A stretch of DNA of 64,000 nt. Origin: Gammaproteobacteria bacterium. Its GTDB lineage: Bacteria > Pseudomonadota > Gammaproteobacteria > Steroidobacterales > Woeseiaceae. The notes under the pieces are model-generated. The model ran no database searches, was not told the origin of the DNA, and saw only the letters and a program-made list of their open reading frames with translations. Position 1 is the stretch's first letter. Each line of letters begins with the position of its first letter. The stretch covers positions 1 through 64,000 of the forward strand of contig JAOTVR010000008.1 of NCBI GenBank assembly GCA_029863305.1, written 5' to 3'. The translations under genes were made by a program, and so were the position numbers. Positions 1-64,000 of this stretch are shown here, one piece after another.

Positions 1-1
1 A

Positions 2-679
2 TCGACAGTAAACGTCGTTCTGGAAGCGATGCGAGGCGATCGGCGGATTCGGGTTGCGCCAGCCAAATTGATCGGCCAGCGAACCCGGGTGCGAACAGAC
101 CCGCCAGCGGGTCTCGACGCAAAGACGGTGCGCCAGTGTGCTGATCGACTTCGGATAAACGGCCACGATCAGATCGCAGCAACAGTGGAAGTTGCTCGTG
201 CACTGGGTCTGCGATTGAGAGAAGCGTCAATGCTTAACGCGCGCGCAGCCCTGGGTCAGGCCAAAAAACACGGCGCGGTCAACATCACCGCCGGCACCAA
301 AGGCGGCCGGGGGCATCGAGTGGATCGCTGGGTTCCGGTTTCCGGCGCCGCGATCGAATGTCTGGTGCGAGCAGCCAATGTTCAGGGGAAGGGTCGTAAT
401 CTGATTCTCCCTGAAGTCTCGTGGAAACAATGGAACACACGCGTCCATCATGTCTGGGCGGCCGTCAGAGACGACTACGGACTTGCGAAGATTCATGACC
501 TGCGTGCCGCTTACGCCTGCGAACGCTATCGGCAGCTGACTAAGTCAGCTGCTCCGGTCGTTGTCGGCAGACAATGCGCTGATCGCACAATCGACCGTAC
601 GGCGAGACAAACCATCGCACAGGAACTGGGCCATTCTCGAATTGACGTCGTTGCAGCCTACATCGGTGGTGCCCGATGA
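2..679 (+). CDS. Integrase-domain (tyrosine recombinase catalytic domain) protein, probably truncated at the left window edge
   Basis: Frame stays open to the window edge upstream of the listed ATG at 29. Motifs LRLREASML (Arg I), KIHDLRAAYA (HxxR), QELGHSRIDVVAAYIGG (LGH...Y) fit a tyrosine recombinase fold. Confidence 0.7.
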   Translation, partial: STVNVVLEAMRGDRRIRVAPAKLIGQRTRVRTDPPAGLDAKTVRQCADRLRINGHDQIAATVEVARALGLRLREASMLNARAALGQAKKHGAVNITAGTKGGRGHRVDRWVPVSGAAIECLVRAANVQGKGRNLILPEVSWKQWNTRVHHVWAAVRDDYGLAKIHDLRAAYACERYRQLTKSAAPVVVGRQCADRTIDRTARQTIAQELGHSRIDVVAAYIGGAR

Positions 680-1059
680 GCCGGCCGGCCAATCCGCGTG
701 TGGCGGCGCGCCAGGCACGCTCGCTTCTGGCGAACCGCCTGCCGGGATCGCGACGCGGCACCGTGCGCCAGCATCTCGCCCGCTCCGAGCGCATTAGCCA
801 AACCATCTGGCGACGCTGGCACGTGGGTCCCTACCAGTGGCAATTGAAACACCTGCGTTGGTTTCTGGTGGAAAAAACCAATGACTGCGTCAGTGGCACG
901 CGTTATCGGTACTGGTTGACAGTTCGGCTATTGATCTTCGCGCTCGATCATGACGGCTGGGTCGAGCGGCTGGACGGCCCTTGGGTTCGGCCGAGCGGTG
1001 AACGTGGCGAGCTCAAAGCCGGGCGGCCAGCGTTTATGCCAAGCCCACCCGTGAAGTGA
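676..1059 (+). CDS. Hypothetical protein, coupled to the upstream integrase-domain gene
   Basis: 127 aa ORF whose ATG overlaps the upstream stop (ATGA at 676-679). Basic and W/R-rich; possible core-binding-like helices. Confidence 0.5.
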   Translation: MSRPANPRVAARQARSLLANRLPGSRRGTVRQHLARSERISQTIWRRWHVGPYQWQLKHLRWFLVEKTNDCVSGTRYRYWLTVRLLIFALDHDGWVERLDGPWVRPSGERGELKAGRPAFMPSPPVK

Positions 1060-1469
1060 CGGGAGCAACGGTGCCCGGCAAATCCAAAACCCTCAAATCA
1101 ATGGCAATGCAGATGCTACTGCCGCGATTTGTTCGTCTTCGCGACGCGCCCTTCTATCTCGGCATGGACCGCAACCGCTTCAATACGGAGGTGCGACCGT
1201 ACCTCACCAAAATCCCGATCGGTCGACAAGGCATCGCCTTCGACCGGCTTGAACTCGACGCCTGGGTGGAGGACTATATCTCACGCAACGGGCGTCGTCC
1301 GAAGGCTCCAAATCTGGAGGACGACAAATGTCAAAACGTAACCGAATGCCGGGGCTCCGCCAAAAAGGCGGACTCTGGCACATTGAAAAGCGCTGCCGCT
1401 TTGCACAAAGTGGATGGCTCCGGGAAAGCACGGGCACATCTTCTCGCATTGAGGCAGAGCAAATCTTAA
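1056..1469 (+). CDS. Excisionase/AlpA-like helix-turn-helix DNA-binding protein
   Basis: LLPRFVRLRDAPFYLGMDRNRFNTEVRPYLTKIPIGRQGIAFDRLELDAWVEDY resembles winged-helix excisionase-type proteins. It sits immediately upstream of an integrase and overlaps the previous stop by 4 nt. Confidence 0.6.
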   Translation: MTGATVPGKSKTLKSMAMQMLLPRFVRLRDAPFYLGMDRNRFNTEVRPYLTKIPIGRQGIAFDRLELDAWVEDYISRNGRRPKAPNLEDDKCQNVTECRGSAKKADSGTLKSAAALHKVDGSGKARAHLLALRQSKS

Positions 1470-2497
1470 TCCGCCGTCTGGCGGAAATGGAGGAAGAAGC
1501 ACGACGACAGGAGGCAGCGATCTTTACCTTCGAGGAAGCTGCTCTGCGGTATCTCGAAGAAATCGCCCACAAGTCATCGGCCAATACCATCGCTATGCAT
1601 CTGGACCAGCTCTTTCCATTCATCGGCACATTACCGATTGCCCATGTTCATGACGGTACTATTCGGCCGTTTATTGAGCATGGGAACAACCGCCATTTGT
1701 CACCGAAGACGATCAACAACATGTTGGCTGTCGTATCGACGGTGCTAAACCGGGCCGCAAGGGTCTGGCGGGATGAAGATGGAAACCCCTGGCTTCGCCA
1801 GGCGCCGGCGCAAATCAGCCGTCTGTCCGTTAAAGGCAAACAAGCCAAACCCTACCCTTTGTCGTGGTCGGAACAGGACGCACTGTTCCAGGAATTGCCG
1901 CGACATCTGGCAGATGCAGCATTGTTTGCAGTCAACACGGGTTGTCGGGAACAGGAAGTTTGTCAACTACGATGGGACTGGGAAGTACAACTGCCCGAAA
2001 TGGAGACTTCCGTGTTCATACTGGGATCTTCAATCACGAAGACCAGCACGGAACGGGTAGTGGTACTGAATGCTGTGGCACGTCGGGTGATTGAATCGCG
2101 ACGAGGTAAGCAGGCTGAGCGTGTTTTTACCTACAAAGGAAAATCGATCGCAAAGTTACACAGCAGTGCATGGAAGCGGGCATGGAAAGCCGTAAATCTG
2201 CCGACTGAACCCGGCATTCTGAAAGGCGTTCACAATCTGCGTCATACATTTAGCAGACGACTTCGCAGCGCGGGTATTCCTTTGGAAACTCGTAAGGCGT
2301 TGCTCGGCCATGCCACTGGCGACATAACGACCCACTACTCGGCTGCAGAACTTGGCGAACTGATTTCTGCATCTGAGTCCATTGTGAGTCGTGGCAGGAC
2401 TGAAACGCCGAATCTGATGCTGATCCGTCAACGCAGTGAAAAAACTGTCGGAAAAGTGTCGGAAATGAAAAAAGGGTTAACCAAGAAAATCGGCTAA
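1328..2497 (+). CDS. Tyrosine-type site-specific integrase
   Basis: 389 aa. Catalytic motifs NTGCREQEVCQLRWDW, HNLRHTFSRRLRSAG, LLGHATGDITTHYSAAE. Located next to the tRNA 3' end. Confidence 0.93.
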   Translation: MSKRNRMPGLRQKGGLWHIEKRCRFAQSGWLRESTGTSSRIEAEQILIRRLAEMEEEARRQEAAIFTFEEAALRYLEEIAHKSSANTIAMHLDQLFPFIGTLPIAHVHDGTIRPFIEHGNNRHLSPKTINNMLAVVSTVLNRAARVWRDEDGNPWLRQAPAQISRLSVKGKQAKPYPLSWSEQDALFQELPRHLADAALFAVNTGCREQEVCQLRWDWEVQLPEMETSVFILGSSITKTSTERVVVLNAVARRVIESRRGKQAERVFTYKGKSIAKLHSSAWKRAWKAVNLPTEPGILKGVHNLRHTFSRRLRSAGIPLETRKALLGHATGDITTHYSAAELGELISASESIVSRGRTETPNLMLIRQRSEKTVGKVSEMKKGLTKKIG

Positions 2498-2503
2498 CCC
2501 TTT
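2471..2503. terminator. Bidirectional rho-independent terminator between int and tRNA-Arg, overlapping the int stop
   Basis: AAAGGGTTA-A-CC / GG-C-TAACCCTTT stem. On the minus strand it is followed by a TTTTTT run (…GGTTAACCCTTTTTTC), on the plus strand by TTTGATTTTA. Confidence 0.75.
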
Positions 2504-2510
2504 GATTTTA

Positions 2511-2587
2511 TGGCGCGCCCGGAGAGATTCGAACTCCCGACCACCTGGTTCGAAGCCAGGTACTCTATCCAGCTGAGCTACGGGCGC
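2511..2587 (-). tRNA. tRNA-Arg (anticodon TCG), CCA encoded
   Basis: Reverse complement GCGCCCGTAGCTCAGCTGGATAGAGTACCTGGCTTCGAACCAGGTGGTCGGGAGTTCGAATCTCTCCGGGCGCGCCA: full cloverleaf, GTTCGAATC T-loop, anticodon loop CTTCGAA. Confidence 0.96.
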
Positions 2588-2615
2588 GTTGTTTGCTCAT
2601 AGTAGACACATATGA

Positions 2616-4721
2616 TCACTGTCGACAAGCGGCGGGTATGTGTTTATCGGAGAGCGTGCTCCAGCAATTCCAGCTTATTTGCCCGGACTCCTCGACGCTG
2701 GGTTCAAGAAACAGCTGGCCACCGGTCGTTGCAACGAATTCCTCGTACTCAATCATGATGACACCCGTGTCCGGTTCGACAGTGACGGACCACACGAATG
2801 GCCCGGCATTCTCGGGGATCGACATGCGCTCGGCATCCGCAGCACCGGGGAAGCGGCCGTTGCTGCTGTAGTACTCCGTAATCTGCGCCTTGGCTGCAGC
2901 GGACAGATTGAGACCCGTCGACACTTGCGCCCGTATTGAGTAGTCCTGGTAGGCAGGAATGGCGATGGCCGCTATTACGCCGACTGCCGCAACCGCGCCC
3001 AGGCTGCCAAATAGCTCCGCCGGGTTGTTTTCGAATGTGAATTCGGCTGCCAGCGTTGGATTACCGAGACTCACAGTGAAGCCCACCGTTCCCAGCTCCG
3101 GCAGGTCCAGCTGTGCCGCCGACGGCATCGACCAGACATCGATGTCGGTCTGCCCAATGTCCGCGAGAATCTGCAGCAGTTCGATGTAGATTGCATACAG
3201 GCGCCCGGGCAATTTGCGGCTGCTACCGCTGATCGACAGCGCGGCATGCTCAGCGTCGATGCGCTGTCTTTGCGATAACCATTGGCCGATATTGGTTTCT
3301 GGCTGCATCGCAACACGATCGAACAATATCTGCGGTACCGATGCCGTGTACAGGAAATCGCCGTCGCGCATCCAGTACAGGTGATCGCGTTGACGCGCCC
3401 AGAGCTCGCCGAACCAGGGAAGGTCCGCCCTGACCTTATCGTCCAGCTGGTCGATGGCGCTCGGAATACTCCAGTGATAGTAGGTGTTGCCGGCCACCTT
3501 GCGCGTTTCCGGCGAGGATCCCGTAGCGGCCGCGATGCGTTCCAAAACGCTGTCCCACAAGTCCGGGTCGCGCAGCCGAATCGCGACATAGTCACCAGCG
3601 CGATCGAAGATCACCAGGATCTCCGGACCGACCGCCGCGAGCATTTCCTCCAGCGTTACGCCGGTGACCTCCTGGACAAGCTGCTTGCCCTCTGACCACT
3701 CGTCGGCAGCCGCCGCCGGCATCTTCGCGATGGCCAGCGCCTCAAGGCGCCTGAACTCTTCGACCGTCGGAATCGATGCCACCATCAAAGCGTCCGGATC
3801 GCCCACCGAGTGCGCCGACAGGTCATTGTTCACATACGGGATGAAACCCCTGTCATCCCCGGTCGGGATATCGGCGGCGAGCGAGATACGCCCCTTGCCG
3901 TTGGCAACGCCCCAGCCGAGCGCCACTGCATCGACCTTCCTGAATCCGAGTTCCATGAGTTCGTCAAACTGCTCACGCGGTACGAACATCTGCATCATCG
4001 GTATCGCTTCCTGCGCGTCCACCCACAGGAAGAACCCCTGCCCGCTGGTATCGATGCGGCTTTCCAGCGCGCGCATTCGGTGTGGCTCGTCGCGATTCAT
4101 CGCAGCGATGAGATTGCCGAACGATTCCGCCGTAACGGATGGCCCCGTGTTGATCAACAGTCGCCCGCTGCCCGCATCGAACTGCAGCAACAGTGGCATC
4201 GGGGCACCGCCTATCTGGCCGATGTTCTGCGCATCGAGCGGCGCTGTCAGCGCAACGCCGAGCTCCTCGAGCACCGCATCGAATGCCGCGTTGGAGTCGA
4301 TGTCCAAGGTGGCGGCAATGAGTGACGCCGGCGCCGGCAGGAACGTCGCCGACAACTCGATCGGCGAGCGAACGTGGGTCTGCACCAGCCGCAACTCGGG
4401 CTCCGACAGCAGCGGCACGACCGAGAAGACATTGTCGATCAGGCCCTGCTGTATTTTCTGCACGTTTTCGACATTCACCTTGCTGCGCAAGCCCGTGTCC
4501 AGCACGTTTCCCTTCGGCGTTGCGAACAAACCGAGCACGTGGGGAACGCGTGCATAGACGAGCGACTGGTCGGGCAGGTTCTCGCGCAGCCAGGGCTGCC
4601 GGATCGGCATCTCGTCTTGCCAGAGTTCGACATCGATGGCATGCGGAGACTGATCCGCATCCCGCGAACAACCCAGGATTGCCAGCGCGGCGAATGCCGC
4701 GACATATCGGAAGCGACGCAT
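2616..4721 (-). CDS. Lipoprotein (DUF3352-like N-terminal region, tentative) with C-terminal type IV pilin-like domain
   Basis: Re-started at MRRFRYVAAFAALAILGCS (lipobox-like). C-terminus GVIAAIAIPAYQDYSIRAQVSTGLNLSAAAKAQITEYYSSNGRFP … ISWNCWST…IPAACRQ is pilin-like. Confidence 0.75.
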   Translation of the reverse strand: MRRFRYVAAFAALAILGCSRDADQSPHAIDVELWQDEMPIRQPWLRENLPDQSLVYARVPHVLGLFATPKGNVLDTGLRSKVNVENVQKIQQGLIDNVFSVVPLLSEPELRLVQTHVRSPIELSATFLPAPASLIAATLDIDSNAAFDAVLEELGVALTAPLDAQNIGQIGGAPMPLLLQFDAGSGRLLINTGPSVTAESFGNLIAAMNRDEPHRMRALESRIDTSGQGFFLWVDAQEAIPMMQMFVPREQFDELMELGFRKVDAVALGWGVANGKGRISLAADIPTGDDRGFIPYVNNDLSAHSVGDPDALMVASIPTVEEFRRLEALAIAKMPAAAADEWSEGKQLVQEVTGVTLEEMLAAVGPEILVIFDRAGDYVAIRLRDPDLWDSVLERIAAATGSSPETRKVAGNTYYHWSIPSAIDQLDDKVRADLPWFGELWARQRDHLYWMRDGDFLYTASVPQILFDRVAMQPETNIGQWLSQRQRIDAEHAALSISGSSRKLPGRLYAIYIELLQILADIGQTDIDVWSMPSAAQLDLPELGTVGFTVSLGNPTLAAEFTFENNPAELFGSLGAVAAVGVIAAIAIPAYQDYSIRAQVSTGLNLSAAAKAQITEYYSSNGRFPGAADAERMSIPENAGPFVWSVTVEPDTGVIMIEYEEFVATTGGQLFLEPSVEESGQISWNCWSTLSDKHIPAACRQ

Positions 4722-5024
4722 GGAATATCCTCGAGAGGTGAATGGCGATTGAGATAGTACTGAACCGTCAAGTCCGATGCGACTCGCGCTGGCACAAATA
4801 TTCGCGCAAACGACTGGTTGATCTTGCTGACTGACGCCAAACAGAGACAGTCCGGTGGCGGCAGAAAACCTCATTAAAACAAGCACCTGGACGATCTGTG
4901 GTGAGATCGCAACGGGCTCGTCGAATGGAACTGGACACCGGCGCAACGCCGTCGCTACCATCCGCGCCGAATCATCGCGACACCGGATCCTCCGGGTAAA
5001 TTTCGCAGACTTCAGGAGCATTCA

Positions 5025-5588
5025 ATGAAGATCTTTATTCTGCTGGCAGGCCTGCTGTTGCAGGGCATCGCCATGGCACAATCGTCCGAACAACCACCAC
5101 TCGTGCTCAACTATGACTACGTGGAACTGCGTTTCGTCGACGTCGACTCCAATGGCGGAGACGGCATTCGCGTCAACGGTTCCTATAACCTGGGCAACAA
5201 CTGGCTGGTCGTCGGTGGACTGACGTCGCTGGATTTCAACGGCAACGTTGATACGACGACCTGGGAACTCGGTGCCGGTTACGTCTGGGACTACTCAAAC
5301 GACTTTGATCTGCTGAGCAGCCTGCGCTACGTGCGAGCAGAGGCTGATACGCCAATTGGCAATGCCGACGATAACGGCTTTGCGTTCTCGGCCGGCGCAC
5401 GCGGCCTGCTGACACCCGAATTCGAGATTCGTGGGTCGGTCAACCACGTGAACTTCGACAATAGCGACACCTACCTCGAACTGGCGGGTGACTATCACTT
5501 CTCCCGGCAATTCGCTGCGGGCCTGAGCGTCGAATTCGCGGGCGATACCGACATCATCACAGTGGGAGCGCGCTGGTTTTTCAGGTAA
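5025..5588 (+). CDS. Outer-membrane beta-barrel family protein
   Basis: Signal peptide MKIFILLAGLLLQGIAMAQ, alternating amphipathic strands, C-terminal WFFR. Confidence 0.6.
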   Translation: MKIFILLAGLLLQGIAMAQSSEQPPLVLNYDYVELRFVDVDSNGGDGIRVNGSYNLGNNWLVVGGLTSLDFNGNVDTTTWELGAGYVWDYSNDFDLLSSLRYVRAEADTPIGNADDNGFAFSAGARGLLTPEFEIRGSVNHVNFDNSDTYLELAGDYHFSRQFAAGLSVEFAGDTDIITVGARWFFR

Positions 5589-5620
5589 GTCGAGCTACTG
5601 CAGTTCGACGCTGGCTCAAG

Positions 5621-6676
5621 TCAGTACGGCGGAACCAGCCTGCGAAGGCCGTGCCCGAGCACGATGAGCAGGAACACAAGATTGCGCAGCACGATGCCCG
5701 CGACAAAATAACGCGGGCATCGTGCAGTGTGCGATTGCTCGCTCTCGGCCAGTGCCTCGCCTAATCGCTCTATCCAGTTGACCGATCGCGGCCACTCGAC
5801 GATGTCGCTCAGCCACCTTGCCGGAATGCCGGCTTTGCCTGTCCCCGCACCGACAATGCCACCGTAAATCGCCCCTGCGGTGTCAGTGTCGCCACCGGCC
5901 CTGATGATGTCCTGCAAACCCGAGGCAAAATCTCCCGAACTGCCGAACCATGCCTGCAGCACGCAGGGCACGGTTTGGTAGCTGTAGCCCGAGATGCCGT
6001 CTTTCGAGCCGATGTCCGTTGCGAAATCAGCCACCGATTCATTGTTGGCCGCGGCCCGCGCCGCGTGCTGCAAAAGTTCCTGCAACTCCTCGGCGTCTTC
6101 TTCTGCCAGGAGTTCATCCAATGCCGGCAGATAGGAATCTGCCGATGGCGTCTCTTGCGTTGCACTCTGGTATGCCGCCAAAGCGACCGCAAGTGCCGCG
6201 TAATACGCTTTCGGATCCGAGTGTGTAATCTGCGTGGACGCTTTGACGAATTGTTTGAGTTTCTCCGGATCGTGCCCGTAAGCAACGCCGAGGATCGGGC
6301 TACGCATCGCCGGTCCGTTGCCGGCGGAAAACACACCACTTGCCTGCGGCGATAATCCGAACCAGAGTCTCACGATCGCTCGAAGCGTGGCGAAGCCGAC
6401 ACCGGCTGGCAGTCCAAGCAACCACCAGCGCAGCGCGCGCGCGAGCTGTTCTCGAAATGTGCCAACATCACCATTGGCGCGAATCAGGGCCTGGGCAACA
6501 AAACATGCGTGTTCGGTGTCGTCCGAGACCATGCCCTTGCCAAACAGCAAATGGTGGCTTGAAGTGTCAGGAAATAGTTTCGCGGCACGGCGTGCCGAAA
6601 GGCCCTCGTAGGGCAAACCAAGCGCATCGCCGACCGCGGTGCCCAGCAGACAGCCAATGCAGGCATCGGTGTTCAA
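5621..6676 (-). CDS. ADP-ribosylglycohydrolase (DraG/ARH-like) family protein with C-terminal hydrophobic segment
   Basis: GCLLGTAVGDALGLPYEG, SDDTEHA, GGDTDTAGAIYGGIVGA. Probable TTG start at 6676 overlapping the upstream TGA. Confidence 0.88.
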   Translation of the reverse strand: MNTDACIGCLLGTAVGDALGLPYEGLSARRAAKLFPDTSSHHLLFGKGMVSDDTEHACFVAQALIRANGDVGTFREQLARALRWWLLGLPAGVGFATLRAIVRLWFGLSPQASGVFSAGNGPAMRSPILGVAYGHDPEKLKQFVKASTQITHSDPKAYYAALAVALAAYQSATQETPSADSYLPALDELLAEEDAEELQELLQHAARAAANNESVADFATDIGSKDGISGYSYQTVPCVLQAWFGSSGDFASGLQDIIRAGGDTDTAGAIYGGIVGAGTGKAGIPARWLSDIVEWPRSVNWIERLGEALAESEQSHTARCPRYFVAGIVLRNLVFLLIVLGHGLRRLVPPY

Positions 6677-7632
6677 TGCACAGCCTCGTCGGGCGGCACG
6701 ATAAGCACGGCCTTCTTTGGTGCCGTCGACAGCGTGACTTCGGCGCCCGAATTGAACTCGAGGTAGTCCGCCTCCACACCATCGCTGAAGACGACGCCGT
6801 TGCTGGCCATCTGCGAGGTGACTTTCAGCGGCGTTCGATCCGTGAACACGCCGTGCACGATGGACGTTTGCGTCGCGATGCTCGGGAACGGTTCGCGAAC
6901 CGAGTAAACCAGGTGTTCGCTGTCCCAGTTCAGGCGCCCGCCGTTGGCAGGTGGAATCACTTGTCCGCCCAGTGCCTCGACGACGCCCGCCGCACCGGCG
7001 TAGACAGACTGCAACCACCCGGTCGAGCCGGCGCCCGTCGACACGATGATGCCCGAGGACGATTGCGTTTCGCTCCTGTCGCCGATTTGGATTCGATACC
7101 GCGCCGATACGTGCGAGCTTGCACCGATAAAGAAGTCATTGAATGCCATCAGGCTCTGGCCGTCGGAGAGTTCGGCCATCGCGAGCGTGACTTGTCTTGC
7201 GTGCAGCGGTCCGTACAGCGTCGTGTATAGCTGTTGCTCGACGTTGCTCGCATTGAACGGCAACAACACGCCATCGAAGCGTTCCGGGTCCGGATTGACG
7301 GCGAGTATGGGCTGCCCGGACAGGTACTTGGCGGTGTTCGAGACCAGGCCATCCTGCCCGACCGTCACGACGAGATCCGCTTTCCCAAACGTAAATCGCG
7401 GTACCAGGTCCCTGTCGATCAGCTGACTCTTGAAGCCGGTGGGGACCGCATGTCGAACCCTGGCGAGCACCTGCTCATGTTTCGCATGCGCGATCTCGAT
7501 ACGCTCGAACGACTGCCCCGCCTGCTGCAGATAAAAACGGGCCTGGGCTTTGGTATTGAAGCGCGCGACGAGATCATCGAGCTCGGTTTTCCGGGTCACG
7601 ATGATCACGTTTTCGTATTGCGGCGCGTTCAT
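6673..7632 (-). CDS. NAD(+) kinase-like protein (divergent motif)
   Basis: ADLVVTVGQDGLVSNTAKYL (GGDGT-like), NDFFIGASSHVSARY, GIIVSTGAGSTGW (cf. STPTGSTAY). Confidence 0.75.
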   Translation of the reverse strand: MNAPQYENVIIVTRKTELDDLVARFNTKAQARFYLQQAGQSFERIEIAHAKHEQVLARVRHAVPTGFKSQLIDRDLVPRFTFGKADLVVTVGQDGLVSNTAKYLSGQPILAVNPDPERFDGVLLPFNASNVEQQLYTTLYGPLHARQVTLAMAELSDGQSLMAFNDFFIGASSHVSARYRIQIGDRSETQSSSGIIVSTGAGSTGWLQSVYAGAAGVVEALGGQVIPPANGGRLNWDSEHLVYSVREPFPSIATQTSIVHGVFTDRTPLKVTSQMASNGVVFSDGVEADYLEFNSGAEVTLSTAPKKAVLIVPPDEAVH

Positions 7633-7636
7633 GAGA

Positions 7637-8515
7637 CTACTGCCGGGTTTCCGAGACGAACGACACGACCTTGCTCAGGAGATCTGGCGTGATGCTCAGA
7701 TTCTCGATCGTTCCCGCGTTCGAGGCCCACTCTTTCAAGGCCAGACCGATCAGCACCTGTGGCGGCAATTCGCCGTACGGCGCGAGCTTGAGCTCGTCGG
7801 CTTTGGCCTCGGCCTCGGCCAGCGTCAGGCTGTTTTCGGCCTGCATGTCGACGAGATCCTTGCGCCGATTCTCGAGTTCTACGTCGGTGTTCATTTCGGA
7901 CTCGCGGATCTTGCGCTCCTCATCGACCGCCGATTTACGCCGGTCGTAAATGGCCTGGTCGGCCCGCTTGTGCAGGCTTTCGCGGTAATCGGCTTCGAGT
8001 GCCTTTTGCATTTCCGGTGTCGCCTTGACCGCCGTGAAGTGCAGTCCCTCGAGTTCGATACCGATCGATCGCAGTTCCGGCGCCTCTGCCACTTTGGCGA
8101 ACACGATCGAGGCCAGGTCCTTCACCTCGCTCAACGCGTCCTCGAGCGAGCGGCGGCTGACTTCACTGCGCGTGTGCGCCTGCACGCTGTTGACGACGCG
8201 CTGTTCGAGTTGCTGCGGATCGTCACTCTTATAGTCGTGTGTCTTCGGCGCGATCGTAAAGTCGAGACGCTTCGCCAGTTCGAGAGGCTCGGTCAAGCGA
8301 TACGTCAGCGATCCCTGGATCGAGACTTCCTGGAAGTTCGCCGTCGTCTCATTGAAGATGAACAGGCTTTCCCGGCTCGCCAGCGGCACCGCGGCGATCG
8401 ACGTCGTCGCCGGCAGGTAGAAGAAATTGATACCGACGCCGTGCTGCACGAGCTTGCCGTTGCGATGGCACAGGACGTAAGTATTGGGTTCACCTTTATA
8501 GTAATTGATCAACAT
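7637..8515 (-). CDS. SPFH/Band-7 (prohibitin/stomatin-like) domain protein without an obvious TM helix
   Basis: VSIQGSLTYRLTEPLELAKRLDF… VQAHTRSEVSRRSLEDAL… GIELEGLHFTAVKATPEMQKALEADYRESLHKRAD, followed by a coiled coil. Confidence 0.82.
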   Translation of the reverse strand: MLINYYKGEPNTYVLCHRNGKLVQHGVGINFFYLPATTSIAAVPLASRESLFIFNETTANFQEVSIQGSLTYRLTEPLELAKRLDFTIAPKTHDYKSDDPQQLEQRVVNSVQAHTRSEVSRRSLEDALSEVKDLASIVFAKVAEAPELRSIGIELEGLHFTAVKATPEMQKALEADYRESLHKRADQAIYDRRKSAVDEERKIRESEMNTDVELENRRKDLVDMQAENSLTLAEAEAKADELKLAPYGELPPQVLIGLALKEWASNAGTIENLSITPDLLSKVVSFVSETRQ

Positions 8516-8531
8516 GTTGCACCTCCTTGCA

Positions 8532-9200
8532 CTACTTGATCACCTCAACACGATCGGGATGGATCGATCGATACAGTTTCGCCGGACGGTGTGCGCCGGC
8601 CTTCCTTTCCTTGCCCGTCTCCATGACGAGGCCAAGACTCAAAATGCGCTTCCTGAAATTTCGTTTGTCGAGCGCTTCGCCGAGGATGAGCTCGTACACC
8701 TGCTGCAGTTCCGGCAGCGTGAATTCCTTGGGCATGAACTGGAACGCAATGGTCGAGTAGTCGAGCTTGTCGACCAGCCGTCGCTGCGCCATGTCCAGGA
8801 TCTCGCGGTGATCAAACGCCAGCTCCGGCAACTCGTTCATGCCGAACCAGCTCACACCCTCGGCATCGGTCGCCGCACGAATCTCGATCGTGTCGGTCGG
8901 GATCAGCGCGTAATACGCAACCGTGATGACGCGCTCGCGGGGATCGCGGTCAGGCCTGCCGAAGGTGTACAACTGCTCAAGATAGACTCCGCTGACGCCG
9001 GTCTCTTCTGCGAGCTCCCGCCGCGCGCCCTCCTCGAGGCTTTCGTCGAGGTTGACGAAGCCTCCGGGCAACGCCCAGGCGCCCTGATGTGGCGGCAGCG
9101 CCCGTTTGATGAGCAAAACTTTCAACTCGTCCTGGCGAATCGTGAAGATCACGATGTCGGTCGTAACGGCCGGGTGCGGGTAGTCGTAGCTGTAGGACAT
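8532..9200 (-). CDS. nrtR: Nudix-family transcriptional regulator, NrtR type
   Basis: Nudix box GFVNLDESLEEGARRELAEETGV plus C-terminal winged-helix-like FTLPELQQVYELILGEALDKRNFRKRILSLGLV; divergent operator region adjacent. Confidence 0.88.
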   Translation of the reverse strand: MSYSYDYPHPAVTTDIVIFTIRQDELKVLLIKRALPPHQGAWALPGGFVNLDESLEEGARRELAEETGVSGVYLEQLYTFGRPDRDPRERVITVAYYALIPTDTIEIRAATDAEGVSWFGMNELPELAFDHREILDMAQRRLVDKLDYSTIAFQFMPKEFTLPELQQVYELILGEALDKRNFRKRILSLGLVMETGKERKAGAHRPAKLYRSIHPDRVEVIK

Positions 9201-9202
9201 GG

Positions 9203-9257
9203 CTATACTTCGTGTGGCTTTGACACGAAGTATAGTGTGCTTTCTACACTAAGTCAA
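9203..9257 (-). promoter_or_regulatory. Sigma70-type promoter with two overlapping operator dyads upstream of the NrtR-type gene
   Basis: Minus strand: -35 TTGACT (9252-9257), 17-bp spacer, -10 TATACT (9229-9234). Dyad 1 TAGTGT-N7-ACACTA (9233-9251); dyad 2 CTATACTTCGTGT-N7-ACACGAAGTATAG (9203-9235). Confidence 0.85.
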
Positions 9258-9343
9258 CAGGGAATGTCGCCCGCGTCGCCGCTAGACAACGGCGGAGCAA
9301 ATTGTAAGACTACTATCCCGTAATCCATTGATTCTGGAGAACT

Positions 9344-10207
9344 TTGATGCGCGTTTTGATTGCCGTTTCGCTTGCTTTGCTGTTCATCACCGCGAACGCC
9401 GAAGGCCGGGCCGAGACGCTCAGGCGCATCTCGGAGAGCGGGGAGTTCCGCATCGGCTACGTGCCTGACGCACCGCCGCTCTCTTTTGTTGACAAGAACG
9501 GCACCGTGGCGGGCTATTCGATAGATCTTTGCCGGCATATCGCATGGACCGTCCGCGATGAACTGGGCCTGGAGACAGTCGACATCGTCTACACGCCGTT
9601 GGCGTCGATGGAGGAGCGTCTCACCGCCGTCGAAAACGGCGACGTCGATATCGAGTGCGGCGCAACGACGGTCACGCTGTCGCGACGCGAGCGGGTCGAT
9701 TTTACGCTGATGACGTTCATCACCGGCAGCGCGGTGCTGTCACGCAAGGCCAGCCCGATCGGAACCGTTGATGACATCAACGGCACGAAGATCGCGGTAT
9801 TGGGTGGCACAACCACCGAGAACGTGATGCGGCACGTCATCGAGATCAATGAATTCGATATCGACCTGCAACTGATCAGCTCTCATGACGAAGGAATGCA
9901 ATTGCTGAATTCGGGAAAGGTTGACGGTTACGCATCGGACCGCGCCATGTTGATCGGTCAGGTGTTCCGGGATGAAAACGCGAAAAATCAGTACGCCATG
10001 ACGGGCGGGCCATTGTCGTTCGAACCGTACGCCATGATGATTCCGCGCGGCGACACGGAATTCCGCCTGATCGCGGACAAGGCGCTGGCGTCACTCTTCC
10101 GCGGCCCGCGGATTCGACGTATTTATCACAACTGGTTTGGCCGCTACGGCGAACCGTTGTCACCGATCATAGAGGCGGTTTATCAGTTTCAGGCGGTGGG
10201 TGAATAG
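9344..10207 (+). CDS. Periplasmic amino-acid-type substrate-binding protein (SBP family 3)
   Basis: Signal peptide; GEFRIGYVPDAPPLSFVDKNGTVAGYSIDLCRHIA, VDFTLMTFITGSAVL, DGYASDRAMLIG. Confidence 0.88.
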   Translation: MMRVLIAVSLALLFITANAEGRAETLRRISESGEFRIGYVPDAPPLSFVDKNGTVAGYSIDLCRHIAWTVRDELGLETVDIVYTPLASMEERLTAVENGDVDIECGATTVTLSRRERVDFTLMTFITGSAVLSRKASPIGTVDDINGTKIAVLGGTTTENVMRHVIEINEFDIDLQLISSHDEGMQLLNSGKVDGYASDRAMLIGQVFRDENAKNQYAMTGGPLSFEPYAMMIPRGDTEFRLIADKALASLFRGPRIRRIYHNWFGRYGEPLSPIIEAVYQFQAVGE

Positions 10208-10263
10208 CTCATATTGCGCGGGTCGACCGGGGCGCGGCACAACGTGGTAAGCCGCTGCAGGCG

Positions 10264-11019
10264 CTACAGCCTGAGGTCAACGAAAAACTGCGCGCGCTCG
10301 ATGTGTTCGGCCGTAATGCTACCGCCCTCACCGTAGTTGGGATCGAGGTTGCCGCGCCGCCAGCGCGAAAATCGAACCTCGCCCTCGCACAGCCTGCTGG
10401 TATCCAGCGTGCCGATCGGTATCACTGCAGCAACCGGGAAACTCGCAACACCGGTATCGCTGCTGAGAGTGACCGCATCCGTGTCGGTGAAGACGAGGCC
10501 GCTGTTTGTCGCACACGACAGCGATACCTCGATGTCCGGGACGATGCTGGTGCCTGAAGGCGTCCAGGCGATCGGGACATTGTCTGCCTGAGCCAGCACG
10601 TCATTACTTGTCGGCGACTGTACGAGAAAACCTTCGGGCAAGGTGACATTGGAATTCGGCGCACTCACGCCGCTATCCCGTGTGAACGAAACGGTAAACA
10701 TCGTACCGGCGTCATCGAAATCGAAACTCGCCGCGTAACGGAAACGCCCGATGACGGACATATCCTCGATCATGGTCTTCTGAATGCCATTGGCCGTAAC
10801 GGTCAATCTGTCGCCGGGGCTGAGTTCGAGACTGGTGCGAGCGAGTCCGTCATGGCCCACCTCCAGTTCGGCATCAACGAACGTCCTGCCCGTGCCGTTT
10901 GCGAAAACGTCAATATCCGCGTGAATGCCCTGCGTCGTAACGTTTTCCGAGGTCGTGTTGCTGCATGCGCTGAACACGGTGGCGCTCAGGATTATGCAAA
11001 ACAGACGGTAGCTACTCAT
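10264..11019 (-). CDS. Hypothetical lipoprotein
   Basis: MSSYRLFCIILSATVFSACS lipobox; no family recognised. Confidence 0.6.
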   Translation of the reverse strand: MSSYRLFCIILSATVFSACSNTTSENVTTQGIHADIDVFANGTGRTFVDAELEVGHDGLARTSLELSPGDRLTVTANGIQKTMIEDMSVIGRFRYAASFDFDDAGTMFTVSFTRDSGVSAPNSNVTLPEGFLVQSPTSNDVLAQADNVPIAWTPSGTSIVPDIEVSLSCATNSGLVFTDTDAVTLSSDTGVASFPVAAVIPIGTLDTSRLCEGEVRFSRWRRGNLDPNYGEGGSITAEHIERAQFFVDLRL

Positions 11020-11093
11020 GCGAATAAAACTAGCACACTCGTCAAATGGGGCCAATCGACAAACGCACATTATTCGCTGCCCCCGGCGCGACT

Positions 11094-12389
11094 CTACAGC
11101 AGTGACTTGACGATCTGGCCACCTTTCATGATCAGCGCGAGATTATTCCCGGGATCTCGCAGTACCGAAATATCCTCGAGTGGCTCACCATTAATCAGCA
11201 GCATGTCCGCGACCCAGCCTTCGCGGATTTCACCGAAATTGCCATGGCGGTTCAGCTTGCCCGCCATTCGAATGACCTTGGCGCTTTCCGACGTTGCCTG
11301 CGCGAGGACCTCCGCCGGTGTCCAGTACGCCGCACGCGCCGTAAATTCCTGCGTCAGCAGCGGATACATGCCGCTGATCAGGTCAGTGGAAAATCCGGTC
11401 CGGATATTGTGCTTCCTGATCAGCGCGATCAGGTTTTCCTGACCTTCGAGAACGGCCTCGAGCTTGTCCAGGTTTGTCTGCGTGAGACCTGGCAGGTTTT
11501 TCAGCTCACGATAGACGACGACCTGTGTGCTGATGACGACGTCGTTCTGCTTGACGTACTTTGCCGTCGCGTCATCGATCAACAGGCCGTGCTCGATACA
11601 CTTGACGCCGTTATCGATCAGCCGGCGCACTGCGTCGCTCGTGTACGCATGCGCGAGTACGTAAGTGCCCCAATCGCTGGCCGCCTGCACGGCAGCCCGA
11701 ATTTCCGCCGGCGATGGCTGCAGTGAATGAATCGGATCGAATTCCGACATGACGCCACCGCCGCCCATGATCTTGATTTGTGTCGCGCCGAAGCGGAGAT
11801 TTTCCCGCGCTGCCGCCAGATGCTGATCGACGCCGTCGACGAGAACGGAGGTACCGTTGTACAGGTAATGGCTGCCACCCTGCAGGCTTGGATTGGGCTG
11901 GTCGCCGAAACGAAAATCGCCATGCCCTGCCGTCTGGGAAATATAAGCACCGGATGGGAATACACGCGGTCCCTCGATTGCACCCGAATCGATCGCTCTC
12001 GCAAAGTGCGGATGCGTGCCGCCGGCGTCACGGATGCTCGTGAAGCCGCTGTCGAGATAATGCTTCGCGACCTTTGTCGCGTAAACGTGACTGAGCGTCG
12101 AATACGCATCGATCTGGTCGGACGGCACGTGCCCCGACAAATGCACATGCAGATCGATGAAACCCGGCGACAAGACACGGTTGCCGCCGTCGATAATGCG
12201 GCTGCCTTCCGGCGCGTCGATCGGATCGCCGGCGATCTTCGAGATAACGCCGTCTTCAACAAGCACGTGGCCGGGCATCAACCTGGCGTCGACGCCATTG
12301 AAAATACGCACGTTTTGAATCAGTACACTATCCGCCTGAGCGGCCAGGGACGCGCAGGCCAGGCCTGCAAACAGCAGAATTCTTATCAT
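11094..12389 (-). CDS. Secreted amidohydrolase (imidazolonepropionase-like)
   Basis: Signal peptide; SPGFIDLHVHLSGH metal motif; AHAYTSDAVRRLIDNGVKCIEHG; TGFSTDLISG. Confidence 0.88.
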   Translation of the reverse strand: MIRILLFAGLACASLAAQADSVLIQNVRIFNGVDARLMPGHVLVEDGVISKIAGDPIDAPEGSRIIDGGNRVLSPGFIDLHVHLSGHVPSDQIDAYSTLSHVYATKVAKHYLDSGFTSIRDAGGTHPHFARAIDSGAIEGPRVFPSGAYISQTAGHGDFRFGDQPNPSLQGGSHYLYNGTSVLVDGVDQHLAAARENLRFGATQIKIMGGGGVMSEFDPIHSLQPSPAEIRAAVQAASDWGTYVLAHAYTSDAVRRLIDNGVKCIEHGLLIDDATAKYVKQNDVVISTQVVVYRELKNLPGLTQTNLDKLEAVLEGQENLIALIRKHNIRTGFSTDLISGMYPLLTQEFTARAAYWTPAEVLAQATSESAKVIRMAGKLNRHGNFGEIREGWVADMLLINGEPLEDISVLRDPGNNLALIMKGGQIVKSLL

Positions 12390-12579
12390 GATCTTCCCGG
12401 CACAAGTTCGGTATCAGCGGCCGATTGTACGACGGGAAGCGTCTCCGGCGGCGCCAATCTGCGTTTTTCTCACGGAATTGCAGCGTGCACATTCGGCGGC
12501 GCGGCGCTAGCTTGTCACTACCGCTCAGCAGAGGAACAGTTCCTCCTGCATGGGCACTCATCCAACCAGGGAAGGAACG

Positions 12580-13341
12580 ATGAACACAAGAATCGCAGCA
12601 ACAATGGCGGCGTGCGCGGCAGCCGCTTATTTGATCTACGCCGGCCTCACTGATACCCCCGCCGAAATCCCGGCCGGGCCGCTCCAGCCGGGCAATATCG
12701 CGACGCCGCAACAAGCCTCGGCTACGAACCTTGATCAGACCGGGCCGGCCGTCGTTGCCGATGACGGCACCGAGATCGTACTCGGCCTTCGGGTGCGCAA
12801 GGACAGAAACTGCCACGTCGAACTCAAGGACTACGTGACGACCGATGGCGAAATGTTCTCGGCATACTCCTGCACACCCATCGGCCCCGTATCGGCGCAT
12901 CCCTATGCCGACTACGACAATGCGACACTCGCCGCCATGGCCTATGCCGACGCGGCCGCCGCGGCTTTGCTCGGGCAAAGGCTGATACGCAAGGATACGC
13001 GCAGGTCGTACCGGCTGCTCGTACGCGCCGCGGCGCTCGAGGGAGGCAATATCCGGCACCTTGCCTGGTTGTCGGACCAGGCATTTGGCGCCATCGCAAT
13101 CGATGGCGAGCCGCAGGTTGCCAACCTGCAGCGCCAGTATGAACTTTCGGCGCTTGCCGCACGGCTTGGCGACGATTCCGGCAGAGCCGACTACCTGAAA
13201 AACGAACTCGTACGCATCGGTGTTGATGACGATCAACTGGACTCGCTGGATGCGCGTGTCAGTGCGTTACTTCAATCCATGCGTGACATACAGCGAACGG
13301 TTCTTGGTGAGGTCACGATCGGAGGGCAGGATGATGCGTAA
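12580..13341 (+). CDS. Hypothetical membrane-anchored/secreted protein
   Basis: MNTRIAATMAACAAAAYLIYAG signal/anchor; no family recognised. Confidence 0.5.
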   Translation: MNTRIAATMAACAAAAYLIYAGLTDTPAEIPAGPLQPGNIATPQQASATNLDQTGPAVVADDGTEIVLGLRVRKDRNCHVELKDYVTTDGEMFSAYSCTPIGPVSAHPYADYDNATLAAMAYADAAAAALLGQRLIRKDTRRSYRLLVRAAALEGGNIRHLAWLSDQAFGAIAIDGEPQVANLQRQYELSALAARLGDDSGRADYLKNELVRIGVDDDQLDSLDARVSALLQSMRDIQRTVLGEVTIGGQDDA

Positions 13342-13942
13342 ACTGCTCCCATTTCTACTACTCATCGCGGCACTGCAGACGGACATCTGCTTCGCACAGG
13401 CAAATTCCATGAATATCCTGTGCGCGGACTGCCGGGATCCGCATCAGTACCCGGCCGATTTCGTAAACTTTGCCTTTAATCAACTCTATGGTCCTGACGC
13501 CTGGATGGCTTTCGAACTGGCTGACGATTTCTATGTCACCAATCTGGACAACCAGACGGTCTACGTCGATGCGGATTTTGTCTTCCTCGGCCTGGGATTC
13601 AGAGGATTTCGCGTTCCGTTCTGGCCGACCAATTTGTTGCGGTTTACGCTGGCGTTACCGGACGGTCGAATATACATGGCATTACGCAGTGTGTATCAAA
13701 CATCGCTGCCGGTGCCCTCTTCGGTTGACAGCGAGCAAGGCGATGCTGAAAACAATATCAGCTCGTCGTATGACGATGGCAATGAGGGCGAAGCGGAGGA
13801 CGATTACGACGCCGACCACTACGATGACGACGTCTGGGAGTGGGACGATCTGGACAATGACGATTACGAAGGCACAACCTGGATCGAAGATCCCGACGAA
13901 TTTGATGAATTCGATGACGCCGACTGGTGCGAAGAGTGCTAG
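13331..13942 (+). CDS. Hypothetical secreted protein with strongly acidic C-terminus
   Basis: MMRKLLPFLLLIAALQTDICFAQ signal peptide; Asp/Glu-rich tail; start overlaps the upstream stop by 11 nt. Confidence 0.55.
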   Translation: MMRKLLPFLLLIAALQTDICFAQANSMNILCADCRDPHQYPADFVNFAFNQLYGPDAWMAFELADDFYVTNLDNQTVYVDADFVFLGLGFRGFRVPFWPTNLLRFTLALPDGRIYMALRSVYQTSLPVPSSVDSEQGDAENNISSSYDDGNEGEAEDDYDADHYDDDVWEWDDLDNDDYEGTTWIEDPDEFDEFDDADWCEEC

Positions 13943-14006
13943 ATCATGGCTGATCGTCGCCACGAGTCTCAGGTCACCGCCGACCTGGCACGGTGCCATC
14001 GGTCAC

Positions 14007-14037
14007 GGCTGAGACGCGATTTGTCTCAGCCTTTTTT
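14007..14037 (+). terminator. Rho-independent terminator
   Basis: GGCTGAGAC-GCGATTT-GTCTCAGCC followed by TTTTTT. Confidence 0.9.
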
Positions 14038-15189
14038 CTTGCGTTCAACCGACACTACGCGCATCTCTTCTGCCATGCGTTGCATCTCGGTGAGATTTCT
14101 CATCTTGACGGTGTCGGGCGACTGCAGGCGAGCCGCAACCTCATCACTGATCGCGGGTGCATTCTCGATCTTCAGCCTGTGGTGGCCTATCGAAATGATG
14201 TCGTTGCTTCTCAGGACCGTGCTTTTCAGCCTGACCGAATTCACCGTCGTGCCGTTGGAACTGTTCAGATCGAGCAGGACCAATGCGTTCGAGTATCGCA
14301 GTAGTACCGCGTGTATCTTGCTTGCGTACTCGTCATCGAGAACGACATCAGCAAATTCGGAACGACCGATCAGGACTTTTTTTGTACGTGGCACATACTG
14401 CGACAGCGTCGAGCCGTTGCGCGTAATGATGAGTCGTGGCTTGTCCGGGCAAATAGCCTCTTGTGCGTAATGGTTGATCAGGCCGGGCCATCCGCCCGAC
14501 AGCTCGCGCACTCGCTCGCAGGCAGCAACGGGGAAAAGTGTATCGGGTTGTTGCACGCCGCAGGCTGCCAGGCGAGCGTGCAGGTATAGCACGGTTTCCT
14601 GGTCGGACAACGGACCGATCGTGAAGATGCCGACCTGGCGTTTCGCGATACAGGGCATGCTCTCCGATCCGATCAGCGAGCTGAGGTTTTCGTTGCCGGT
14701 CAACAGGATTCGAATCGCGAAGCGATGTTTGACAGTCAGAGCGGCAAGCGCATCGAGTGTGCGCAATGCGCTCGGATACATGTGTTCGATATTGTCGACA
14801 ATCAGGAGCGGCGGCTGGCCTGATCCGGCTTGCTGCATGGCGAATACCTTGACCATTTGCAGCAGTTCGCGGCTGGAGTCGAGGCCCATGTCGTAGCCAT
14901 ACTGCGACAGCATCTCCGACAGCAGCCCCTGGGGCCGGATATCGGTGCCATCAATCAGCGCAGCCGCGGTGTCTGCCGGTATCGAATCGCGGACTCGGCG
15001 AACGATCGTGGTCTTGCCGGAGGAACGTGGCCCGTGCAGCACCGCAATACCGCGCGGCCCGTTCAGCGTTGTCTGGACAAATTTCAATGCATCCCGGTGC
15101 GACTGGTAATTCAGCGTGACCAGCGCGCCGGCCTCACTCCCAAACGCTCGCTCGCCAATTCCTGCGTGTAAAGGCCGATTGTCAGACAC
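14026..15189 (-). CDS. ExeA/GspA-like AAA ATPase with C-terminal FHA domain (paralog 1)
   Basis: Walker A GPRSSGKTT, Walker B LLIVDNIEHM, FHA core VLIGRSEFADVVLDDEYASKIHAVLL…LNSSNGTTVN. Start moved to GTG 15189 by comparison with paralog 2. Confidence 0.85.
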   Translation of the reverse strand: MSDNRPLHAGIGERAFGSEAGALVTLNYQSHRDALKFVQTTLNGPRGIAVLHGPRSSGKTTIVRRVRDSIPADTAAALIDGTDIRPQGLLSEMLSQYGYDMGLDSSRELLQMVKVFAMQQAGSGQPPLLIVDNIEHMYPSALRTLDALAALTVKHRFAIRILLTGNENLSSLIGSESMPCIAKRQVGIFTIGPLSDQETVLYLHARLAACGVQQPDTLFPVAACERVRELSGGWPGLINHYAQEAICPDKPRLIITRNGSTLSQYVPRTKKVLIGRSEFADVVLDDEYASKIHAVLLRYSNALVLLDLNSSNGTTVNSVRLKSTVLRSNDIISIGHHRLKIENAPAISDEVAARLQSPDTVKMRNLTEMQRMAEEMRVVSVERKKKG

Positions 15190-15349
15190 CGTTCGAGTCT
15201 CCGTTTGTACATAATTCTCTACGGCTAAGAGACCATGCGTGGGTGTCGCCGTCATGGAACCACGTCGCAAAATTGACAGCGCGCCCGAGGGTCGGGGCGC
15301 CGGCGACACAGTTGCCAACATTTGTTTGATTAGCTAACCTTTGTCTATT

Positions 15350-16450
15350 ATGACCAGCCGCGAGCAACAAATTCTGGCGCTAATTCGCGAAAACCCCATG
15401 ACACGGCAGCAAGCGATCGCGTCGACCCTGGGTATCAGCCGTTCCGCCGTGGCCGGGCACATCATGAACCTGACCAATAAAGGGCTTATCAAAGGTCGTG
15501 GCTATGTGTTGAGCGACCCGGCATTCGTTGCCGTGATTGGCGGCGCCAATATGGACATCCATGGCAGATCCGACGAGACCTTACGCAGCAACGATTCAAA
15601 CCCGGGCGTGGTGCACACGTCAGCCGGGGGCGTCGCCCGTAATATTGCCGAAGGCCTGGCTCGACTCGGCATCGATTGCCGCCTCGTCTCGGCTGTCGGC
15701 AATGATCAGCACGGCAGGATGCTGCTGCGGCTCGGTCGCGAGGCCGGCATCGATATGCAATACGTACAGCAATTCGAATCGGCAGCCACGTCGACCTACC
15801 TGTCCGTGCTGGACAATACCGGTGACATGCGGGTCGCGGTCGCCGACATGAGCATCATCGATAAATTGACTGCGAATCGACTGCAGCAGATTCAGCCAAT
15901 GCTGAATCAGGCCTCCCTTATTATTCTGGACACCAATCTTCCTGACGACGCCCTTGCCTGGCTCGCCCACACGTTCGCCAGGCACACGATATTTGCAGAT
16001 ACCGTATCGACCGCCAAAGCACTGCGGATCAAGCCGTACCTGAGCTCGATCCACACACTTAAGACGAGCGCCATTGAAGCGGAAGCACTCACCGGGCGGA
16101 AGGCGCGAACTCAGGCTGATCTTCGGTCCCTGGCCGGCTGGGTCCATGCGCAGGGCGTCGAACGACTGTTCGTCACCCGCGGCGCGCAGGGTGTGTTTTA
16201 CAGCACTGGCGATGCACAGGGCGTCGACAAACTGAAAGGTCCACGCCGTGACGTAAGGAATGCCGGGGGCGCAGGCGACGCGTTCCTCGCAACTCTCGCC
16301 TATGCGTGGCTCGAAGACTGGCCGCTGGACAAGTCCTTGCAGTATGCACTGGCCGCCGCAGACCTTACTCTGTCCGACCCTGCGACTAGCAGCCCTGCCC
16401 TGTCGCTCACCGCCATTCATCAGACTGTCGAGAATCAGCATGCCGGATAA
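15350..16450 (+). CDS. psuK: PfkB-family pseudouridine kinase with N-terminal HTH
   Basis: N-terminal MTSREQQILALIRENPMTRQQAIASTLGISRSAVAGHI; kinase NAGGAGDAFLATLAY; followed by psuG. Confidence 0.87.
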   Translation: MTSREQQILALIRENPMTRQQAIASTLGISRSAVAGHIMNLTNKGLIKGRGYVLSDPAFVAVIGGANMDIHGRSDETLRSNDSNPGVVHTSAGGVARNIAEGLARLGIDCRLVSAVGNDQHGRMLLRLGREAGIDMQYVQQFESAATSTYLSVLDNTGDMRVAVADMSIIDKLTANRLQQIQPMLNQASLIILDTNLPDDALAWLAHTFARHTIFADTVSTAKALRIKPYLSSIHTLKTSAIEAEALTGRKARTQADLRSLAGWVHAQGVERLFVTRGAQGVFYSTGDAQGVDKLKGPRRDVRNAGGAGDAFLATLAYAWLEDWPLDKSLQYALAAADLTLSDPATSSPALSLTAIHQTVENQHAG

Positions 16451-17369
16451 GCCCGGCAACGACTATCTCGATATTGCTGCCGATGTTGCAGCCGCCATTG
16501 GTGCGGGCGATGCTGTGGTCGCGCTTGAATCGACCATCATAAGCCATGGCATGCCCTATCCCCGAAATGTGGAAACGGCGCTGGCCGTGCAGAACGTGAT
16601 TCGTGAAGGTGGCGCGGTACCCGCCACCATCGCAATCTGGCAGGGCCGACTCAAGGTCGGTCTGAGCGACAGCGAGATCCGTCAGCTCGGTGCACAGGGT
16701 CCGAAGGTGCTCAAGACCAGCCGACGCGATCTGCCCTTTGTCATCGCGAACAGGAAGAACGGTGCCACCACGGTCGCCGCGACAATGATTATCGCCGCCA
16801 TGGCCGGAATTCGGGTCTTCGCGACCGGCGGCATCGGCGGTGTGCATCGCGGCGTCGCGGAGACCATGGATATTTCGGCGGATCTCGAGGAACTTGCGCA
16901 AACCAGCGTCGCGGTGGTCTGCGCCGGCGTCAAGTCCGTACTGGATATCGGCCGCACGCTCGAGTACCTCGAGACTGTCGGCGTGCCGGTCGTGGGTTAC
17001 AGGACCGATACTCTGCCGGCGTTCTATGCGCGCAGCAGCGGTTTTCCGGTCGACTACCGAATCGACAGTGCTGCCGAAGCAGCGGCCGCGCTGCGTATCA
17101 AACTGGACCTGCAACTGCCCGGTGGCCTGGTCATCGCGGTGCCGATACCGAAACAGCATGCTCTGAATGGCGACGATATCAATGACATCATCGCTGAGGC
17201 CATTGGCGAAATGAACCGCCAGGGCATTACTGGTAAAGAGACAACCCCGTTTCTGCTCGCAAAGATCGCGGAACGCACCGACGGCGAGAGCCTCGAGGCC
17301 AACATTCAACTCGTGATGAATAACGCTCGACTGGCGACCGACATCGCCATCCAGTTTGCGAAGTTGTAA
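16440..17369 (+). CDS. psuG: Pseudouridine-5'-phosphate glycosidase
   Basis: VVALESTIISHGMPYPRNVETA, RKNGATTVAATMIIA, VFATGGIGGVHRG, CAGVKSVLDIGRTLEYLET. Confidence 0.95.
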   Translation: MPDKPGNDYLDIAADVAAAIGAGDAVVALESTIISHGMPYPRNVETALAVQNVIREGGAVPATIAIWQGRLKVGLSDSEIRQLGAQGPKVLKTSRRDLPFVIANRKNGATTVAATMIIAAMAGIRVFATGGIGGVHRGVAETMDISADLEELAQTSVAVVCAGVKSVLDIGRTLEYLETVGVPVVGYRTDTLPAFYARSSGFPVDYRIDSAAEAAAALRIKLDLQLPGGLVIAVPIPKQHALNGDDINDIIAEAIGEMNRQGITGKETTPFLLAKIAERTDGESLEANIQLVMNNARLATDIAIQFAKL

Positions 17370-17593
17370 CCAGACCCTGTGATGACGAGGCGCATGCCGC
17401 GGCGTGACGGCCTGCCTCGAAGACTCGGGCGGGCTACTTTACTCGCGTAAACATTATGTAAATGTCGCATTCTGGCGACGGTTGCAGCGCGTTGCCATGA
17501 GCATAAAATGGAGTCTCGGCTCAGTTCAATAATCAAAATAAGATCGTCGGCTGGTCACTAACAAACGGATCAGGACGATCACCGGGAAATGCT

Positions 17594-18961
17594 ATGAACA
17601 CCTTCAAAATTATCTCTCGCTCCAGATTGCCGATACTGGCACTGGCAGTCTCTCTGTTTATTTCTGCCTGCGGCGGTTCTTCATCGACCAGCAACGAGCC
17701 TGGCAACGTCGCGCCAGCACAAACAACTGGAACGATTGGTTTGTTGTTTACAGACAAGCCAACCGACGAGTTCAGCGCGATCAAGCTCAATGTGGTTGAA
17801 GCCATTCTGATTAGCGACGACGACGGACACCAGATACTGTTTCAGGGCTCGAAACCGATCGATCTGCTGAACCTCACCAACTTCAATGAGCCCATCGTAT
17901 TCGGTGAGGTGAACGTCGGGGTCTACACCAAATTGCGGCTCAGGATAGACAACCTGGAGTTGGTCCCCAACGACGGTAGCGCATCAATATTCCCGGCGCT
18001 GCCCGCAAACGGAAAAATCGATCTGCTCGACCCCGAAGGTTTTGAAGTCCTCCCGGGACGCACCTTGCTTGCCGAGATCGACATGGACGCAAACAAGTCC
18101 ATCAAAATCACCGGTACCGGTAACGGCCGCAAGTACAACTTTCGTCCGGTCGTCAAAGCCAACTTCATGAACGGTGGTCTGCCCGACAAACTCGCACGGC
18201 TAGAGGGTATCGTCAGCGAAATATATGCCGACCCCGCTGGCGGCTTTCGCCTGTGTGATGCCGCAATGCCGGACAACTGCATCGACGTGAACACCGGCAC
18301 GGGCACAAGCATCTTCGACAATGAAGGTCTCGCAACAGAATTCGGCACGTTGATGGTGAACGACCCGGTTGTGGTTATCGGCCGCTACGTTGTTGATCCC
18401 GACATCGCGCTGGACACGCTGATTCTCGAGATTGGCGGAAATGCGGAGCAAGTGAGTGGCAATGTTGTCAGCATGCCCGTGGACCAGCAGTTCCTGATGG
18501 TCATCAATGACAATGGCGATATTGTTGTCGAACTTCAGGATGGAACAAAATACTTCGATGCGGCCGGCGAAATCGGTCCTGGCGCCATTGTTGTTGGCGC
18601 CGATATCGAGGTCGAAGGCGTACGGCCTGCGAAAGCGGATCCGGCCGACCCCGACCTTATTCGAGCTGCGCTGATTTTCGTCGAGGCAGAAGATGCCGCA
18701 CAACTCAGTGGCATGATCATCGAGCCTCTCGATGCGGCGACGAGAAGCTTCATGCTCGCACCGCTCGAAGGCAACGACACCTGTGTCCGCGTCGATGATC
18801 CCGCCGACATTCTGCTCGTCGACGTCGCAGCGTCAGCGGTGACCATGGGCACAATAGACAGTCTCGCCGTGGGCCAGTCCGCTGATCTCTTTGGTTTGGT
18901 GGCGATGGACGGCTGTTTTGAAGCCGACGAGGTCATTGTCGAGATCGTAGCCGCCCCGTAA
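17594..18961 (+). CDS. DUF4382-type lipoprotein (possible DUF5666-like C-terminal repeats)
   Basis: Lipobox LFISACGG; TTGTIGLLFTDKPTDEFSAIKLNVVEAILISDDDGHQ typical of DUF4382. Confidence 0.75.
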   Translation: MNTFKIISRSRLPILALAVSLFISACGGSSSTSNEPGNVAPAQTTGTIGLLFTDKPTDEFSAIKLNVVEAILISDDDGHQILFQGSKPIDLLNLTNFNEPIVFGEVNVGVYTKLRLRIDNLELVPNDGSASIFPALPANGKIDLLDPEGFEVLPGRTLLAEIDMDANKSIKITGTGNGRKYNFRPVVKANFMNGGLPDKLARLEGIVSEIYADPAGGFRLCDAAMPDNCIDVNTGTGTSIFDNEGLATEFGTLMVNDPVVVIGRYVVDPDIALDTLILEIGGNAEQVSGNVVSMPVDQQFLMVINDNGDIVVELQDGTKYFDAAGEIGPGAIVVGADIEVEGVRPAKADPADPDLIRAALIFVEAEDAAQLSGMIIEPLDAATRSFMLAPLEGNDTCVRVDDPADILLVDVAASAVTMGTIDSLAVGQSADLFGLVAMDGCFEADEVIVEIVAAP

Positions 18962-18996
18962 TACGCGCTATCGCCATTCGACGCTCCGCGGCCAAC

Positions 18997-19036
18997 TCGC
19001 GCCGTCCAGTCCTGAACCGGATTTTGGACGGCGCGA
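18997..19036. other. Long perfect inverted repeat downstream of the DUF4382-type gene
   Basis: TCGCGCCGTCC (18997-19007) / GGACGGCGCGA (19026-19036), 18-nt loop; no clear T tract. Confidence 0.6.
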
Positions 19037-19117
19037 CAAGCACTTGCCGAACATCCTCCATGTAGATTCTCGAAAAGCACCCGGATACTCGCTTAGGAGT
19101 ACAATGGTGGACCTCCG

Positions 19118-19135
19118 CACGGCGTGAACGCCGTG
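19118..19135 (+). other. Small hairpin upstream of the TPR/M1 operon
   Basis: CACGGCG-TGAA-CGCCGTG, 7-bp perfect stem with a TGAA loop, 38 nt before the ATG at 19173. Confidence 0.4.
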
Positions 19136-19172
19136 ATGCGAACTCCCGGAAGAATTACAAGGAGCGATCCCC

Positions 19173-20687
19173 ATGAAGGCTATCAAGCTGAGAATATTGC
19201 CCTCTCTTGCACTTTGCGCCACCGCGATATTGCTCGTCGCTTGTGGAAAACAGGATGATCCGGCAGCTGAAGCGCCATCAGACGCTGCTGCAACGACCGT
19301 TGCGAAGGTGCCGCTGAGCACCGCGTCGGAGGTAGCGCGTGAGCTGTATGTGCAAGGCCAGTCACTGGCTGACGACCTGCATTTCGTCGATGCGAATGCT
19401 GCATTCGCACAAGCCGTTGAAGCAGACCCCGCTTTCGCCATGGGCTATGTCATGCTCGCGCAAACATCGCAAACCGCCACGGAGTTCTTCGATGCGGTCG
19501 ACAAAGCGAGTGAGCATGCAGCGCATGCGTCCGAGGGCGAGCAACTTATTATTCGCGCTGTCGTCGCTGCTTCGGAAAACGATCAGGCTGCGCAGCATGA
19601 CGCATTGACACAATTGGTTGCTAAATTTCCGCAGGACGAACGGACACACATGCGGCTCGGAAACTACCTCAATGGCCAGCAGGATTTTGCTGGCGCCATC
19701 GAACACTACAAGCATGCCACGTCGATCAACTCTGGGTTTGCCGGTGCCTACAACGCCCTGGGCTATGCATACCGCAGCCTCGAAGACTTCGATAGTGCGA
19801 AGAACGCATTTGCCAAGTACGTCGAACTGCTGCCCGACGAGGCCAACCCTTACGATTCTTACGCCGAGTTATTGATGGAGATGGGCGACTATGAAGAGTC
19901 AATTGCCAATTATCGCAAGGCGCTTGAGATCAACTCGAGTTTTCCCTCGGCGTACGCCGGAATCTCGATTAACGAATCGTTGAAAGGCGAAACGGAACTG
20001 GCCCAGGAGGCGGCAGAACAAGGGCTCGCTGCAGCGCGCAATTTCGCCGAACGCCAGGGGGCAATGTTCCGTTCAGTCACCTCGCATCTATTTGCCGGAA
20101 ATACCGAGGCCGCAATGGAAATGAGCAACACGATGCTCGCCGAAGCCGAGGTCAAGGGCAATCACGCGGCGATGGGCGGCGTGCTCGAGTACATGGGTGA
20201 CATTATGCTTGTGGCAGGTGAGCCCGCCAAAGCTGAAGAGTATTATGATTCGGCGCTCGAGCAACGCATGCAGGCCGGGTTCAACGAAGCCAATGAGGCA
20301 CAGGCAAAGCGGACGCATCTGTTCAAGACGGCGATCGCGGCAATGATTGCTGACGACGCAGAAACCGCCGCAACGCGGACTGCCGAGTACATTGCAGCCG
20401 CGGAAGTGCACGGCACGGGGTTCGAAAAGCGTCGAATTCATGAACTCAGCGCATTTCTGGCCCAATATAATGAAGACCTCGACGCTGCGGCTGAGCATTT
20501 CGATCAGGCAAGCCAGCTGGAACCGGTTGTCTTGTACTGGTCCGCACGTACACAGGCGGCGTTGGGCAATACTGATCGTGCGATTGATCTTGCCACGCGC
20601 GCCGCAAACAGGAATACGCTGAGCGCCAATCTGCCATTCTTCCGCAGCGACGCGCTGGCTCTGCTGGCAGAATTGAACGCCGGGTAA
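19173..20687 (+). CDS. TPR-repeat lipoprotein
   Basis: Lipobox ILLVACGK; multiple TPR units (GAYNALGYAYRSLEDFDSAKNAFAKYVELLPDEANPYDSYAELLMEMGDYEESIANYRKALEI). Confidence 0.85.
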   Translation: MKAIKLRILPSLALCATAILLVACGKQDDPAAEAPSDAAATTVAKVPLSTASEVARELYVQGQSLADDLHFVDANAAFAQAVEADPAFAMGYVMLAQTSQTATEFFDAVDKASEHAAHASEGEQLIIRAVVAASENDQAAQHDALTQLVAKFPQDERTHMRLGNYLNGQQDFAGAIEHYKHATSINSGFAGAYNALGYAYRSLEDFDSAKNAFAKYVELLPDEANPYDSYAELLMEMGDYEESIANYRKALEINSSFPSAYAGISINESLKGETELAQEAAEQGLAAARNFAERQGAMFRSVTSHLFAGNTEAAMEMSNTMLAEAEVKGNHAAMGGVLEYMGDIMLVAGEPAKAEEYYDSALEQRMQAGFNEANEAQAKRTHLFKTAIAAMIADDAETAATRTAEYIAAAEVHGTGFEKRRIHELSAFLAQYNEDLDAAAEHFDQASQLEPVVLYWSARTQAALGNTDRAIDLATRAANRNTLSANLPFFRSDALALLAELNAG

Positions 20688-23308
20688 TGAGGGCGACGAC
20701 AGGCACGTACGTTCTTCTGTCATTAGGTATCGCGACAGGCCATATCGCGCACTCCGCGACGGTTGACGATCCGTATCGGCTGAACGACGCCGTTCAGCCG
20801 ATTTCGCAACAGCTTGCCATGACGCTCGATCCGAGCTCGCCGCGCTATTCGGGTGAGACCGTGATTTTGCTCGATATTCTCGAGGAGGTGCGGTCGATAC
20901 GGCTGCACGCACAAGACCTTACGATTAGCAGTGCACAATTCGGGCCTGCGAGCGATACGCTCGCGGCTGCTGAATTTGAACATCTGGAGCACGCGTTACT
21001 GCAAATATCGACCGGGTCGGTAATTGCTCCAGGTCGATACGAACTGCAGATCAGGTTCGAGGATGATTTCAACACGGACAGCGTCAGCATGTATCGCGTC
21101 GAAGAGAAAGGCCGCCATCATGTTTTCAGTCAAATGGAGGCATCGGAAGCGCGAGAAGCATTTCCTTGTTTTGACGAGCCGGCCTACAAGATTCCGTGGC
21201 AAATGACACTGACCGTTCCGACGGAGATGATGGCGGTAAGTAACACGCCGATACAGGATACTGCCGTCCTTGGCGACATGAAGAAAGTCGTGTTCGCCGA
21301 GTCCGCGCCGATGCCCTCCTACCTGGTCGCCATTGCTGTCGGCGACTTTGAAACAGTCGATATTCCCGGCATGAGTATTCCTGGGCGCGTTGTAACGACT
21401 CGCGGCAAGTCGGGACTCACCGGATTAGCCGTAGAATCGACGCCAAGGCTCCTCGCCGGGCTGGAAGACTATTTCGACACCGACTACCCGTATCAAAAGC
21501 TCGATCTGATTGCGACGCCGGAGTTCTGGTACGGAGCGATGGAGAACCCTGGCGCGATTGTCTATCTCGATCGCGCGATTCTGATCGACCCGGACAACGC
21601 CGACGCGACTCGTCTGCGCGCTATCGTGGGCACCAACTCTCACGAGTTGGCGCATCAGTGGTTTGGCGATGTCGTGACGATGGACTGGTGGGTAGACCTG
21701 TGGCTGAACGAATCGTTCGCCAGCTGGATGGGCGACAAGATCGTTGCGCAGACCTACCCCCAACTGGAGATCGAAAAATCTCGTATGTCCAGTATGTTCA
21801 AAACGATGCAACTCGACTCCCGGCCCTCCTCCCGCCCGATCCGCGCGCCGCGCGCATCGACGGACAATTTCCTGAATGACATTGGTCCGGCATATTCAAA
21901 AGGCCGGATCGTTATCAATATGTTCGAACAGGCCATCGGTGCAGAAAACTTTCGGGCGGGCATCCTCGAATACATGCATCGACACAAATGGCGCAATGCC
22001 AGCGCCGTCGATTTTGCCGATGCCATCGGTCTGGAAGCGGATTTCGACGTGCCGAAAGCCTTTGCGAGTTTCATGCACCAACCGGGAATTCCGTTGGTTG
22101 AAATCGAAGTACTCGATGACAATCGCCTGGCGGTTTCACAGCGGCGTTTCGCAGACGCCCAGGTTGAGCTGGCTGCGCTGCGCTGGACAATTCCGCTGAC
22201 GATAAAGTACGCCGTCGACGGCACTACCCACGCACAGACGATGATACTCGATGACGTCCAGCAGATCGTGGAACTCGAGCAGCGCGGCGATCTGCAGTGG
22301 CTTTATCCGAATGCAGATCAGGGCGGCTACTACCGCTGGAAGCTGCCGGCACAGATGTTGCGGCCTTTGCTCGACGGCGCCCAGGAACTGCTCACCCCGA
22401 TGGAGCGCATGGGACTGATTTCCAATCTTACCGCCATGCTCAATGCAGACAACATCGACGCCGACGAATACCTCGCGGCACTGGAGACATTTTCTACGGA
22501 GCGTGACCCCTACGTTCTCGGCATCCTTATCGATCAACTCGTTCTTGTCCGGGATGCGCTCGTCCGCGCCGACCAAAAACACAACTTCGCGACAATGGTC
22601 AGCCGCCTGCTTGGTCCCGCCCTGGAGTCCATCGGCACAGATCCCGTCGACGGTGAGTCAAATGCACTGACGACCATCCGGCCGCGCCTGCTCAGCTGGA
22701 TGATGCGAGACGCCCGGGACCAGGTCATTATTGAAGACTTCGCCCGACGCGCCGAGGCTTTTCTCACTGGCGATTCAAAATTGCATTCCAGCCTGGTTCC
22801 CGCTGCGCTACTGGCGGCAGCGATCGAAGGTGATGCAAATACCTATCAGCGTTTCAAGAAGCGCTTCGAAAACGCTGCCACTCCCACAGAACGAGCGCAC
22901 ATGCTGGTCGGACTCACCAGTTTCGAGGCGACCGAGATCCTCATAGATTTGCAGTCTTACTCGCTAGGCGAATCGGTCCGGCCGCGCGAAATCATGACGA
23001 TTCGCGAGGAACTCATCAAGCGACCCGAGCCGCGTGAGCTGGTACTGAATCACATGCTTGGACACTACCCGGCATTTCAGGAGCGATTGCCGGGCAACGG
23101 TCTGGCGCTTCTGCCCTCGCTCGCAATGGGCTGCTCAATGAACAGCGCTGAAAGCGCCTCTCAATTCTTCAGCAGCGCGGATCATCAGGTCTCAGGAACG
23201 CTGAGAATTCTCGACAACACCATCGCTGCGATCAGGTCCTGCGCGGCGCTGCGAAAACGGGAAATCGATAACGCCGATCGCTACTTTCGTGCCATAGCGG
23301 CCAATTAG
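20687..23308 (+). CDS. M1 family aminopeptidase
   Basis: GAMENPG and HELAHQWFGDVVTMDWWVDLWLNESFASW; start overlaps the upstream stop (TAATG). Confidence 0.95.
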   Translation: MRATTGTYVLLSLGIATGHIAHSATVDDPYRLNDAVQPISQQLAMTLDPSSPRYSGETVILLDILEEVRSIRLHAQDLTISSAQFGPASDTLAAAEFEHLEHALLQISTGSVIAPGRYELQIRFEDDFNTDSVSMYRVEEKGRHHVFSQMEASEAREAFPCFDEPAYKIPWQMTLTVPTEMMAVSNTPIQDTAVLGDMKKVVFAESAPMPSYLVAIAVGDFETVDIPGMSIPGRVVTTRGKSGLTGLAVESTPRLLAGLEDYFDTDYPYQKLDLIATPEFWYGAMENPGAIVYLDRAILIDPDNADATRLRAIVGTNSHELAHQWFGDVVTMDWWVDLWLNESFASWMGDKIVAQTYPQLEIEKSRMSSMFKTMQLDSRPSSRPIRAPRASTDNFLNDIGPAYSKGRIVINMFEQAIGAENFRAGILEYMHRHKWRNASAVDFADAIGLEADFDVPKAFASFMHQPGIPLVEIEVLDDNRLAVSQRRFADAQVELAALRWTIPLTIKYAVDGTTHAQTMILDDVQQIVELEQRGDLQWLYPNADQGGYYRWKLPAQMLRPLLDGAQELLTPMERMGLISNLTAMLNADNIDADEYLAALETFSTERDPYVLGILIDQLVLVRDALVRADQKHNFATMVSRLLGPALESIGTDPVDGESNALTTIRPRLLSWMMRDARDQVIIEDFARRAEAFLTGDSKLHSSLVPAALLAAAIEGDANTYQRFKKRFENAATPTERAHMLVGLTSFEATEILIDLQSYSLGESVRPREIMTIREELIKRPEPRELVLNHMLGHYPAFQERLPGNGLALLPSLAMGCSMNSAESASQFFSSADHQVSGTLRILDNTIAAIRSCAALRKREIDNADRYFRAIAAN

Positions 23309-23325
23309 GGAACCTGTCGCGGAGA

Positions 23326-26300
23326 CTATTTCGACGCGAACGGTACGCGGAAGAATAGCGAATACAATACCGGCACGACCAACAGGGTAAGCCCTGTGGC
23401 AAACGCCAGGCCAAAGATGATCGTGATGGCCATTGGTTTGAACATTGCCGTGCCGCCCCACAAAAGCGGCGTCATGCCAAGAACCGTCGTAGCTGTCGTC
23501 AGGAGAATGGGCCGCATTCTCTGTTGGCAGGCCGTCATTATCGCATCGGCCTGAGTCCGACCGAAATCTCGAATCTCTATCGCTATGCGGTCCAGCAACA
23601 CGATCGCGTTGTTAATAATTATGCCGGACAAGGAGATCAGTCCGAGGATCGTGAAGAACCCAAATGAGGAGTTCGCAATCAACAAGCCAAACGTGACGCC
23701 GATCAATCCGAGCGGTATCGTCGATATGATGATCGCCGGTTTGCGCAGCGAATTGAATTGCCCGATAAGTAATAGCAGGATCAGCATCCCGGCCACCGGC
23801 AGTTCCGCGGCGATCGACGCATTGGCATCGCCGGACTCTTCAGTTTCACCGCCGATTTCGAAATGGTGCCCCGCCGGCCAGGTCCGCGCCGAGTCTTCCA
23901 GCCACGGGCGCAAAACGGCAACCACCTCGGACGCCGTGGCGCCGGGCTGCAGTTGCACGTTGAGTGACAGCGTTCGGTCCCGATCCCGCCGCTCGATCAT
24001 TCCGGGTTCGAACGTCAGTCCGACATTAGCGACCTGCTTCAATGGCACGCTGCTTCCGGTCGCTTGCGAGTAGACCGTCAGGCCATCGAGTTTGCTGAAA
24101 TCCTGGCGATCCGCTGCTATCGTGCGCAGAGTGATGGGTATCAGTGCGTCACCTTCGCGATATTGCGTAAGATCGATTCCAGTCAGTCCCGCTTTCAACG
24201 AATAGGCGACATCTTCACTGGTCACGCCTGAGCGTCGTGCCAGTTCCTGGTCGACATCCACAGTGAGCTTTTTCGTCTGCAATCCCCAGGAATTCCTTGT
24301 ATCGGACACTTGTGGAATTTCGTACAGATAACCCGTGACCTGATCGGCGATCGAGTACAGCGTGTCGATGTCGCTGCCGGATATCCGCACAATGATCGGA
24401 TAGTCAACCGGTGGACCATTTTCGAGGCGTTTCACCTGGGCCGCGAGGTCCGGATGTCGTTCGCGCACGTAATTCTCAATGCCGGCCATGACCTCTTCGA
24501 CGTGCTTGTCGTTCGTCGTATTTGCGATGACAAAGGAGTTTGCAGGATTCGGGTTCGGCGGATTCAGGCTCAATTGAAATCGCGGCCCTCCTTCACCGAT
24601 AAACGTCAACCAGTTGTGCACCAGCGGTTTACGCTCAGAAGGTGTGAAGTAGGTTTGCCTGATAAAGTCATCGACGTCGGCGATAACCTCCTGGCTGGTC
24701 TCAATCGATGTTCCCAGCGGTAACTCCAGCTTCGCTGAAAATACGGGATCTTCCGATGGTGCGATAAATTCCTGGCGCACCAGTCCCATCCCGATTACTG
24801 CGAGGGCAAACAGGCCAATGATGACCGCAAGAAATCGGTAGGGACACCGCAATGACGCAAGAAGCAGGTTTCGGTAAGACTCGTACCAGCGCCCTTCAAA
24901 CACCTCACCGCTGTCTCTGTTTCTTGGCTCTACCTTGAGAGTGATGGTTGTGACCATCGGCACGAACGTCATCGCCAATAACCACGATGAAATCAGCGCT
25001 ATGCCAACGACGTAGAAAATGTCGGATGTGTACTCGCCGACGGCCGATTTTGCCATCGCAATCGGCATGAATGCCGCCGCTGTTGTTAATGAGGAAATCA
25101 ACAGCGGCGTCTTGAGTTCCTTACCGGAATCGATCGCCGCTGATATTGCATCCTGACCATTTTCCCGTTTTACGAGAATCGACTCGACGATGACAATCGC
25201 ATTGTCGACGAGCAATCCCAGCGCAATGATCAATGCGGTCAGCGATATCTGATTGATCGTAATGTCGAACAGCTCCATCGCGAAGAACGATGCGACGATA
25301 GTCGTGGGTATGAGCGAACCGACAACGAGGCCGGTACGAACACCGAGGAATGCGATCATGACGAGTATGACGATGACGATCGCCTGCAGCAGGCTCGAAG
25401 TAAATGTCTCCACGACGTTCCTGACGAGATCCGCCTGAAACCAGACCTTTTCGATCTCGATGCCCCATGGGTATTGCGACACAAGTTCCGGCATCAGGAC
25501 GTTGAGACGGGCACCGAGTTTTAGAATGTCGCCGCCGCTGCGCATCGAAACGGCGATGGCCAGCGTCGGCTCGCCATTGACCCGACTGATGCTTTGCGGT
25601 GGATCTTTGTAACCACGATAGACGTCCACAATGTCTTCGAGGTACACCAGCGCCCCGCCGGGTAGCTGAATGACGGTACGCTGCAAATCCTCTACTGACT
25701 CGAAGTTGCCGGTCGGCTCCAGCGTAATTCTCTCGCGGCCGCTGACAATGTCGCCGCCGGATGACACGATGTTGACGCTGGCCAGCGAAGCAGAGAGTTG
25801 CTGCGGCGACAGTCCGAGCTCCGCCAGGCGCGCATTATTGTATTCGACGAAAATGACTTCCTGCTGTTCCCCATGGATGGACACCTTGGCGATGTCCGGC
25901 TCCTTGAGCAGTTCATCACGCAATTCGTCGGCAACGGCCTTCAGCTCGGCGTATGAAAAGCCATCGCCCGACAGCGTGTACACACTGCCGAAAACGTCGC
26001 CGAATTCATCGTTGACCTCCGGCGGCTGTGCGCCCTGGGGAAGGTCCGCGGTCACGGTATTCACCTTGCGGCGCAGGTCGTCAAAGATCGGACGCATTAC
26101 CTTGTAACTTTCTTTGAAATTCGCGTAGATCAGCGAGATGCCAGTGCGCGACTCGCTGGTGATTGAGTCGATCTCCGGCATCTCCTGGATCTTTTTCTCG
26201 ATCTTGTCCGTAACGAGCATTTCTACGCGTTCCGGGCTCGCCCCCGGGAAACGCGTTGTAATCACCGCCGTGCGCACGATGAACCCCGGGTCCTGCGCTT

Positions 26301-26400
26301 TGGGAAGGCTCTGGAAGGCGAACGCACCGGCGAGCACCACCAACGCGACGATGCTCAGCGTGATCCGATTCTTGTCAATCGCCAGCCCGGTCAGATTCAC
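23326..26400 (-). CDS. RND efflux transporter, permease subunit (system 1)
   Basis: GTG start VNLTGLAIDKNRITLSIVALVVLAGAFAF; IALGLLVDNAIVIVESI; GIIINNAIVLLDRI; LLTTATTVLGMTPLL. Confidence 0.93.
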   Translation of the reverse strand: MNLTGLAIDKNRITLSIVALVVLAGAFAFQSLPKAQDPGFIVRTAVITTRFPGASPERVEMLVTDKIEKKIQEMPEIDSITSESRTGISLIYANFKESYKVMRPIFDDLRRKVNTVTADLPQGAQPPEVNDEFGDVFGSVYTLSGDGFSYAELKAVADELRDELLKEPDIAKVSIHGEQQEVIFVEYNNARLAELGLSPQQLSASLASVNIVSSGGDIVSGRERITLEPTGNFESVEDLQRTVIQLPGGALVYLEDIVDVYRGYKDPPQSISRVNGEPTLAIAVSMRSGGDILKLGARLNVLMPELVSQYPWGIEIEKVWFQADLVRNVVETFTSSLLQAIVIVILVMIAFLGVRTGLVVGSLIPTTIVASFFAMELFDITINQISLTALIIALGLLVDNAIVIVESILVKRENGQDAISAAIDSGKELKTPLLISSLTTAAAFMPIAMAKSAVGEYTSDIFYVVGIALISSWLLAMTFVPMVTTITLKVEPRNRDSGEVFEGRWYESYRNLLLASLRCPYRFLAVIIGLFALAVIGMGLVRQEFIAPSEDPVFSAKLELPLGTSIETSQEVIADVDDFIRQTYFTPSERKPLVHNWLTFIGEGGPRFQLSLNPPNPNPANSFVIANTTNDKHVEEVMAGIENYVRERHPDLAAQVKRLENGPPVDYPIIVRISGSDIDTLYSIADQVTGYLYEIPQVSDTRNSWGLQTKKLTVDVDQELARRSGVTSEDVAYSLKAGLTGIDLTQYREGDALIPITLRTIAADRQDFSKLDGLTVYSQATGSSVPLKQVANVGLTFEPGMIERRDRDRTLSLNVQLQPGATASEVVAVLRPWLEDSARTWPAGHHFEIGGETEESGDANASIAAELPVAGMLILLLLIGQFNSLRKPAIIISTIPLGLIGVTFGLLIANSSFGFFTILGLISLSGIIINNAIVLLDRIAIEIRDFGRTQADAIMTACQQRMRPILLTTATTVLGMTPLLWGGTAMFKPMAITIIFGLAFATGLTLLVVPVLYSLFFRVPFASK

Positions 26401-26413
26401 AACGACGACGCCT

Positions 26414-27511
26414 CTAATCCGGGGCGGGCAACAGGACTCGCTGACCGTCACGGATCACCGAAATACCCGCCGTGATGACGCGGTCGCCGACTTGCAGGCC
26501 GTCGAGGATCTCGATACCGGACTGCGACAACTCGCCCAACGTTACCGGCCGGCGGCGAACGATCGCCTCATCGGCCGATGCAGCCTGCTCGGCCACGAAG
26601 ACAAACGTACCGTCGGGGTCATTGATTACCGCAGATACCGGAAGCACCGCCCCACCCTTCTGATCAGCAGCCGATTCAAACTGGAAGGTCACGTCGGCGG
26701 CCAGACCGGAGCGCAGTGACGGATGAGTGCCGTCGATCTGTATCACGACCGGAAAGGCCGCGGATCCCGGTGCGGATGCGACCGCAATCTCGGAAATGAC
26801 GCCCGCGAAGACCTCGTCCGGAATCGAACCGAAACGCACGCTAACCGGTGTGTTTTCGTCGACGCTGCTGATCAGGCTTTCGGGCAGGTCCATGCTGACT
26901 TCGAACGCATCGCCGCAGCTGACAGCGGCGACCTGTTGCCCGGCGGACACATTTTCATTGACTTCGATATCCAGCGACGCGATCGAGCAGTCTGTGTCGG
27001 CTGTCAGTCTCGTGTAGGAAACATTCAGCCTCGCAATTTCGAGTGCCTTGCCCGCTGCCGCAACCAGTGCCTTGGCTGACTCTGCCTGAGCCCGCGAGGA
27101 TTCGAGATCATTGAGTGACGCGTTGTCGTTCGCGTAAAGCCCCTTCGTTCTCTCATAGTTGGCGGCAGCCCGGCGGTCATTCGCCTGCGCTTCGACCAGC
27201 GTGGCTTGCGCCTGCTGTGCCTGCAGCACGTAGCTCGCCGGATCAATCTCCGCAATCAGATCTCCGGCGTTCAGGCGCTGGCCAATTTGCACGGGAACAT
27301 TAGTGACAGTTCCCGACACCTTGAAACTGAGCCGTGACTCCCTGCTGGATTTCGAGGTTCCGGAAAAACTGCGGTCGCGAAAAACGCTGGCATCACTGAC
27401 CGTGACGTAGCGAACCGGCCGCAGCCTCTCTTCGATGCTGGTGTCGGACTTGCCACAGGCGGTCAACAGCATGGTCGCGACAATCATCGTGCAAACGCCG
27501 AGTTTCATCAT
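26414..27511 (-). CDS. RND efflux periplasmic adaptor (system 1)
   Basis: Lipobox LLTACGK; SFKVSGTVTNVPVQIGQRLNAGDLIAEIDPASY; coiled coil; LQVGDRVITAG. Confidence 0.92.
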   Translation of the reverse strand: MMKLGVCTMIVATMLLTACGKSDTSIEERLRPVRYVTVSDASVFRDRSFSGTSKSSRESRLSFKVSGTVTNVPVQIGQRLNAGDLIAEIDPASYVLQAQQAQATLVEAQANDRRAAANYERTKGLYANDNASLNDLESSRAQAESAKALVAAAGKALEIARLNVSYTRLTADTDCSIASLDIEVNENVSAGQQVAAVSCGDAFEVSMDLPESLISSVDENTPVSVRFGSIPDEVFAGVISEIAVASAPGSAAFPVVIQIDGTHPSLRSGLAADVTFQFESAADQKGGAVLPVSAVINDPDGTFVFVAEQAASADEAIVRRRPVTLGELSQSGIEILDGLQVGDRVITAGISVIRDGQRVLLPAPD

Positions 27512-29862
27512 TCGGTTCCCGTCAGTTCCCTGCGAAATTCTGCCGCCAACGCCTCTCTTGCGTCCGGTGTCAACAGGAAATCGTACCCGCCTACCGCTCG
27601 TTGCAACGACATTATCGTAATGAGGAAGTTATACAAGGATTCCGCGGCAGCGGCCGATGCCGCGAGAGCCGTGTCCTGCGCATCGAGCAACTCGATGACC
27701 GTCACTGTGCCGCGCGCATAGGCGTCGCTCACAAGATCAAAGTTCTTTCCGGACGCCTCGGCGGCAGTGGCCGTTAGAGCGATTTGTTCGAAGGCAGCCT
27801 GCGTGGCGTGCAGCTGGTTGCGAATCTGCTCCTCGACTCTCTCTTCTGTGGACGCGCGCAACGATTCCAGCTGCCGCAATTCGAAGCTGGCCCTCGAGAC
27901 GTTGGCCTTCTTGAGGCCACCGGAAAACAGTGGCAACGTCGCCTGCACGCCAACGCTCCAGTCATTGAGATCCTCGCCCGCCTGCGGCCCGGCGCCCAGC
28001 CCGGACTGACCGAGATTACTCGTATACCGGCCACCGACGGTGAACTCGGGCAGCCAGTAAGCTCGCCGCTGGCTGGCAAGCTCGCGGCGTTTGGCTGCGA
28101 TTCGCGCGTTGAGCTGTTCCAGTTCCGGAGCCTGTCGCAGCGCCCTGTCAATGTAGAACCGGGAAAACCGTGCGTAGTCCGCGGGACTCTGGACCAGTTG
28201 ATCGAACTCCTCCCGACTCATAACGAACGGTTCGTCAAAACTCGCCTTCTTGAGCGCAAATCGGGTGCCCTGCGGCCCGTGGACGATCCGGTTCAATGTA
28301 TCCCAGGATTGATTCAGTGCGGCCCTTGCGTTCAGTACGAGAATTTGTGCACGTGCGACTTCGGCTTGCCAGCGATAAACGTCCGCCGGTGTCGACGTTC
28401 CCAGGCGGACCCGATCCTCAGCCAGCTCGAGGTTGGCCCGCGTGATATTCAGGTTGTTTTCCTGCACCGCAAGCTGCGAACGCGCATTCAATACTCTGTA
28501 ATAGGACGTCGTCGCCGCCTGTATGACATCGAGTCTGAATTCCTCCAGGCTGGCCAGACGGCTCCTCTGCAGCTCCTTCTGGATTTTCAGATTTGCGCTC
28601 GCGGCGTCAGAATAAATGAGCTGATCGAGGCTGATTGCGGCATCCGTGGACCGTTCGGCGAACAGGCCCGCGGCAACTGCAGGTGAATCCCTGCGCAGCG
28701 AATAGGCCGTCGATGCACCGACCTGCGGCAACAGGTTCGACCTGGCTCGCGCGATCTCTTCAAGACCCGCTTGCACGCCGAATCCCTCAGCCTGCAGATC
28801 CTGATTTTCATCCAGCGCCAGACGTGCGATTTCGACGATGCCGTACTGTTGTCCAAGAGCGTCCTCATCCTGATTCAACAGGACGGCATCGTTCAGCACA
28901 TCGAAACTCGGCGACAATCCGATGCGTCTGGCAGTCGCCATATTGATGGTCAGTCGTTCGCGGGTTTCCGATGTTATGCGCTGATCTTCGGCGCGCTCGC
29001 CCAGCATCACAGCCTGCATATTGAGTGCGTTGAGACGTGCCTGCCGATCAACATCGCGCGGCTCGGAGTCGGTGACGAGTAAGCCGGTCTCAACATCCGC
29101 GACGCCGGCGAAGCCATAGCTCGGCAGACCCGCCTCATTGATCGCCTCGACAAGAAGAGCGAAATCAGCCGCAGGCATTCGCGGCAGACCGGCTATGAAT
29201 ATCGCATCCGTGTCAGCAGGCACTCGATTCATCAGGCGATGATCGGCGCCATCGTGCAGAACCTCGAGCAGATTGATGCCCCTGGCTTCGGCGGCGGCGT
29301 ATGCTGCATCACGGAGCGCCGGTATCGCGGACGACAAGGCCGTATCGACAAACAAGACAAGATTTCTGTACGGCGTTATTCTCGCGAGCGTGTCCAGATC
29401 GCCCGCAAAATCGGCATAAGCCGTCAGGTAATTAAGATTGGCCTTTCCCGACTTGCCAACCGTCGGCTCGCCCGCAACCAGACCGACATCGATAATGATC
29501 GGCAGAAATGTCGGTTTTGGGAATTCGGGTCGGATTGCCGCAATCTGATTTGCCACGAAGCCGGTGACCAGCACCAGATCGACTTCCGCGTCAGCGTAGG
29601 CATCGGATAGTGCGGCATCAATCGTTTCCTTACTCCAATTGCCTGCGAAACGCCGGATCTCGAGGTCGAACTCACTCGCGGTGAGCGCCAACAGCTCGTC
29701 GATGTATATCCGGTGCTGCGACTCAAACCGATCCGTTGCGCCATCTTCAACAACGGCCACAACGACCCGTTCCTGTGCCATCAGCGGACATGCAAGGGCC
29801 ACGAGAACGATACCGAGAAATATTGATCTTGGCCGGCGGTCACTGCTGGGCAACGACAACAT
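27508..29862 (-). CDS. TolC-family outer membrane efflux protein with N-terminal ABC substrate-binding-like domain
   Basis: C-terminal half carries TolC features (ARANLELAEDRVRLGTSTPADVYRWQAEVARAQILVLNARAALNQSWDTLNRI; VGVQATLPLFSGG). N-terminal ~300 aa with signal peptide resemble a periplasmic binding protein. Confidence 0.85.
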   Translation of the reverse strand: MLSLPSSDRRPRSIFLGIVLVALACPLMAQERVVVAVVEDGATDRFESQHRIYIDELLALTASEFDLEIRRFAGNWSKETIDAALSDAYADAEVDLVLVTGFVANQIAAIRPEFPKPTFLPIIIDVGLVAGEPTVGKSGKANLNYLTAYADFAGDLDTLARITPYRNLVLFVDTALSSAIPALRDAAYAAAEARGINLLEVLHDGADHRLMNRVPADTDAIFIAGLPRMPAADFALLVEAINEAGLPSYGFAGVADVETGLLVTDSEPRDVDRQARLNALNMQAVMLGERAEDQRITSETRERLTINMATARRIGLSPSFDVLNDAVLLNQDEDALGQQYGIVEIARLALDENQDLQAEGFGVQAGLEEIARARSNLLPQVGASTAYSLRRDSPAVAAGLFAERSTDAAISLDQLIYSDAASANLKIQKELQRSRLASLEEFRLDVIQAATTSYYRVLNARSQLAVQENNLNITRANLELAEDRVRLGTSTPADVYRWQAEVARAQILVLNARAALNQSWDTLNRIVHGPQGTRFALKKASFDEPFVMSREEFDQLVQSPADYARFSRFYIDRALRQAPELEQLNARIAAKRRELASQRRAYWLPEFTVGGRYTSNLGQSGLGAGPQAGEDLNDWSVGVQATLPLFSGGLKKANVSRASFELRQLESLRASTEERVEEQIRNQLHATQAAFEQIALTATAAEASGKNFDLVSDAYARGTVTVIELLDAQDTALAASAAAAESLYNFLITIMSLQRAVGGYDFLLTPDAREALAAEFRRELTGTE

Positions 29863-30052
29863 TCAAGACTCCGTCAAATCGGGCGCAACAAGGGACACTC
29901 TAAGGCACCGTGGCCCGGTCTGGAAGCTGTTCAACTCAGCTTTCCGTGCGATCCGGGTCGTGATACCTCCCTCAAGGGTGGATAATACGAACCCCCGTGG
30001 CAAATTCCAGTCTGAAGAAAGAGATTACGCCCGGGGATTAGTGGGGAGACGA

Positions 30053-33000
30053 GTGAATCTGACGCGCATTTCATTATCGAACCCGGTCGCGGTAATAGCC
30101 GCGATCCTGCTCGTGTTGCTGATGGGTGTGATTGCGGTGACAAGCCTGCCGATCCAGATGATTCCTGATGTGCAACGGCCGTTCATACAGATCAACACCC
30201 TTTGGCGGGCTGCGGCGCCCGAAGAGGTGGAGTCCGAGATCATCGAGCCACAGGAAGATGTGCTGCGCGGCATTCCGGGTCTCGAGAAGATGGAATCCTC
30301 TGCCAGTCGTGGCTCCGCGAGCATCAACCTGATGTTCTCTGTCGAGACTGAATTGCAGCGAGCCCTGATCGAGGTCATCAACCGGCTCAATCAGGTGCCG
30401 CGCTATCCGAACGATGTAAACGAACCACGCATCTTTGCCGGTCAGGACAGTTTCGGCGCGCAAATCGCGTGGTTCTCATTGACGCGGGTTCCGGGCAATG
30501 AACGGCCGATGGCGAGCTATCAGGATTTTGTTCGGGAAGTTGTGCAGGCACGCGTCGAACGCGTGCCCGGTATCTCGAACTCGAATGCCTACGGCGGCCG
30601 CGCCAACGAGGTCCGCATCACGTTCGACCCGTATGAGGCTGCCGCGCTCGGGGTCGATATTCCTACGCTGGCCGGACTCACCGGCAACAACAACGACACC
30701 TCGGGCGGTTTCAGCGATGTGGGCCGCCGGCAGTACACGCTGCGCTATGCCGGCAAGTACGAGCTTGCGGAATTTGGCGACATGGTGCTCGATTGGCGTG
30801 GTGGTAATCCTGTCCGCCTGCGCGATATTGCAACGATCGAAGTTCAAATGCGTGATTCGGCCGGCTTTATGATCGAGAGCGGGGAAGATTCCATTGCTTT
30901 CGATGCGCAGGTCGAGCAAGGCGTGAATGTGCTTGAAGTGATGCGAGAACTCAAGGCCGCGATCAGGGAGCTCGAAGAAGGGCCGCTGGCACGTGCGGGG
31001 CTGGAGGTTCGGCAGGCATACGATGAGTCAACCTATATTGAAGACTCGATTGCAATGCTTCGGACCAACCTGCTACTCGGCGTCGGTCTGGCAATCGGGA
31101 TTCTGTGGTGGTTCATGCGCAGGTTTCGGGCGACGTTCATGGTCGCGCTTGCGATACCGATATCCTTGTTTACCGGCTTTATCGTCATGCAGTTGACGGG
31201 CCGGACACTGAACATGATTTCCCTTGCCGGCCTGGCTTTCGCGACTGGCATGGTGCTCGACGCGGCAATCGTGGTGCTTGAAAACATCGTACGACTACGG
31301 GAAAAAGGCGTCGACGCGGAAGAAGCGGCGACCGAAGGCAGTCGACAGGTATGGGGTGCATTGCTGGCATCGACGGCGACTACCGTTGTCATATTCGTGC
31401 CCATCATATTCCTCGAGGATGTTTCCGGGCAGCTGTTTGCCGACCTGGCACTGGTTATCTCGGTCGCTGTCGTCGCGTCACTTTTGATCGCGGTAACGGT
31501 CATCCCAACCGCAGCTGCAAGATGGCTGGAATCGATCAAGCTGGAAGACCCGCACACGCGCTGGTGGGAGTGGATTACGCAGACGGTAATGCGAGTAACA
31601 GACGGCAGGCAAACGCGTCGCGCCGTGATCGCCGGCCTTTTCGCCGGGGCAACGATTATCACCTGGTTGCTGCTGCCGCCCGCTGACTACCTGCCCGAAG
31701 GTAAACAGGGTTGGGTGTTTGCGTTCATCGTGCAGCCGCCCGGGCAGGCCGTGTCGGCCGCCAGAAGCGAATTTGCAGATCCCGTCGTTGAGCGCTTGCG
31801 ACCCTACCTGGCCGAAGATGCCGAGATCGCAGTGAATAACTATTTCATGGGCATGTTCGGCTCCAACGCATTTGCCGGCGCCAGTATGGTCGACGCGGAC
31901 GAAGCCGATGCGTTTGTCGAGAAATTGAACACAGAAATACTGGCCGGATTTCCGGATGTGATGGCCTTCGCTGATCAATGGGGCATTTTCGATCGGCTTG
32001 GAGGGGGCAGCTACATCGAATTGAATATTCAAAGTCGCGACATGGACGCGATGCTTGCGGCCGCTCGCGCCGGGATGGGTCTCATCGGCCAGCATCTGCC
32101 CGGCGCACAGGCACGACCGATTCCAGGCGTCGACTTCGCCGAACCGGAATTGCGCTTTATTCCTGACGAACGCCGTATTACCGAGGCCGGTTGGACCCGC
32201 CGTCAGATGTCGACCGTCATGCGCGCCCTCGGTGACGGCGTATTCGTCGGTGATTACTTCGATGGCGATCATCGTATGGACATCGTACTGCGGGCGCCCG
32301 AGTGGACCAGCCCGGAGCAGTTAGCGGCAACACCTGTTGCCACACCGGCGGGCGGCATTCAGTCAGTGGATCAGCTCGTACGAATGGAGCGCACAGCCGG
32401 GCCGAACCAGGTACGACGCGTCGACCGCCGCCGGGCAGTCACGCTCGCGATAACACCCTCGGACGAATTTTCACTGGAAGAATCGATCGACGTATTGCGG
32501 ACCCGGGTCGAGCCGGAACTGCTGCGGATGCTGCCCGAAGATGGAGAAATCAGCTACTACGGCAGCGCGGATGATCTCGACATCGCGCTCACCAGCATGT
32601 CGCGCAGTTTCGCGCTCGCAATCATCGTCCTGTACCTGCTGATGAGCGGCCTGTTTCGTTCATTCATTGATTCGCTACTCGTGATCGCGGCGCTGCCGCT
32701 CGCGACCGTCGGCGGCGTACTCCTGCTGCGGCTCATGAATCTGCCCATGGACTTGCTGACAATGATCGGCTTCATTACGCTACTCGGCCTGGTCGTGAAT
32801 AACGCGATATTGCTTGTGCACCAGACCCGCTCGGCCGAACGGCATGGACTGGATCGGCGCAGTGCCGTCGAGCAGTCCATTCGCCGGCGCCTGAGGCCCA
32901 TATTGATGAGTACACTGACCAGCTTGTTCGGCATGCTGCCGCTGTTGTTGATCCCGGGGCCTGGCTCCGAGGTTTACCAGGGTCTTGCGGCCGTCATTGT

Positions 33001-33130
33001 TGGAGGCATGTCGGTCAGTACCCTGTTCACTCTGGTTTTTCTGCCCAGCTTGCTGCGGCTGGGCGAATCGGAGACGGCCCCATCACAGGACCGCGCGCTG
33101 GCTGGCGCGCCGGCGGGTATCATTTCATGA
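30053..33130 (+). CDS. RND efflux transporter, permease subunit (system 2)
   Basis: GTG start VNLTRISLSNPVAVIAAILLVLLMGVIAVTSLPIQMIPDVQRPFIQI; FATGMVLDAAIVVLENI; LGLVVNNAILLVHQTR; upstream ORF extension rejected. Confidence 0.93.
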   Translation: MNLTRISLSNPVAVIAAILLVLLMGVIAVTSLPIQMIPDVQRPFIQINTLWRAAAPEEVESEIIEPQEDVLRGIPGLEKMESSASRGSASINLMFSVETELQRALIEVINRLNQVPRYPNDVNEPRIFAGQDSFGAQIAWFSLTRVPGNERPMASYQDFVREVVQARVERVPGISNSNAYGGRANEVRITFDPYEAAALGVDIPTLAGLTGNNNDTSGGFSDVGRRQYTLRYAGKYELAEFGDMVLDWRGGNPVRLRDIATIEVQMRDSAGFMIESGEDSIAFDAQVEQGVNVLEVMRELKAAIRELEEGPLARAGLEVRQAYDESTYIEDSIAMLRTNLLLGVGLAIGILWWFMRRFRATFMVALAIPISLFTGFIVMQLTGRTLNMISLAGLAFATGMVLDAAIVVLENIVRLREKGVDAEEAATEGSRQVWGALLASTATTVVIFVPIIFLEDVSGQLFADLALVISVAVVASLLIAVTVIPTAAARWLESIKLEDPHTRWWEWITQTVMRVTDGRQTRRAVIAGLFAGATIITWLLLPPADYLPEGKQGWVFAFIVQPPGQAVSAARSEFADPVVERLRPYLAEDAEIAVNNYFMGMFGSNAFAGASMVDADEADAFVEKLNTEILAGFPDVMAFADQWGIFDRLGGGSYIELNIQSRDMDAMLAAARAGMGLIGQHLPGAQARPIPGVDFAEPELRFIPDERRITEAGWTRRQMSTVMRALGDGVFVGDYFDGDHRMDIVLRAPEWTSPEQLAATPVATPAGGIQSVDQLVRMERTAGPNQVRRVDRRRAVTLAITPSDEFSLEESIDVLRTRVEPELLRMLPEDGEISYYGSADDLDIALTSMSRSFALAIIVLYLLMSGLFRSFIDSLLVIAALPLATVGGVLLLRLMNLPMDLLTMIGFITLLGLVVNNAILLVHQTRSAERHGLDRRSAVEQSIRRRLRPILMSTLTSLFGMLPLLLIPGPGSEVYQGLAAVIVGGMSVSTLFTLVFLPSLLRLGESETAPSQDRALAGAPAGIIS

Positions 33131-34209
33131 TGCGGAAAATTAGTCGCTCCGGTCTTCTTTCTGCGCTGGGCGTAGTGCTCTGTTTGAATGTGTCCGCGCA
33201 GGAAATGCCACCGGCGGCGGTGCTTGTTGCGAACGCAGCAGTCCGGGAGATGGCTCCTTCGGTCGACGTTCCGGGAACTGTTGTCAGTCGCTACGATGCA
33301 CGGCTTGCGTCCGAGTTGTCGGCAAAACTCGAATCAATCGCAGAGGTCGGTACTGTCGTCAAGAAAGGCGACACCGTTGCGCGTCTCGAAGCACTCACGT
33401 TCGAGCTGCTCGAAATGGAGGCTGAGAATCGTGTCAGGCGAGAACAGGCGCGTGTTCAATTCCTGCGTTCCGAAAAAGATCGTCTTGACCAACTGGCACT
33501 AAAAAACCTGTCCGCGAAGAGCCAGCTCGATCGGACAATCTCTGACCTCGCAGTCGCCGAAAGCGACGAAGCCATTGCGCGTGCCCAGCTGGGCCTGGCG
33601 CAAATCGCAATGCACGTCACTGAAATCCGGGCGCCGTTCGACGGAATCGTGACTGAGCGGCTGCGCAGCATTGGTGAACGGCTGAACGTTGCCGACGAAG
33701 TCATACGCCTCGTTGACCCGAACTCACTTGAAGTCGTTGCACGGGCGCCGCTCAATACGGTCAATTTCATCGACGAAGGAACGCAACTGGAACTGCACAA
33801 TGACTTCCACCGGGATCAGGCGTCGGTACGCACCATTGTCCCCTTCGGCAACCCACAGTCGCATATGTACGAAGTCAGGCTTGATGTGAATCCGGACATC
33901 TGGACCGTCGGCGAAAGCGTGCGGCTTTCGATGCCGACCGCAGAGGTCAAGGACGTTCTGACGGTGCCCCGGGATGCACTCGTATTGCGACGCGAAGGCG
34001 CATCCGTTTTCAAAGTGAAAGCCGACATGACGGTTGAACAAGTCAATGTCATTACCGGCCTTGGCGACGGTGAACATATCGAGGTCATGGGTGCGCTGAA
34101 TGCGGGTGACCGTGTCGTTACGCGCGGCGCGGAACGACTAAGCACGGGAATGACCGTGAGCAGCAACCGCAGCCAGAGCAACGGCGCCGGCAATGTGGCC
34201 ACGGATTAG
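33127..34209 (+). CDS. RND efflux periplasmic adaptor (system 2)
   Basis: Signal peptide; VPGTVVSRYDARLASELSAKLESIAEVGTVVKKGDTVARLE; EIRAPFDGIVTERL; ATGA overlap with the permease. Confidence 0.92.
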   Translation: MMRKISRSGLLSALGVVLCLNVSAQEMPPAAVLVANAAVREMAPSVDVPGTVVSRYDARLASELSAKLESIAEVGTVVKKGDTVARLEALTFELLEMEAENRVRREQARVQFLRSEKDRLDQLALKNLSAKSQLDRTISDLAVAESDEAIARAQLGLAQIAMHVTEIRAPFDGIVTERLRSIGERLNVADEVIRLVDPNSLEVVARAPLNTVNFIDEGTQLELHNDFHRDQASVRTIVPFGNPQSHMYEVRLDVNPDIWTVGESVRLSMPTAEVKDVLTVPRDALVLRREGASVFKVKADMTVEQVNVITGLGDGEHIEVMGALNAGDRVVTRGAERLSTGMTVSSNRSQSNGAGNVATD

Positions 34210-35852
34210 TTGCGTAGCGCGGCGGCTGGCGGCGCACTGTTTCGCGCGAAAACCTTCTTCATCACCGGGCGCATCTTGCGCATCCCGACCATCGCCGTCG
34301 CCGTCAGCATGCCTGCCATCATGGCGCCGGTCACACCACAGGTAAGTGTATCCTGGCCGCTTAGCCAGAGCCCCGGGATGCGTGTGCGAGGGCCCAGCCA
34401 GTCCTGCTGCAGCCGCTTCGCCGTGTGATCGAGACCGTAAAGTTCGCCCTGCTGGTAGCCGGAGAACCAGCTAGTAGACTGCGGTGTCGAGACCTCGAAA
34501 TAGTCCACTCTTCCTCTGAGCTGCGGGAGCTTGTCGTACAGGTGGCGCATCAGTCGCTCTCCGAGCTTTTCTTTGAGCGCCTCATAGTCGTCGCCGCGCT
34601 TACCCCAGGTGCTGCCCTGCCACTTCCCGAACCAGGCGTACGGCGCGGGCGCAACGATTTCGATCGTTGCAGTGCCCGGATGTCGCTGCAGATAGTCGGG
34701 GTCTTTCGCCGATGGAAACGAGATGTAAACGACGGGAAATTCCGCGTCATTCGTATCCAGAAATTCCTCCACTGCCGCATCGTAATCATTGCCTGGATAA
34801 ATCCAAAAATTGGTTTTCGGCAGTGCAAGTTCTTCGGCGGTCTCCTTGAGACCAATGTACACACCAATGTGCGCCAAGCTCGGGGCCACATTCGGCAGTT
34901 GCTGCCTGTAGCCGGCAGCATCGACGATCTGATCGGATAACAGATTGCCAAACGTATTGCCGATGCCTGCCGCGGAGACCACACACGCGCAGTTGATTCG
35001 ATGGCCATCCGCCATCTCGACCCCCGCGACCTTGCCCTCCTCCACGAGGATCTCCTTCACTTTCGCGTACGTAAATACTTCTCCACCGGACATCTGAATC
35101 TTCGGGATGATACTTTCCGCGATGCGCCAACTACCGCCGACAGGATAAAAGCCACCGTACAGGTAATGCCGGGCGATCATCGCATGCACCATGAACACAG
35201 ACCGCTTTGGTGGCAGGCCCATGTCGCCCCACTGGCCACACAAGGTCGCGATCAGGTCCTGATCGTCGGTTAGCTCGCTGAGCACCTCGTAAGTCGTGCG
35301 ATACAGAAGCTTTGGCGTGCGTAGCCTGAGCAGCGGACGCAACATGAAACGCTGCCATGGCTTCAGGACTCGGCTGAGACCGAATGCGCCCATGCCCCTG
35401 CCGGCTATTGCCAGCAGTTCGATATATCGGTCGATGGCCTGCACTTCGGCAGGGAACTGTGCGACGAGATTGTCCCGAAATTGCTGCTTGCCCGCGCGCG
35501 CGTTAAAAATCCTGTCGCCGACATAGAATCGATCATACTCGGCCGCCATCGGCGCCCATTCGAGTTTGCCGTCGGAGAGAAAATCAAACATTTTTCTGGT
35601 ACGAGTCTCGGCACCGACATCGCCGATGTAATGCACGCCGACGTCCCATTCATAGCCGTTGCGCTCGTAAGAATGCGTGTAGCCGCCCGCCGTGTAATGC
35701 TGCTCGAGCACACACACTTTCCAACCCAGTTCACTCAGAAACGCAGCGCTTGTCAGGCCACCCATGCCGGAACCGATGACAAGGGCATCATACCGATCGG
35801 CAAGGCGATTGGCGCGGTAGCGATAGCCGATCCGCAATGTGCTGGGTTTCAT
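34206..35852 (-). CDS. FAD-dependent oxidoreductase, phytoene desaturase/retinol saturase-like
   Basis: DALVIGSGMGGLTSAAFLSELGWKVCVLEQHYTAGGYTHSYERNGYEWDVGVHYIG; C-terminal LWLSGQDTLTCGVTGAMMAG. Confidence 0.88.
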   Translation of the reverse strand: MKPSTLRIGYRYRANRLADRYDALVIGSGMGGLTSAAFLSELGWKVCVLEQHYTAGGYTHSYERNGYEWDVGVHYIGDVGAETRTRKMFDFLSDGKLEWAPMAAEYDRFYVGDRIFNARAGKQQFRDNLVAQFPAEVQAIDRYIELLAIAGRGMGAFGLSRVLKPWQRFMLRPLLRLRTPKLLYRTTYEVLSELTDDQDLIATLCGQWGDMGLPPKRSVFMVHAMIARHYLYGGFYPVGGSWRIAESIIPKIQMSGGEVFTYAKVKEILVEEGKVAGVEMADGHRINCACVVSAAGIGNTFGNLLSDQIVDAAGYRQQLPNVAPSLAHIGVYIGLKETAEELALPKTNFWIYPGNDYDAAVEEFLDTNDAEFPVVYISFPSAKDPDYLQRHPGTATIEIVAPAPYAWFGKWQGSTWGKRGDDYEALKEKLGERLMRHLYDKLPQLRGRVDYFEVSTPQSTSWFSGYQQGELYGLDHTAKRLQQDWLGPRTRIPGLWLSGQDTLTCGVTGAMMAGMLTATAMVGMRKMRPVMKKVFARNSAPPAAALRN

Positions 35853-35935
35853 GAATGACAGGCCGCCCCGGGGAAAGCGGACAGCATTCCATATTGCCTG
35901 CCCGCCAGCAAGACGCCTGATCGGGATCTGCGGGA

Positions 35936-37027
35936 CTAATGAAGGCCGGTTCGTGTCGCGTCTCGCGTTTCGACACGGACGCAGTCTCGCCCGGACAGTT
36001 TGGCAGCATACAGCGCTGCATCGGCTCGATCGATCAGAGTATCGACGACATCGCTGTCCCGGGCCTGAGCGATGCCGACACTCAGGCTCACTCTTATGTC
36101 CACATCGCTGGCGTGTACTGCATCGCTGTTGATGCGTGCACGTACTCGCTCGGCCACCTCCCTGCCTTCGGTGATATCGGTGTTCTGCAAAATGAACAAG
36201 AACTCTTCACCCCCGTAACGACCAATTTCATCGCTCGCACGGGCTCCCGAGATCATCCGTGCTGCGGCGATTCGCAACACCTTGTCACCCACCAGGTGAC
36301 CATAGGTGTCGTTGATCTCTTTGAAATGGTCAAGATCCGCCATGAGGACACACAATGGCGATTGCTCTTCCCTGGAAAGAGCCAGTGCTCGTTCCAGAAC
36401 GAAGCGAGAATGTGAATGATTGTGTAAATCTGTCAGCCAATCCGTGATGGCGAGGTGATGCAGACGCGCCCGCTCATCGCGCTCGCTCCTGAGCGATTCC
36501 TGCAGTCCGCACACCCTGGCCTCGCAGTAACTTTCTACGGCCAGTGACAAGTCAAGCGCGGTAATTTTCAGAATGAACTCGATCATTTCTTTAAATGCGC
36601 TTTCATCGCTGCGCATATGCGCCGGGATGTAGCCGATCAGCAAGCGCTGCAGCGCTTGAAATGAGCATTGATAAAGACTCTGCGGAATACCGATCCTGTG
36701 ATGGGCAGCGCCGATACGGAGACGCTCTTCGAAGTACTGACGTTGATCGCAGTCGACGCCCAGGCTCAGCAGGTAGCGTTTCTGAGTACCTCGCAACTTT
36801 TCGGCATTCGAGTTCTCACTGACGACCTTGTCGAATCCATCAATCGCTGCCAGGGAAGAGTAGAAGCTGTCCACGATGGGCCCGACATTGGGCCGGACAA
36901 CCAGGGTCTGCAATGCCTCTGCCTGCGCGCGCAGATCTGGCCCATCGAGGCCGACGAGGCCCAAACGCCGGCTGATCGTATCCGCGTCGAAGCCACAGCT
37001 ATCGCACAAGTCAAAGTTCACGCCCAA
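35936..37027 (-). CDS. Globin-coupled-sensor-like diguanylate cyclase (GGDEF)
   Basis: GGDEF domain with IGRYGGEEFLF and RASD I-site five residues upstream; N-terminal protoglobin-like region VGPIVDSFYSSLAAIDGFDKVV…LRIGAAHHRIGIPQSLYQCSFQAL. Confidence 0.87.
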   Translation of the reverse strand: MGVNFDLCDSCGFDADTISRRLGLVGLDGPDLRAQAEALQTLVVRPNVGPIVDSFYSSLAAIDGFDKVVSENSNAEKLRGTQKRYLLSLGVDCDQRQYFEERLRIGAAHHRIGIPQSLYQCSFQALQRLLIGYIPAHMRSDESAFKEMIEFILKITALDLSLAVESYCEARVCGLQESLRSERDERARLHHLAITDWLTDLHNHSHSRFVLERALALSREEQSPLCVLMADLDHFKEINDTYGHLVGDKVLRIAAARMISGARASDEIGRYGGEEFLFILQNTDITEGREVAERVRARINSDAVHASDVDIRVSLSVGIAQARDSDVVDTLIDRADAALYAAKLSGRDCVRVETRDATRTGLH

Positions 37028-37160
37028 GCCCCTTGTTGGCTCCGACCAGGCACCGAAGCTCCCGCTGCTTATGGACTAATCGCCTGGCTTGCGCAATTGG
37101 GAGATTTACCTATGATGCGGAGTTCACATTGCAGCGACATCACTGAAACGGGCGAGCTCT

Positions 37161-37736
37161 ATGATCCGCGACACGAAATTTTGGGCCAAGATGGCTGTTT
37201 TCCAGGTGCTCTTCGGACTGGCGGTTTTCGCCGTCACGCGCGACCACTATCGACAGGACCTTGCGACCATTCCTGGCCACCCGCCGACCATGAATTCAAC
37301 AGCACCCGTGTGGCCTGACAGTATTTCAGAGAGCAACATCGCGCGACTCACCGGCTCCACAGCTGCGGAGCCGTCTTTGCAATCGCCCGCCGACATATCG
37401 CGCCGGGCAGATGAATTCTTCTCCAACAAGCAGTACGACAAAGCGGCCGAATTATACGAAAGGCTGCTGGCTTTTGGTGGAGACAATGCAGAGGTTCATA
37501 ACAACCTGGGCCTCACACTGCACTATCTCGGCAGATCGGCAGAAGCTCTCGAGAGGCTCAATGAGGGCGTCGTTGTTGACCCGGATAATCAGAGGATCTG
37601 GTTAACGCTGGGATTCGTTAATGGCCAGCTCGGCAATACCGAGCAGGCCCGTACTGCGCTCACCGCCGCGACGCAGATCGGTAATGACGAGTCAATCCGA
37701 CAGTCCGCCATGAAAATGCTCGAAAATCTGCCGTAA
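37161..37736 (+). CDS. TPR-repeat protein with N-terminal membrane anchor
   Basis: KQYDKAAELYERLLAFGGDNAEVHNNLGLTLHYLGRSAEALERLNEGVVVDP. Confidence 0.75.
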   Translation: MIRDTKFWAKMAVFQVLFGLAVFAVTRDHYRQDLATIPGHPPTMNSTAPVWPDSISESNIARLTGSTAAEPSLQSPADISRRADEFFSNKQYDKAAELYERLLAFGGDNAEVHNNLGLTLHYLGRSAEALERLNEGVVVDPDNQRIWLTLGFVNGQLGNTEQARTALTAATQIGNDESIRQSAMKMLENLP

Positions 37737-37888
37737 ATGGCCGATACCGGCTGCAGCACTCATGCAGTGGCTGATGATCAAATCCGGGTCCATCGCATTA
37801 AGTGTAAGTCTCCTCATTGACCCCCCTCCGACGTCGGCGTATGAGATGAGGTACGCCTGGCAATGCCAGGAGTGGAACAAGGTACTCA

Positions 37889-38060
37889 TTGCTCGGGAAG
37901 ATCGAGGACGCGGAAAAGTCATTTCTCACGGGTCGACGCCCTCGCGAGGCAGACCTTGATAGCGCCGTATCGTTTTTCCTGGAATTTCTGCGTGGCTTCG
38001 AGAGCTTCGATTTCGATGCGCCCTGGCGGTCGCCGTCGATCCACCAGCGACTTCTGGCTG
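37889..38060 (+). pseudogene. Possible short remnant of a LOG-family (TIGR00730-like) gene
   Basis: SFLTGRRPREADLDSAVSFFLEFLRGFESFDFDAP resembles the FLRGFRAL N-terminal segment of LOG-family proteins; no full-length ORF follows. Confidence 0.25.
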
Positions 38061-38171
38061 GCAAACGTTGCGCCCGGTATCGCCACAGGACTCGATCAAG
38101 TCAGCTTCCAAAGCGTGGATCCGGCAGTGAAGGTGCTATATTGGGCCGCCCCGGTCCTGTTGAGAGATGCC

Positions 38172-38714
38172 GTGAAGATCGTCGTCGCGTCCAGGAACCC
38201 CGTCAAGATCGGCGCCGCGCAGGACGCCTTCGCGACCCTTTTCCCCGATGCAGCACTGGAGATGATTGCTGTCGAGGTCGACTCGGGTGCTGGCGATCAA
38301 CCTGCTTCGGACGACGCAACCCGCCAGGGCGCAAGAACGCGAGCATTGCGTTCGCGGCAAGAAGAGCCTGATGCAGATTTCTGGGTCGGCCTCGAAGGCG
38401 GCATTGAAATTGTCGATGAACAATTGATGGCATACGCATGGATGGCCGTGCAAGGCAACCGCGGCGGTATCAGTGAAGCGCGGAGCGTGACTTTGCCGCT
38501 GCCGCCCGCGGTAAAAGAACTCGTTGCCGCCGGCATGGAACTGGGCAAAGCGAATGATCGCGTGTTTTCGACAGCAAACAGCAAGCAGGGCGGTGGTGCT
38601 TTCGGCTTGCTGACGGATGGTCTGTACACCCGCGAGGGTATTTACAGGCAGACGCTGATCATGGCGCTCATACCTTATGTCAATTCCCTGTACCCACAGT
38701 CGCGGGCCGGTTGA
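38172..38714 (+). CDS. yjjX: Inosine/xanthosine triphosphatase, YjjX family
   Basis: GTG start VKIVVASRNPVKIGAAQDAFATLFPDA; DFWVGLEGGIE; GAFGLLTDGLYTREGIYRQTLIMAL. Confidence 0.92.
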   Translation: MKIVVASRNPVKIGAAQDAFATLFPDAALEMIAVEVDSGAGDQPASDDATRQGARTRALRSRQEEPDADFWVGLEGGIEIVDEQLMAYAWMAVQGNRGGISEARSVTLPLPPAVKELVAAGMELGKANDRVFSTANSKQGGGAFGLLTDGLYTREGIYRQTLIMALIPYVNSLYPQSRAG

Positions 38715-38746
38715 GACGAGGCCAGCAACCGGCTCAAACGGTACTG

Positions 38747-38768
38747 GCGGCGGCTAATTCGCCGCCGC
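38747..38768. other. Hairpin downstream of yjjX
   Basis: GCGGCGGC-TAATTC-GCCGCCGC perfect 8-bp stem, no T tract. Confidence 0.4.
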
Positions 38769-38838
38769 TGTGTCGGCTGCCTTTACAAAGTGTTTAGCTT
38801 AATTTCATAACTATATGATTATATTGCGGTTATTTTTT

Positions 38839-38854
38839 TGGCATAGGCTTTGCA
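38839..38854 (+). promoter_or_regulatory. Candidate sigma54 (-24/-12) promoter
   Basis: TGGCATAGGCTTTGCA against consensus TGGCACG-N4-TTGCA, exact GG-N10-GC spacing. Confidence 0.45.
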
Positions 38855-38866
38855 CGTACTACGGGC

Positions 38867-39412
38867 ATGAAAAGAGTGCATGCCGTAACTGTCACCGTCC
38901 TCACCCTGCTCATGGTCCTTCCCATGTCGCAGGCTTCTGCTGGCGAGATGAGCGCCGTGTTCAATGGCCGCTCATTTCACCTGGGTGCCTCCGACGACTG
39001 GAACGAGAATAATGTCGGACTTGGCGTCGAATACCATTTTGACAGCCAGTCGCGCTGGAAAACCATGCTCATGGCCAACGGCTTTCGCGACAGCAACAAT
39101 GACTTGTCCTACATGGCCGGTGGCGGGCTCTACAGAAACCTGTACGCAACGGATCGTTTGCGGGGTTTTTACGTGGACGCCGGAATCAACGCGTTTCTGA
39201 TGACACGCGAAGACGTCAACGGTAACCGACCATTTCCGGGCGCGCTGCCGAGTCTGGCCGTCGGCAATCGCTACATGGGACTCAACATCACCTATTTACC
39301 GAAAAAGGCTGTCGAAAAGCTGCACGGCGCAAAAATGACGGACGAGTCGATCAGCGGTATCGTCTTCTTGCAGTTCAAAGTCAATGTCAGTCAGATGCTG
39401 GCTTCAAAATAA
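38867..39412 (+). CDS. Hypothetical outer-membrane beta-barrel protein
   Basis: Signal peptide MKRVHAVTVTVLTLLMVLPMSQASA; beta-rich segments (NNVGLGVEYHF, YMGLNITYLP). Confidence 0.6.
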   Translation: MKRVHAVTVTVLTLLMVLPMSQASAGEMSAVFNGRSFHLGASDDWNENNVGLGVEYHFDSQSRWKTMLMANGFRDSNNDLSYMAGGGLYRNLYATDRLRGFYVDAGINAFLMTREDVNGNRPFPGALPSLAVGNRYMGLNITYLPKKAVEKLHGAKMTDESISGIVFLQFKVNVSQMLASK

Positions 39413-39433
39413 AGGAACAGCCGCCGCTTCGCG

Positions 39434-40690
39434 TCAGCGGCCCGGCTTGCGCACCAACGCCAGCCCCGCGCGCTTGCGACGCCGGATATCCAGAAGATTT
39501 TGCATCTTGATCGTGTCGGGCGTATTGATCAGTTCCATCATCTCGTCGCTGATGGCCGGCGCATTCGTGACTTTCAGTCGATGATTGCCCAGCGAGATGA
39601 TGTCGTTGTCTTTCAGTATCGTACGCCTGACCCTGACCGAATTGACCGTAATGCCGTTCGCGCTGTTCAAATCGAGCAGCACCAGCGCGTCCGAGTACAA
39701 CAACATCACTGCGTGTAATTTGCTCACGAAATCGTCATCGATCACGATATCGGCGAAGTCAGAGCGCCCGATCAGTACTTTTTTGCTGCCGAATGAGTAG
39801 TCGGCGACCCGGTTACCGTCCTTGCTGATGATGATTCGAGGCGGCTGCGGGGCGACCGACGCACTCGACTCGAGGACGGGAATCTCTTCCGGTAGCGCCT
39901 GTTCGTCAGCGTCCAGCGCTTCGGTGTCGGTAATTCGCAGTGGAAATTTCTGCGCGCGCCCGATGGCCTCTCTGGCATACCGGTCCATTAAGCCGGGCCA
40001 GCCGCTCGATTGCTCATAAAGTCGATCGCATACATCAACGGGAAAAACGGTGTCGGCATTGTTAACACCACAGGCTGCCAATCGCGCATGCAAATAGATC
40101 AGCGCCTCCCGCAGCGACAAGGGAGACATCATAAAAATACCGATGCTGCGCTTCGCGACATTTGCCATGCCTTCGGACTGAATGAGGGCGGTCAGTCCTT
40201 CGCCGCCCGTCAGAATGATGCGCAGCGCGAATCGCTGTTGCATTTCGATCTGCGCAAGCATACTCAGCGTCCGCAGCGCACTTGGAAACATCCTGTCCGC
40301 GTTGTCCACGATCAGGACGGGCGGCTGGTTTGATCGGGTCTGCTGCACGGAAAACACGTCAACCATCTTTAATAACTCGTCGGTTGACTCCAGTCCGGTG
40401 TCGTAACCGAATTGGGCCAGGATGCGTGATAACAGCTCCCGCGGTTTGATACGAGTACCGTCAACGAAGGCAATTGCGGCGTCGCCAGGCAGTTTCTTTG
40501 CGAAATGCCGGGCCGTGGTTGTTTTTCCGGATGCGTCGGGCCCTTGCAGCAAGCCGACTCCCCGTTGATCGCGCAGCACCGATCCCATGAATTTCAAGGC
40601 ATCGAGGTGAGATTTGTAGGCGATGTTCACGAGCGCGCCCGCTCCGTCGCCAAACGCTTGCTCACCCAGCCAGGAATGCTCTGATTGCAT
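39434..40690 (-). CDS. ExeA/GspA-like AAA ATPase with C-terminal FHA domain (paralog 2)
   Basis: Walker A GPDASGKTT, Walker B VLIVDNADRM, FHA VLIGRSDFADIVIDDDFVSKLHAVMLLYSDALVLLDLNSANGITVNSV. Confidence 0.87.
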   Translation of the reverse strand: MQSEHSWLGEQAFGDGAGALVNIAYKSHLDALKFMGSVLRDQRGVGLLQGPDASGKTTTARHFAKKLPGDAAIAFVDGTRIKPRELLSRILAQFGYDTGLESTDELLKMVDVFSVQQTRSNQPPVLIVDNADRMFPSALRTLSMLAQIEMQQRFALRIILTGGEGLTALIQSEGMANVAKRSIGIFMMSPLSLREALIYLHARLAACGVNNADTVFPVDVCDRLYEQSSGWPGLMDRYAREAIGRAQKFPLRITDTEALDADEQALPEEIPVLESSASVAPQPPRIIISKDGNRVADYSFGSKKVLIGRSDFADIVIDDDFVSKLHAVMLLYSDALVLLDLNSANGITVNSVRVRRTILKDNDIISLGNHRLKVTNAPAISDEMMELINTPDTIKMQNLLDIRRRKRAGLALVRKPGR

Positions 40691-40882
40691 TTGAAACCGC
40701 TCGATAGATCTGATTAGACGCCTATTTAACTATTCCACGATACAACAGCGAAAAATGTTCCATTCGACAATAAGCAGATGCTTGCGAATCAGCCGGTTAA
40801 TTTTCAATCGCTTAGCCAGGCTTTTCAACAGGATCCTGCGTTTTCGCCGGTCTTTTTGCTCATTGACGCGCGAAACCCGGGC

Positions 40883-41539
40883 TTACCCGGCGCCCAGCTG
40901 CTCTTTGAGCTCGGCGAAATCGGCTTCCAGCCGCGTGAGTCGATCCGCCAGATCCGCAACGCTGACACGCTCGGAGGCGCCCTCGGGTCGCGCCGCCTGT
41001 GCCTGGCTGGCGTGCGCCTCGATGTCAACTGGACCCGAAAACAGGTGCATGTATTCCGCGTCCTTGCGACCCGGCGTGCGCGGCAATTTAAGCAACAGTG
41101 ATTCGCCATCGCGGTCGATCAGGCTGTTCAGGGCAACCACGACTTCGGCGTTATCCGCAAACCGGTGCAAACGACCGCTGCGTGAGCGCAACTCGCCCGG
41201 CGTTTGCGGACCGCGCAGCAGCAGCAGACAGACGACCGCAAGTTGCGCCGGATCCAATTGAAGGTTGCTGTACCGCGTATTGCAAAACCTCTGTGTGTAT
41301 TTCTCGGTCCTGCTCTTGAAGTTCTCATCAGTGCGCACGAGATGCTTTGCCTCAAGATCACGGATCACGTGTTGCACCTCGCCTTGCTGCAAGGCCATCA
41401 CGGGATTCCGACCCGACTTCTGGTTGCAGGCATTGGTCAGAGCATTTAACGTCAGCGGGTACTGATCTGGCGTGACGATCGATTTCTCGATCAGACAGCC
41501 GATGATGCGGGCTTCTTTGTCGCTAAGCGCTTGCAACAC
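40883..41539 (-). CDS. yceH: YceH family protein (DUF480)
   Basis: LSDKEARIIGCLIEKSIVTPDQYPLTLNALTNACNQKSGRNPVM; LLLLRGPQTPGELRSR. Confidence 0.93.
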   Translation of the reverse strand: MLQALSDKEARIIGCLIEKSIVTPDQYPLTLNALTNACNQKSGRNPVMALQQGEVQHVIRDLEAKHLVRTDENFKSRTEKYTQRFCNTRYSNLQLDPAQLAVVCLLLLRGPQTPGELRSRSGRLHRFADNAEVVVALNSLIDRDGESLLLKLPRTPGRKDAEYMHLFSGPVDIEAHASQAQAARPEGASERVSVADLADRLTRLEADFAELKEQLGAG

Positions 41540-41615
41540 GAATCGAACCTCACTGTGGTATCAGACAAGAACCGGTATTGGCGGCTCTATTATCAACCAC
41601 CACCAGGTTCGACCG

Positions 41616-42887
41616 CTAGTCTTCCGTGCCGTTCTCGGCAACTGCGTCAATCAAGGCAACGGCATTGTCAGCCGCGCTGCCCGAGTCCTCCGGTGCACTC
41701 ACCTGAAGCACGGATTTCAAAATTTCGAGCTTGAATGACTGCGAGAAGTGGAAGCGGAGTGACAGCGCGCCCGAATCCAGCTCAAAACCTTCATTGATCG
41801 ACTGCAGAAAATTCGCCAGCAAATCCATGAATTGGCTGATGGCATCGTCGTCGGGCGGTGCCGTTGCCGGCTCCGTCACCTGTTCAGGCACGATGGGTTC
41901 CGGGGGTGCCATAGCCGCGGGTTCAATAATGCCTGCATCGACCGGTATGGGCTCGGGAATCGCTTGCGGCGCCACGGCGCCGATCGCCGCGTAACTGACA
42001 GTGGAGACCAGTTTCTCACGGAAGCGCATGCCGACTCTGGCGAGCTGCTCGGTATCGTATTCGAGTCCGGCGGCCATATCGAAGGCGGCCGCAAGATCAC
42101 CATCGAAAAACTCGTTGGCGATTGACTCGGCCTGAGTGAACACGTTTTGTATCGCGGCAAGTTCAGCCTCGTTAAGGTCTCCATTGACTTTCAGGACCAT
42201 GCGAGTCCGACTGGACATTTCGACCTGCGTCGAGGCAAACGTCGAGTCGCCATCGGTCACCGCCACATCATTCGCCGACACTCGTTCAGTAAACCGCAGG
42301 TCGAAGCGAACAATATCGCCCTCCTGAGTTCGTATGCGAATGGTCGATTGTTGTTTCAGCCGCGATTCCGCTGAAAGCACGGACACGGAGGCTTCAGTAT
42401 TTCGTGCCGCCTGCCCGTCGAGGTCGTCGAGTCCGTCATTGACGCGAGCGACCGCCTCATCCAGGTCATCGAAGTCGGCGTCACCCGAGAATTCCCGAAC
42501 ACTTCCGGCCGCGCCTTCTATTTGTTGCCTGAGATCCGCGAGTGTCTGGCTCGCATCCAGTGGCGAGCGGCCGGCAAGTCGCGTGGCAGCACCCAGCGTA
42601 TCCGCCGCGACATCGCCGGGCTTAAGCTCAGCTGCGTTTGCAAGGTATTCAGCGGGCGGTGCCGCAAAGCGCAGACGAAAGTGAGCAGATAAGGCCTGTC
42701 GGATCTCCTGTCGCAACATGCCAAGTGCTTTGCCACGCGAGCGAGGAGTATTCGATCGATCGTGTTGCGCCACCTCGGACGATGACCTGGCCTTTAGCCT
42801 CGCGGACGCGACTTCTGATGGCTCGCGCGCCATCTGACCGACACCAGTGCCCAGCAAGCCCGCAAGGCCGACTCCGCCTATTTCCAT
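41616..42887 (-). CDS. Hypothetical protein, DUF5610-like (tentative)
   Basis: TIRIRTQEGDIVRFDLRFTERVS and VNGDLNEAELAAIQNVFTQAESIANEFFDGDLAAAFDMA resemble DUF5610-type proteins. Confidence 0.5.
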   Translation of the reverse strand: MEIGGVGLAGLLGTGVGQMAREPSEVASARLKARSSSEVAQHDRSNTPRSRGKALGMLRQEIRQALSAHFRLRFAAPPAEYLANAAELKPGDVAADTLGAATRLAGRSPLDASQTLADLRQQIEGAAGSVREFSGDADFDDLDEAVARVNDGLDDLDGQAARNTEASVSVLSAESRLKQQSTIRIRTQEGDIVRFDLRFTERVSANDVAVTDGDSTFASTQVEMSSRTRMVLKVNGDLNEAELAAIQNVFTQAESIANEFFDGDLAAAFDMAAGLEYDTEQLARVGMRFREKLVSTVSYAAIGAVAPQAIPEPIPVDAGIIEPAAMAPPEPIVPEQVTEPATAPPDDDAISQFMDLLANFLQSINEGFELDSGALSLRFHFSQSFKLEILKSVLQVSAPEDSGSAADNAVALIDAVAENGTED

Positions 42888-43005
42888 GTCACCTATCCCT
42901 ATGATCCCAGGTACTTACGTCTTGACCGGCTTATGTAATATAAGCCTGTACCTGGTGGGTATCGGCGTGCCCGCCGCAATCTTTAGCGGGAATACTGAGA
43001 ATCGC

Positions 43006-43662
43006 TCAGCAGCGAGACCAGACTTGCGAATGAATGTGGCTGATCTTCTCTGACAACTGCAAGCGATAGAATCTGCGCAGCTCCGTCAGGGCCCGCCGGT
43101 CATCTGCGATCAACTGTTGCTGCAAGCCGCGACAGAAGCGAGCGGCATAGTCGTTGGCGGAGCGGTAGCGGTCGAGCTGCTCGCCGTCCAGTCCGTCGTG
43201 AAAACTGACTTTATCAAACAGCCAGCCGTGCAGACCGTGCAAGAGCTCCGTGTCCGCCTGGCCCAGTGCCAGCAACGTCGTACTCACGAACTTGTCGATC
43301 TCGCCCTGCAGTTCGAGCTCCAGTAGTGTCACGGTACGGTCCTGCGCCGCTTTCCAGACGACACAATTGAAATGACTGATGCCCTCGAGAACTTTCCACA
43401 GGTCATCGAGACACTCGGCGCGCAGACTATCCAATGGATTAGCAGACTCAAGGCGTTCGAGCATGTCGCCGTCGAGAAAGAGTGAGACGGCCAGTCCTTC
43501 ATCGTCTTGTGACACGAGCAAGGTCTCATCGGTATTTGTCAGCATCGCGTCACGGCCGATGATTTCTGCAAGTGTTGGGTCCGTGATCAGGTAGTCACGG
43601 ACATCATGCGCACGGCCAACCTGGTAAATGTCGCTCAATTGCCGCTGCAGCGCAGAGAGCAT
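43006..43662 (-). CDS. Hypothetical protein
   Basis: 218 aa ORF whose ATG directly abuts the upstream stop; no recognised domain. Confidence 0.55.
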   Translation of the reverse strand: MLSALQRQLSDIYQVGRAHDVRDYLITDPTLAEIIGRDAMLTNTDETLLVSQDDEGLAVSLFLDGDMLERLESANPLDSLRAECLDDLWKVLEGISHFNCVVWKAAQDRTVTLLELELQGEIDKFVSTTLLALGQADTELLHGLHGWLFDKVSFHDGLDGEQLDRYRSANDYAARFCRGLQQQLIADDRRALTELRRFYRLQLSEKISHIHSQVWSRC

Positions 43663-44292
43663 CTAGTGGTGCCGGCTCTTGGCAGCGGTGATGGGTACGA
43701 TGCCCTGCTTGCGCAGCAGTTTTTCGGCACGCCGACTGCCGGTCTTTTGAAAAATCTCATAGGTACGCAGTACATCGATGTCCGAGTCGTGCCGCGCGCC
43801 ATCGCGCACTTCGTTAAGTACATCGATCACGACCTGAAACTTCGAGGCTAGTTCTCTGTATACGTGTGCGAAAGCATCACCGCGAAAAGTACCGCGCACT
43901 TCCTCCGACAAGGACCCGTATGCACTGCCGCCCATATATATGTAGTAATCGACATCGACAGCCTTGCCGGCAAGACTTTCGATGAAGAAGCCGCTGATAA
44001 ACAGCGAAACATCGCCAATGCGTTGCAGCGATTGCGTGCGTACCACCGGGCTTGGGGCGTCGGCTGCATCGGCGAGCATCAGCGCCAGCGGCTTGAGGCC
44101 ATACGTTTCGCCATCGTCTTCATAGAGTTCTTCGGACCGCGAAAACAATGTTATGAGGTTGACAACGTAATGGGCAGCATGGGGATCCAGCTCAATGCCT
44201 TGCCTGGCAATGACGTCGTCTATCGACGTGCGAAAATAGTCACGTAGATTATGAACCGGTACTACACAATCATATTTCGATCGATCACCCAT
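43663..44292 (-). CDS. Hypothetical protein
   Basis: 209 aa ORF, MGDRSKYDCVVPVHNLRDYFRTSIDDVIARQGIELDPHAAHYVVNLI; no recognised domain. Confidence 0.6.
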   Translation of the reverse strand: MGDRSKYDCVVPVHNLRDYFRTSIDDVIARQGIELDPHAAHYVVNLITLFSRSEELYEDDGETYGLKPLALMLADAADAPSPVVRTQSLQRIGDVSLFISGFFIESLAGKAVDVDYYIYMGGSAYGSLSEEVRGTFRGDAFAHVYRELASKFQVVIDVLNEVRDGARHDSDIDVLRTYEIFQKTGSRRAEKLLRKQGIVPITAAKSRHH

Positions 44293-44644
44293 GAGAATGC
44301 TCCTCGGATGACTTTGGTATAGCGCAATTACAAGCGATTTCTTGTGACGTGCTTCACGAATTAGTGGTCAATTACGATGCGCGGCACTCCTCTACTTCAA
44401 TTTCTTGATGCAATCGTGGTAGTGCAAGACGGAACCAGATGAACGGCAGCAACGGATTCTGCAGCCAGTACATCCAGGCCAGGTTACGAAAGCAATTCGA
44501 CTTGAGAAATTTACAACGAATGTAGAAATTCCCCACGTCACTAATATGGACCGGTGCCACGGGCGACTTACTACCACCCGATATAATGGAACTCAATCCT
44601 GCTGGAAACGTCGAAGACACGTATTGCTCCTGGGGAGAGATGCA

Positions 44645-45391
44645 ATGTCAGCAAGAAAAAAGAATATCCTATCCGCAGTGGTCGCGTCGATGGTCGTCAT
44701 TGGCAGTTTGCCTGCACGAGCCAGCATTTTTGACGACCCGTCGAATCTCAGGATCCTGGCCGAGGACATCAGTGCGGCCGAATTGCGGACGACGATGCGC
44801 TCGTTTGCAGAGGGGACCGGCTCGCGCTGTTCCGCCTGCCATGTTGGCAAGATCGAAGCGGACTTGAGCAGCTATGACTTTGCTCTCGACGAGAAGGAGA
44901 AGAAGCTCAAGGCGCGCGAGATGATCAAGCTCGTTCGAAACATCAACGAGCAGATTGCCACCGCGTTCGCTGATACGGGCCAGCCGTTAGTCGAGGTGAC
45001 CTGTGCAACGTGTCACCGCGGCCAGGAAAAGCCGGAGATGATCGAAGACATATTGCAACGCAGCGTCGAATCAGACGGTCTCGATGCGGCCATCGCGCAG
45101 TACCGAGACCTTCGCGAACGATATCATGGCAGCTATACCTTCGACTTCAGTGAGCGCGTGCTGATGAGGCTCGCCGAATTCTATGGCGTCAATGGTGATT
45201 ATGACGCGGCGCTCGGGTTTATCGATCTCAATCTCGAGTTTTTTCCACGGTCTTCACGTACCTACGTTTTACGTGCGCAGGTACTTGCCGAGACGGACGA
45301 CATCGCTGGCGCCCGCCGGGACTACGAGAGAGCTCTCGAGCTGGAGCCCGAGAGCGCGTGGATCAAGCAGCAGTTGGCTGAGCTGGACTAA
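44645..45391 (+). CDS. Photosynthetic reaction-centre-type c-type cytochrome (two CxxCH) fused to TPR repeats
   Basis: Signal peptide; SRCSACHVG and [13 protein letters not shown] with [14 protein letters not shown] between; C-terminal TPRs. Confidence 0.8.
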
Positions 45392-46644
45392 GACGACGCA
45401 CGGCGCTTGCCGCGAGCGTTCGGGGTACTGCGCCGACTCTTCTTACGCGGTTTGCCGCGCTGCGCGTTTGACCGTTGCGAGCGTCCTTTGTTGATCGGTT
45501 CGGCCTTGATGCGCGGGTCAGGCTCATAGCCGGGGATAATTTCCTTGTCTATGTTGCACTTCACCAGTCGTTCGATATCGCGCAGCAATTTCTCCTCGTC
45601 TACGCACACGAGCGAAACCGCGTGCCCGTCCAGTCCGGCACGTGCAGTGCGACCGATACGATGCACATAGTCTTCCGGAACATGCGGCAGTTCGTAGTTC
45701 ACGACATGCGGCAGTTTATCGATGTCGAGCCCACGTGCGGCGATATCCGTCGCGACAAGAATCCGAACATTGTTGTTCTTGAAATCATGCAACGCCCTGG
45801 TGCGCGCGCCCTGTGACTTGTTGCCATGAATTGCCGCAGCTCTCAGGCCATCCTGATTAAGCTGTTCGGCCAGACGGTTGGCGCCGTGTTTGGTGCGAGT
45901 GAACACGAGTACCTGCCGCCAGTTACCCTCACCGATAAGCTGCGACAGCAGTTCGCGTTTGCGACTCTTGTCCACGGGATGCACAAGCTGACTGACCCGT
46001 TCGACCGTCGTATTGTTCGGCGTAACCTGAATCTCCGCGGGCTTGTTCAACAGGCTGCCGGCAAGGTTGCGTATCTCTTTTGAGAACGTTGCCGAGAACA
46101 GCAAGGTTTGCCGTTCTGCCGGAATCAGTTTGATGATCTTGCGAATGTCGCGGATGAAGCCCATGTCGAGCATGCGGTCCGCCTCATCGAGAACCAGTAT
46201 CTCGATGCTCGACAGGTCGATGGTCTTTTGCTGCACATGGTCGAGCAAGCGGCCCGGCGTCGCGACGACGATGTCGACACCGTCACGCAAACGTGAAATC
46301 TGGGGCCGAATGCTGACGCCGCCATAGATCTGCATGGATTTTATCGGCAGGTAGCGACCATAGTTGCAAACGCTTTCGGTAACTTGTGCTGCAAGCTCAC
46401 GAGTGGGCACGAGAATTAGTGCGCGGACGCGTCGTTTGTTTGGCTTCGATGCCGGCAATCGCTGCAGCAGCGGCAGTGTGAAGCCGGCTGTCTTGCCGGT
46501 GCCCGTTTGAGCACAGGCCAGGACGTCACGGCCTTCCAGAATAAGGGGGATAGCTTCGCGCTGAATCGGGGTGGCCTCGCGGTAACCCTGTTGATCGACT
46601 GCACGCAGCAATTCGGCCGACAGGCCGAGTTGATTGAATAACAT
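45388..46644 (-). CDS. rhlE: DEAD-box ATP-dependent RNA helicase, RhlE-like
   Basis: [42 protein letters not shown]; basic C-terminus. Confidence 0.95.
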
Positions 46645-46865
46645 TGATTGGTACTCCGAAAACGTCTGACCCGCAGCAAGGATCAACCCTGCACGGTTCG
46701 GCCCAGACTGGAATTCTAAATGGTGACTCCGGGGCTGCGGAATTGCAGGGTCGGAGTGGACGGCGCAGACCGATGTGCGCCAGGACGGAGCGGACTGTAA
46801 CAGGTATTCAACAAAAAGAAAGGGTTATTTGTCGCAATGCACGCAGAATCTCGGCAACCCGGTTC

Positions 46866-48692
46866 CTAGAGTGGCAGATACACGACGGTATTGGTCAGCA
46901 AGATCATAATGAATACCAGGCAGGTGACCATCGGCCCAAGGTAAATCCTGCCCGTCAATCTGAAGAAGTAGCGATTGAAGTACGGCAATACGAACATCAT
47001 CGGCACCACCGCGAAGAGCAGATTGATGTAAAGCCAGCCGTCGGTCCAGTAAACGGTTCCTGTCATTGCAAACGTCACGTACTGCACCACGACGATGAGC
47101 AACAATCCAAGGGAGTTACCGATACCGGCGATCAGCATGCTCTTCCACTCCGCCTGCCCTGCCGTGCGCAGCGCGCCGTTAACCCGCAGTGAATTGGACA
47201 GGAAAAAGAGGAAGAAAAATGGCGCATACATGACCAGCAACACGAGCTCTACCGGACGAAAGATTCGTACCCCCATAAAGAGAAAACGGTAATCCACGTG
47301 AAATACGTAGTAGATCGTGAACAGCAACAGAAAGTAGAGGGCGAACAGCGTCAGCGCCAGCGCAGCGGTCCGGCACAACTCCGAAGCGCCGATCCTTGCA
47401 CCCCACATCTCTGCTACCACACCGTTGCGCTTGCCATGAAAACGAAAACTCAACCAGAACATGAGAAAGCCAACGAGTCCGTTGAGGACGGCCCACATCA
47501 TGACGGCGTTATTCATGCGTTGCGGGAAGAACCAGGTCTGTTCGCGCGTCGATGCAGCCACAAAGAGTTTCTGCGACAGCTCTGACATGGGAATGTACGA
47601 GAAGCAGGCAATCAGCGCCGCGACGGCGAACAAGACCCAGAAAAGCGCTTTGCCCCTGCCCTGTGGCCGCGGCAGGGCAGGAGGCAAAGGGTGCACCAAC
47701 GAATCAAAAACAGGGATTCTTAACAAGACCTGACCCATCGGTACCAGCAGTACGATGGCCGCGACCAGGGAAATCAGGCTCAGCAGTTCCTTCCAGTACC
47801 AGATCTGATCGCGACTGGACAAGCCGCTATCGATCGCGAACGCCTTTTCGAAGTATTCGATCTGATTGGCAGTCGCTTCGAGGATGTAAGGCTGGAATGG
47901 ATGCAGGATGCGTTCGTTATAAACAACACGAAGATTTCTTTCTTTGACGTTACCGTAGTACCGACCAGGCGTAATCTCGTCGAGCATCACCTCGCCGCCC
48001 GTGCGGGCGCTATTGACGAGTCGCAACGCCTCAGGAGCGTGGCGCATGTCCGCGTTCTTCAGCTCATTGCGGTACGCACCCTCATCGTAGTAGGCGTAGC
48101 TCATGCCAACGTTGGAGCGCACATCCCTGAGAACTTCATCCGTCAGGGTCAGCACGTAGCCCGACACAAACACCGAGTGCAGCTTGCTCGGCTCACCGCT
48201 TTGCTGCGCCTCCTTCCCGAAATAACTGGCGCCGCGTATTGCCGCGTTGCCGCCCGCCGAATGCCCGGTCGCCCCGATGCGGGCCTTGTCGACGTAGTTC
48301 AGGTTCGGTGTACCGGCCGCATACTCGACAACGGCAAACATGCCGTAGCCTTCCGTCGTCGCGGCGCGCCGGCTCATCGACGCACTCGAGCCTCCCTGAG
48401 CATAGGGATCAATGGAAATGACCACGATGCCGCGGCGTGCGAGTTCGATGGCGATATTCGATAACGCCTCTTTGGAACGTTGGAATCCCGGCACCACGAC
48501 GACCAACGGCGAAGGGCTCTCGGCTGTCGCCGATCGAGGCTTGAACAGATCCGCAACGAGCCACTGACCATTCTGTGTCGGCAACTTGAAGTCATGCACC
48601 TGGACAACTCCTCCCGAGGTCTGAATGAGCGATGCGCCCGCGCTCGCCAGCAATACGATAGCCAAGAGCACGAACAGTAGCTTGTTACTCAT
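46866..48692 (-). CDS. Alpha/beta hydrolase with C-terminal multi-TM domain
   Basis: LVVVVPGFQRSKEALSNIAIELARRGIVVISIDPYAQGGSS; GATGHSAGGNAAIRG; multiple TM helices. Confidence 0.8.
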   Translation of the reverse strand: MSNKLLFVLLAIVLLASAGASLIQTSGGVVQVHDFKLPTQNGQWLVADLFKPRSATAESPSPLVVVVPGFQRSKEALSNIAIELARRGIVVISIDPYAQGGSSASMSRRAATTEGYGMFAVVEYAAGTPNLNYVDKARIGATGHSAGGNAAIRGASYFGKEAQQSGEPSKLHSVFVSGYVLTLTDEVLRDVRSNVGMSYAYYDEGAYRNELKNADMRHAPEALRLVNSARTGGEVMLDEITPGRYYGNVKERNLRVVYNERILHPFQPYILEATANQIEYFEKAFAIDSGLSSRDQIWYWKELLSLISLVAAIVLLVPMGQVLLRIPVFDSLVHPLPPALPRPQGRGKALFWVLFAVAALIACFSYIPMSELSQKLFVAASTREQTWFFPQRMNNAVMMWAVLNGLVGFLMFWLSFRFHGKRNGVVAEMWGARIGASELCRTAALALTLFALYFLLLFTIYYVFHVDYRFLFMGVRIFRPVELVLLVMYAPFFFLFFLSNSLRVNGALRTAGQAEWKSMLIAGIGNSLGLLLIVVVQYVTFAMTGTVYWTDGWLYINLLFAVVPMMFVLPYFNRYFFRLTGRIYLGPMVTCLVFIMILLTNTVVYLPL

Positions 48693-48722
48693 AAGGCGGG
48701 CTCCTGCAGTATCATTCGAATC

Positions 48723-49895
48723 ATGGTCAGCCGTTTTCTTGTTATTGCGCTCATTGCCCTGGTCAGCTTTGCGGCTTCCGCGGATGATCGATATTGCGAA
48801 AATGGGCTGATTGCTGTCGATGCACGACATGCCGGCGGTGATCTGGACGGATGCAGATTCAAATCAGGAGATTCCGTCGAGCTTACGTTTCGTCCCGAAG
48901 ACCGGTCCGTTGATAACGATTTCTCCTGGTTTTCCTTCCGCGTAACGGCGAAGAAACCTCAGAAGATCAAAATCAGGATGCGCTTCCCTGACGGCTACGC
49001 TCGCTTCTGGCCAAAAATCAGTCATGACGGAAAATCCTGGACACCCGCTGCCGAAGCTGCCGTACGCCGGAACTGGTCGAAGAAGTCCATGACACTCATT
49101 GTCACAGCCGGCGAATCTGCAACATGGGTTTCGGCGCAGGAGTTGCTCACGCAGTCCTATTATGATCAGTGGCTCGAAGAATTGGCGGCGCATCAGGACA
49201 TACTCACGGCCGAGATTGGCAAGAGTGTCGAAGGTCGACCGGTGACGCTGGTCAAAACTTCGAACAAACGTGAGGCGATTGTCCTGCTTGGCCGGCAGCA
49301 CCCGACCGAGGTCCCCGGCGCACTGGCCATGCGCGTCTTTGTCGACGCGCTCCTCGCAGACACCGTACTCGCGAAAGAATTCCGCGAGCGCTTCACGCTG
49401 CTGATTGTCCCCCTCGTCAACCCCGACGGCGTGGAGAATGGACACTCGCGCCACAACGCCGGTGGCACCGACCTGAACCGCGACTGGGGTCCATTTACGC
49501 AACCCGAAACGCAGAGCATCGCCGGGCTACTGGAGGCCGTGGATAAGCTGAAAATGACGCCGAGACTGATGCTCGACTTCCATGCCACCAAGTACACTGA
49601 TTCTTTGCTCTTTTATACGCAACTGACTGAAGACGAAACCGACCCCCCGAATTTCGCGACCAACTGGTTGTACAGTGTCCGCTCGCGCTTGCCTGATTTT
49701 GCATTTGTTCATGACCCGCGTCCGACATCCGAACAGCCCAACACCAAAGGCTATTTCTATACTCGCTACGGCATTCCTTCCTTTACCTACGAACTCGGTG
49801 ACGAAGCAGATCGAGAGTCGATTCGCGCGTCAACGCCGATATTCGCCGAAGAAATGATGCGCGTCATGTTGCAGGCCGACTTACCCGGGACCTGA
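48723..49895 (+). CDS. M14 family zinc carboxypeptidase, secreted
   Basis: Signal peptide; LLGRQHPTEVPGALAMRVFVDAL; VNPDGVENGHSRHNAGGTDLNRDWG; LDFHATKY. Confidence 0.92.
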   Translation: MVSRFLVIALIALVSFAASADDRYCENGLIAVDARHAGGDLDGCRFKSGDSVELTFRPEDRSVDNDFSWFSFRVTAKKPQKIKIRMRFPDGYARFWPKISHDGKSWTPAAEAAVRRNWSKKSMTLIVTAGESATWVSAQELLTQSYYDQWLEELAAHQDILTAEIGKSVEGRPVTLVKTSNKREAIVLLGRQHPTEVPGALAMRVFVDALLADTVLAKEFRERFTLLIVPLVNPDGVENGHSRHNAGGTDLNRDWGPFTQPETQSIAGLLEAVDKLKMTPRLMLDFHATKYTDSLLFYTQLTEDETDPPNFATNWLYSVRSRLPDFAFVHDPRPTSEQPNTKGYFYTRYGIPSFTYELGDEADRESIRASTPIFAEEMMRVMLQADLPGT

Positions 49896-51483
49896 GCACC
49901 CGGCCGGGCCTTGCGCCAGTCATTTCCTTGTTCAGTAACACCGCACTGCCGTTGACGAAAACATGGTGCACACCCTCGGCGTACCGATGTGGATCGTCGA
50001 AGGTTGCTTTGTCGATGATCTCGTCAGGATCGAATACCGCAATATCCGCCATCGCGCCAACATCGAGACGGCCGCGATCATTGATGTTGATTCGATCGGC
50101 CGGCATGCGCGTCATCTTATTGATCGCTGATGTCAGCGACAGCAGGCCGCGCTCCCTGACATAGTGCCCGAGCACTTTGGCGTTAGTGCCGTAATAGCGG
50201 GGATGTGGCCGCAGCTTGCCCGGCGCCATTATGCCGCCGTCGGATGCAATCATCGTCTTCGGGTGCAGCATGATGCGATCGACATCCTCCAGCGACATCG
50301 CGTGATAAACGCAGGTGCAGCCACCGGCATACTGCAATTCCATTATGAGTTCTGCAGCGTTCCCGATACTGGCTTCGATGTCCCGCTGCACCAGAACGTC
50401 CGCCAGGTTCAAGCCGTTAAGTGATGGATCCCACACACAACTGGCCAGCGACACTCGTGACGGATCATTGCCGCCGCGCTCATTGATCATCGAGAAGACG
50501 ATGCCTTCCCTGATTTTCGTGCGCTGCGCGGGATCTTCGAGACGCAATTTGAGGGCATCGGTACCACCCTCCAGACTCCAGCGCGGGAATACTGCCAGCA
50601 GACCGGTAGAAGACGCCGCGTACGGATACTGATCGCTCGTAACGTCCGTACCGCGACGAATCGCAGCATCGACCAGATCCAGCGTCTTTGTTGAACTCCC
50701 CCACATCGGTGCACCCATCACTTTGTGGTGTGTGATTTGAACCGGAATACCGGATTCTTCGCCAATGCGGATTGTTTCCTCGATCGACTCCAGCAGGCCA
50801 AGCGCTTCATTGCGCATGTGGCTGATGTAGATGCCATCGTACTTCGCCGCGACCCTGGCCAATTCGATAAGTTCTTCGGTCGGCGCAAAACTGCCGGGCG
50901 CATACAAAAGGCCCGATGACAGGCCGAAAGCACCACTTTGCATTGCTACCTCGACCACGTGCCGCATTTGCTGCAGTTCCGCGTCAGTCGCCGGTCGATT
51001 GTCGTAACCCATGACCGTCTCACGCACAGTTCCATGGCCGACGAAGGTGCCGTAGTTGACACTCGCCGGGCTTTCACCGAGTTTCGCAAAGTCATTTTCA
51101 ATCGGTAATGGTGACCGGCCATCGGGACCGCCGATCACGCTCGTGACGCCCTGTCGAATCAGGTTTTCGGCGTCGGGCCAGAGATAGATGCCGCTGCGCG
51201 ATTGATTTGGGCGAATCGCATGGCTGTGGATGTCGATGAAACCCGGCGCGACCGCAAGCCCCGTGACATCGAGAACCAGGTCAGCCGGATGATCCCTGAG
51301 ATTGCCTATCGCAACGATGCGGTCCCCTTCGATACCGACGTCGGTGATAACCGGTTCTTCATCGAGCCCGTTGTAGACAGTGCCACCGATGAGTACGACG
51401 TCAAGCGACTCCTGAACCGAGTCGTGGGGCCCGGAACATCCCAGCAGTAGCACGGCAAGTGCCAGGCCACTAGACCAGCGCAT
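49864..51483 (-). CDS. N-acyl-D-amino-acid deacylase (D-aminoacylase) family lipoprotein
   Basis: Lipobox AVLLLGCSG; VAPGFIDIHSHAI; YISHMRNE; GESGIPVQITHHKVMG; IASDGGIMAPGKLRPHPRYYGT. Confidence 0.92.
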   Translation of the reverse strand: MRWSSGLALAVLLLGCSGPHDSVQESLDVVLIGGTVYNGLDEEPVITDVGIEGDRIVAIGNLRDHPADLVLDVTGLAVAPGFIDIHSHAIRPNQSRSGIYLWPDAENLIRQGVTSVIGGPDGRSPLPIENDFAKLGESPASVNYGTFVGHGTVRETVMGYDNRPATDAELQQMRHVVEVAMQSGAFGLSSGLLYAPGSFAPTEELIELARVAAKYDGIYISHMRNEALGLLESIEETIRIGEESGIPVQITHHKVMGAPMWGSSTKTLDLVDAAIRRGTDVTSDQYPYAASSTGLLAVFPRWSLEGGTDALKLRLEDPAQRTKIREGIVFSMINERGGNDPSRVSLASCVWDPSLNGLNLADVLVQRDIEASIGNAAELIMELQYAGGCTCVYHAMSLEDVDRIMLHPKTMIASDGGIMAPGKLRPHPRYYGTNAKVLGHYVRERGLLSLTSAINKMTRMPADRININDRGRLDVGAMADIAVFDPDEIIDKATFDDPHRYAEGVHHVFVNGSAVLLNKEMTGARPGRVLRSRVSRPAT

Positions 51484-53020
51484 TGGGAGCCAGGTAGAGG
51501 GCGACGATCGTCACGATGACAATGCCGATCAGGTTGAGGACTACGCCTGCCCGAACCATTTGCGGAATCGTGATCTGACCTGTTGCGAAGACGATCGCGT
51601 TCGGCGGTGTGGCAACCGGCAACATGAACGCACAGCTTGCGGCGATCGTAATCGGTACGGTCAGGAACAGCGGCGGAATCCCCGCCTGGATCGCGATAGC
51701 GCCCATCACCGGCAACAGCGTTGCGGTTGTGGCGAGGTTGCTCGTCAGTTCGGTCAGGAAGATCACCAGCGCCACCGCAGCGACGACCAGTACGGCGAGT
51801 CCCCAGGCGTTTAGCGGTGCGAGACTTTCGCCGAGCCACAATGCGAGCCCGGTATTCGAAACCGCTGCCGCCAGACTCAGGCCGCCGCCAAACAGGATGA
51901 GCACGCCCCATGGCAGTCGCGTGGCGTCATGCCAGGTCATGAGCTGCGGCTGCGATGGATTGCCGCTGGGCAACATGAACAGCAATACGCCTGCGGTCAT
52001 CACGATACCTGCATCGGACACACCGGTGATGCCCAGCAGCTCCGTGAGGGGACGCCGCAGCATCCATGAGAAAATCACGCAACCGAAGATGACGGCGACG
52101 CGGCGTTCCGGCGTCGTCATCGGCCCCATCTCCTCGCGCAACTGGTGCAGATGATCGTTCACTGCGTCGCTGGCCGGGATATTGACCGGGTGCAGAAAAC
52201 GCGTCAGGACGATCCACGCAACTGGCAGCATCACCAACGTCACCGGAACGCCGACAAGCATCCAGCGGGCGAAACTGATCTCGATGCCGTAGTTCTCCGC
52301 AAGATAGCCAATCAATAACGCGTTCGGTGGCGTACCGACCAGTGTCGCCAGCCCGCCGATACTCGCCGAGTAGGCGAGACCCAGCAGCATCGCAATCTGG
52401 AAATCATTACGCCTCTTTTCGGACAGGTCGGGGATGTTGTCGCGAATCACAGCGATCACCGACAGCACAATCGGCAACAACATCATCGTCGTCGACGTGT
52501 TGGTCATCCACATGCTCAGCATGGCGCAGACAAACATGAAGCCACCGATGAGGCGTCGTCCGTCGGTTCCCGTGCGATCGAGGATGGCGAGTGCAATGCG
52601 CCGGTGCAGATTCCAGCGCTCGAGCGCTAGCGCCATCAGGAAGCCACCGAGGAACAGATAGATGATCGGGTTCGCATAGTGCGCAGCCGCATTGCGCAGC
52701 GTCGCGATGCCCAGCGGTTCGAATATAACGATCGGCAAGAACGCGGTGACCGGTACCGGAATCGCCTCGGTTGCCCACCAGATCGCCATCCACAATCCAA
52801 TGGCAGCCGCGCGCCAGGCCTGCACGTTCATCACGTCTTGCCATTGATCAGTCGCCAGCATCGTGGCGAATACGGCCGGGCCAAGAACACGGCCAACCAG
52901 CTGGTACGTCTCGATTGGCCGGTTGACCGAAGGTTCAGCGGTATTGGGTGATGTAATCAATGTTCGGGCCCCGGACAACCGCGACAGGGAACCCTGTGGG
53001 CTCCCTGTCGCGCCTGGCAT
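51470..53020 (-). CDS. SLC13/DASS family anion transporter
   Basis: WMAIWWATEAIPVPVTAFLPIVIFEPLGI; FMFVCAMLSMWMTNTSTTMMLLPI; TLVGTPPNALL; LTELTSNLATTATLLPV. Confidence 0.93.
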   Translation of the reverse strand: MPGATGSPQGSLSRLSGARTLITSPNTAEPSVNRPIETYQLVGRVLGPAVFATMLATDQWQDVMNVQAWRAAAIGLWMAIWWATEAIPVPVTAFLPIVIFEPLGIATLRNAAAHYANPIIYLFLGGFLMALALERWNLHRRIALAILDRTGTDGRRLIGGFMFVCAMLSMWMTNTSTTMMLLPIVLSVIAVIRDNIPDLSEKRRNDFQIAMLLGLAYSASIGGLATLVGTPPNALLIGYLAENYGIEISFARWMLVGVPVTLVMLPVAWIVLTRFLHPVNIPASDAVNDHLHQLREEMGPMTTPERRVAVIFGCVIFSWMLRRPLTELLGITGVSDAGIVMTAGVLLFMLPSGNPSQPQLMTWHDATRLPWGVLILFGGGLSLAAAVSNTGLALWLGESLAPLNAWGLAVLVVAAVALVIFLTELTSNLATTATLLPVMGAIAIQAGIPPLFLTVPITIAASCAFMLPVATPPNAIVFATGQITIPQMVRAGVVLNLIGIVIVTIVALYLAPNALV

Positions 53021-53023
53021 GAA

Positions 53024-56000
53024 CTAGAAGTCCAGTTTCAGATCGAGGTAATACGCACGCGGCAGATCGCGATGCACGTCGGACCAGTAACCGAACCTGA
53101 CGTCAGCGAGTGGCGCACGCTCATCGAAAACATTGTTAATACCGAATCGAACTCGAGCGTCGGTGTCGCCGAAAGTCTTAAACTCGTAGTCGAGCGACGC
53201 ATTGAATGTGTACATCGAAGGAACCACGTAGAGCGGCCCGTTACCATCGTCGAAAGTCAGCGCCGTCTGCACCAAATCACTGACATACACACCACTCATC
53301 GAAGCGCCCCAGTCATTGTTCCGCCAGGACAGCCGTAGCGTATGCTTCTCTTTAGGATTGCCGTTCTGACGAATGAGGTCCGAAAAACCCCGAATCGACA
53401 ATCCGGCGGGAAGGACACCGTCATCTATTGCGGTGAGAAGCTCGAGGGCAGGACCGCTGGGCACCTGGCTGTACTCGGTCAGATACGCGGCGACATAACG
53501 CAGATCAAATGTTCCGACACTGCTGTCGTAGTTGAAGTAGACGCCAATGTCATGACCTTTGATCTTGCGTGTATCGAGGTTGGCGTACGTATCTTCAACC
53601 CGCAAAACCGGAGCAGCCGGGCAGATGCCTGCTCCGAGGTAGAGGTCTATTTCCTCCTGCTCCAGGGTTGCCGGGTCGCCACGAACAACGGCGGGATTTC
53701 CAACGGCTGACGCGCAGTTGCCGGTGCCTGCTTCAATCCTGCGCAACAAGTCGAGCGCGGTGTGGTTCTCTTCGCCGAACAGGCCGATCGTGTCGTCCTT
53801 TTCGATCGACCAATAGTCGACCGTCAGTGTCAGGTGCTCATTGGGACTGAACACGAGACCTACTGACGCATTCGTCGATTCCTCCGGCACTAGACTCGAA
53901 CTACCGCCTGCTGTTCGTTGCATCGAGTAACTGCATTCCGCGTCACCTGGCTTGGCATAGAAACACGGGAAGTCGTTGATCCCGGGGTTTGTACGTGCCA
54001 CGCCGGATTCGTTCACAGTGACGAGATTGGGAACCCGGTACGCTTCAGAAATCGAACCGCGAAACAGCAGCTGTTCGGCAGGTCGCCAGCCAACGGCAAT
54101 TTTCCCGACCGTTGTATCGCCGACATCAGAAAAATCTTCGTAACGCATTGCCGCCTGCACGTCGAAATTACTGGCTAATGGAATTTGCAGTTCCACAAAC
54201 GCCGAGGTCACATCCCTCTCGCCTTTGCTATCGAGACTGGGACTCGAGTTCATGACGTCAGCGACCAACGGAAAGCCGGCCCCGGAGTCGTCGATAAACT
54301 CGATCGTCCCATCGAGACGCGGATCCCTGTCATCGACGAAGGACTCCTGACGGAACTCGATGCCGGCGACCATGCCGACCTGGCCTGCAGGCATGCCGAA
54401 CAGATCGTTTTTCGAAACCCTGAAATCGATCGATTTGAGCTCAGTCTCATTATCCCTGCGGACATCGATCAGGGCCGGCGTGATATCGGCGTCGCGACCG
54501 ATGAACGGGTTATAGGCTGACGGTGTGGAGTCATTGAGCATCTGCGTGATAATCGTATTCGAAATACGATTGTGGGTGACGTCTTCCTTGGTTGCGCGCG
54601 ACCAACTGACAGCGCCTTCCCAGTCCCAGCTGCCCATTTCACCGCGAAAACCCTGCAGAATTCTGAACGTCTCGCCGTCGTTGTCGACTATACGTGGCAC
54701 CTGGGTCCATCTGTAATTATCGATACTCAAATCAAAGCCCGCACAAGGCACGCCGCCGTTGGTATCGTCTCCAATCAGTTCGAATGGCAGTCGATTCGGA
54801 TTGTCGCTGCCATCAGCAAGCGTGCAGACCCCGAACGGATTCCAGTAATTCTCCGCCGGCACCTGGTATTTTGCGACGCTACCCAGTCTCGCCGAGGCAT
54901 GCCGTATCGTATTGGTGTAGGACAGGTACGCCGAAACTTCCGTGAAACTTTCGACGCCGCTGGCAAATTCATGATTCAGGAACGCAAATACGTTAACCCT
55001 GTCGAGGTCTGAAAAGAGGTCCCGATCTTCGTTGTTGTTATAGCGATAAATTGGGGCATCATCATCATTACCGCACACGCCGGCTCCGGGGTAAAACGCC
55101 CAGTCACAGTCCGGGTGGCCGACCGGATAAACCTGAAACTCTCCCGCCGTATCGGTGATGTCATTGCCGACCAGGCCATAGCGATCCCGATTACTGCTCG
55201 GATTGACGCTGGTGTTGATATCGAACTGACCGTACTCGGAGTTGGTGCTGCTGTTATAAAATCGCGTGCAGGCATCATCACCGCCGTTTACATCCCGATC
55301 CTCGCAATCCGGCTCGGCCCACGGCGAGCCTTCGGGCAGCAATCGACGATAGTCATCGTTGGCCCATTTCGGATCATCCTGCGAGTTGATGCGATCGCGA
55401 TGATAATAGTCCGCGAATAGGCTGAAGTTGGTATTACCGCCGTTAAAATTCCTGCCCCACTCGACTGTCAGTCGTTGGTTCGTGCTGGGCAGTCCGTCAT
55501 AGGCATTGTATCTGGCCCTGAGGCTAAGGCCCTCATACTCCTTTTTCATGACATAGTTCACGACGCCGGCGACAGCATCAGCACCGTAAATGGCCGAAGC
55601 ACCATCGCGCAGCACTTCAACACGCTCCAAACCAAACACGGGCAGTGACTGTGAGTTGACCGAGTTCACAGGGACGAAACTACCGCCGACCAGCTCCGTC
55701 TGGTAACTGGCTGCATTGACCATGCGTCTGCCGTTAAGCAGCACCAGCGTGTTGCCCGTACCGAGGTTTCTCAGGTTGTAAGCACCCATATCACCGCGGG
55801 CCGAGTTTACGCCGCCACTGATGTTCTCCGCCTCAGTATGAAAATTCGACCCTTGCTCAGCCATGAACTCGAGCAACTCATCACCCGAGTCGACGCCGAG
55901 AATCTCGATATCCTCCGCGGTGACGACCGACACGGCGAGTGCGTCAGAGATCCTTGCGCCTTTGATCTGCGTTCCGGTAACGACGACCTCGTCGATACGC

Positions 56001-56122
56001 GAGTCGTCATCGGCGGCTTCGTCCTGTGCCAGCGCATTGCCAACTGCCAATGGCAATGCGAACACACTCAGGAGCGATGTGGCACGGCGAATACCGCACG
56101 GAAATGTGCTCTGGACTGACAT
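53024..56122 (-). CDS. TonB-dependent receptor
   Basis: TonB box-like IDEVVVTGTQI, plug LRNLGTGNTLVLLNGRRMVNAASYQTELVGGSFVPVNSVNSQSLPVFGLERVEVLRDGASAIYGADAVAGVVNYVMKK; C-terminal YYLDLKLDF. Confidence 0.95.
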   Translation of the reverse strand: MSVQSTFPCGIRRATSLLSVFALPLAVGNALAQDEAADDDSRIDEVVVTGTQIKGARISDALAVSVVTAEDIEILGVDSGDELLEFMAEQGSNFHTEAENISGGVNSARGDMGAYNLRNLGTGNTLVLLNGRRMVNAASYQTELVGGSFVPVNSVNSQSLPVFGLERVEVLRDGASAIYGADAVAGVVNYVMKKEYEGLSLRARYNAYDGLPSTNQRLTVEWGRNFNGGNTNFSLFADYYHRDRINSQDDPKWANDDYRRLLPEGSPWAEPDCEDRDVNGGDDACTRFYNSSTNSEYGQFDINTSVNPSSNRDRYGLVGNDITDTAGEFQVYPVGHPDCDWAFYPGAGVCGNDDDAPIYRYNNNEDRDLFSDLDRVNVFAFLNHEFASGVESFTEVSAYLSYTNTIRHASARLGSVAKYQVPAENYWNPFGVCTLADGSDNPNRLPFELIGDDTNGGVPCAGFDLSIDNYRWTQVPRIVDNDGETFRILQGFRGEMGSWDWEGAVSWSRATKEDVTHNRISNTIITQMLNDSTPSAYNPFIGRDADITPALIDVRRDNETELKSIDFRVSKNDLFGMPAGQVGMVAGIEFRQESFVDDRDPRLDGTIEFIDDSGAGFPLVADVMNSSPSLDSKGERDVTSAFVELQIPLASNFDVQAAMRYEDFSDVGDTTVGKIAVGWRPAEQLLFRGSISEAYRVPNLVTVNESGVARTNPGINDFPCFYAKPGDAECSYSMQRTAGGSSSLVPEESTNASVGLVFSPNEHLTLTVDYWSIEKDDTIGLFGEENHTALDLLRRIEAGTGNCASAVGNPAVVRGDPATLEQEEIDLYLGAGICPAAPVLRVEDTYANLDTRKIKGHDIGVYFNYDSSVGTFDLRYVAAYLTEYSQVPSGPALELLTAIDDGVLPAGLSIRGFSDLIRQNGNPKEKHTLRLSWRNNDWGASMSGVYVSDLVQTALTFDDGNGPLYVVPSMYTFNASLDYEFKTFGDTDARVRFGINNVFDERAPLADVRFGYWSDVHRDLPRAYYLDLKLDF

Positions 56123-56298
56123 GTTTTCTCCCCCTGCTTGTGGCCGGATTCTCTGCCCGGCGACGAGCGCACAAATGCGCTCTATTAGGTGTATAACGCG
56201 CGACCGCTGCAAAATCCGCTATCCAGGCGAAATATTTGCCGTATGCGCCCAAGCTAGCAGGGCCCGGGGTCGTGGGCCAATGACTTGACTTTGCCCAC

Positions 56299-56317
56299 CC
56301 ATGAGTCCGGGTTATGG
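56299..56317. promoter_or_regulatory. Candidate LysR operator, copy 1
   Basis: CCATGAGTCCGGGTTATGG; matches CCATAA-N7-TTATGG with one mismatch; contains T-N11-A. Confidence 0.65.
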
Positions 56318-56361
56318 AGTAAATCAATTTCTCGGTGTTTTCAGGCCGCGATTCGGCTAAG

Positions 56362-56380
56362 GTATAACCAGTAGTTATGG
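56362..56380. promoter_or_regulatory. Candidate LysR operator, copy 2 (13 bp upstream of the lysR-type ATG)
   Basis: GTATAACCAGTAGTTATGG; ATAA-N7-TTAT core with T-N11-A. Confidence 0.65.
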
Positions 56381-56393
56381 GGAGGCTGCGGCC

Positions 56394-57284
56394 ATGCGAT
56401 TGCGGCAAATCGAGGTATTCCACGCGATTTACACCAGCGGGTCCATGACCAACGCTGCGAAAATTCTCAACGTCTCGCAACCATCGGTCAGTAAGGTCCT
56501 GGCACATGCGGAACAGCAACTCGGCTATGCCTTGTTCGACCGGGTCAAAGGCAAGCTCGTCGCGACCCCCGAGGCAGACCGGCTGTTTGGCCTGGTCGCA
56601 AACGTGTTCGAGCATGTCGAACAGCTCAGGCATGTTGCCGCGAATCTGCGCGCGTCCGACGTTGGCAAGGTGCGCATCGCGGCAACCCCGGCATTTGGTG
56701 TGGATTTCCTGCCGACGGCCATCAGTTCCTATCTCGACGATCATGCCGACACCGTTTTCGAGATCGAGACACTGCACCACGATGAAATCGCCGATGCGTT
56801 GCTCGAGTCCCGTGTCGATATCGGTCTTGCGTTCAATCCGGTGCCTGTGCCAGGTCTGCTGACAGAGGCAATCGCGAGCGGCGAATTTGTTGCCATTACG
56901 CCGAAAAATATCGATTTTGGCGACCAGGCCCGGGTCACGGTTCAATCACTGGCCGAGCTTCCTTTCATCAGCCTCAGCGGTCGCGGCCCGCTCGGCCGAC
57001 TGCTGTCGAGCCACCTGGAGGGCTGCGACGTCGACCTCGACACGATCGTCTATACGGAGACTTATCACATCGCGAAAGCGCTGGTTGTCAAAGGCGTCGG
57101 TGCATCAATCGTCGATGCGTTCACAGCGTATTCGACCGCAGGGGAAAATATCCGGAGCTGGCCGCTGGATCCACCCCTGCGCTATTCGGTCGAGGTCGTG
57201 AGCGCCGACAGCATGCCCTTGTCCATACTCAGCCGACGATTCATCGATCACCTGCGAATCGTCATGACCGGCTACCTGCGATAA
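56394..57284 (+). CDS. LysR family transcriptional regulator
   Basis: MRLRQIEVFHAIYTSGSMTNAAKILNVSQPSVSKVLAHAEQQLGYALFDRVKGKLVATPEA. Confidence 0.96.
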   Translation: MRLRQIEVFHAIYTSGSMTNAAKILNVSQPSVSKVLAHAEQQLGYALFDRVKGKLVATPEADRLFGLVANVFEHVEQLRHVAANLRASDVGKVRIAATPAFGVDFLPTAISSYLDDHADTVFEIETLHHDEIADALLESRVDIGLAFNPVPVPGLLTEAIASGEFVAITPKNIDFGDQARVTVQSLAELPFISLSGRGPLGRLLSSHLEGCDVDLDTIVYTETYHIAKALVVKGVGASIVDAFTAYSTAGENIRSWPLDPPLRYSVEVVSADSMPLSILSRRFIDHLRIVMTGYLR

Positions 57285-57292
57285 CAAAGCAG

Positions 57293-57311
57293 CCATAAGC
57301 TGCGGTTATGG
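57293..57311. promoter_or_regulatory. Candidate LysR operator, copy 3 (upstream of dadA-like gene)
   Basis: CCATAAGCTGCGGTTATGG, perfect 6-bp arms, 7-bp spacer, T-N11-A. Confidence 0.75.
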
Positions 57312-57393
57312 GCGCACATCAAAAGGACATTGGCCGGACCGCAGAGCACATCAGTAACATGATCGCGACCGTTATCTAAAGTCGGGAGCAGCT

Positions 57394-58629
57394 ATGCACA
57401 TCGCAGTCCTGGGAGCTGGTGTCGTTGGCGTGACGACTGCCTGGTATCTGGCTGAGGCGGGCCACGAAGTGACTGTTATCGAACGCGAGAATGCGGTTGC
57501 GCAGGGCTGCAGTTTTGCGAACGGCGCCCAGCTCAGCTACAGCTACATGGATGCGATGGCAAACCCGGCGTTCCTGGCGAAGCTGCCGGCATTGCTCGCT
57601 GGATTCGACAGCGCCGTTCGGGTACGTCCGCAAATCAACGCGGATCTGCTGCGCTGGGGGCTGGCGTTCATCAACGAGTGCACCGCGAGCAAGGCTGCTG
57701 CAAATACTCGTGTTAATCTGCGACTGGCACGGCGCTCGCAGCAATTGATGGGTGAACTCGTGCCAACGCTCGACATGGACTTCTCGCATCGCAGCGCCGG
57801 CAAAATCATCCTGTTAGCAAGTGACAAGGAAATGCGAGCCGCTGCCCGCAACAGCAAATTGAAGGCTGAATTCGGATTCAGGGCCGATGTGATAAGCCTC
57901 GCTGAGGCCATCGATATCGAGCCGGCTATCCAGTACATGACCGGCCGATACGCGGGAGCCGTCCATTCGCCAGGCGACGATGTCGGCGATTCGCAGGCGT
58001 TTACCGTTGCTCTTGCGCGGCAATTGACTGATCGGCCGGGTTGTCGTTTGAGCCTGAACACGGCAATCCATGAAATCATCACCGAGAATGGTCGGGTTCG
58101 GGCTGTCGATACAAGCCGCGGACCGATCGACGTCGACGCCGTGGTCGTCTGCCTTGGCGCGTCGAGCCCGCGATTACTCAAGCCACTGGGCATCGATCCA
58201 GGCATCTATCCAGTGCGCGGCTACAGCGTGACGCTGCGTCGGGGACAACACACCAATTCGGTGAGCGTGACCGACTTCAGCAGACGTTTTGTCATCAGTC
58301 GCATCGGCGAGCAAGTGCGCATCGCGGGATTCGCCGATTTTGTCGGATTTCGCACGTCAAAGGACGCACAGAGGGTGGCAAAGCTGCTTCATGTTGCCGG
58401 CGCCGTCGCGCCCTGTGCGGCCGACTACCAGACATCGCCCAACCGCGCGTGGGGAGGTTTTCGACCATTGACGGCTAATGGTCGACCGTTGCTTGGACCG
58501 ACGTCTGTGACCGGCCTGTACCTGAATACCGGCCACGGTACGCTGGGTTGGACGCTCGCGTGTGCGTCGGGCGAAGAAGTCGCGCAGGCCGTGTCAGGGC
58601 AGCCCGCGGCCAGTCAGCTGGCGGCCTAG
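57394..58629 (+). CDS. dadA: D-amino acid dehydrogenase (DadA-like FAD oxidoreductase)
   Basis: MHIAVLGAGVVGVTTAWYLAEAGHEVTVIERE; NRAWGGFRPLTANGRPLLGPT; LYLNTGHGTLGWTLACASG. Confidence 0.92.
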   Translation: MHIAVLGAGVVGVTTAWYLAEAGHEVTVIERENAVAQGCSFANGAQLSYSYMDAMANPAFLAKLPALLAGFDSAVRVRPQINADLLRWGLAFINECTASKAAANTRVNLRLARRSQQLMGELVPTLDMDFSHRSAGKIILLASDKEMRAAARNSKLKAEFGFRADVISLAEAIDIEPAIQYMTGRYAGAVHSPGDDVGDSQAFTVALARQLTDRPGCRLSLNTAIHEIITENGRVRAVDTSRGPIDVDAVVVCLGASSPRLLKPLGIDPGIYPVRGYSVTLRRGQHTNSVSVTDFSRRFVISRIGEQVRIAGFADFVGFRTSKDAQRVAKLLHVAGAVAPCAADYQTSPNRAWGGFRPLTANGRPLLGPTSVTGLYLNTGHGTLGWTLACASGEEVAQAVSGQPAASQLAA

Positions 58630-59687
58630 CGACTGCGCAGCACGATCCAGTCGACGTGGCGATCGTCAACGACAATGCCGTATTCGTCCCGCAAGCGATC
58701 CAGAAAGTCTCTCGTGTCTCCGGTCTTGAACTCGCCGGATATCTTCAGACCACTTAGCGCACTATCTGCCACGTGAATCGACACGTGGTTATAACGGCGC
58801 ATTTCCTCGACCACTGCCTGCAAGGGTTGTTCCTCGAACGACACCACTCCGGAACGCCACGACAGCCTCTTCCTGAATTCCTCGGTACCCAGAACTCTTT
58901 GACGTTGTGTGGAGCCGGAGACCTCGAGCCATTCGCCAGCGCCGAGATGGGCCACACTTCGTGCAAGACGAATATCAACGTCGCCATCGTACTCAGTCAG
59001 CGGTAGCGGCGACTCGTTACTCATCACGGACACCTGCCCTTCAATGACCGAGACCTCGAGCAACTCATTGTCGACTTCCACATTGAACGTCGTTCCCAGA
59101 GCAGCGATCGTGCCCATAGCGGTCCGCACGACGAACGGGCGACTGTCACTGGCGACGTGGAAGACGGCTTCCCCCCTGCTCATTTGCACTTCGCGGCGGG
59201 AGTCATCGATAACGACTTGCATCGTGGTACGGGCATTCATCTCGAGCATCGAGCCGTCGTTCAACACAATATGTCTGGACTCACCCACTTCCGTAGCCAA
59301 CTCCTCGCCCGCCACTGAAAATACAAGATGCATTGCAACGCCGAGGGCGATGATGACCGTGGCCGCAATTGCCGACCAACCGCTTCCTCCGGACACCGCC
59401 GCTGCCGCGTTCGACTCTGCACCCGGCGACGCCGCACTCTGCAATCGCACGATGTTGCCGCGTTCCATCAATGGTTCTACATCCGCCAGAGTCTTGAGTC
59501 GCGCCCACACTTCCGAGAGCTCTTCAAACGCCAACCGATGACGCAGGTCTTCGTCGAGCCAGCGAGCGAACGCGAGTTGATCCGCCGCGTTGCAGCTGTC
59601 CGAGTCCAGCATTGCCATCCACGTCGCGGCGTCCTCGAGCACGATTTCGGGAATGTCCTGCCCGAACAGGTCACTGAACACGGTCAT
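58626..59687 (-). CDS. FecR-family anti-sigma/transducer protein with C-terminal STN-like segment
   Basis: DUF4880-like N-terminus (DQLAFARWLDEDLRHRLAFEELSEVW), single TM, FecR core (VGESRHIVLNDGSMLEMNARTTMQVVIDDSRREVQMSRGEAVFHV). Confidence 0.92.
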   Translation of the reverse strand: MTVFSDLFGQDIPEIVLEDAATWMAMLDSDSCNAADQLAFARWLDEDLRHRLAFEELSEVWARLKTLADVEPLMERGNIVRLQSAASPGAESNAAAAVSGGSGWSAIAATVIIALGVAMHLVFSVAGEELATEVGESRHIVLNDGSMLEMNARTTMQVVIDDSRREVQMSRGEAVFHVASDSRPFVVRTAMGTIAALGTTFNVEVDNELLEVSVIEGQVSVMSNESPLPLTEYDGDVDIRLARSVAHLGAGEWLEVSGSTQRQRVLGTEEFRKRLSWRSGVVSFEEQPLQAVVEEMRRYNHVSIHVADSALSGLKISGEFKTGDTRDFLDRLRDEYGIVVDDRHVDWIVLRSR

Positions 59688-60259
59688 GCGTCCGTCCCCG
59701 TCAACCTGGCGCGGAGATCGGCGGGCAGCGCCGCAGCGGCAGTCTTGCTGCTGTGCTGAATCTCGTCCTTGCAATAACGCAGTCCTTTGGCCAGGTGTTT
59801 CTCGACCGTACTTACGGAGATACCGAGCTGCTCGCCAATTGCGCGTTGACTCAAACCTTTGATCCAGCGCAGAACGAACACGTCACGACACCTTGGTGGC
59901 AGAGAATTGATGATCAACAGCAACTCGTTCAGTTTCTGGCTCGCGCTGATCTGTTGTTCCGTGGTGGGGCTGTCGCCACGCAGCTCCTCGGCAACCTCGA
60001 CAGCGGAAATCGAGTGCCGCACCACCTTTTGATGGCGCAGCCGGGAAATCGCGATATTTCTCGCGGCCCTGTAAAGCAATGCAACCGGCGCGTGACCGCC
60101 AGGGCGGTCCTTGCGCAGAGCGACAAACACCTTCAGGTAGGCATCCTGCAAGATGCCCTGCACGTCATCCGGAGACGAGACAATGCGCCGGACACAGTCT
60201 GTCAGTCCGATTCTTGTCTCTTCGACGAGTTCGTCAAACCATTCGTGCGATGGCTGCAT
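59684..60259 (-). CDS. RNA polymerase ECF sigma factor (FecI-like)
   Basis: Regions 2/4: DVQGILQDAYLKVFVAL, LYRAARNIAISRLRHQ, LPPRCRDVFVLRWIKGLSQRAIGEQLGISVSTVEKHLAKGLRYC; ATGA overlap with FecR. Confidence 0.95.
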   Translation of the reverse strand: MQPSHEWFDELVEETRIGLTDCVRRIVSSPDDVQGILQDAYLKVFVALRKDRPGGHAPVALLYRAARNIAISRLRHQKVVRHSISAVEVAEELRGDSPTTEQQISASQKLNELLLIINSLPPRCRDVFVLRWIKGLSQRAIGEQLGISVSTVEKHLAKGLRYCKDEIQHSSKTAAAALPADLRARLTGTDA

Positions 60260-60318
60260 GACGTTGGCTCCCCCCTGGCTGCCAGCTCAATGTGCCACAG
60301 CGGCCCCCATTCCCGCAA

Positions 60319-60345
60319 TTCGGGACAGTTTACTGAAGTCCCGAA
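60319..60345. other. Perfect inverted repeat across the ArgH-like stop codon, upstream of the ECF sigma gene
   Basis: TTCGGGAC (60319-60326) / GTCCCGAA (60338-60345), 11-bp spacer. Confidence 0.6.
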
Positions 60346-61799
60346 AACTCGCGATCGAGCATGGCGATCGATGACCGCAAGCGCTGCTGCGATGCATGCA
60401 GCCATTCGAACTGCCCTTGCAGCGATACGTTGTGCCGGGCCAGCATGCGCAATACTTCCGCGGGCTGCGGGCCACCGAGGCCTCTGCGCCGGCGCACCAT
60501 CGCGGCCGGGTCCATCGCCTGTCTGATCAACTCGACATCGACCGGCAAGTCGTCACCCGTGGATTCCTTATAGACGTAAAGCAGCTCTTCGTCCGACAGG
60601 TCCTTCGGACGTTTGCCCGCGGCGCGGCCGTATGTCGTCAGCTCAGATGCGTAGTGATGACCGATCCGAAAAGGTATGTCGGCATGCCGCAGCAACACGT
60701 CAGCGACCTCCGTCATCGTGGAGTAATCGATGTCGACCTCTTCAAGTGCCCGGTCCTTGTCGACGATCAGGTGCGTCATCACGTCAACGTAGGCCCGGAA
60801 CATTTCCCGGGCCTGCTCTGCCGTATGCAACGCCTCGGTCCCCGGCCGATAGTCGTTCATGCCGCTGTTGGTGTTATGCGCATTCAGCGTGACGGTGTGC
60901 GCGCTGCCTACCACGGCCGTCGCGAGCAGGCGCACGCGGTCGAGCGGCCGCGGATTGCGTTTCTGCGGCATGATGCTGCTGACGTCTGTCCGCGCCTCCT
61001 CGAGCAGAATCCACGGCGACGGATTGTGGTATTGCGTGTGCAGATTCTGCATCAACTGCCCCACTACAATGGCTGACGTCGACAGTGCGCTCGCGAATTC
61101 GATCTTCGAATCGACAGACGACACCAGATTCGCATCGTACGAATTCTCGACGACCGCATCGAAACCGAGCAAATCAGCGAGACGCTGGCGATTGATTGGA
61201 AATCCGGATGTGCCGAGCGCGGCGGCGCCAAGAGGACTGACATTCAATCTGGCATAGCTTTGCTGCAGTCGCTCCGCGTCGCGCTCGAAGGCGGCCGAGA
61301 ATGCCAGCAGATAGTGGGCCAGCGACGTCGGCTGTGCCTGCACGCCGTGCGTATAGGCAGGAATGATCGTATCGACATGCTGCGCGGCCAGTTCGAGCAG
61401 CGCCAGGCGGGCCGCGAGCAACGCGTCGCAGGTTCCCAGCAGCGCTTCACGCAGCGCCATGCGCCGATAGGTCGATCCGATGTCCTGGCGGCTGCGACCC
61501 GTGTGCAGGCGGGACGCCTCGGCGCCAGCCACTTCGAGCAGGCGCGCCTCGAAATCCAGGTAGTTGCTCGAGCGAATGCTACCCGCCCGATTCTGCTCGT
61601 CGATGACCGTGGCAATACCCGCCGCGATCTTTGCGGCGAGTTTGGCAGGCACCAGGCCTTCTTCGGCCAGCATGACGATCGAGGCTTTGTTGATCTGAGC
61701 GACGTGATGAAAGTCGTCGTGAACGGTCGCACGCAGACCGCTTGTCGCCAGCAACAATCCGCAGACACAGCCGAGCAGAACCCGCTTCTCAGGGACCAT
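60330..61799 (-). CDS. Argininosuccinate lyase-like (fumarase/aspartase superfamily) protein with N-terminal signal peptide
   Basis: Signal-like MVPEKRVLLGCVCGLLLATSGLRA; LHTGRSRQDIGSTYRRMALRE; VSSIMPQKRNPRPLDRVR; NTNSGMNDY. Confidence 0.85.
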   Translation of the reverse strand: MVPEKRVLLGCVCGLLLATSGLRATVHDDFHHVAQINKASIVMLAEEGLVPAKLAAKIAAGIATVIDEQNRAGSIRSSNYLDFEARLLEVAGAEASRLHTGRSRQDIGSTYRRMALREALLGTCDALLAARLALLELAAQHVDTIIPAYTHGVQAQPTSLAHYLLAFSAAFERDAERLQQSYARLNVSPLGAAALGTSGFPINRQRLADLLGFDAVVENSYDANLVSSVDSKIEFASALSTSAIVVGQLMQNLHTQYHNPSPWILLEEARTDVSSIMPQKRNPRPLDRVRLLATAVVGSAHTVTLNAHNTNSGMNDYRPGTEALHTAEQAREMFRAYVDVMTHLIVDKDRALEEVDIDYSTMTEVADVLLRHADIPFRIGHHYASELTTYGRAAGKRPKDLSDEELLYVYKESTGDDLPVDVELIRQAMDPAAMVRRRRGLGGPQPAEVLRMLARHNVSLQGQFEWLHASQQRLRSSIAMLDREFSGLQ

Positions 61800-63402
61800 T
61801 CACACCGCCATACGCAATACCGGCAAGTCGTGCCATATCGGTATTGAACGTGGTCAGATCGTCCGGATTGAAGCCCTGCAGATGATCGTGCCCCGCCGCT
61901 CTGGCAAGTACGCACATCAGATCGACCGACGCGCGGAAGAATCGCGACAGGCGTTCGGCGGCGATGTCGACGGGCAGGCGCTCGCGCAAGTGGGGTTTTT
62001 GTGTCGCGATGCCAACCGGGCAGTTGTTCGTATGGCAGGCGCGCATGCCGACGCAGCCGATGGCCTGAATGGCCGCGTTCGATACGGCAACTGCATCGGC
62101 GCCGAGCGCCATTGCCTTTGCAAAGTCTGCCGGGTGCCTGAGCCCGCCCGTAATCACCAGGGTCACGCCGGCTGCGCCTGACACATCGAGATGTCTTCTG
62201 GCTCTCGCCAGTGCGGGAATGGTAGGCACCGAGATGTTGTCGCGAAATATCAACGGCGCCGCACCGGTGCCGCCGCCACGTCCATCGAGAATGATGTAGT
62301 CGACGCCAATCTCGAGCGCCGCGTCGATATCTTTTTCAATGTGTTGCGCCGAGAGTTTGAATCCGACCGGAATACCGCCGGTCCGTTCGCGTACCTCGGC
62401 AGCGAATTCCCTGAATTGGCTGAGTTCGGTCCAGTCGGGAAACCGCGCCGGCGAAATCGCCGCATGACCTTCAGGCAGGTTGCGAACCGCGGCAATCTTG
62501 CCTTTGACCTTTTCTCCCGGCAGATGGCCACCCGTGCCCGTCTTCGCGCCCTGACCGCCCTTGAAGTGAAACGCCTGCGTTTTCCGCACCTTGTCCCAGG
62601 AAAATCCGAAGCGTGCGGACGCCAACTCATAAAAATAGCGGCTGTTCGCTGCCTGTTCCTCGGGCAGCATGCCGCCCTCACCCGAACAGATGCCCGTGCC
62701 GGCTTGTTCGGCGCCCTTCGCGAGAGCAACTTTGGCTTCTTCGGACAACGCGCCGAAGCTCATGTCAGAGACGAACAGAGGTATGTCCAGTCGCAACGGT
62801 TTATCCGCGTTCGCGCCGATGACGACTTCGGTGCCAACAGGGTCTTCATCGAGCAGCGGCAGTTTGTGCAGCTGCCCAACGACAAATTGAATGTCGTCCC
62901 ACCTGGGTAACTGCTTGCGTGACACGCCCATGGCCGCCGCCGGACCGTGATGACCCACTTTGCTCAGGCCCTCATCCGCAAGCCTGCGAATATACTTGAC
63001 GTAGGGCTCGTCGCTGCTGCCCGTGTGATCCTGGTACACGCCCTGATAGGCGTCACGCTGATAGGGCTGCGGATGGCGCTGCGACCAGGCCCTGATCTCT
63101 TCCTCATCGACCAGCACCTTGCCCTGTTCCACCCACGATGCGAACTTCGGCAGTGTTTCGCTGTGCTTGTATTCGCTGACACCCGTGTCGAGGCGATAAT
63201 CCCAGAAATGCACGCCGCATATCAGGTTGTCACCTTTGACGAAGCCGTCGGCCATCAGCGCGCCGCGGTGTGCACAGCGCCCATACATGACAGATACCGC
63301 ATCGTCGAAGCGAACGACAACGAGATCGACATCGCCGACCAACGCATGCGCCGGTTCGCGATCCTGGAGGTCGTCCCAATTGGCGATAGCGACCTTATTC
63401 AT
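61789..63402 (-). CDS. Rieske [2Fe-2S] domain fused to an FMN-binding glutamate synthase (GltB central domain)-like protein
   Basis: Rieske GRCAHRGALMADGFVKGDNLICGVHFWDY (CxH…CxxH); GltB-like FVSDMSFGALSEEAKVALAKGAEQAGTGICSGEGGM, DGRGGGTGAAP, CVGMRACHTNNCPVGIATQ. Confidence 0.9.
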   Translation of the reverse strand: MNKVAIANWDDLQDREPAHALVGDVDLVVVRFDDAVSVMYGRCAHRGALMADGFVKGDNLICGVHFWDYRLDTGVSEYKHSETLPKFASWVEQGKVLVDEEEIRAWSQRHPQPYQRDAYQGVYQDHTGSSDEPYVKYIRRLADEGLSKVGHHGPAAAMGVSRKQLPRWDDIQFVVGQLHKLPLLDEDPVGTEVVIGANADKPLRLDIPLFVSDMSFGALSEEAKVALAKGAEQAGTGICSGEGGMLPEEQAANSRYFYELASARFGFSWDKVRKTQAFHFKGGQGAKTGTGGHLPGEKVKGKIAAVRNLPEGHAAISPARFPDWTELSQFREFAAEVRERTGGIPVGFKLSAQHIEKDIDAALEIGVDYIILDGRGGGTGAAPLIFRDNISVPTIPALARARRHLDVSGAAGVTLVITGGLRHPADFAKAMALGADAVAVSNAAIQAIGCVGMRACHTNNCPVGIATQKPHLRERLPVDIAAERLSRFFRASVDLMCVLARAAGHDHLQGFNPDDLTTFNTDMARLAGIAYGGVNGP

Positions 63403-64000
63403 TCGTAGCGAAACCGGTTAACCGCAAGAGCAGCGACGGCGAGCGCAGCGACAAGCAGGGTAATGACATGTGGAATCGCCGAAATGGCACCTGCCTCGAA
63501 ACTGATGAGTTTGTGTAGCGCATCCATGGTCCATCCTGTTGGCATGAGTTTTTGTAATCCCTGCATCCAGCCGGGCGTGACTTCGATCGGCCACCAGCAG
63601 CCGCCGAGAGCGGCCAATAAATTGGCGAACAATACGCCCAGGCCCGACGCCTGTCCCTCCGTCTTCGCCAGGCTTCCGAGAAGCAGGCCAGCCGATGCAC
63701 AAAATGCCGCCCAGGCAGCCAGGACGATCACGATCATGCCAACATCCGGGCCCCAATGCATTCTGAATACGAATGTCCCTACGACGACGGCAAAACCAAT
63801 CTGAATAGCGGCCAGGACCATGCGTCCGCCCCATTTGCCCGCAACCACCTCTGTGCGCGTCATCGGTGCGGACGCCAAACGCCGTAACAGACCTTGCTGT
63901 CGCTCCAGCACCAGCATCGACGCGCCGCTGGTCAGCAATACCAGCAGCGTAAACATGACCAGAATGCCCGGAATCGCCTGCTCGAAGCCGCTCGGAATGA
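63399..64000 (-). CDS. ABC-2 type transporter permease, truncated at the right window edge
   Basis: Frame open to the edge (IPSGFEQAIPGILVMFTLLVLLTSGASMLVLERQQGLLRRLASAPMTRTEVVAGKW); hydrophobic helices; ATGA overlap with the downstream gene. Confidence 0.85.
   Translation of the reverse strand, partial: IPSGFEQAIPGILVMFTLLVLLTSGASMLVLERQQGLLRRLASAPMTRTEVVAGKWGGRMVLAAIQIGFAVVVGTFVFRMHWGPDVGMIVIVLAAWAAFCASAGLLLGSLAKTEGQASGLGVLFANLLAALGGCWWPIEVTPGWMQGLQKLMPTGWTMDALHKLISFEAGAISAIPHVITLLVAALAVAALAVNRFRYE

Follow-up and report, generated by a model that had tools for sequence, protein, structure and literature searches.

Three similar palindromes lie around the gene of a LysR-type regulator in the 64,000-nucleotide stretch of Woeseiaceae DNA analysed here (the window). 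They raise the question of whether this regulator controls, through them, its own gene, the neighbouring dadA-like gene and the divergent operon of a TonB-dependent receptor. Comparison with related genomes makes it very probable that the palindromes are operators of the neighbouring LysR protein, which would activate the receptor operon and dadA and repress lysR. The genes concerned are as follows.

49864–51483, reverse strand: hydrolase of the D-aminoacylase/N-acyl-D-amino-acid deacylase family (Pfam Amidohydro_3); overlaps the DASS gene
51470–53020, reverse strand: DASS-family transporter (TIGR00785, 304 bits, cut-off 199); 3-base gap to the receptor gene
53024–56122, reverse strand: TonB-dependent receptor, first gene of the divergent operon (Pfam TonB barrel, 2.2e-31; Plug, 9.4e-15)
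56394–57284, forward strand: LysR-type regulator, 296 aa (Pfam HTH_1, 9e-17; LysR_substrate, 5.9e-29)
57394–58629, forward strand: dadA-like D-amino acid dehydrogenase (Pfam DAO, 1.2e-65; NCBIfam PRK00711, 372 bits, cut-off 383)

The regulator is of the LysR type, with both the helix-turn-helix domain (PF00126, 61.2 bits) and the substrate-binding domain (PF03466, 101.4 bits) scoring over the cut-off. The receptor, transporter and hydrolase genes are tightly spaced, share one direction and diverge from lysR. The hydrolase features a lipobox-like N-terminus, and its closest PDB matches are D-aminoacylase (1m7j/1rjp, E about 6e-85) and N-acyl-D-glutamate deacylase (3gip, 7e-75).

The palindromes are positioned as follows.

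56299–56317, reverse strand: site 1, CCATGAGTCCGGGTTATGG, one mismatch to CCATAA-N7-TTATGG, centre 56308; predicted LysR operator (recognition site) of the TonB-receptor–DASS–aminoacylase operon, facing left
56362–56380, forward strand: site 2, GTATAACCAGTAGTTATGG, two mismatches to CCATAA-N7-TTATGG, centre 56371; predicted operator, 13 bp ahead of the lysR start codon and overlapping the gene's predicted promoter/5′ leader
57293–57311, forward strand: site 3, CCATAAGCTGCGGTTATGG, exact CCATAA-N7-TTATGG; predicted LysR operator, the recognition site at the dadA promoter

The three sites were found with the letters and at the coordinates given in an earlier note on this DNA. Each contains the T-N11-A signature, and the distance of 63 bp claimed between the centres of sites 1 and 2 (56308 and 56371) is correct. 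Between site 3 and the dadA start codon (57394) there are 82 bases. The assumption of one shared motif held for all three sites, but its form had to be revised: the weight matrix and the sites of relatives give CCATARCC-N3-GGYTATGG instead of CCATAA-N7-TTATGG.

The genome scan that the earlier note had suggested gave a divided result. The bare 12-letter motif occurs at chance level, with 12 copies of CCATAA-N7-TTATGG at up to three mismatches in the 64-kb window versus 10.3 expected, and 44 at up to two mismatches in the 4.25-Mb genome versus 126 for the reversed control. Since this motif is not significant on its own, the case for the sites depends on relatives. A symmetric weight matrix was built from 54 orthologous sites with the window excluded (consensus CCATAACCTCAGGTTATGG). 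Among all 19-mers of the window, this matrix, whose training sites had been picked with a consensus resembling the window's own, placed site 2 first (22.6 bits), site 3 second (20.3 bits) and site 1 third (13.7 bits), followed by a fourth-ranking match of 7.3 bits. Only 0.08 matches of at least 13.7 bits are expected per 64 kb. Site 1 is the weakest of the three, and about five matches of its strength are expected per genome. Elsewhere in the genome, two copies of the motif with at most one mismatch lie 3.4 kb apart on contig C28. They were rejected as operators and are taken as chance occurrences, because neither was scored by the promoter model described below and no such regulator or D-amino-acid gene is evident alongside.

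Relatives of the regulator were collected from genome contigs and from the genomes of its family, 26 out of 101 of which encode one. About 25 of them, 44–79% identical to the window regulator, have one site just upstream of lysR and one upstream of dadA. The former starts 28–48 bp ahead of lysR in 24 relatives, and in nearly all a second site follows 9–45 bp past lysR. At least 11 of the 16 consensus letters were present within 120 bp upstream of lysR in 25 of 27 loci (2.8% of randomised regions) and within 80 bp downstream in 23 of 26 (1.3% of randomised regions). The equivalent of site 1 occupies the same position in loci L016–L021. The receptor-side site accompanies the receptor gene and moves with it where the latter is 2–3 kb away or has changed places with dadA. 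In genome G051, for example, dadA and the receptor are on exchanged sides of lysR and each retains a site. Genome G061 carries a site ahead of a dadA–M14–aminoacylase operon, with no lysR above the threshold used. An M14 peptidase gene is also present in the window (48723–49895); it was dropped as an additional target, as the matrix scan found no site ahead of it in the window, though the gene is targeted in relatives.

Promoter geometry was studied in ungapped alignments centred on the dyad, comprising 27 dadA-side loci and 10 divergent-side promoters. Both sets share an A at +17, ATTGG/ATTTG at +27 to +31 and a −10-like TA..AT, located at +53 to +58 on the dadA side and one base nearer the dyad on the divergent side; dadA-side promoters also contain AAT at +20 to +22. 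The corresponding elements of the window are listed below.

56277–56281, reverse strand: conserved ATTGG (−35-like) of the receptor promoter, at +27 to +31 relative to the site 1 dyad (10-promoter alignment)
56251–56256, reverse strand: TAGCTT, predicted −10 of the receptor promoter, at +52 to +57 relative to the site 1 dyad (conserved columns)
57329–57333, forward strand: conserved ATTGG/ATTTG (−35-like) of the dadA promoter, at +27 to +31 relative to the site 3 dyad (27-locus alignment)
57355–57360, forward strand: predicted −10 TAACAT of dadA, at +53 to +58 relative to the site 3 dyad (TAGTAT in many relatives)

Transcription is predicted to start near 56244 for the receptor and near 57367 for dadA, the dyad of the latter lying at about −65. 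A distance of about 65 bp between dyad and predicted start at sites 1 and 3 would match the classical layout of a LysR-type activator, with the recognition site at about −65 (PMC4730206; PMC5002191). On the promoter side alone, the mean matrix score rises to a secondary peak at +21/+22 (z 3.5 and 3.2), weak individually; it corresponds to about −43 and is comparable to the −44 repeat of CynR (PMC5002191). Site 2 is not followed by downstream elements of the type found at sites 1 and 3. Its right arm enters a −10-like TATACt in many relatives, while the lysR −10 of the window is not clearly defined; the placement suggests an autorepression layout. A consensus sigma-70 scan found none of the predicted promoters, and the −35-like and −10-like elements of dadA are widely spaced (about 19 bp, TTGGCC/TAACAT). 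Site 1 is the predicted operator of the receptor operon, site 2 of lysR and site 3 of dadA; LysR is expected to activate at the first and third and to repress at the second.

The mechanism that we infer comprises LysR binding, activation or repression according to the site, cooperation and an inducer. Sites 1 and 3 would be bound with high affinity as the recognition sites of the receptor-operon and dadA promoters, at about −65, and a weaker subsite near −43 would permit an inducer-dependent shift activating RNA polymerase. LysR bound at site 2 would repress lysR, since this site overlaps the predicted lysR promoter or leader. A D-amino acid, either free or in N-acyl or peptidyl form, probably acts as the inducer.

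In six divergent loci, the window's and those of five relatives, exactly 63 bp separate sites 1 and 2; a seventh locus has 64 bp. The spacer is 32% identical pairwise versus 71–74% within the sites, so it is the distance and not the spacer sequence that is kept. Held six helical turns apart, tetramers on the two sites would probably interact, and this contact probably links autorepression with the receptor promoter's state. Two bound tetramers cooperating on one face of the helix would be the simplest reading of the pair. The exact distance across a diverged spacer could also mean that one looped operator, made up of sites 1 and 2, serves both divergent genes, with no separate role for site 1 at the receptor. 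This reading is unlikely, however: in L022, L023, L025, L027 and many other genomes the receptor promoter retains its site and the full activator layout 2–3 kb from lysR, and the receptor-side and lysR sites of L078 and L082 are separated by 119 and 182 bp, respectively. As the sites are so far apart in these loci, the pairing appears dispensable for the receptor promoter itself.

The extent of the putative regulon was assessed using a model of the activated promoter, 75 positions long. In the genome of the window, it matched site 3 (57292–57361, E 8.2e-10) and site 1 (56249–56318, reverse strand, E 1.4e-7). These were the only matches at E < 0.3, the next having an E of 0.4; both promoters belong to the training set, so the result shows that the genome holds no others and is not an independent discovery. 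Among the 101 family genomes, the model has matches in 25 of 26 with the regulator versus 2 of 75 without it (Fisher 2.8e-20), a co-occurrence that adjacency makes partly expected. Sixteen matches outside the training set, which carry more weight, were inspected singly. Ten are directly ahead of a TonB receptor and four directly ahead of dadA; another (G010) runs off the contig end, and the last (G011), weak, partial and without an operator, was rejected as spurious. The matrix also detected high-scoring sites beside the genes of more distant LysR homologues, in Alteromonadaceae L030, Paraglaciecola L028 and Xanthomonadaceae L031–L035. The L031 site lies ahead of a gamma-glutamyltransferase gene, itself located before dadA and lysR. 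In Cupriavidus and relatives (about 30% identity), the site is just past lysR and before genes for a nitrilase-family amidase, an ammonia-lyase and a D-aminoacylase-family protein. No matrix site was found alongside the homologues of Bordetella and most of those of Achromobacter.

Co-occurrence, gene order, rearrangements and geometry together support control of lysR, dadA and the TonB–DASS–aminoacylase operon by one regulator, as proposed earlier with the last as a possible target. It could be another regulator, possibly a global one, that binds the palindromes and happens to act here. Short palindromes are bound by many regulators, and the motif is of a generic LysR kind (for CynR, too, ATAA-N7-TTAT is reported; PMC5002191) that a paralogous LysR could recognise. 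Nevertheless, the promoter model follows the window LysR across the family genomes and gives no further promoters in its own genome, and high-scoring operators stand beside its distant homologues, which makes another regulator quite improbable.

It is highly improbable that site 3 is a terminator or attenuator of lysR and the other two sites are chance look-alikes. The end of lysR does lie just ahead of site 3, and a hairpin resembling a terminator was scored at 57289–57303 on the minus strand, but the lysR strand lacks a T-run, the same motif precedes both the receptor gene and lysR, promoter elements at fixed distances are conserved alongside site 3, and the dadA promoters of G051 and G061, away from the lysR end, still have a site. 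Chance similarity of all three sites, in keeping with the lack of enrichment of the 12-letter motif in window and genome, is of negligible probability given the ranks from the window-free matrix and the conservation among relatives, the latter already refuting it.

DsdC (LysR type) and DadR (Lrp type) are regulators of adjacent D-amino-acid breakdown genes. The window regulator likewise adjoins such genes. DadR belongs to a different family; identification of the window regulator as DsdC was rejected (15% identity in the alignment), and no operator was found by scanning the dsdC intergenic region of E. coli. The nearest curated family is PRK11013 (NCBIfam), which we take to be the model of E. 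coli LysR, the activator of lysA. The score of 167.4 bits is below the cut-off of 288, and equivalence with E. coli LysR was therefore rejected. The two proteins are 29% identical, with a similar HTH segment, and a scan of the lysA–lysR intergenic gap of E. coli found no matching operator.

In the OccR/occQ system of Agrobacterium, a high-affinity inverted repeat at about −64 is accompanied by weaker repeats nearer the promoter, with IR3 at −33 (PMC5002191). The window resembles it in having a LysR-type regulator and a strong inverted repeat upstream, possibly also a weaker one on the promoter side. It differs in that the putative weak subsite is near −43, a second strong dyad is located 63 bp away at lysR, and the predicted targets are D-amino-acid genes rather than those of octopine uptake. 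The OccR effector domain has weak similarity to the window regulator (PDB 5vvh, E 8e-6). In E. coli CynR/cynTSX, inverted repeats of the form ATAA-N7-TTAT occur at −66, −44 and −34 relative to the start (PMC5002191). The overall operator layout is alike, but the regulator and targets are different and the palindrome here is longer (CCATARCC-N3-GGYTATGG). The mechanism would be that of known LysR-type systems, and the regulon itself appears undescribed.

Searches confined to the open-access literature found no description of this regulator or regulon, of any LysR-type regulator from Woeseiales, or of one that controls a D-amino acid dehydrogenase or a D-aminoacylase. One study lists Woeseiales among the carriers of D-amino-acid genes, and a search of its text found no regulator named (PMC12363236). 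Marine sediments commonly harbour Woeseiaceae, and their old organic matter includes D-amino acids left by dead bacteria. The locus would represent a textbook LysR-type design in a setting without earlier description, the uptake and breakdown of D-amino-acid compounds by marine-sediment Woeseiaceae. We tentatively suggest that the regulator might belong to an undescribed broad LysR-type family for D-amino-acid and N-acyl-D-amino-acid catabolism, possibly spanning Woeseiaceae, Alteromonadaceae, Xanthomonadaceae and Cupriavidus, some Woeseiaceae members of which might use a fixed six-turn operator pair to couple autorepression to scavenging in sediments. The predicted operator, with two target promoters per genome, would offer a ready reporter for the sensing of D-amino-acid compounds by Woeseiaceae, and the motif can be used for assigning such genes elsewhere.

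Several further features of these loci were recorded. In the window, an ECF sigma-factor gene (59684–60259) is situated near dadA. Beyond it, on the reverse strand, is a gene for an ArgH-like lyase (60330–61799; TIGR00838, 253 bits, cut-off 279.5), the N-terminus of which resembles a signal peptide, odd for a cytoplasmic enzyme family; a Rieske and glutamate-synthase-domain fusion (61789–63402) adjoins it. In L021 (Woeseia sp. OFTM247), the promoter of the site 1 type (site centred at 5909) faces not a TonB receptor but an ECF sigma-factor gene (5265–5810, reverse strand), 50% identical to that of the window. Between the distant receptor and lysR, L022 has a PGA_cap-family gene (3908–5974, reverse strand) and L025 an ORF (3921–5906, reverse strand). 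An extra operator in L025 (8196–8214) lies ahead of genes for a LysA-like decarboxylase (TIGR01048, 235 bits, cut-off 298), a Na+/H+-antiporter-family transporter and a D-aminoacylase-family protein, a possible enlargement of the regulon. On the contig of L026, a second LysR gene (6136–7020, reverse strand), its product 45% identical to the window regulator, is possibly a paralogue.
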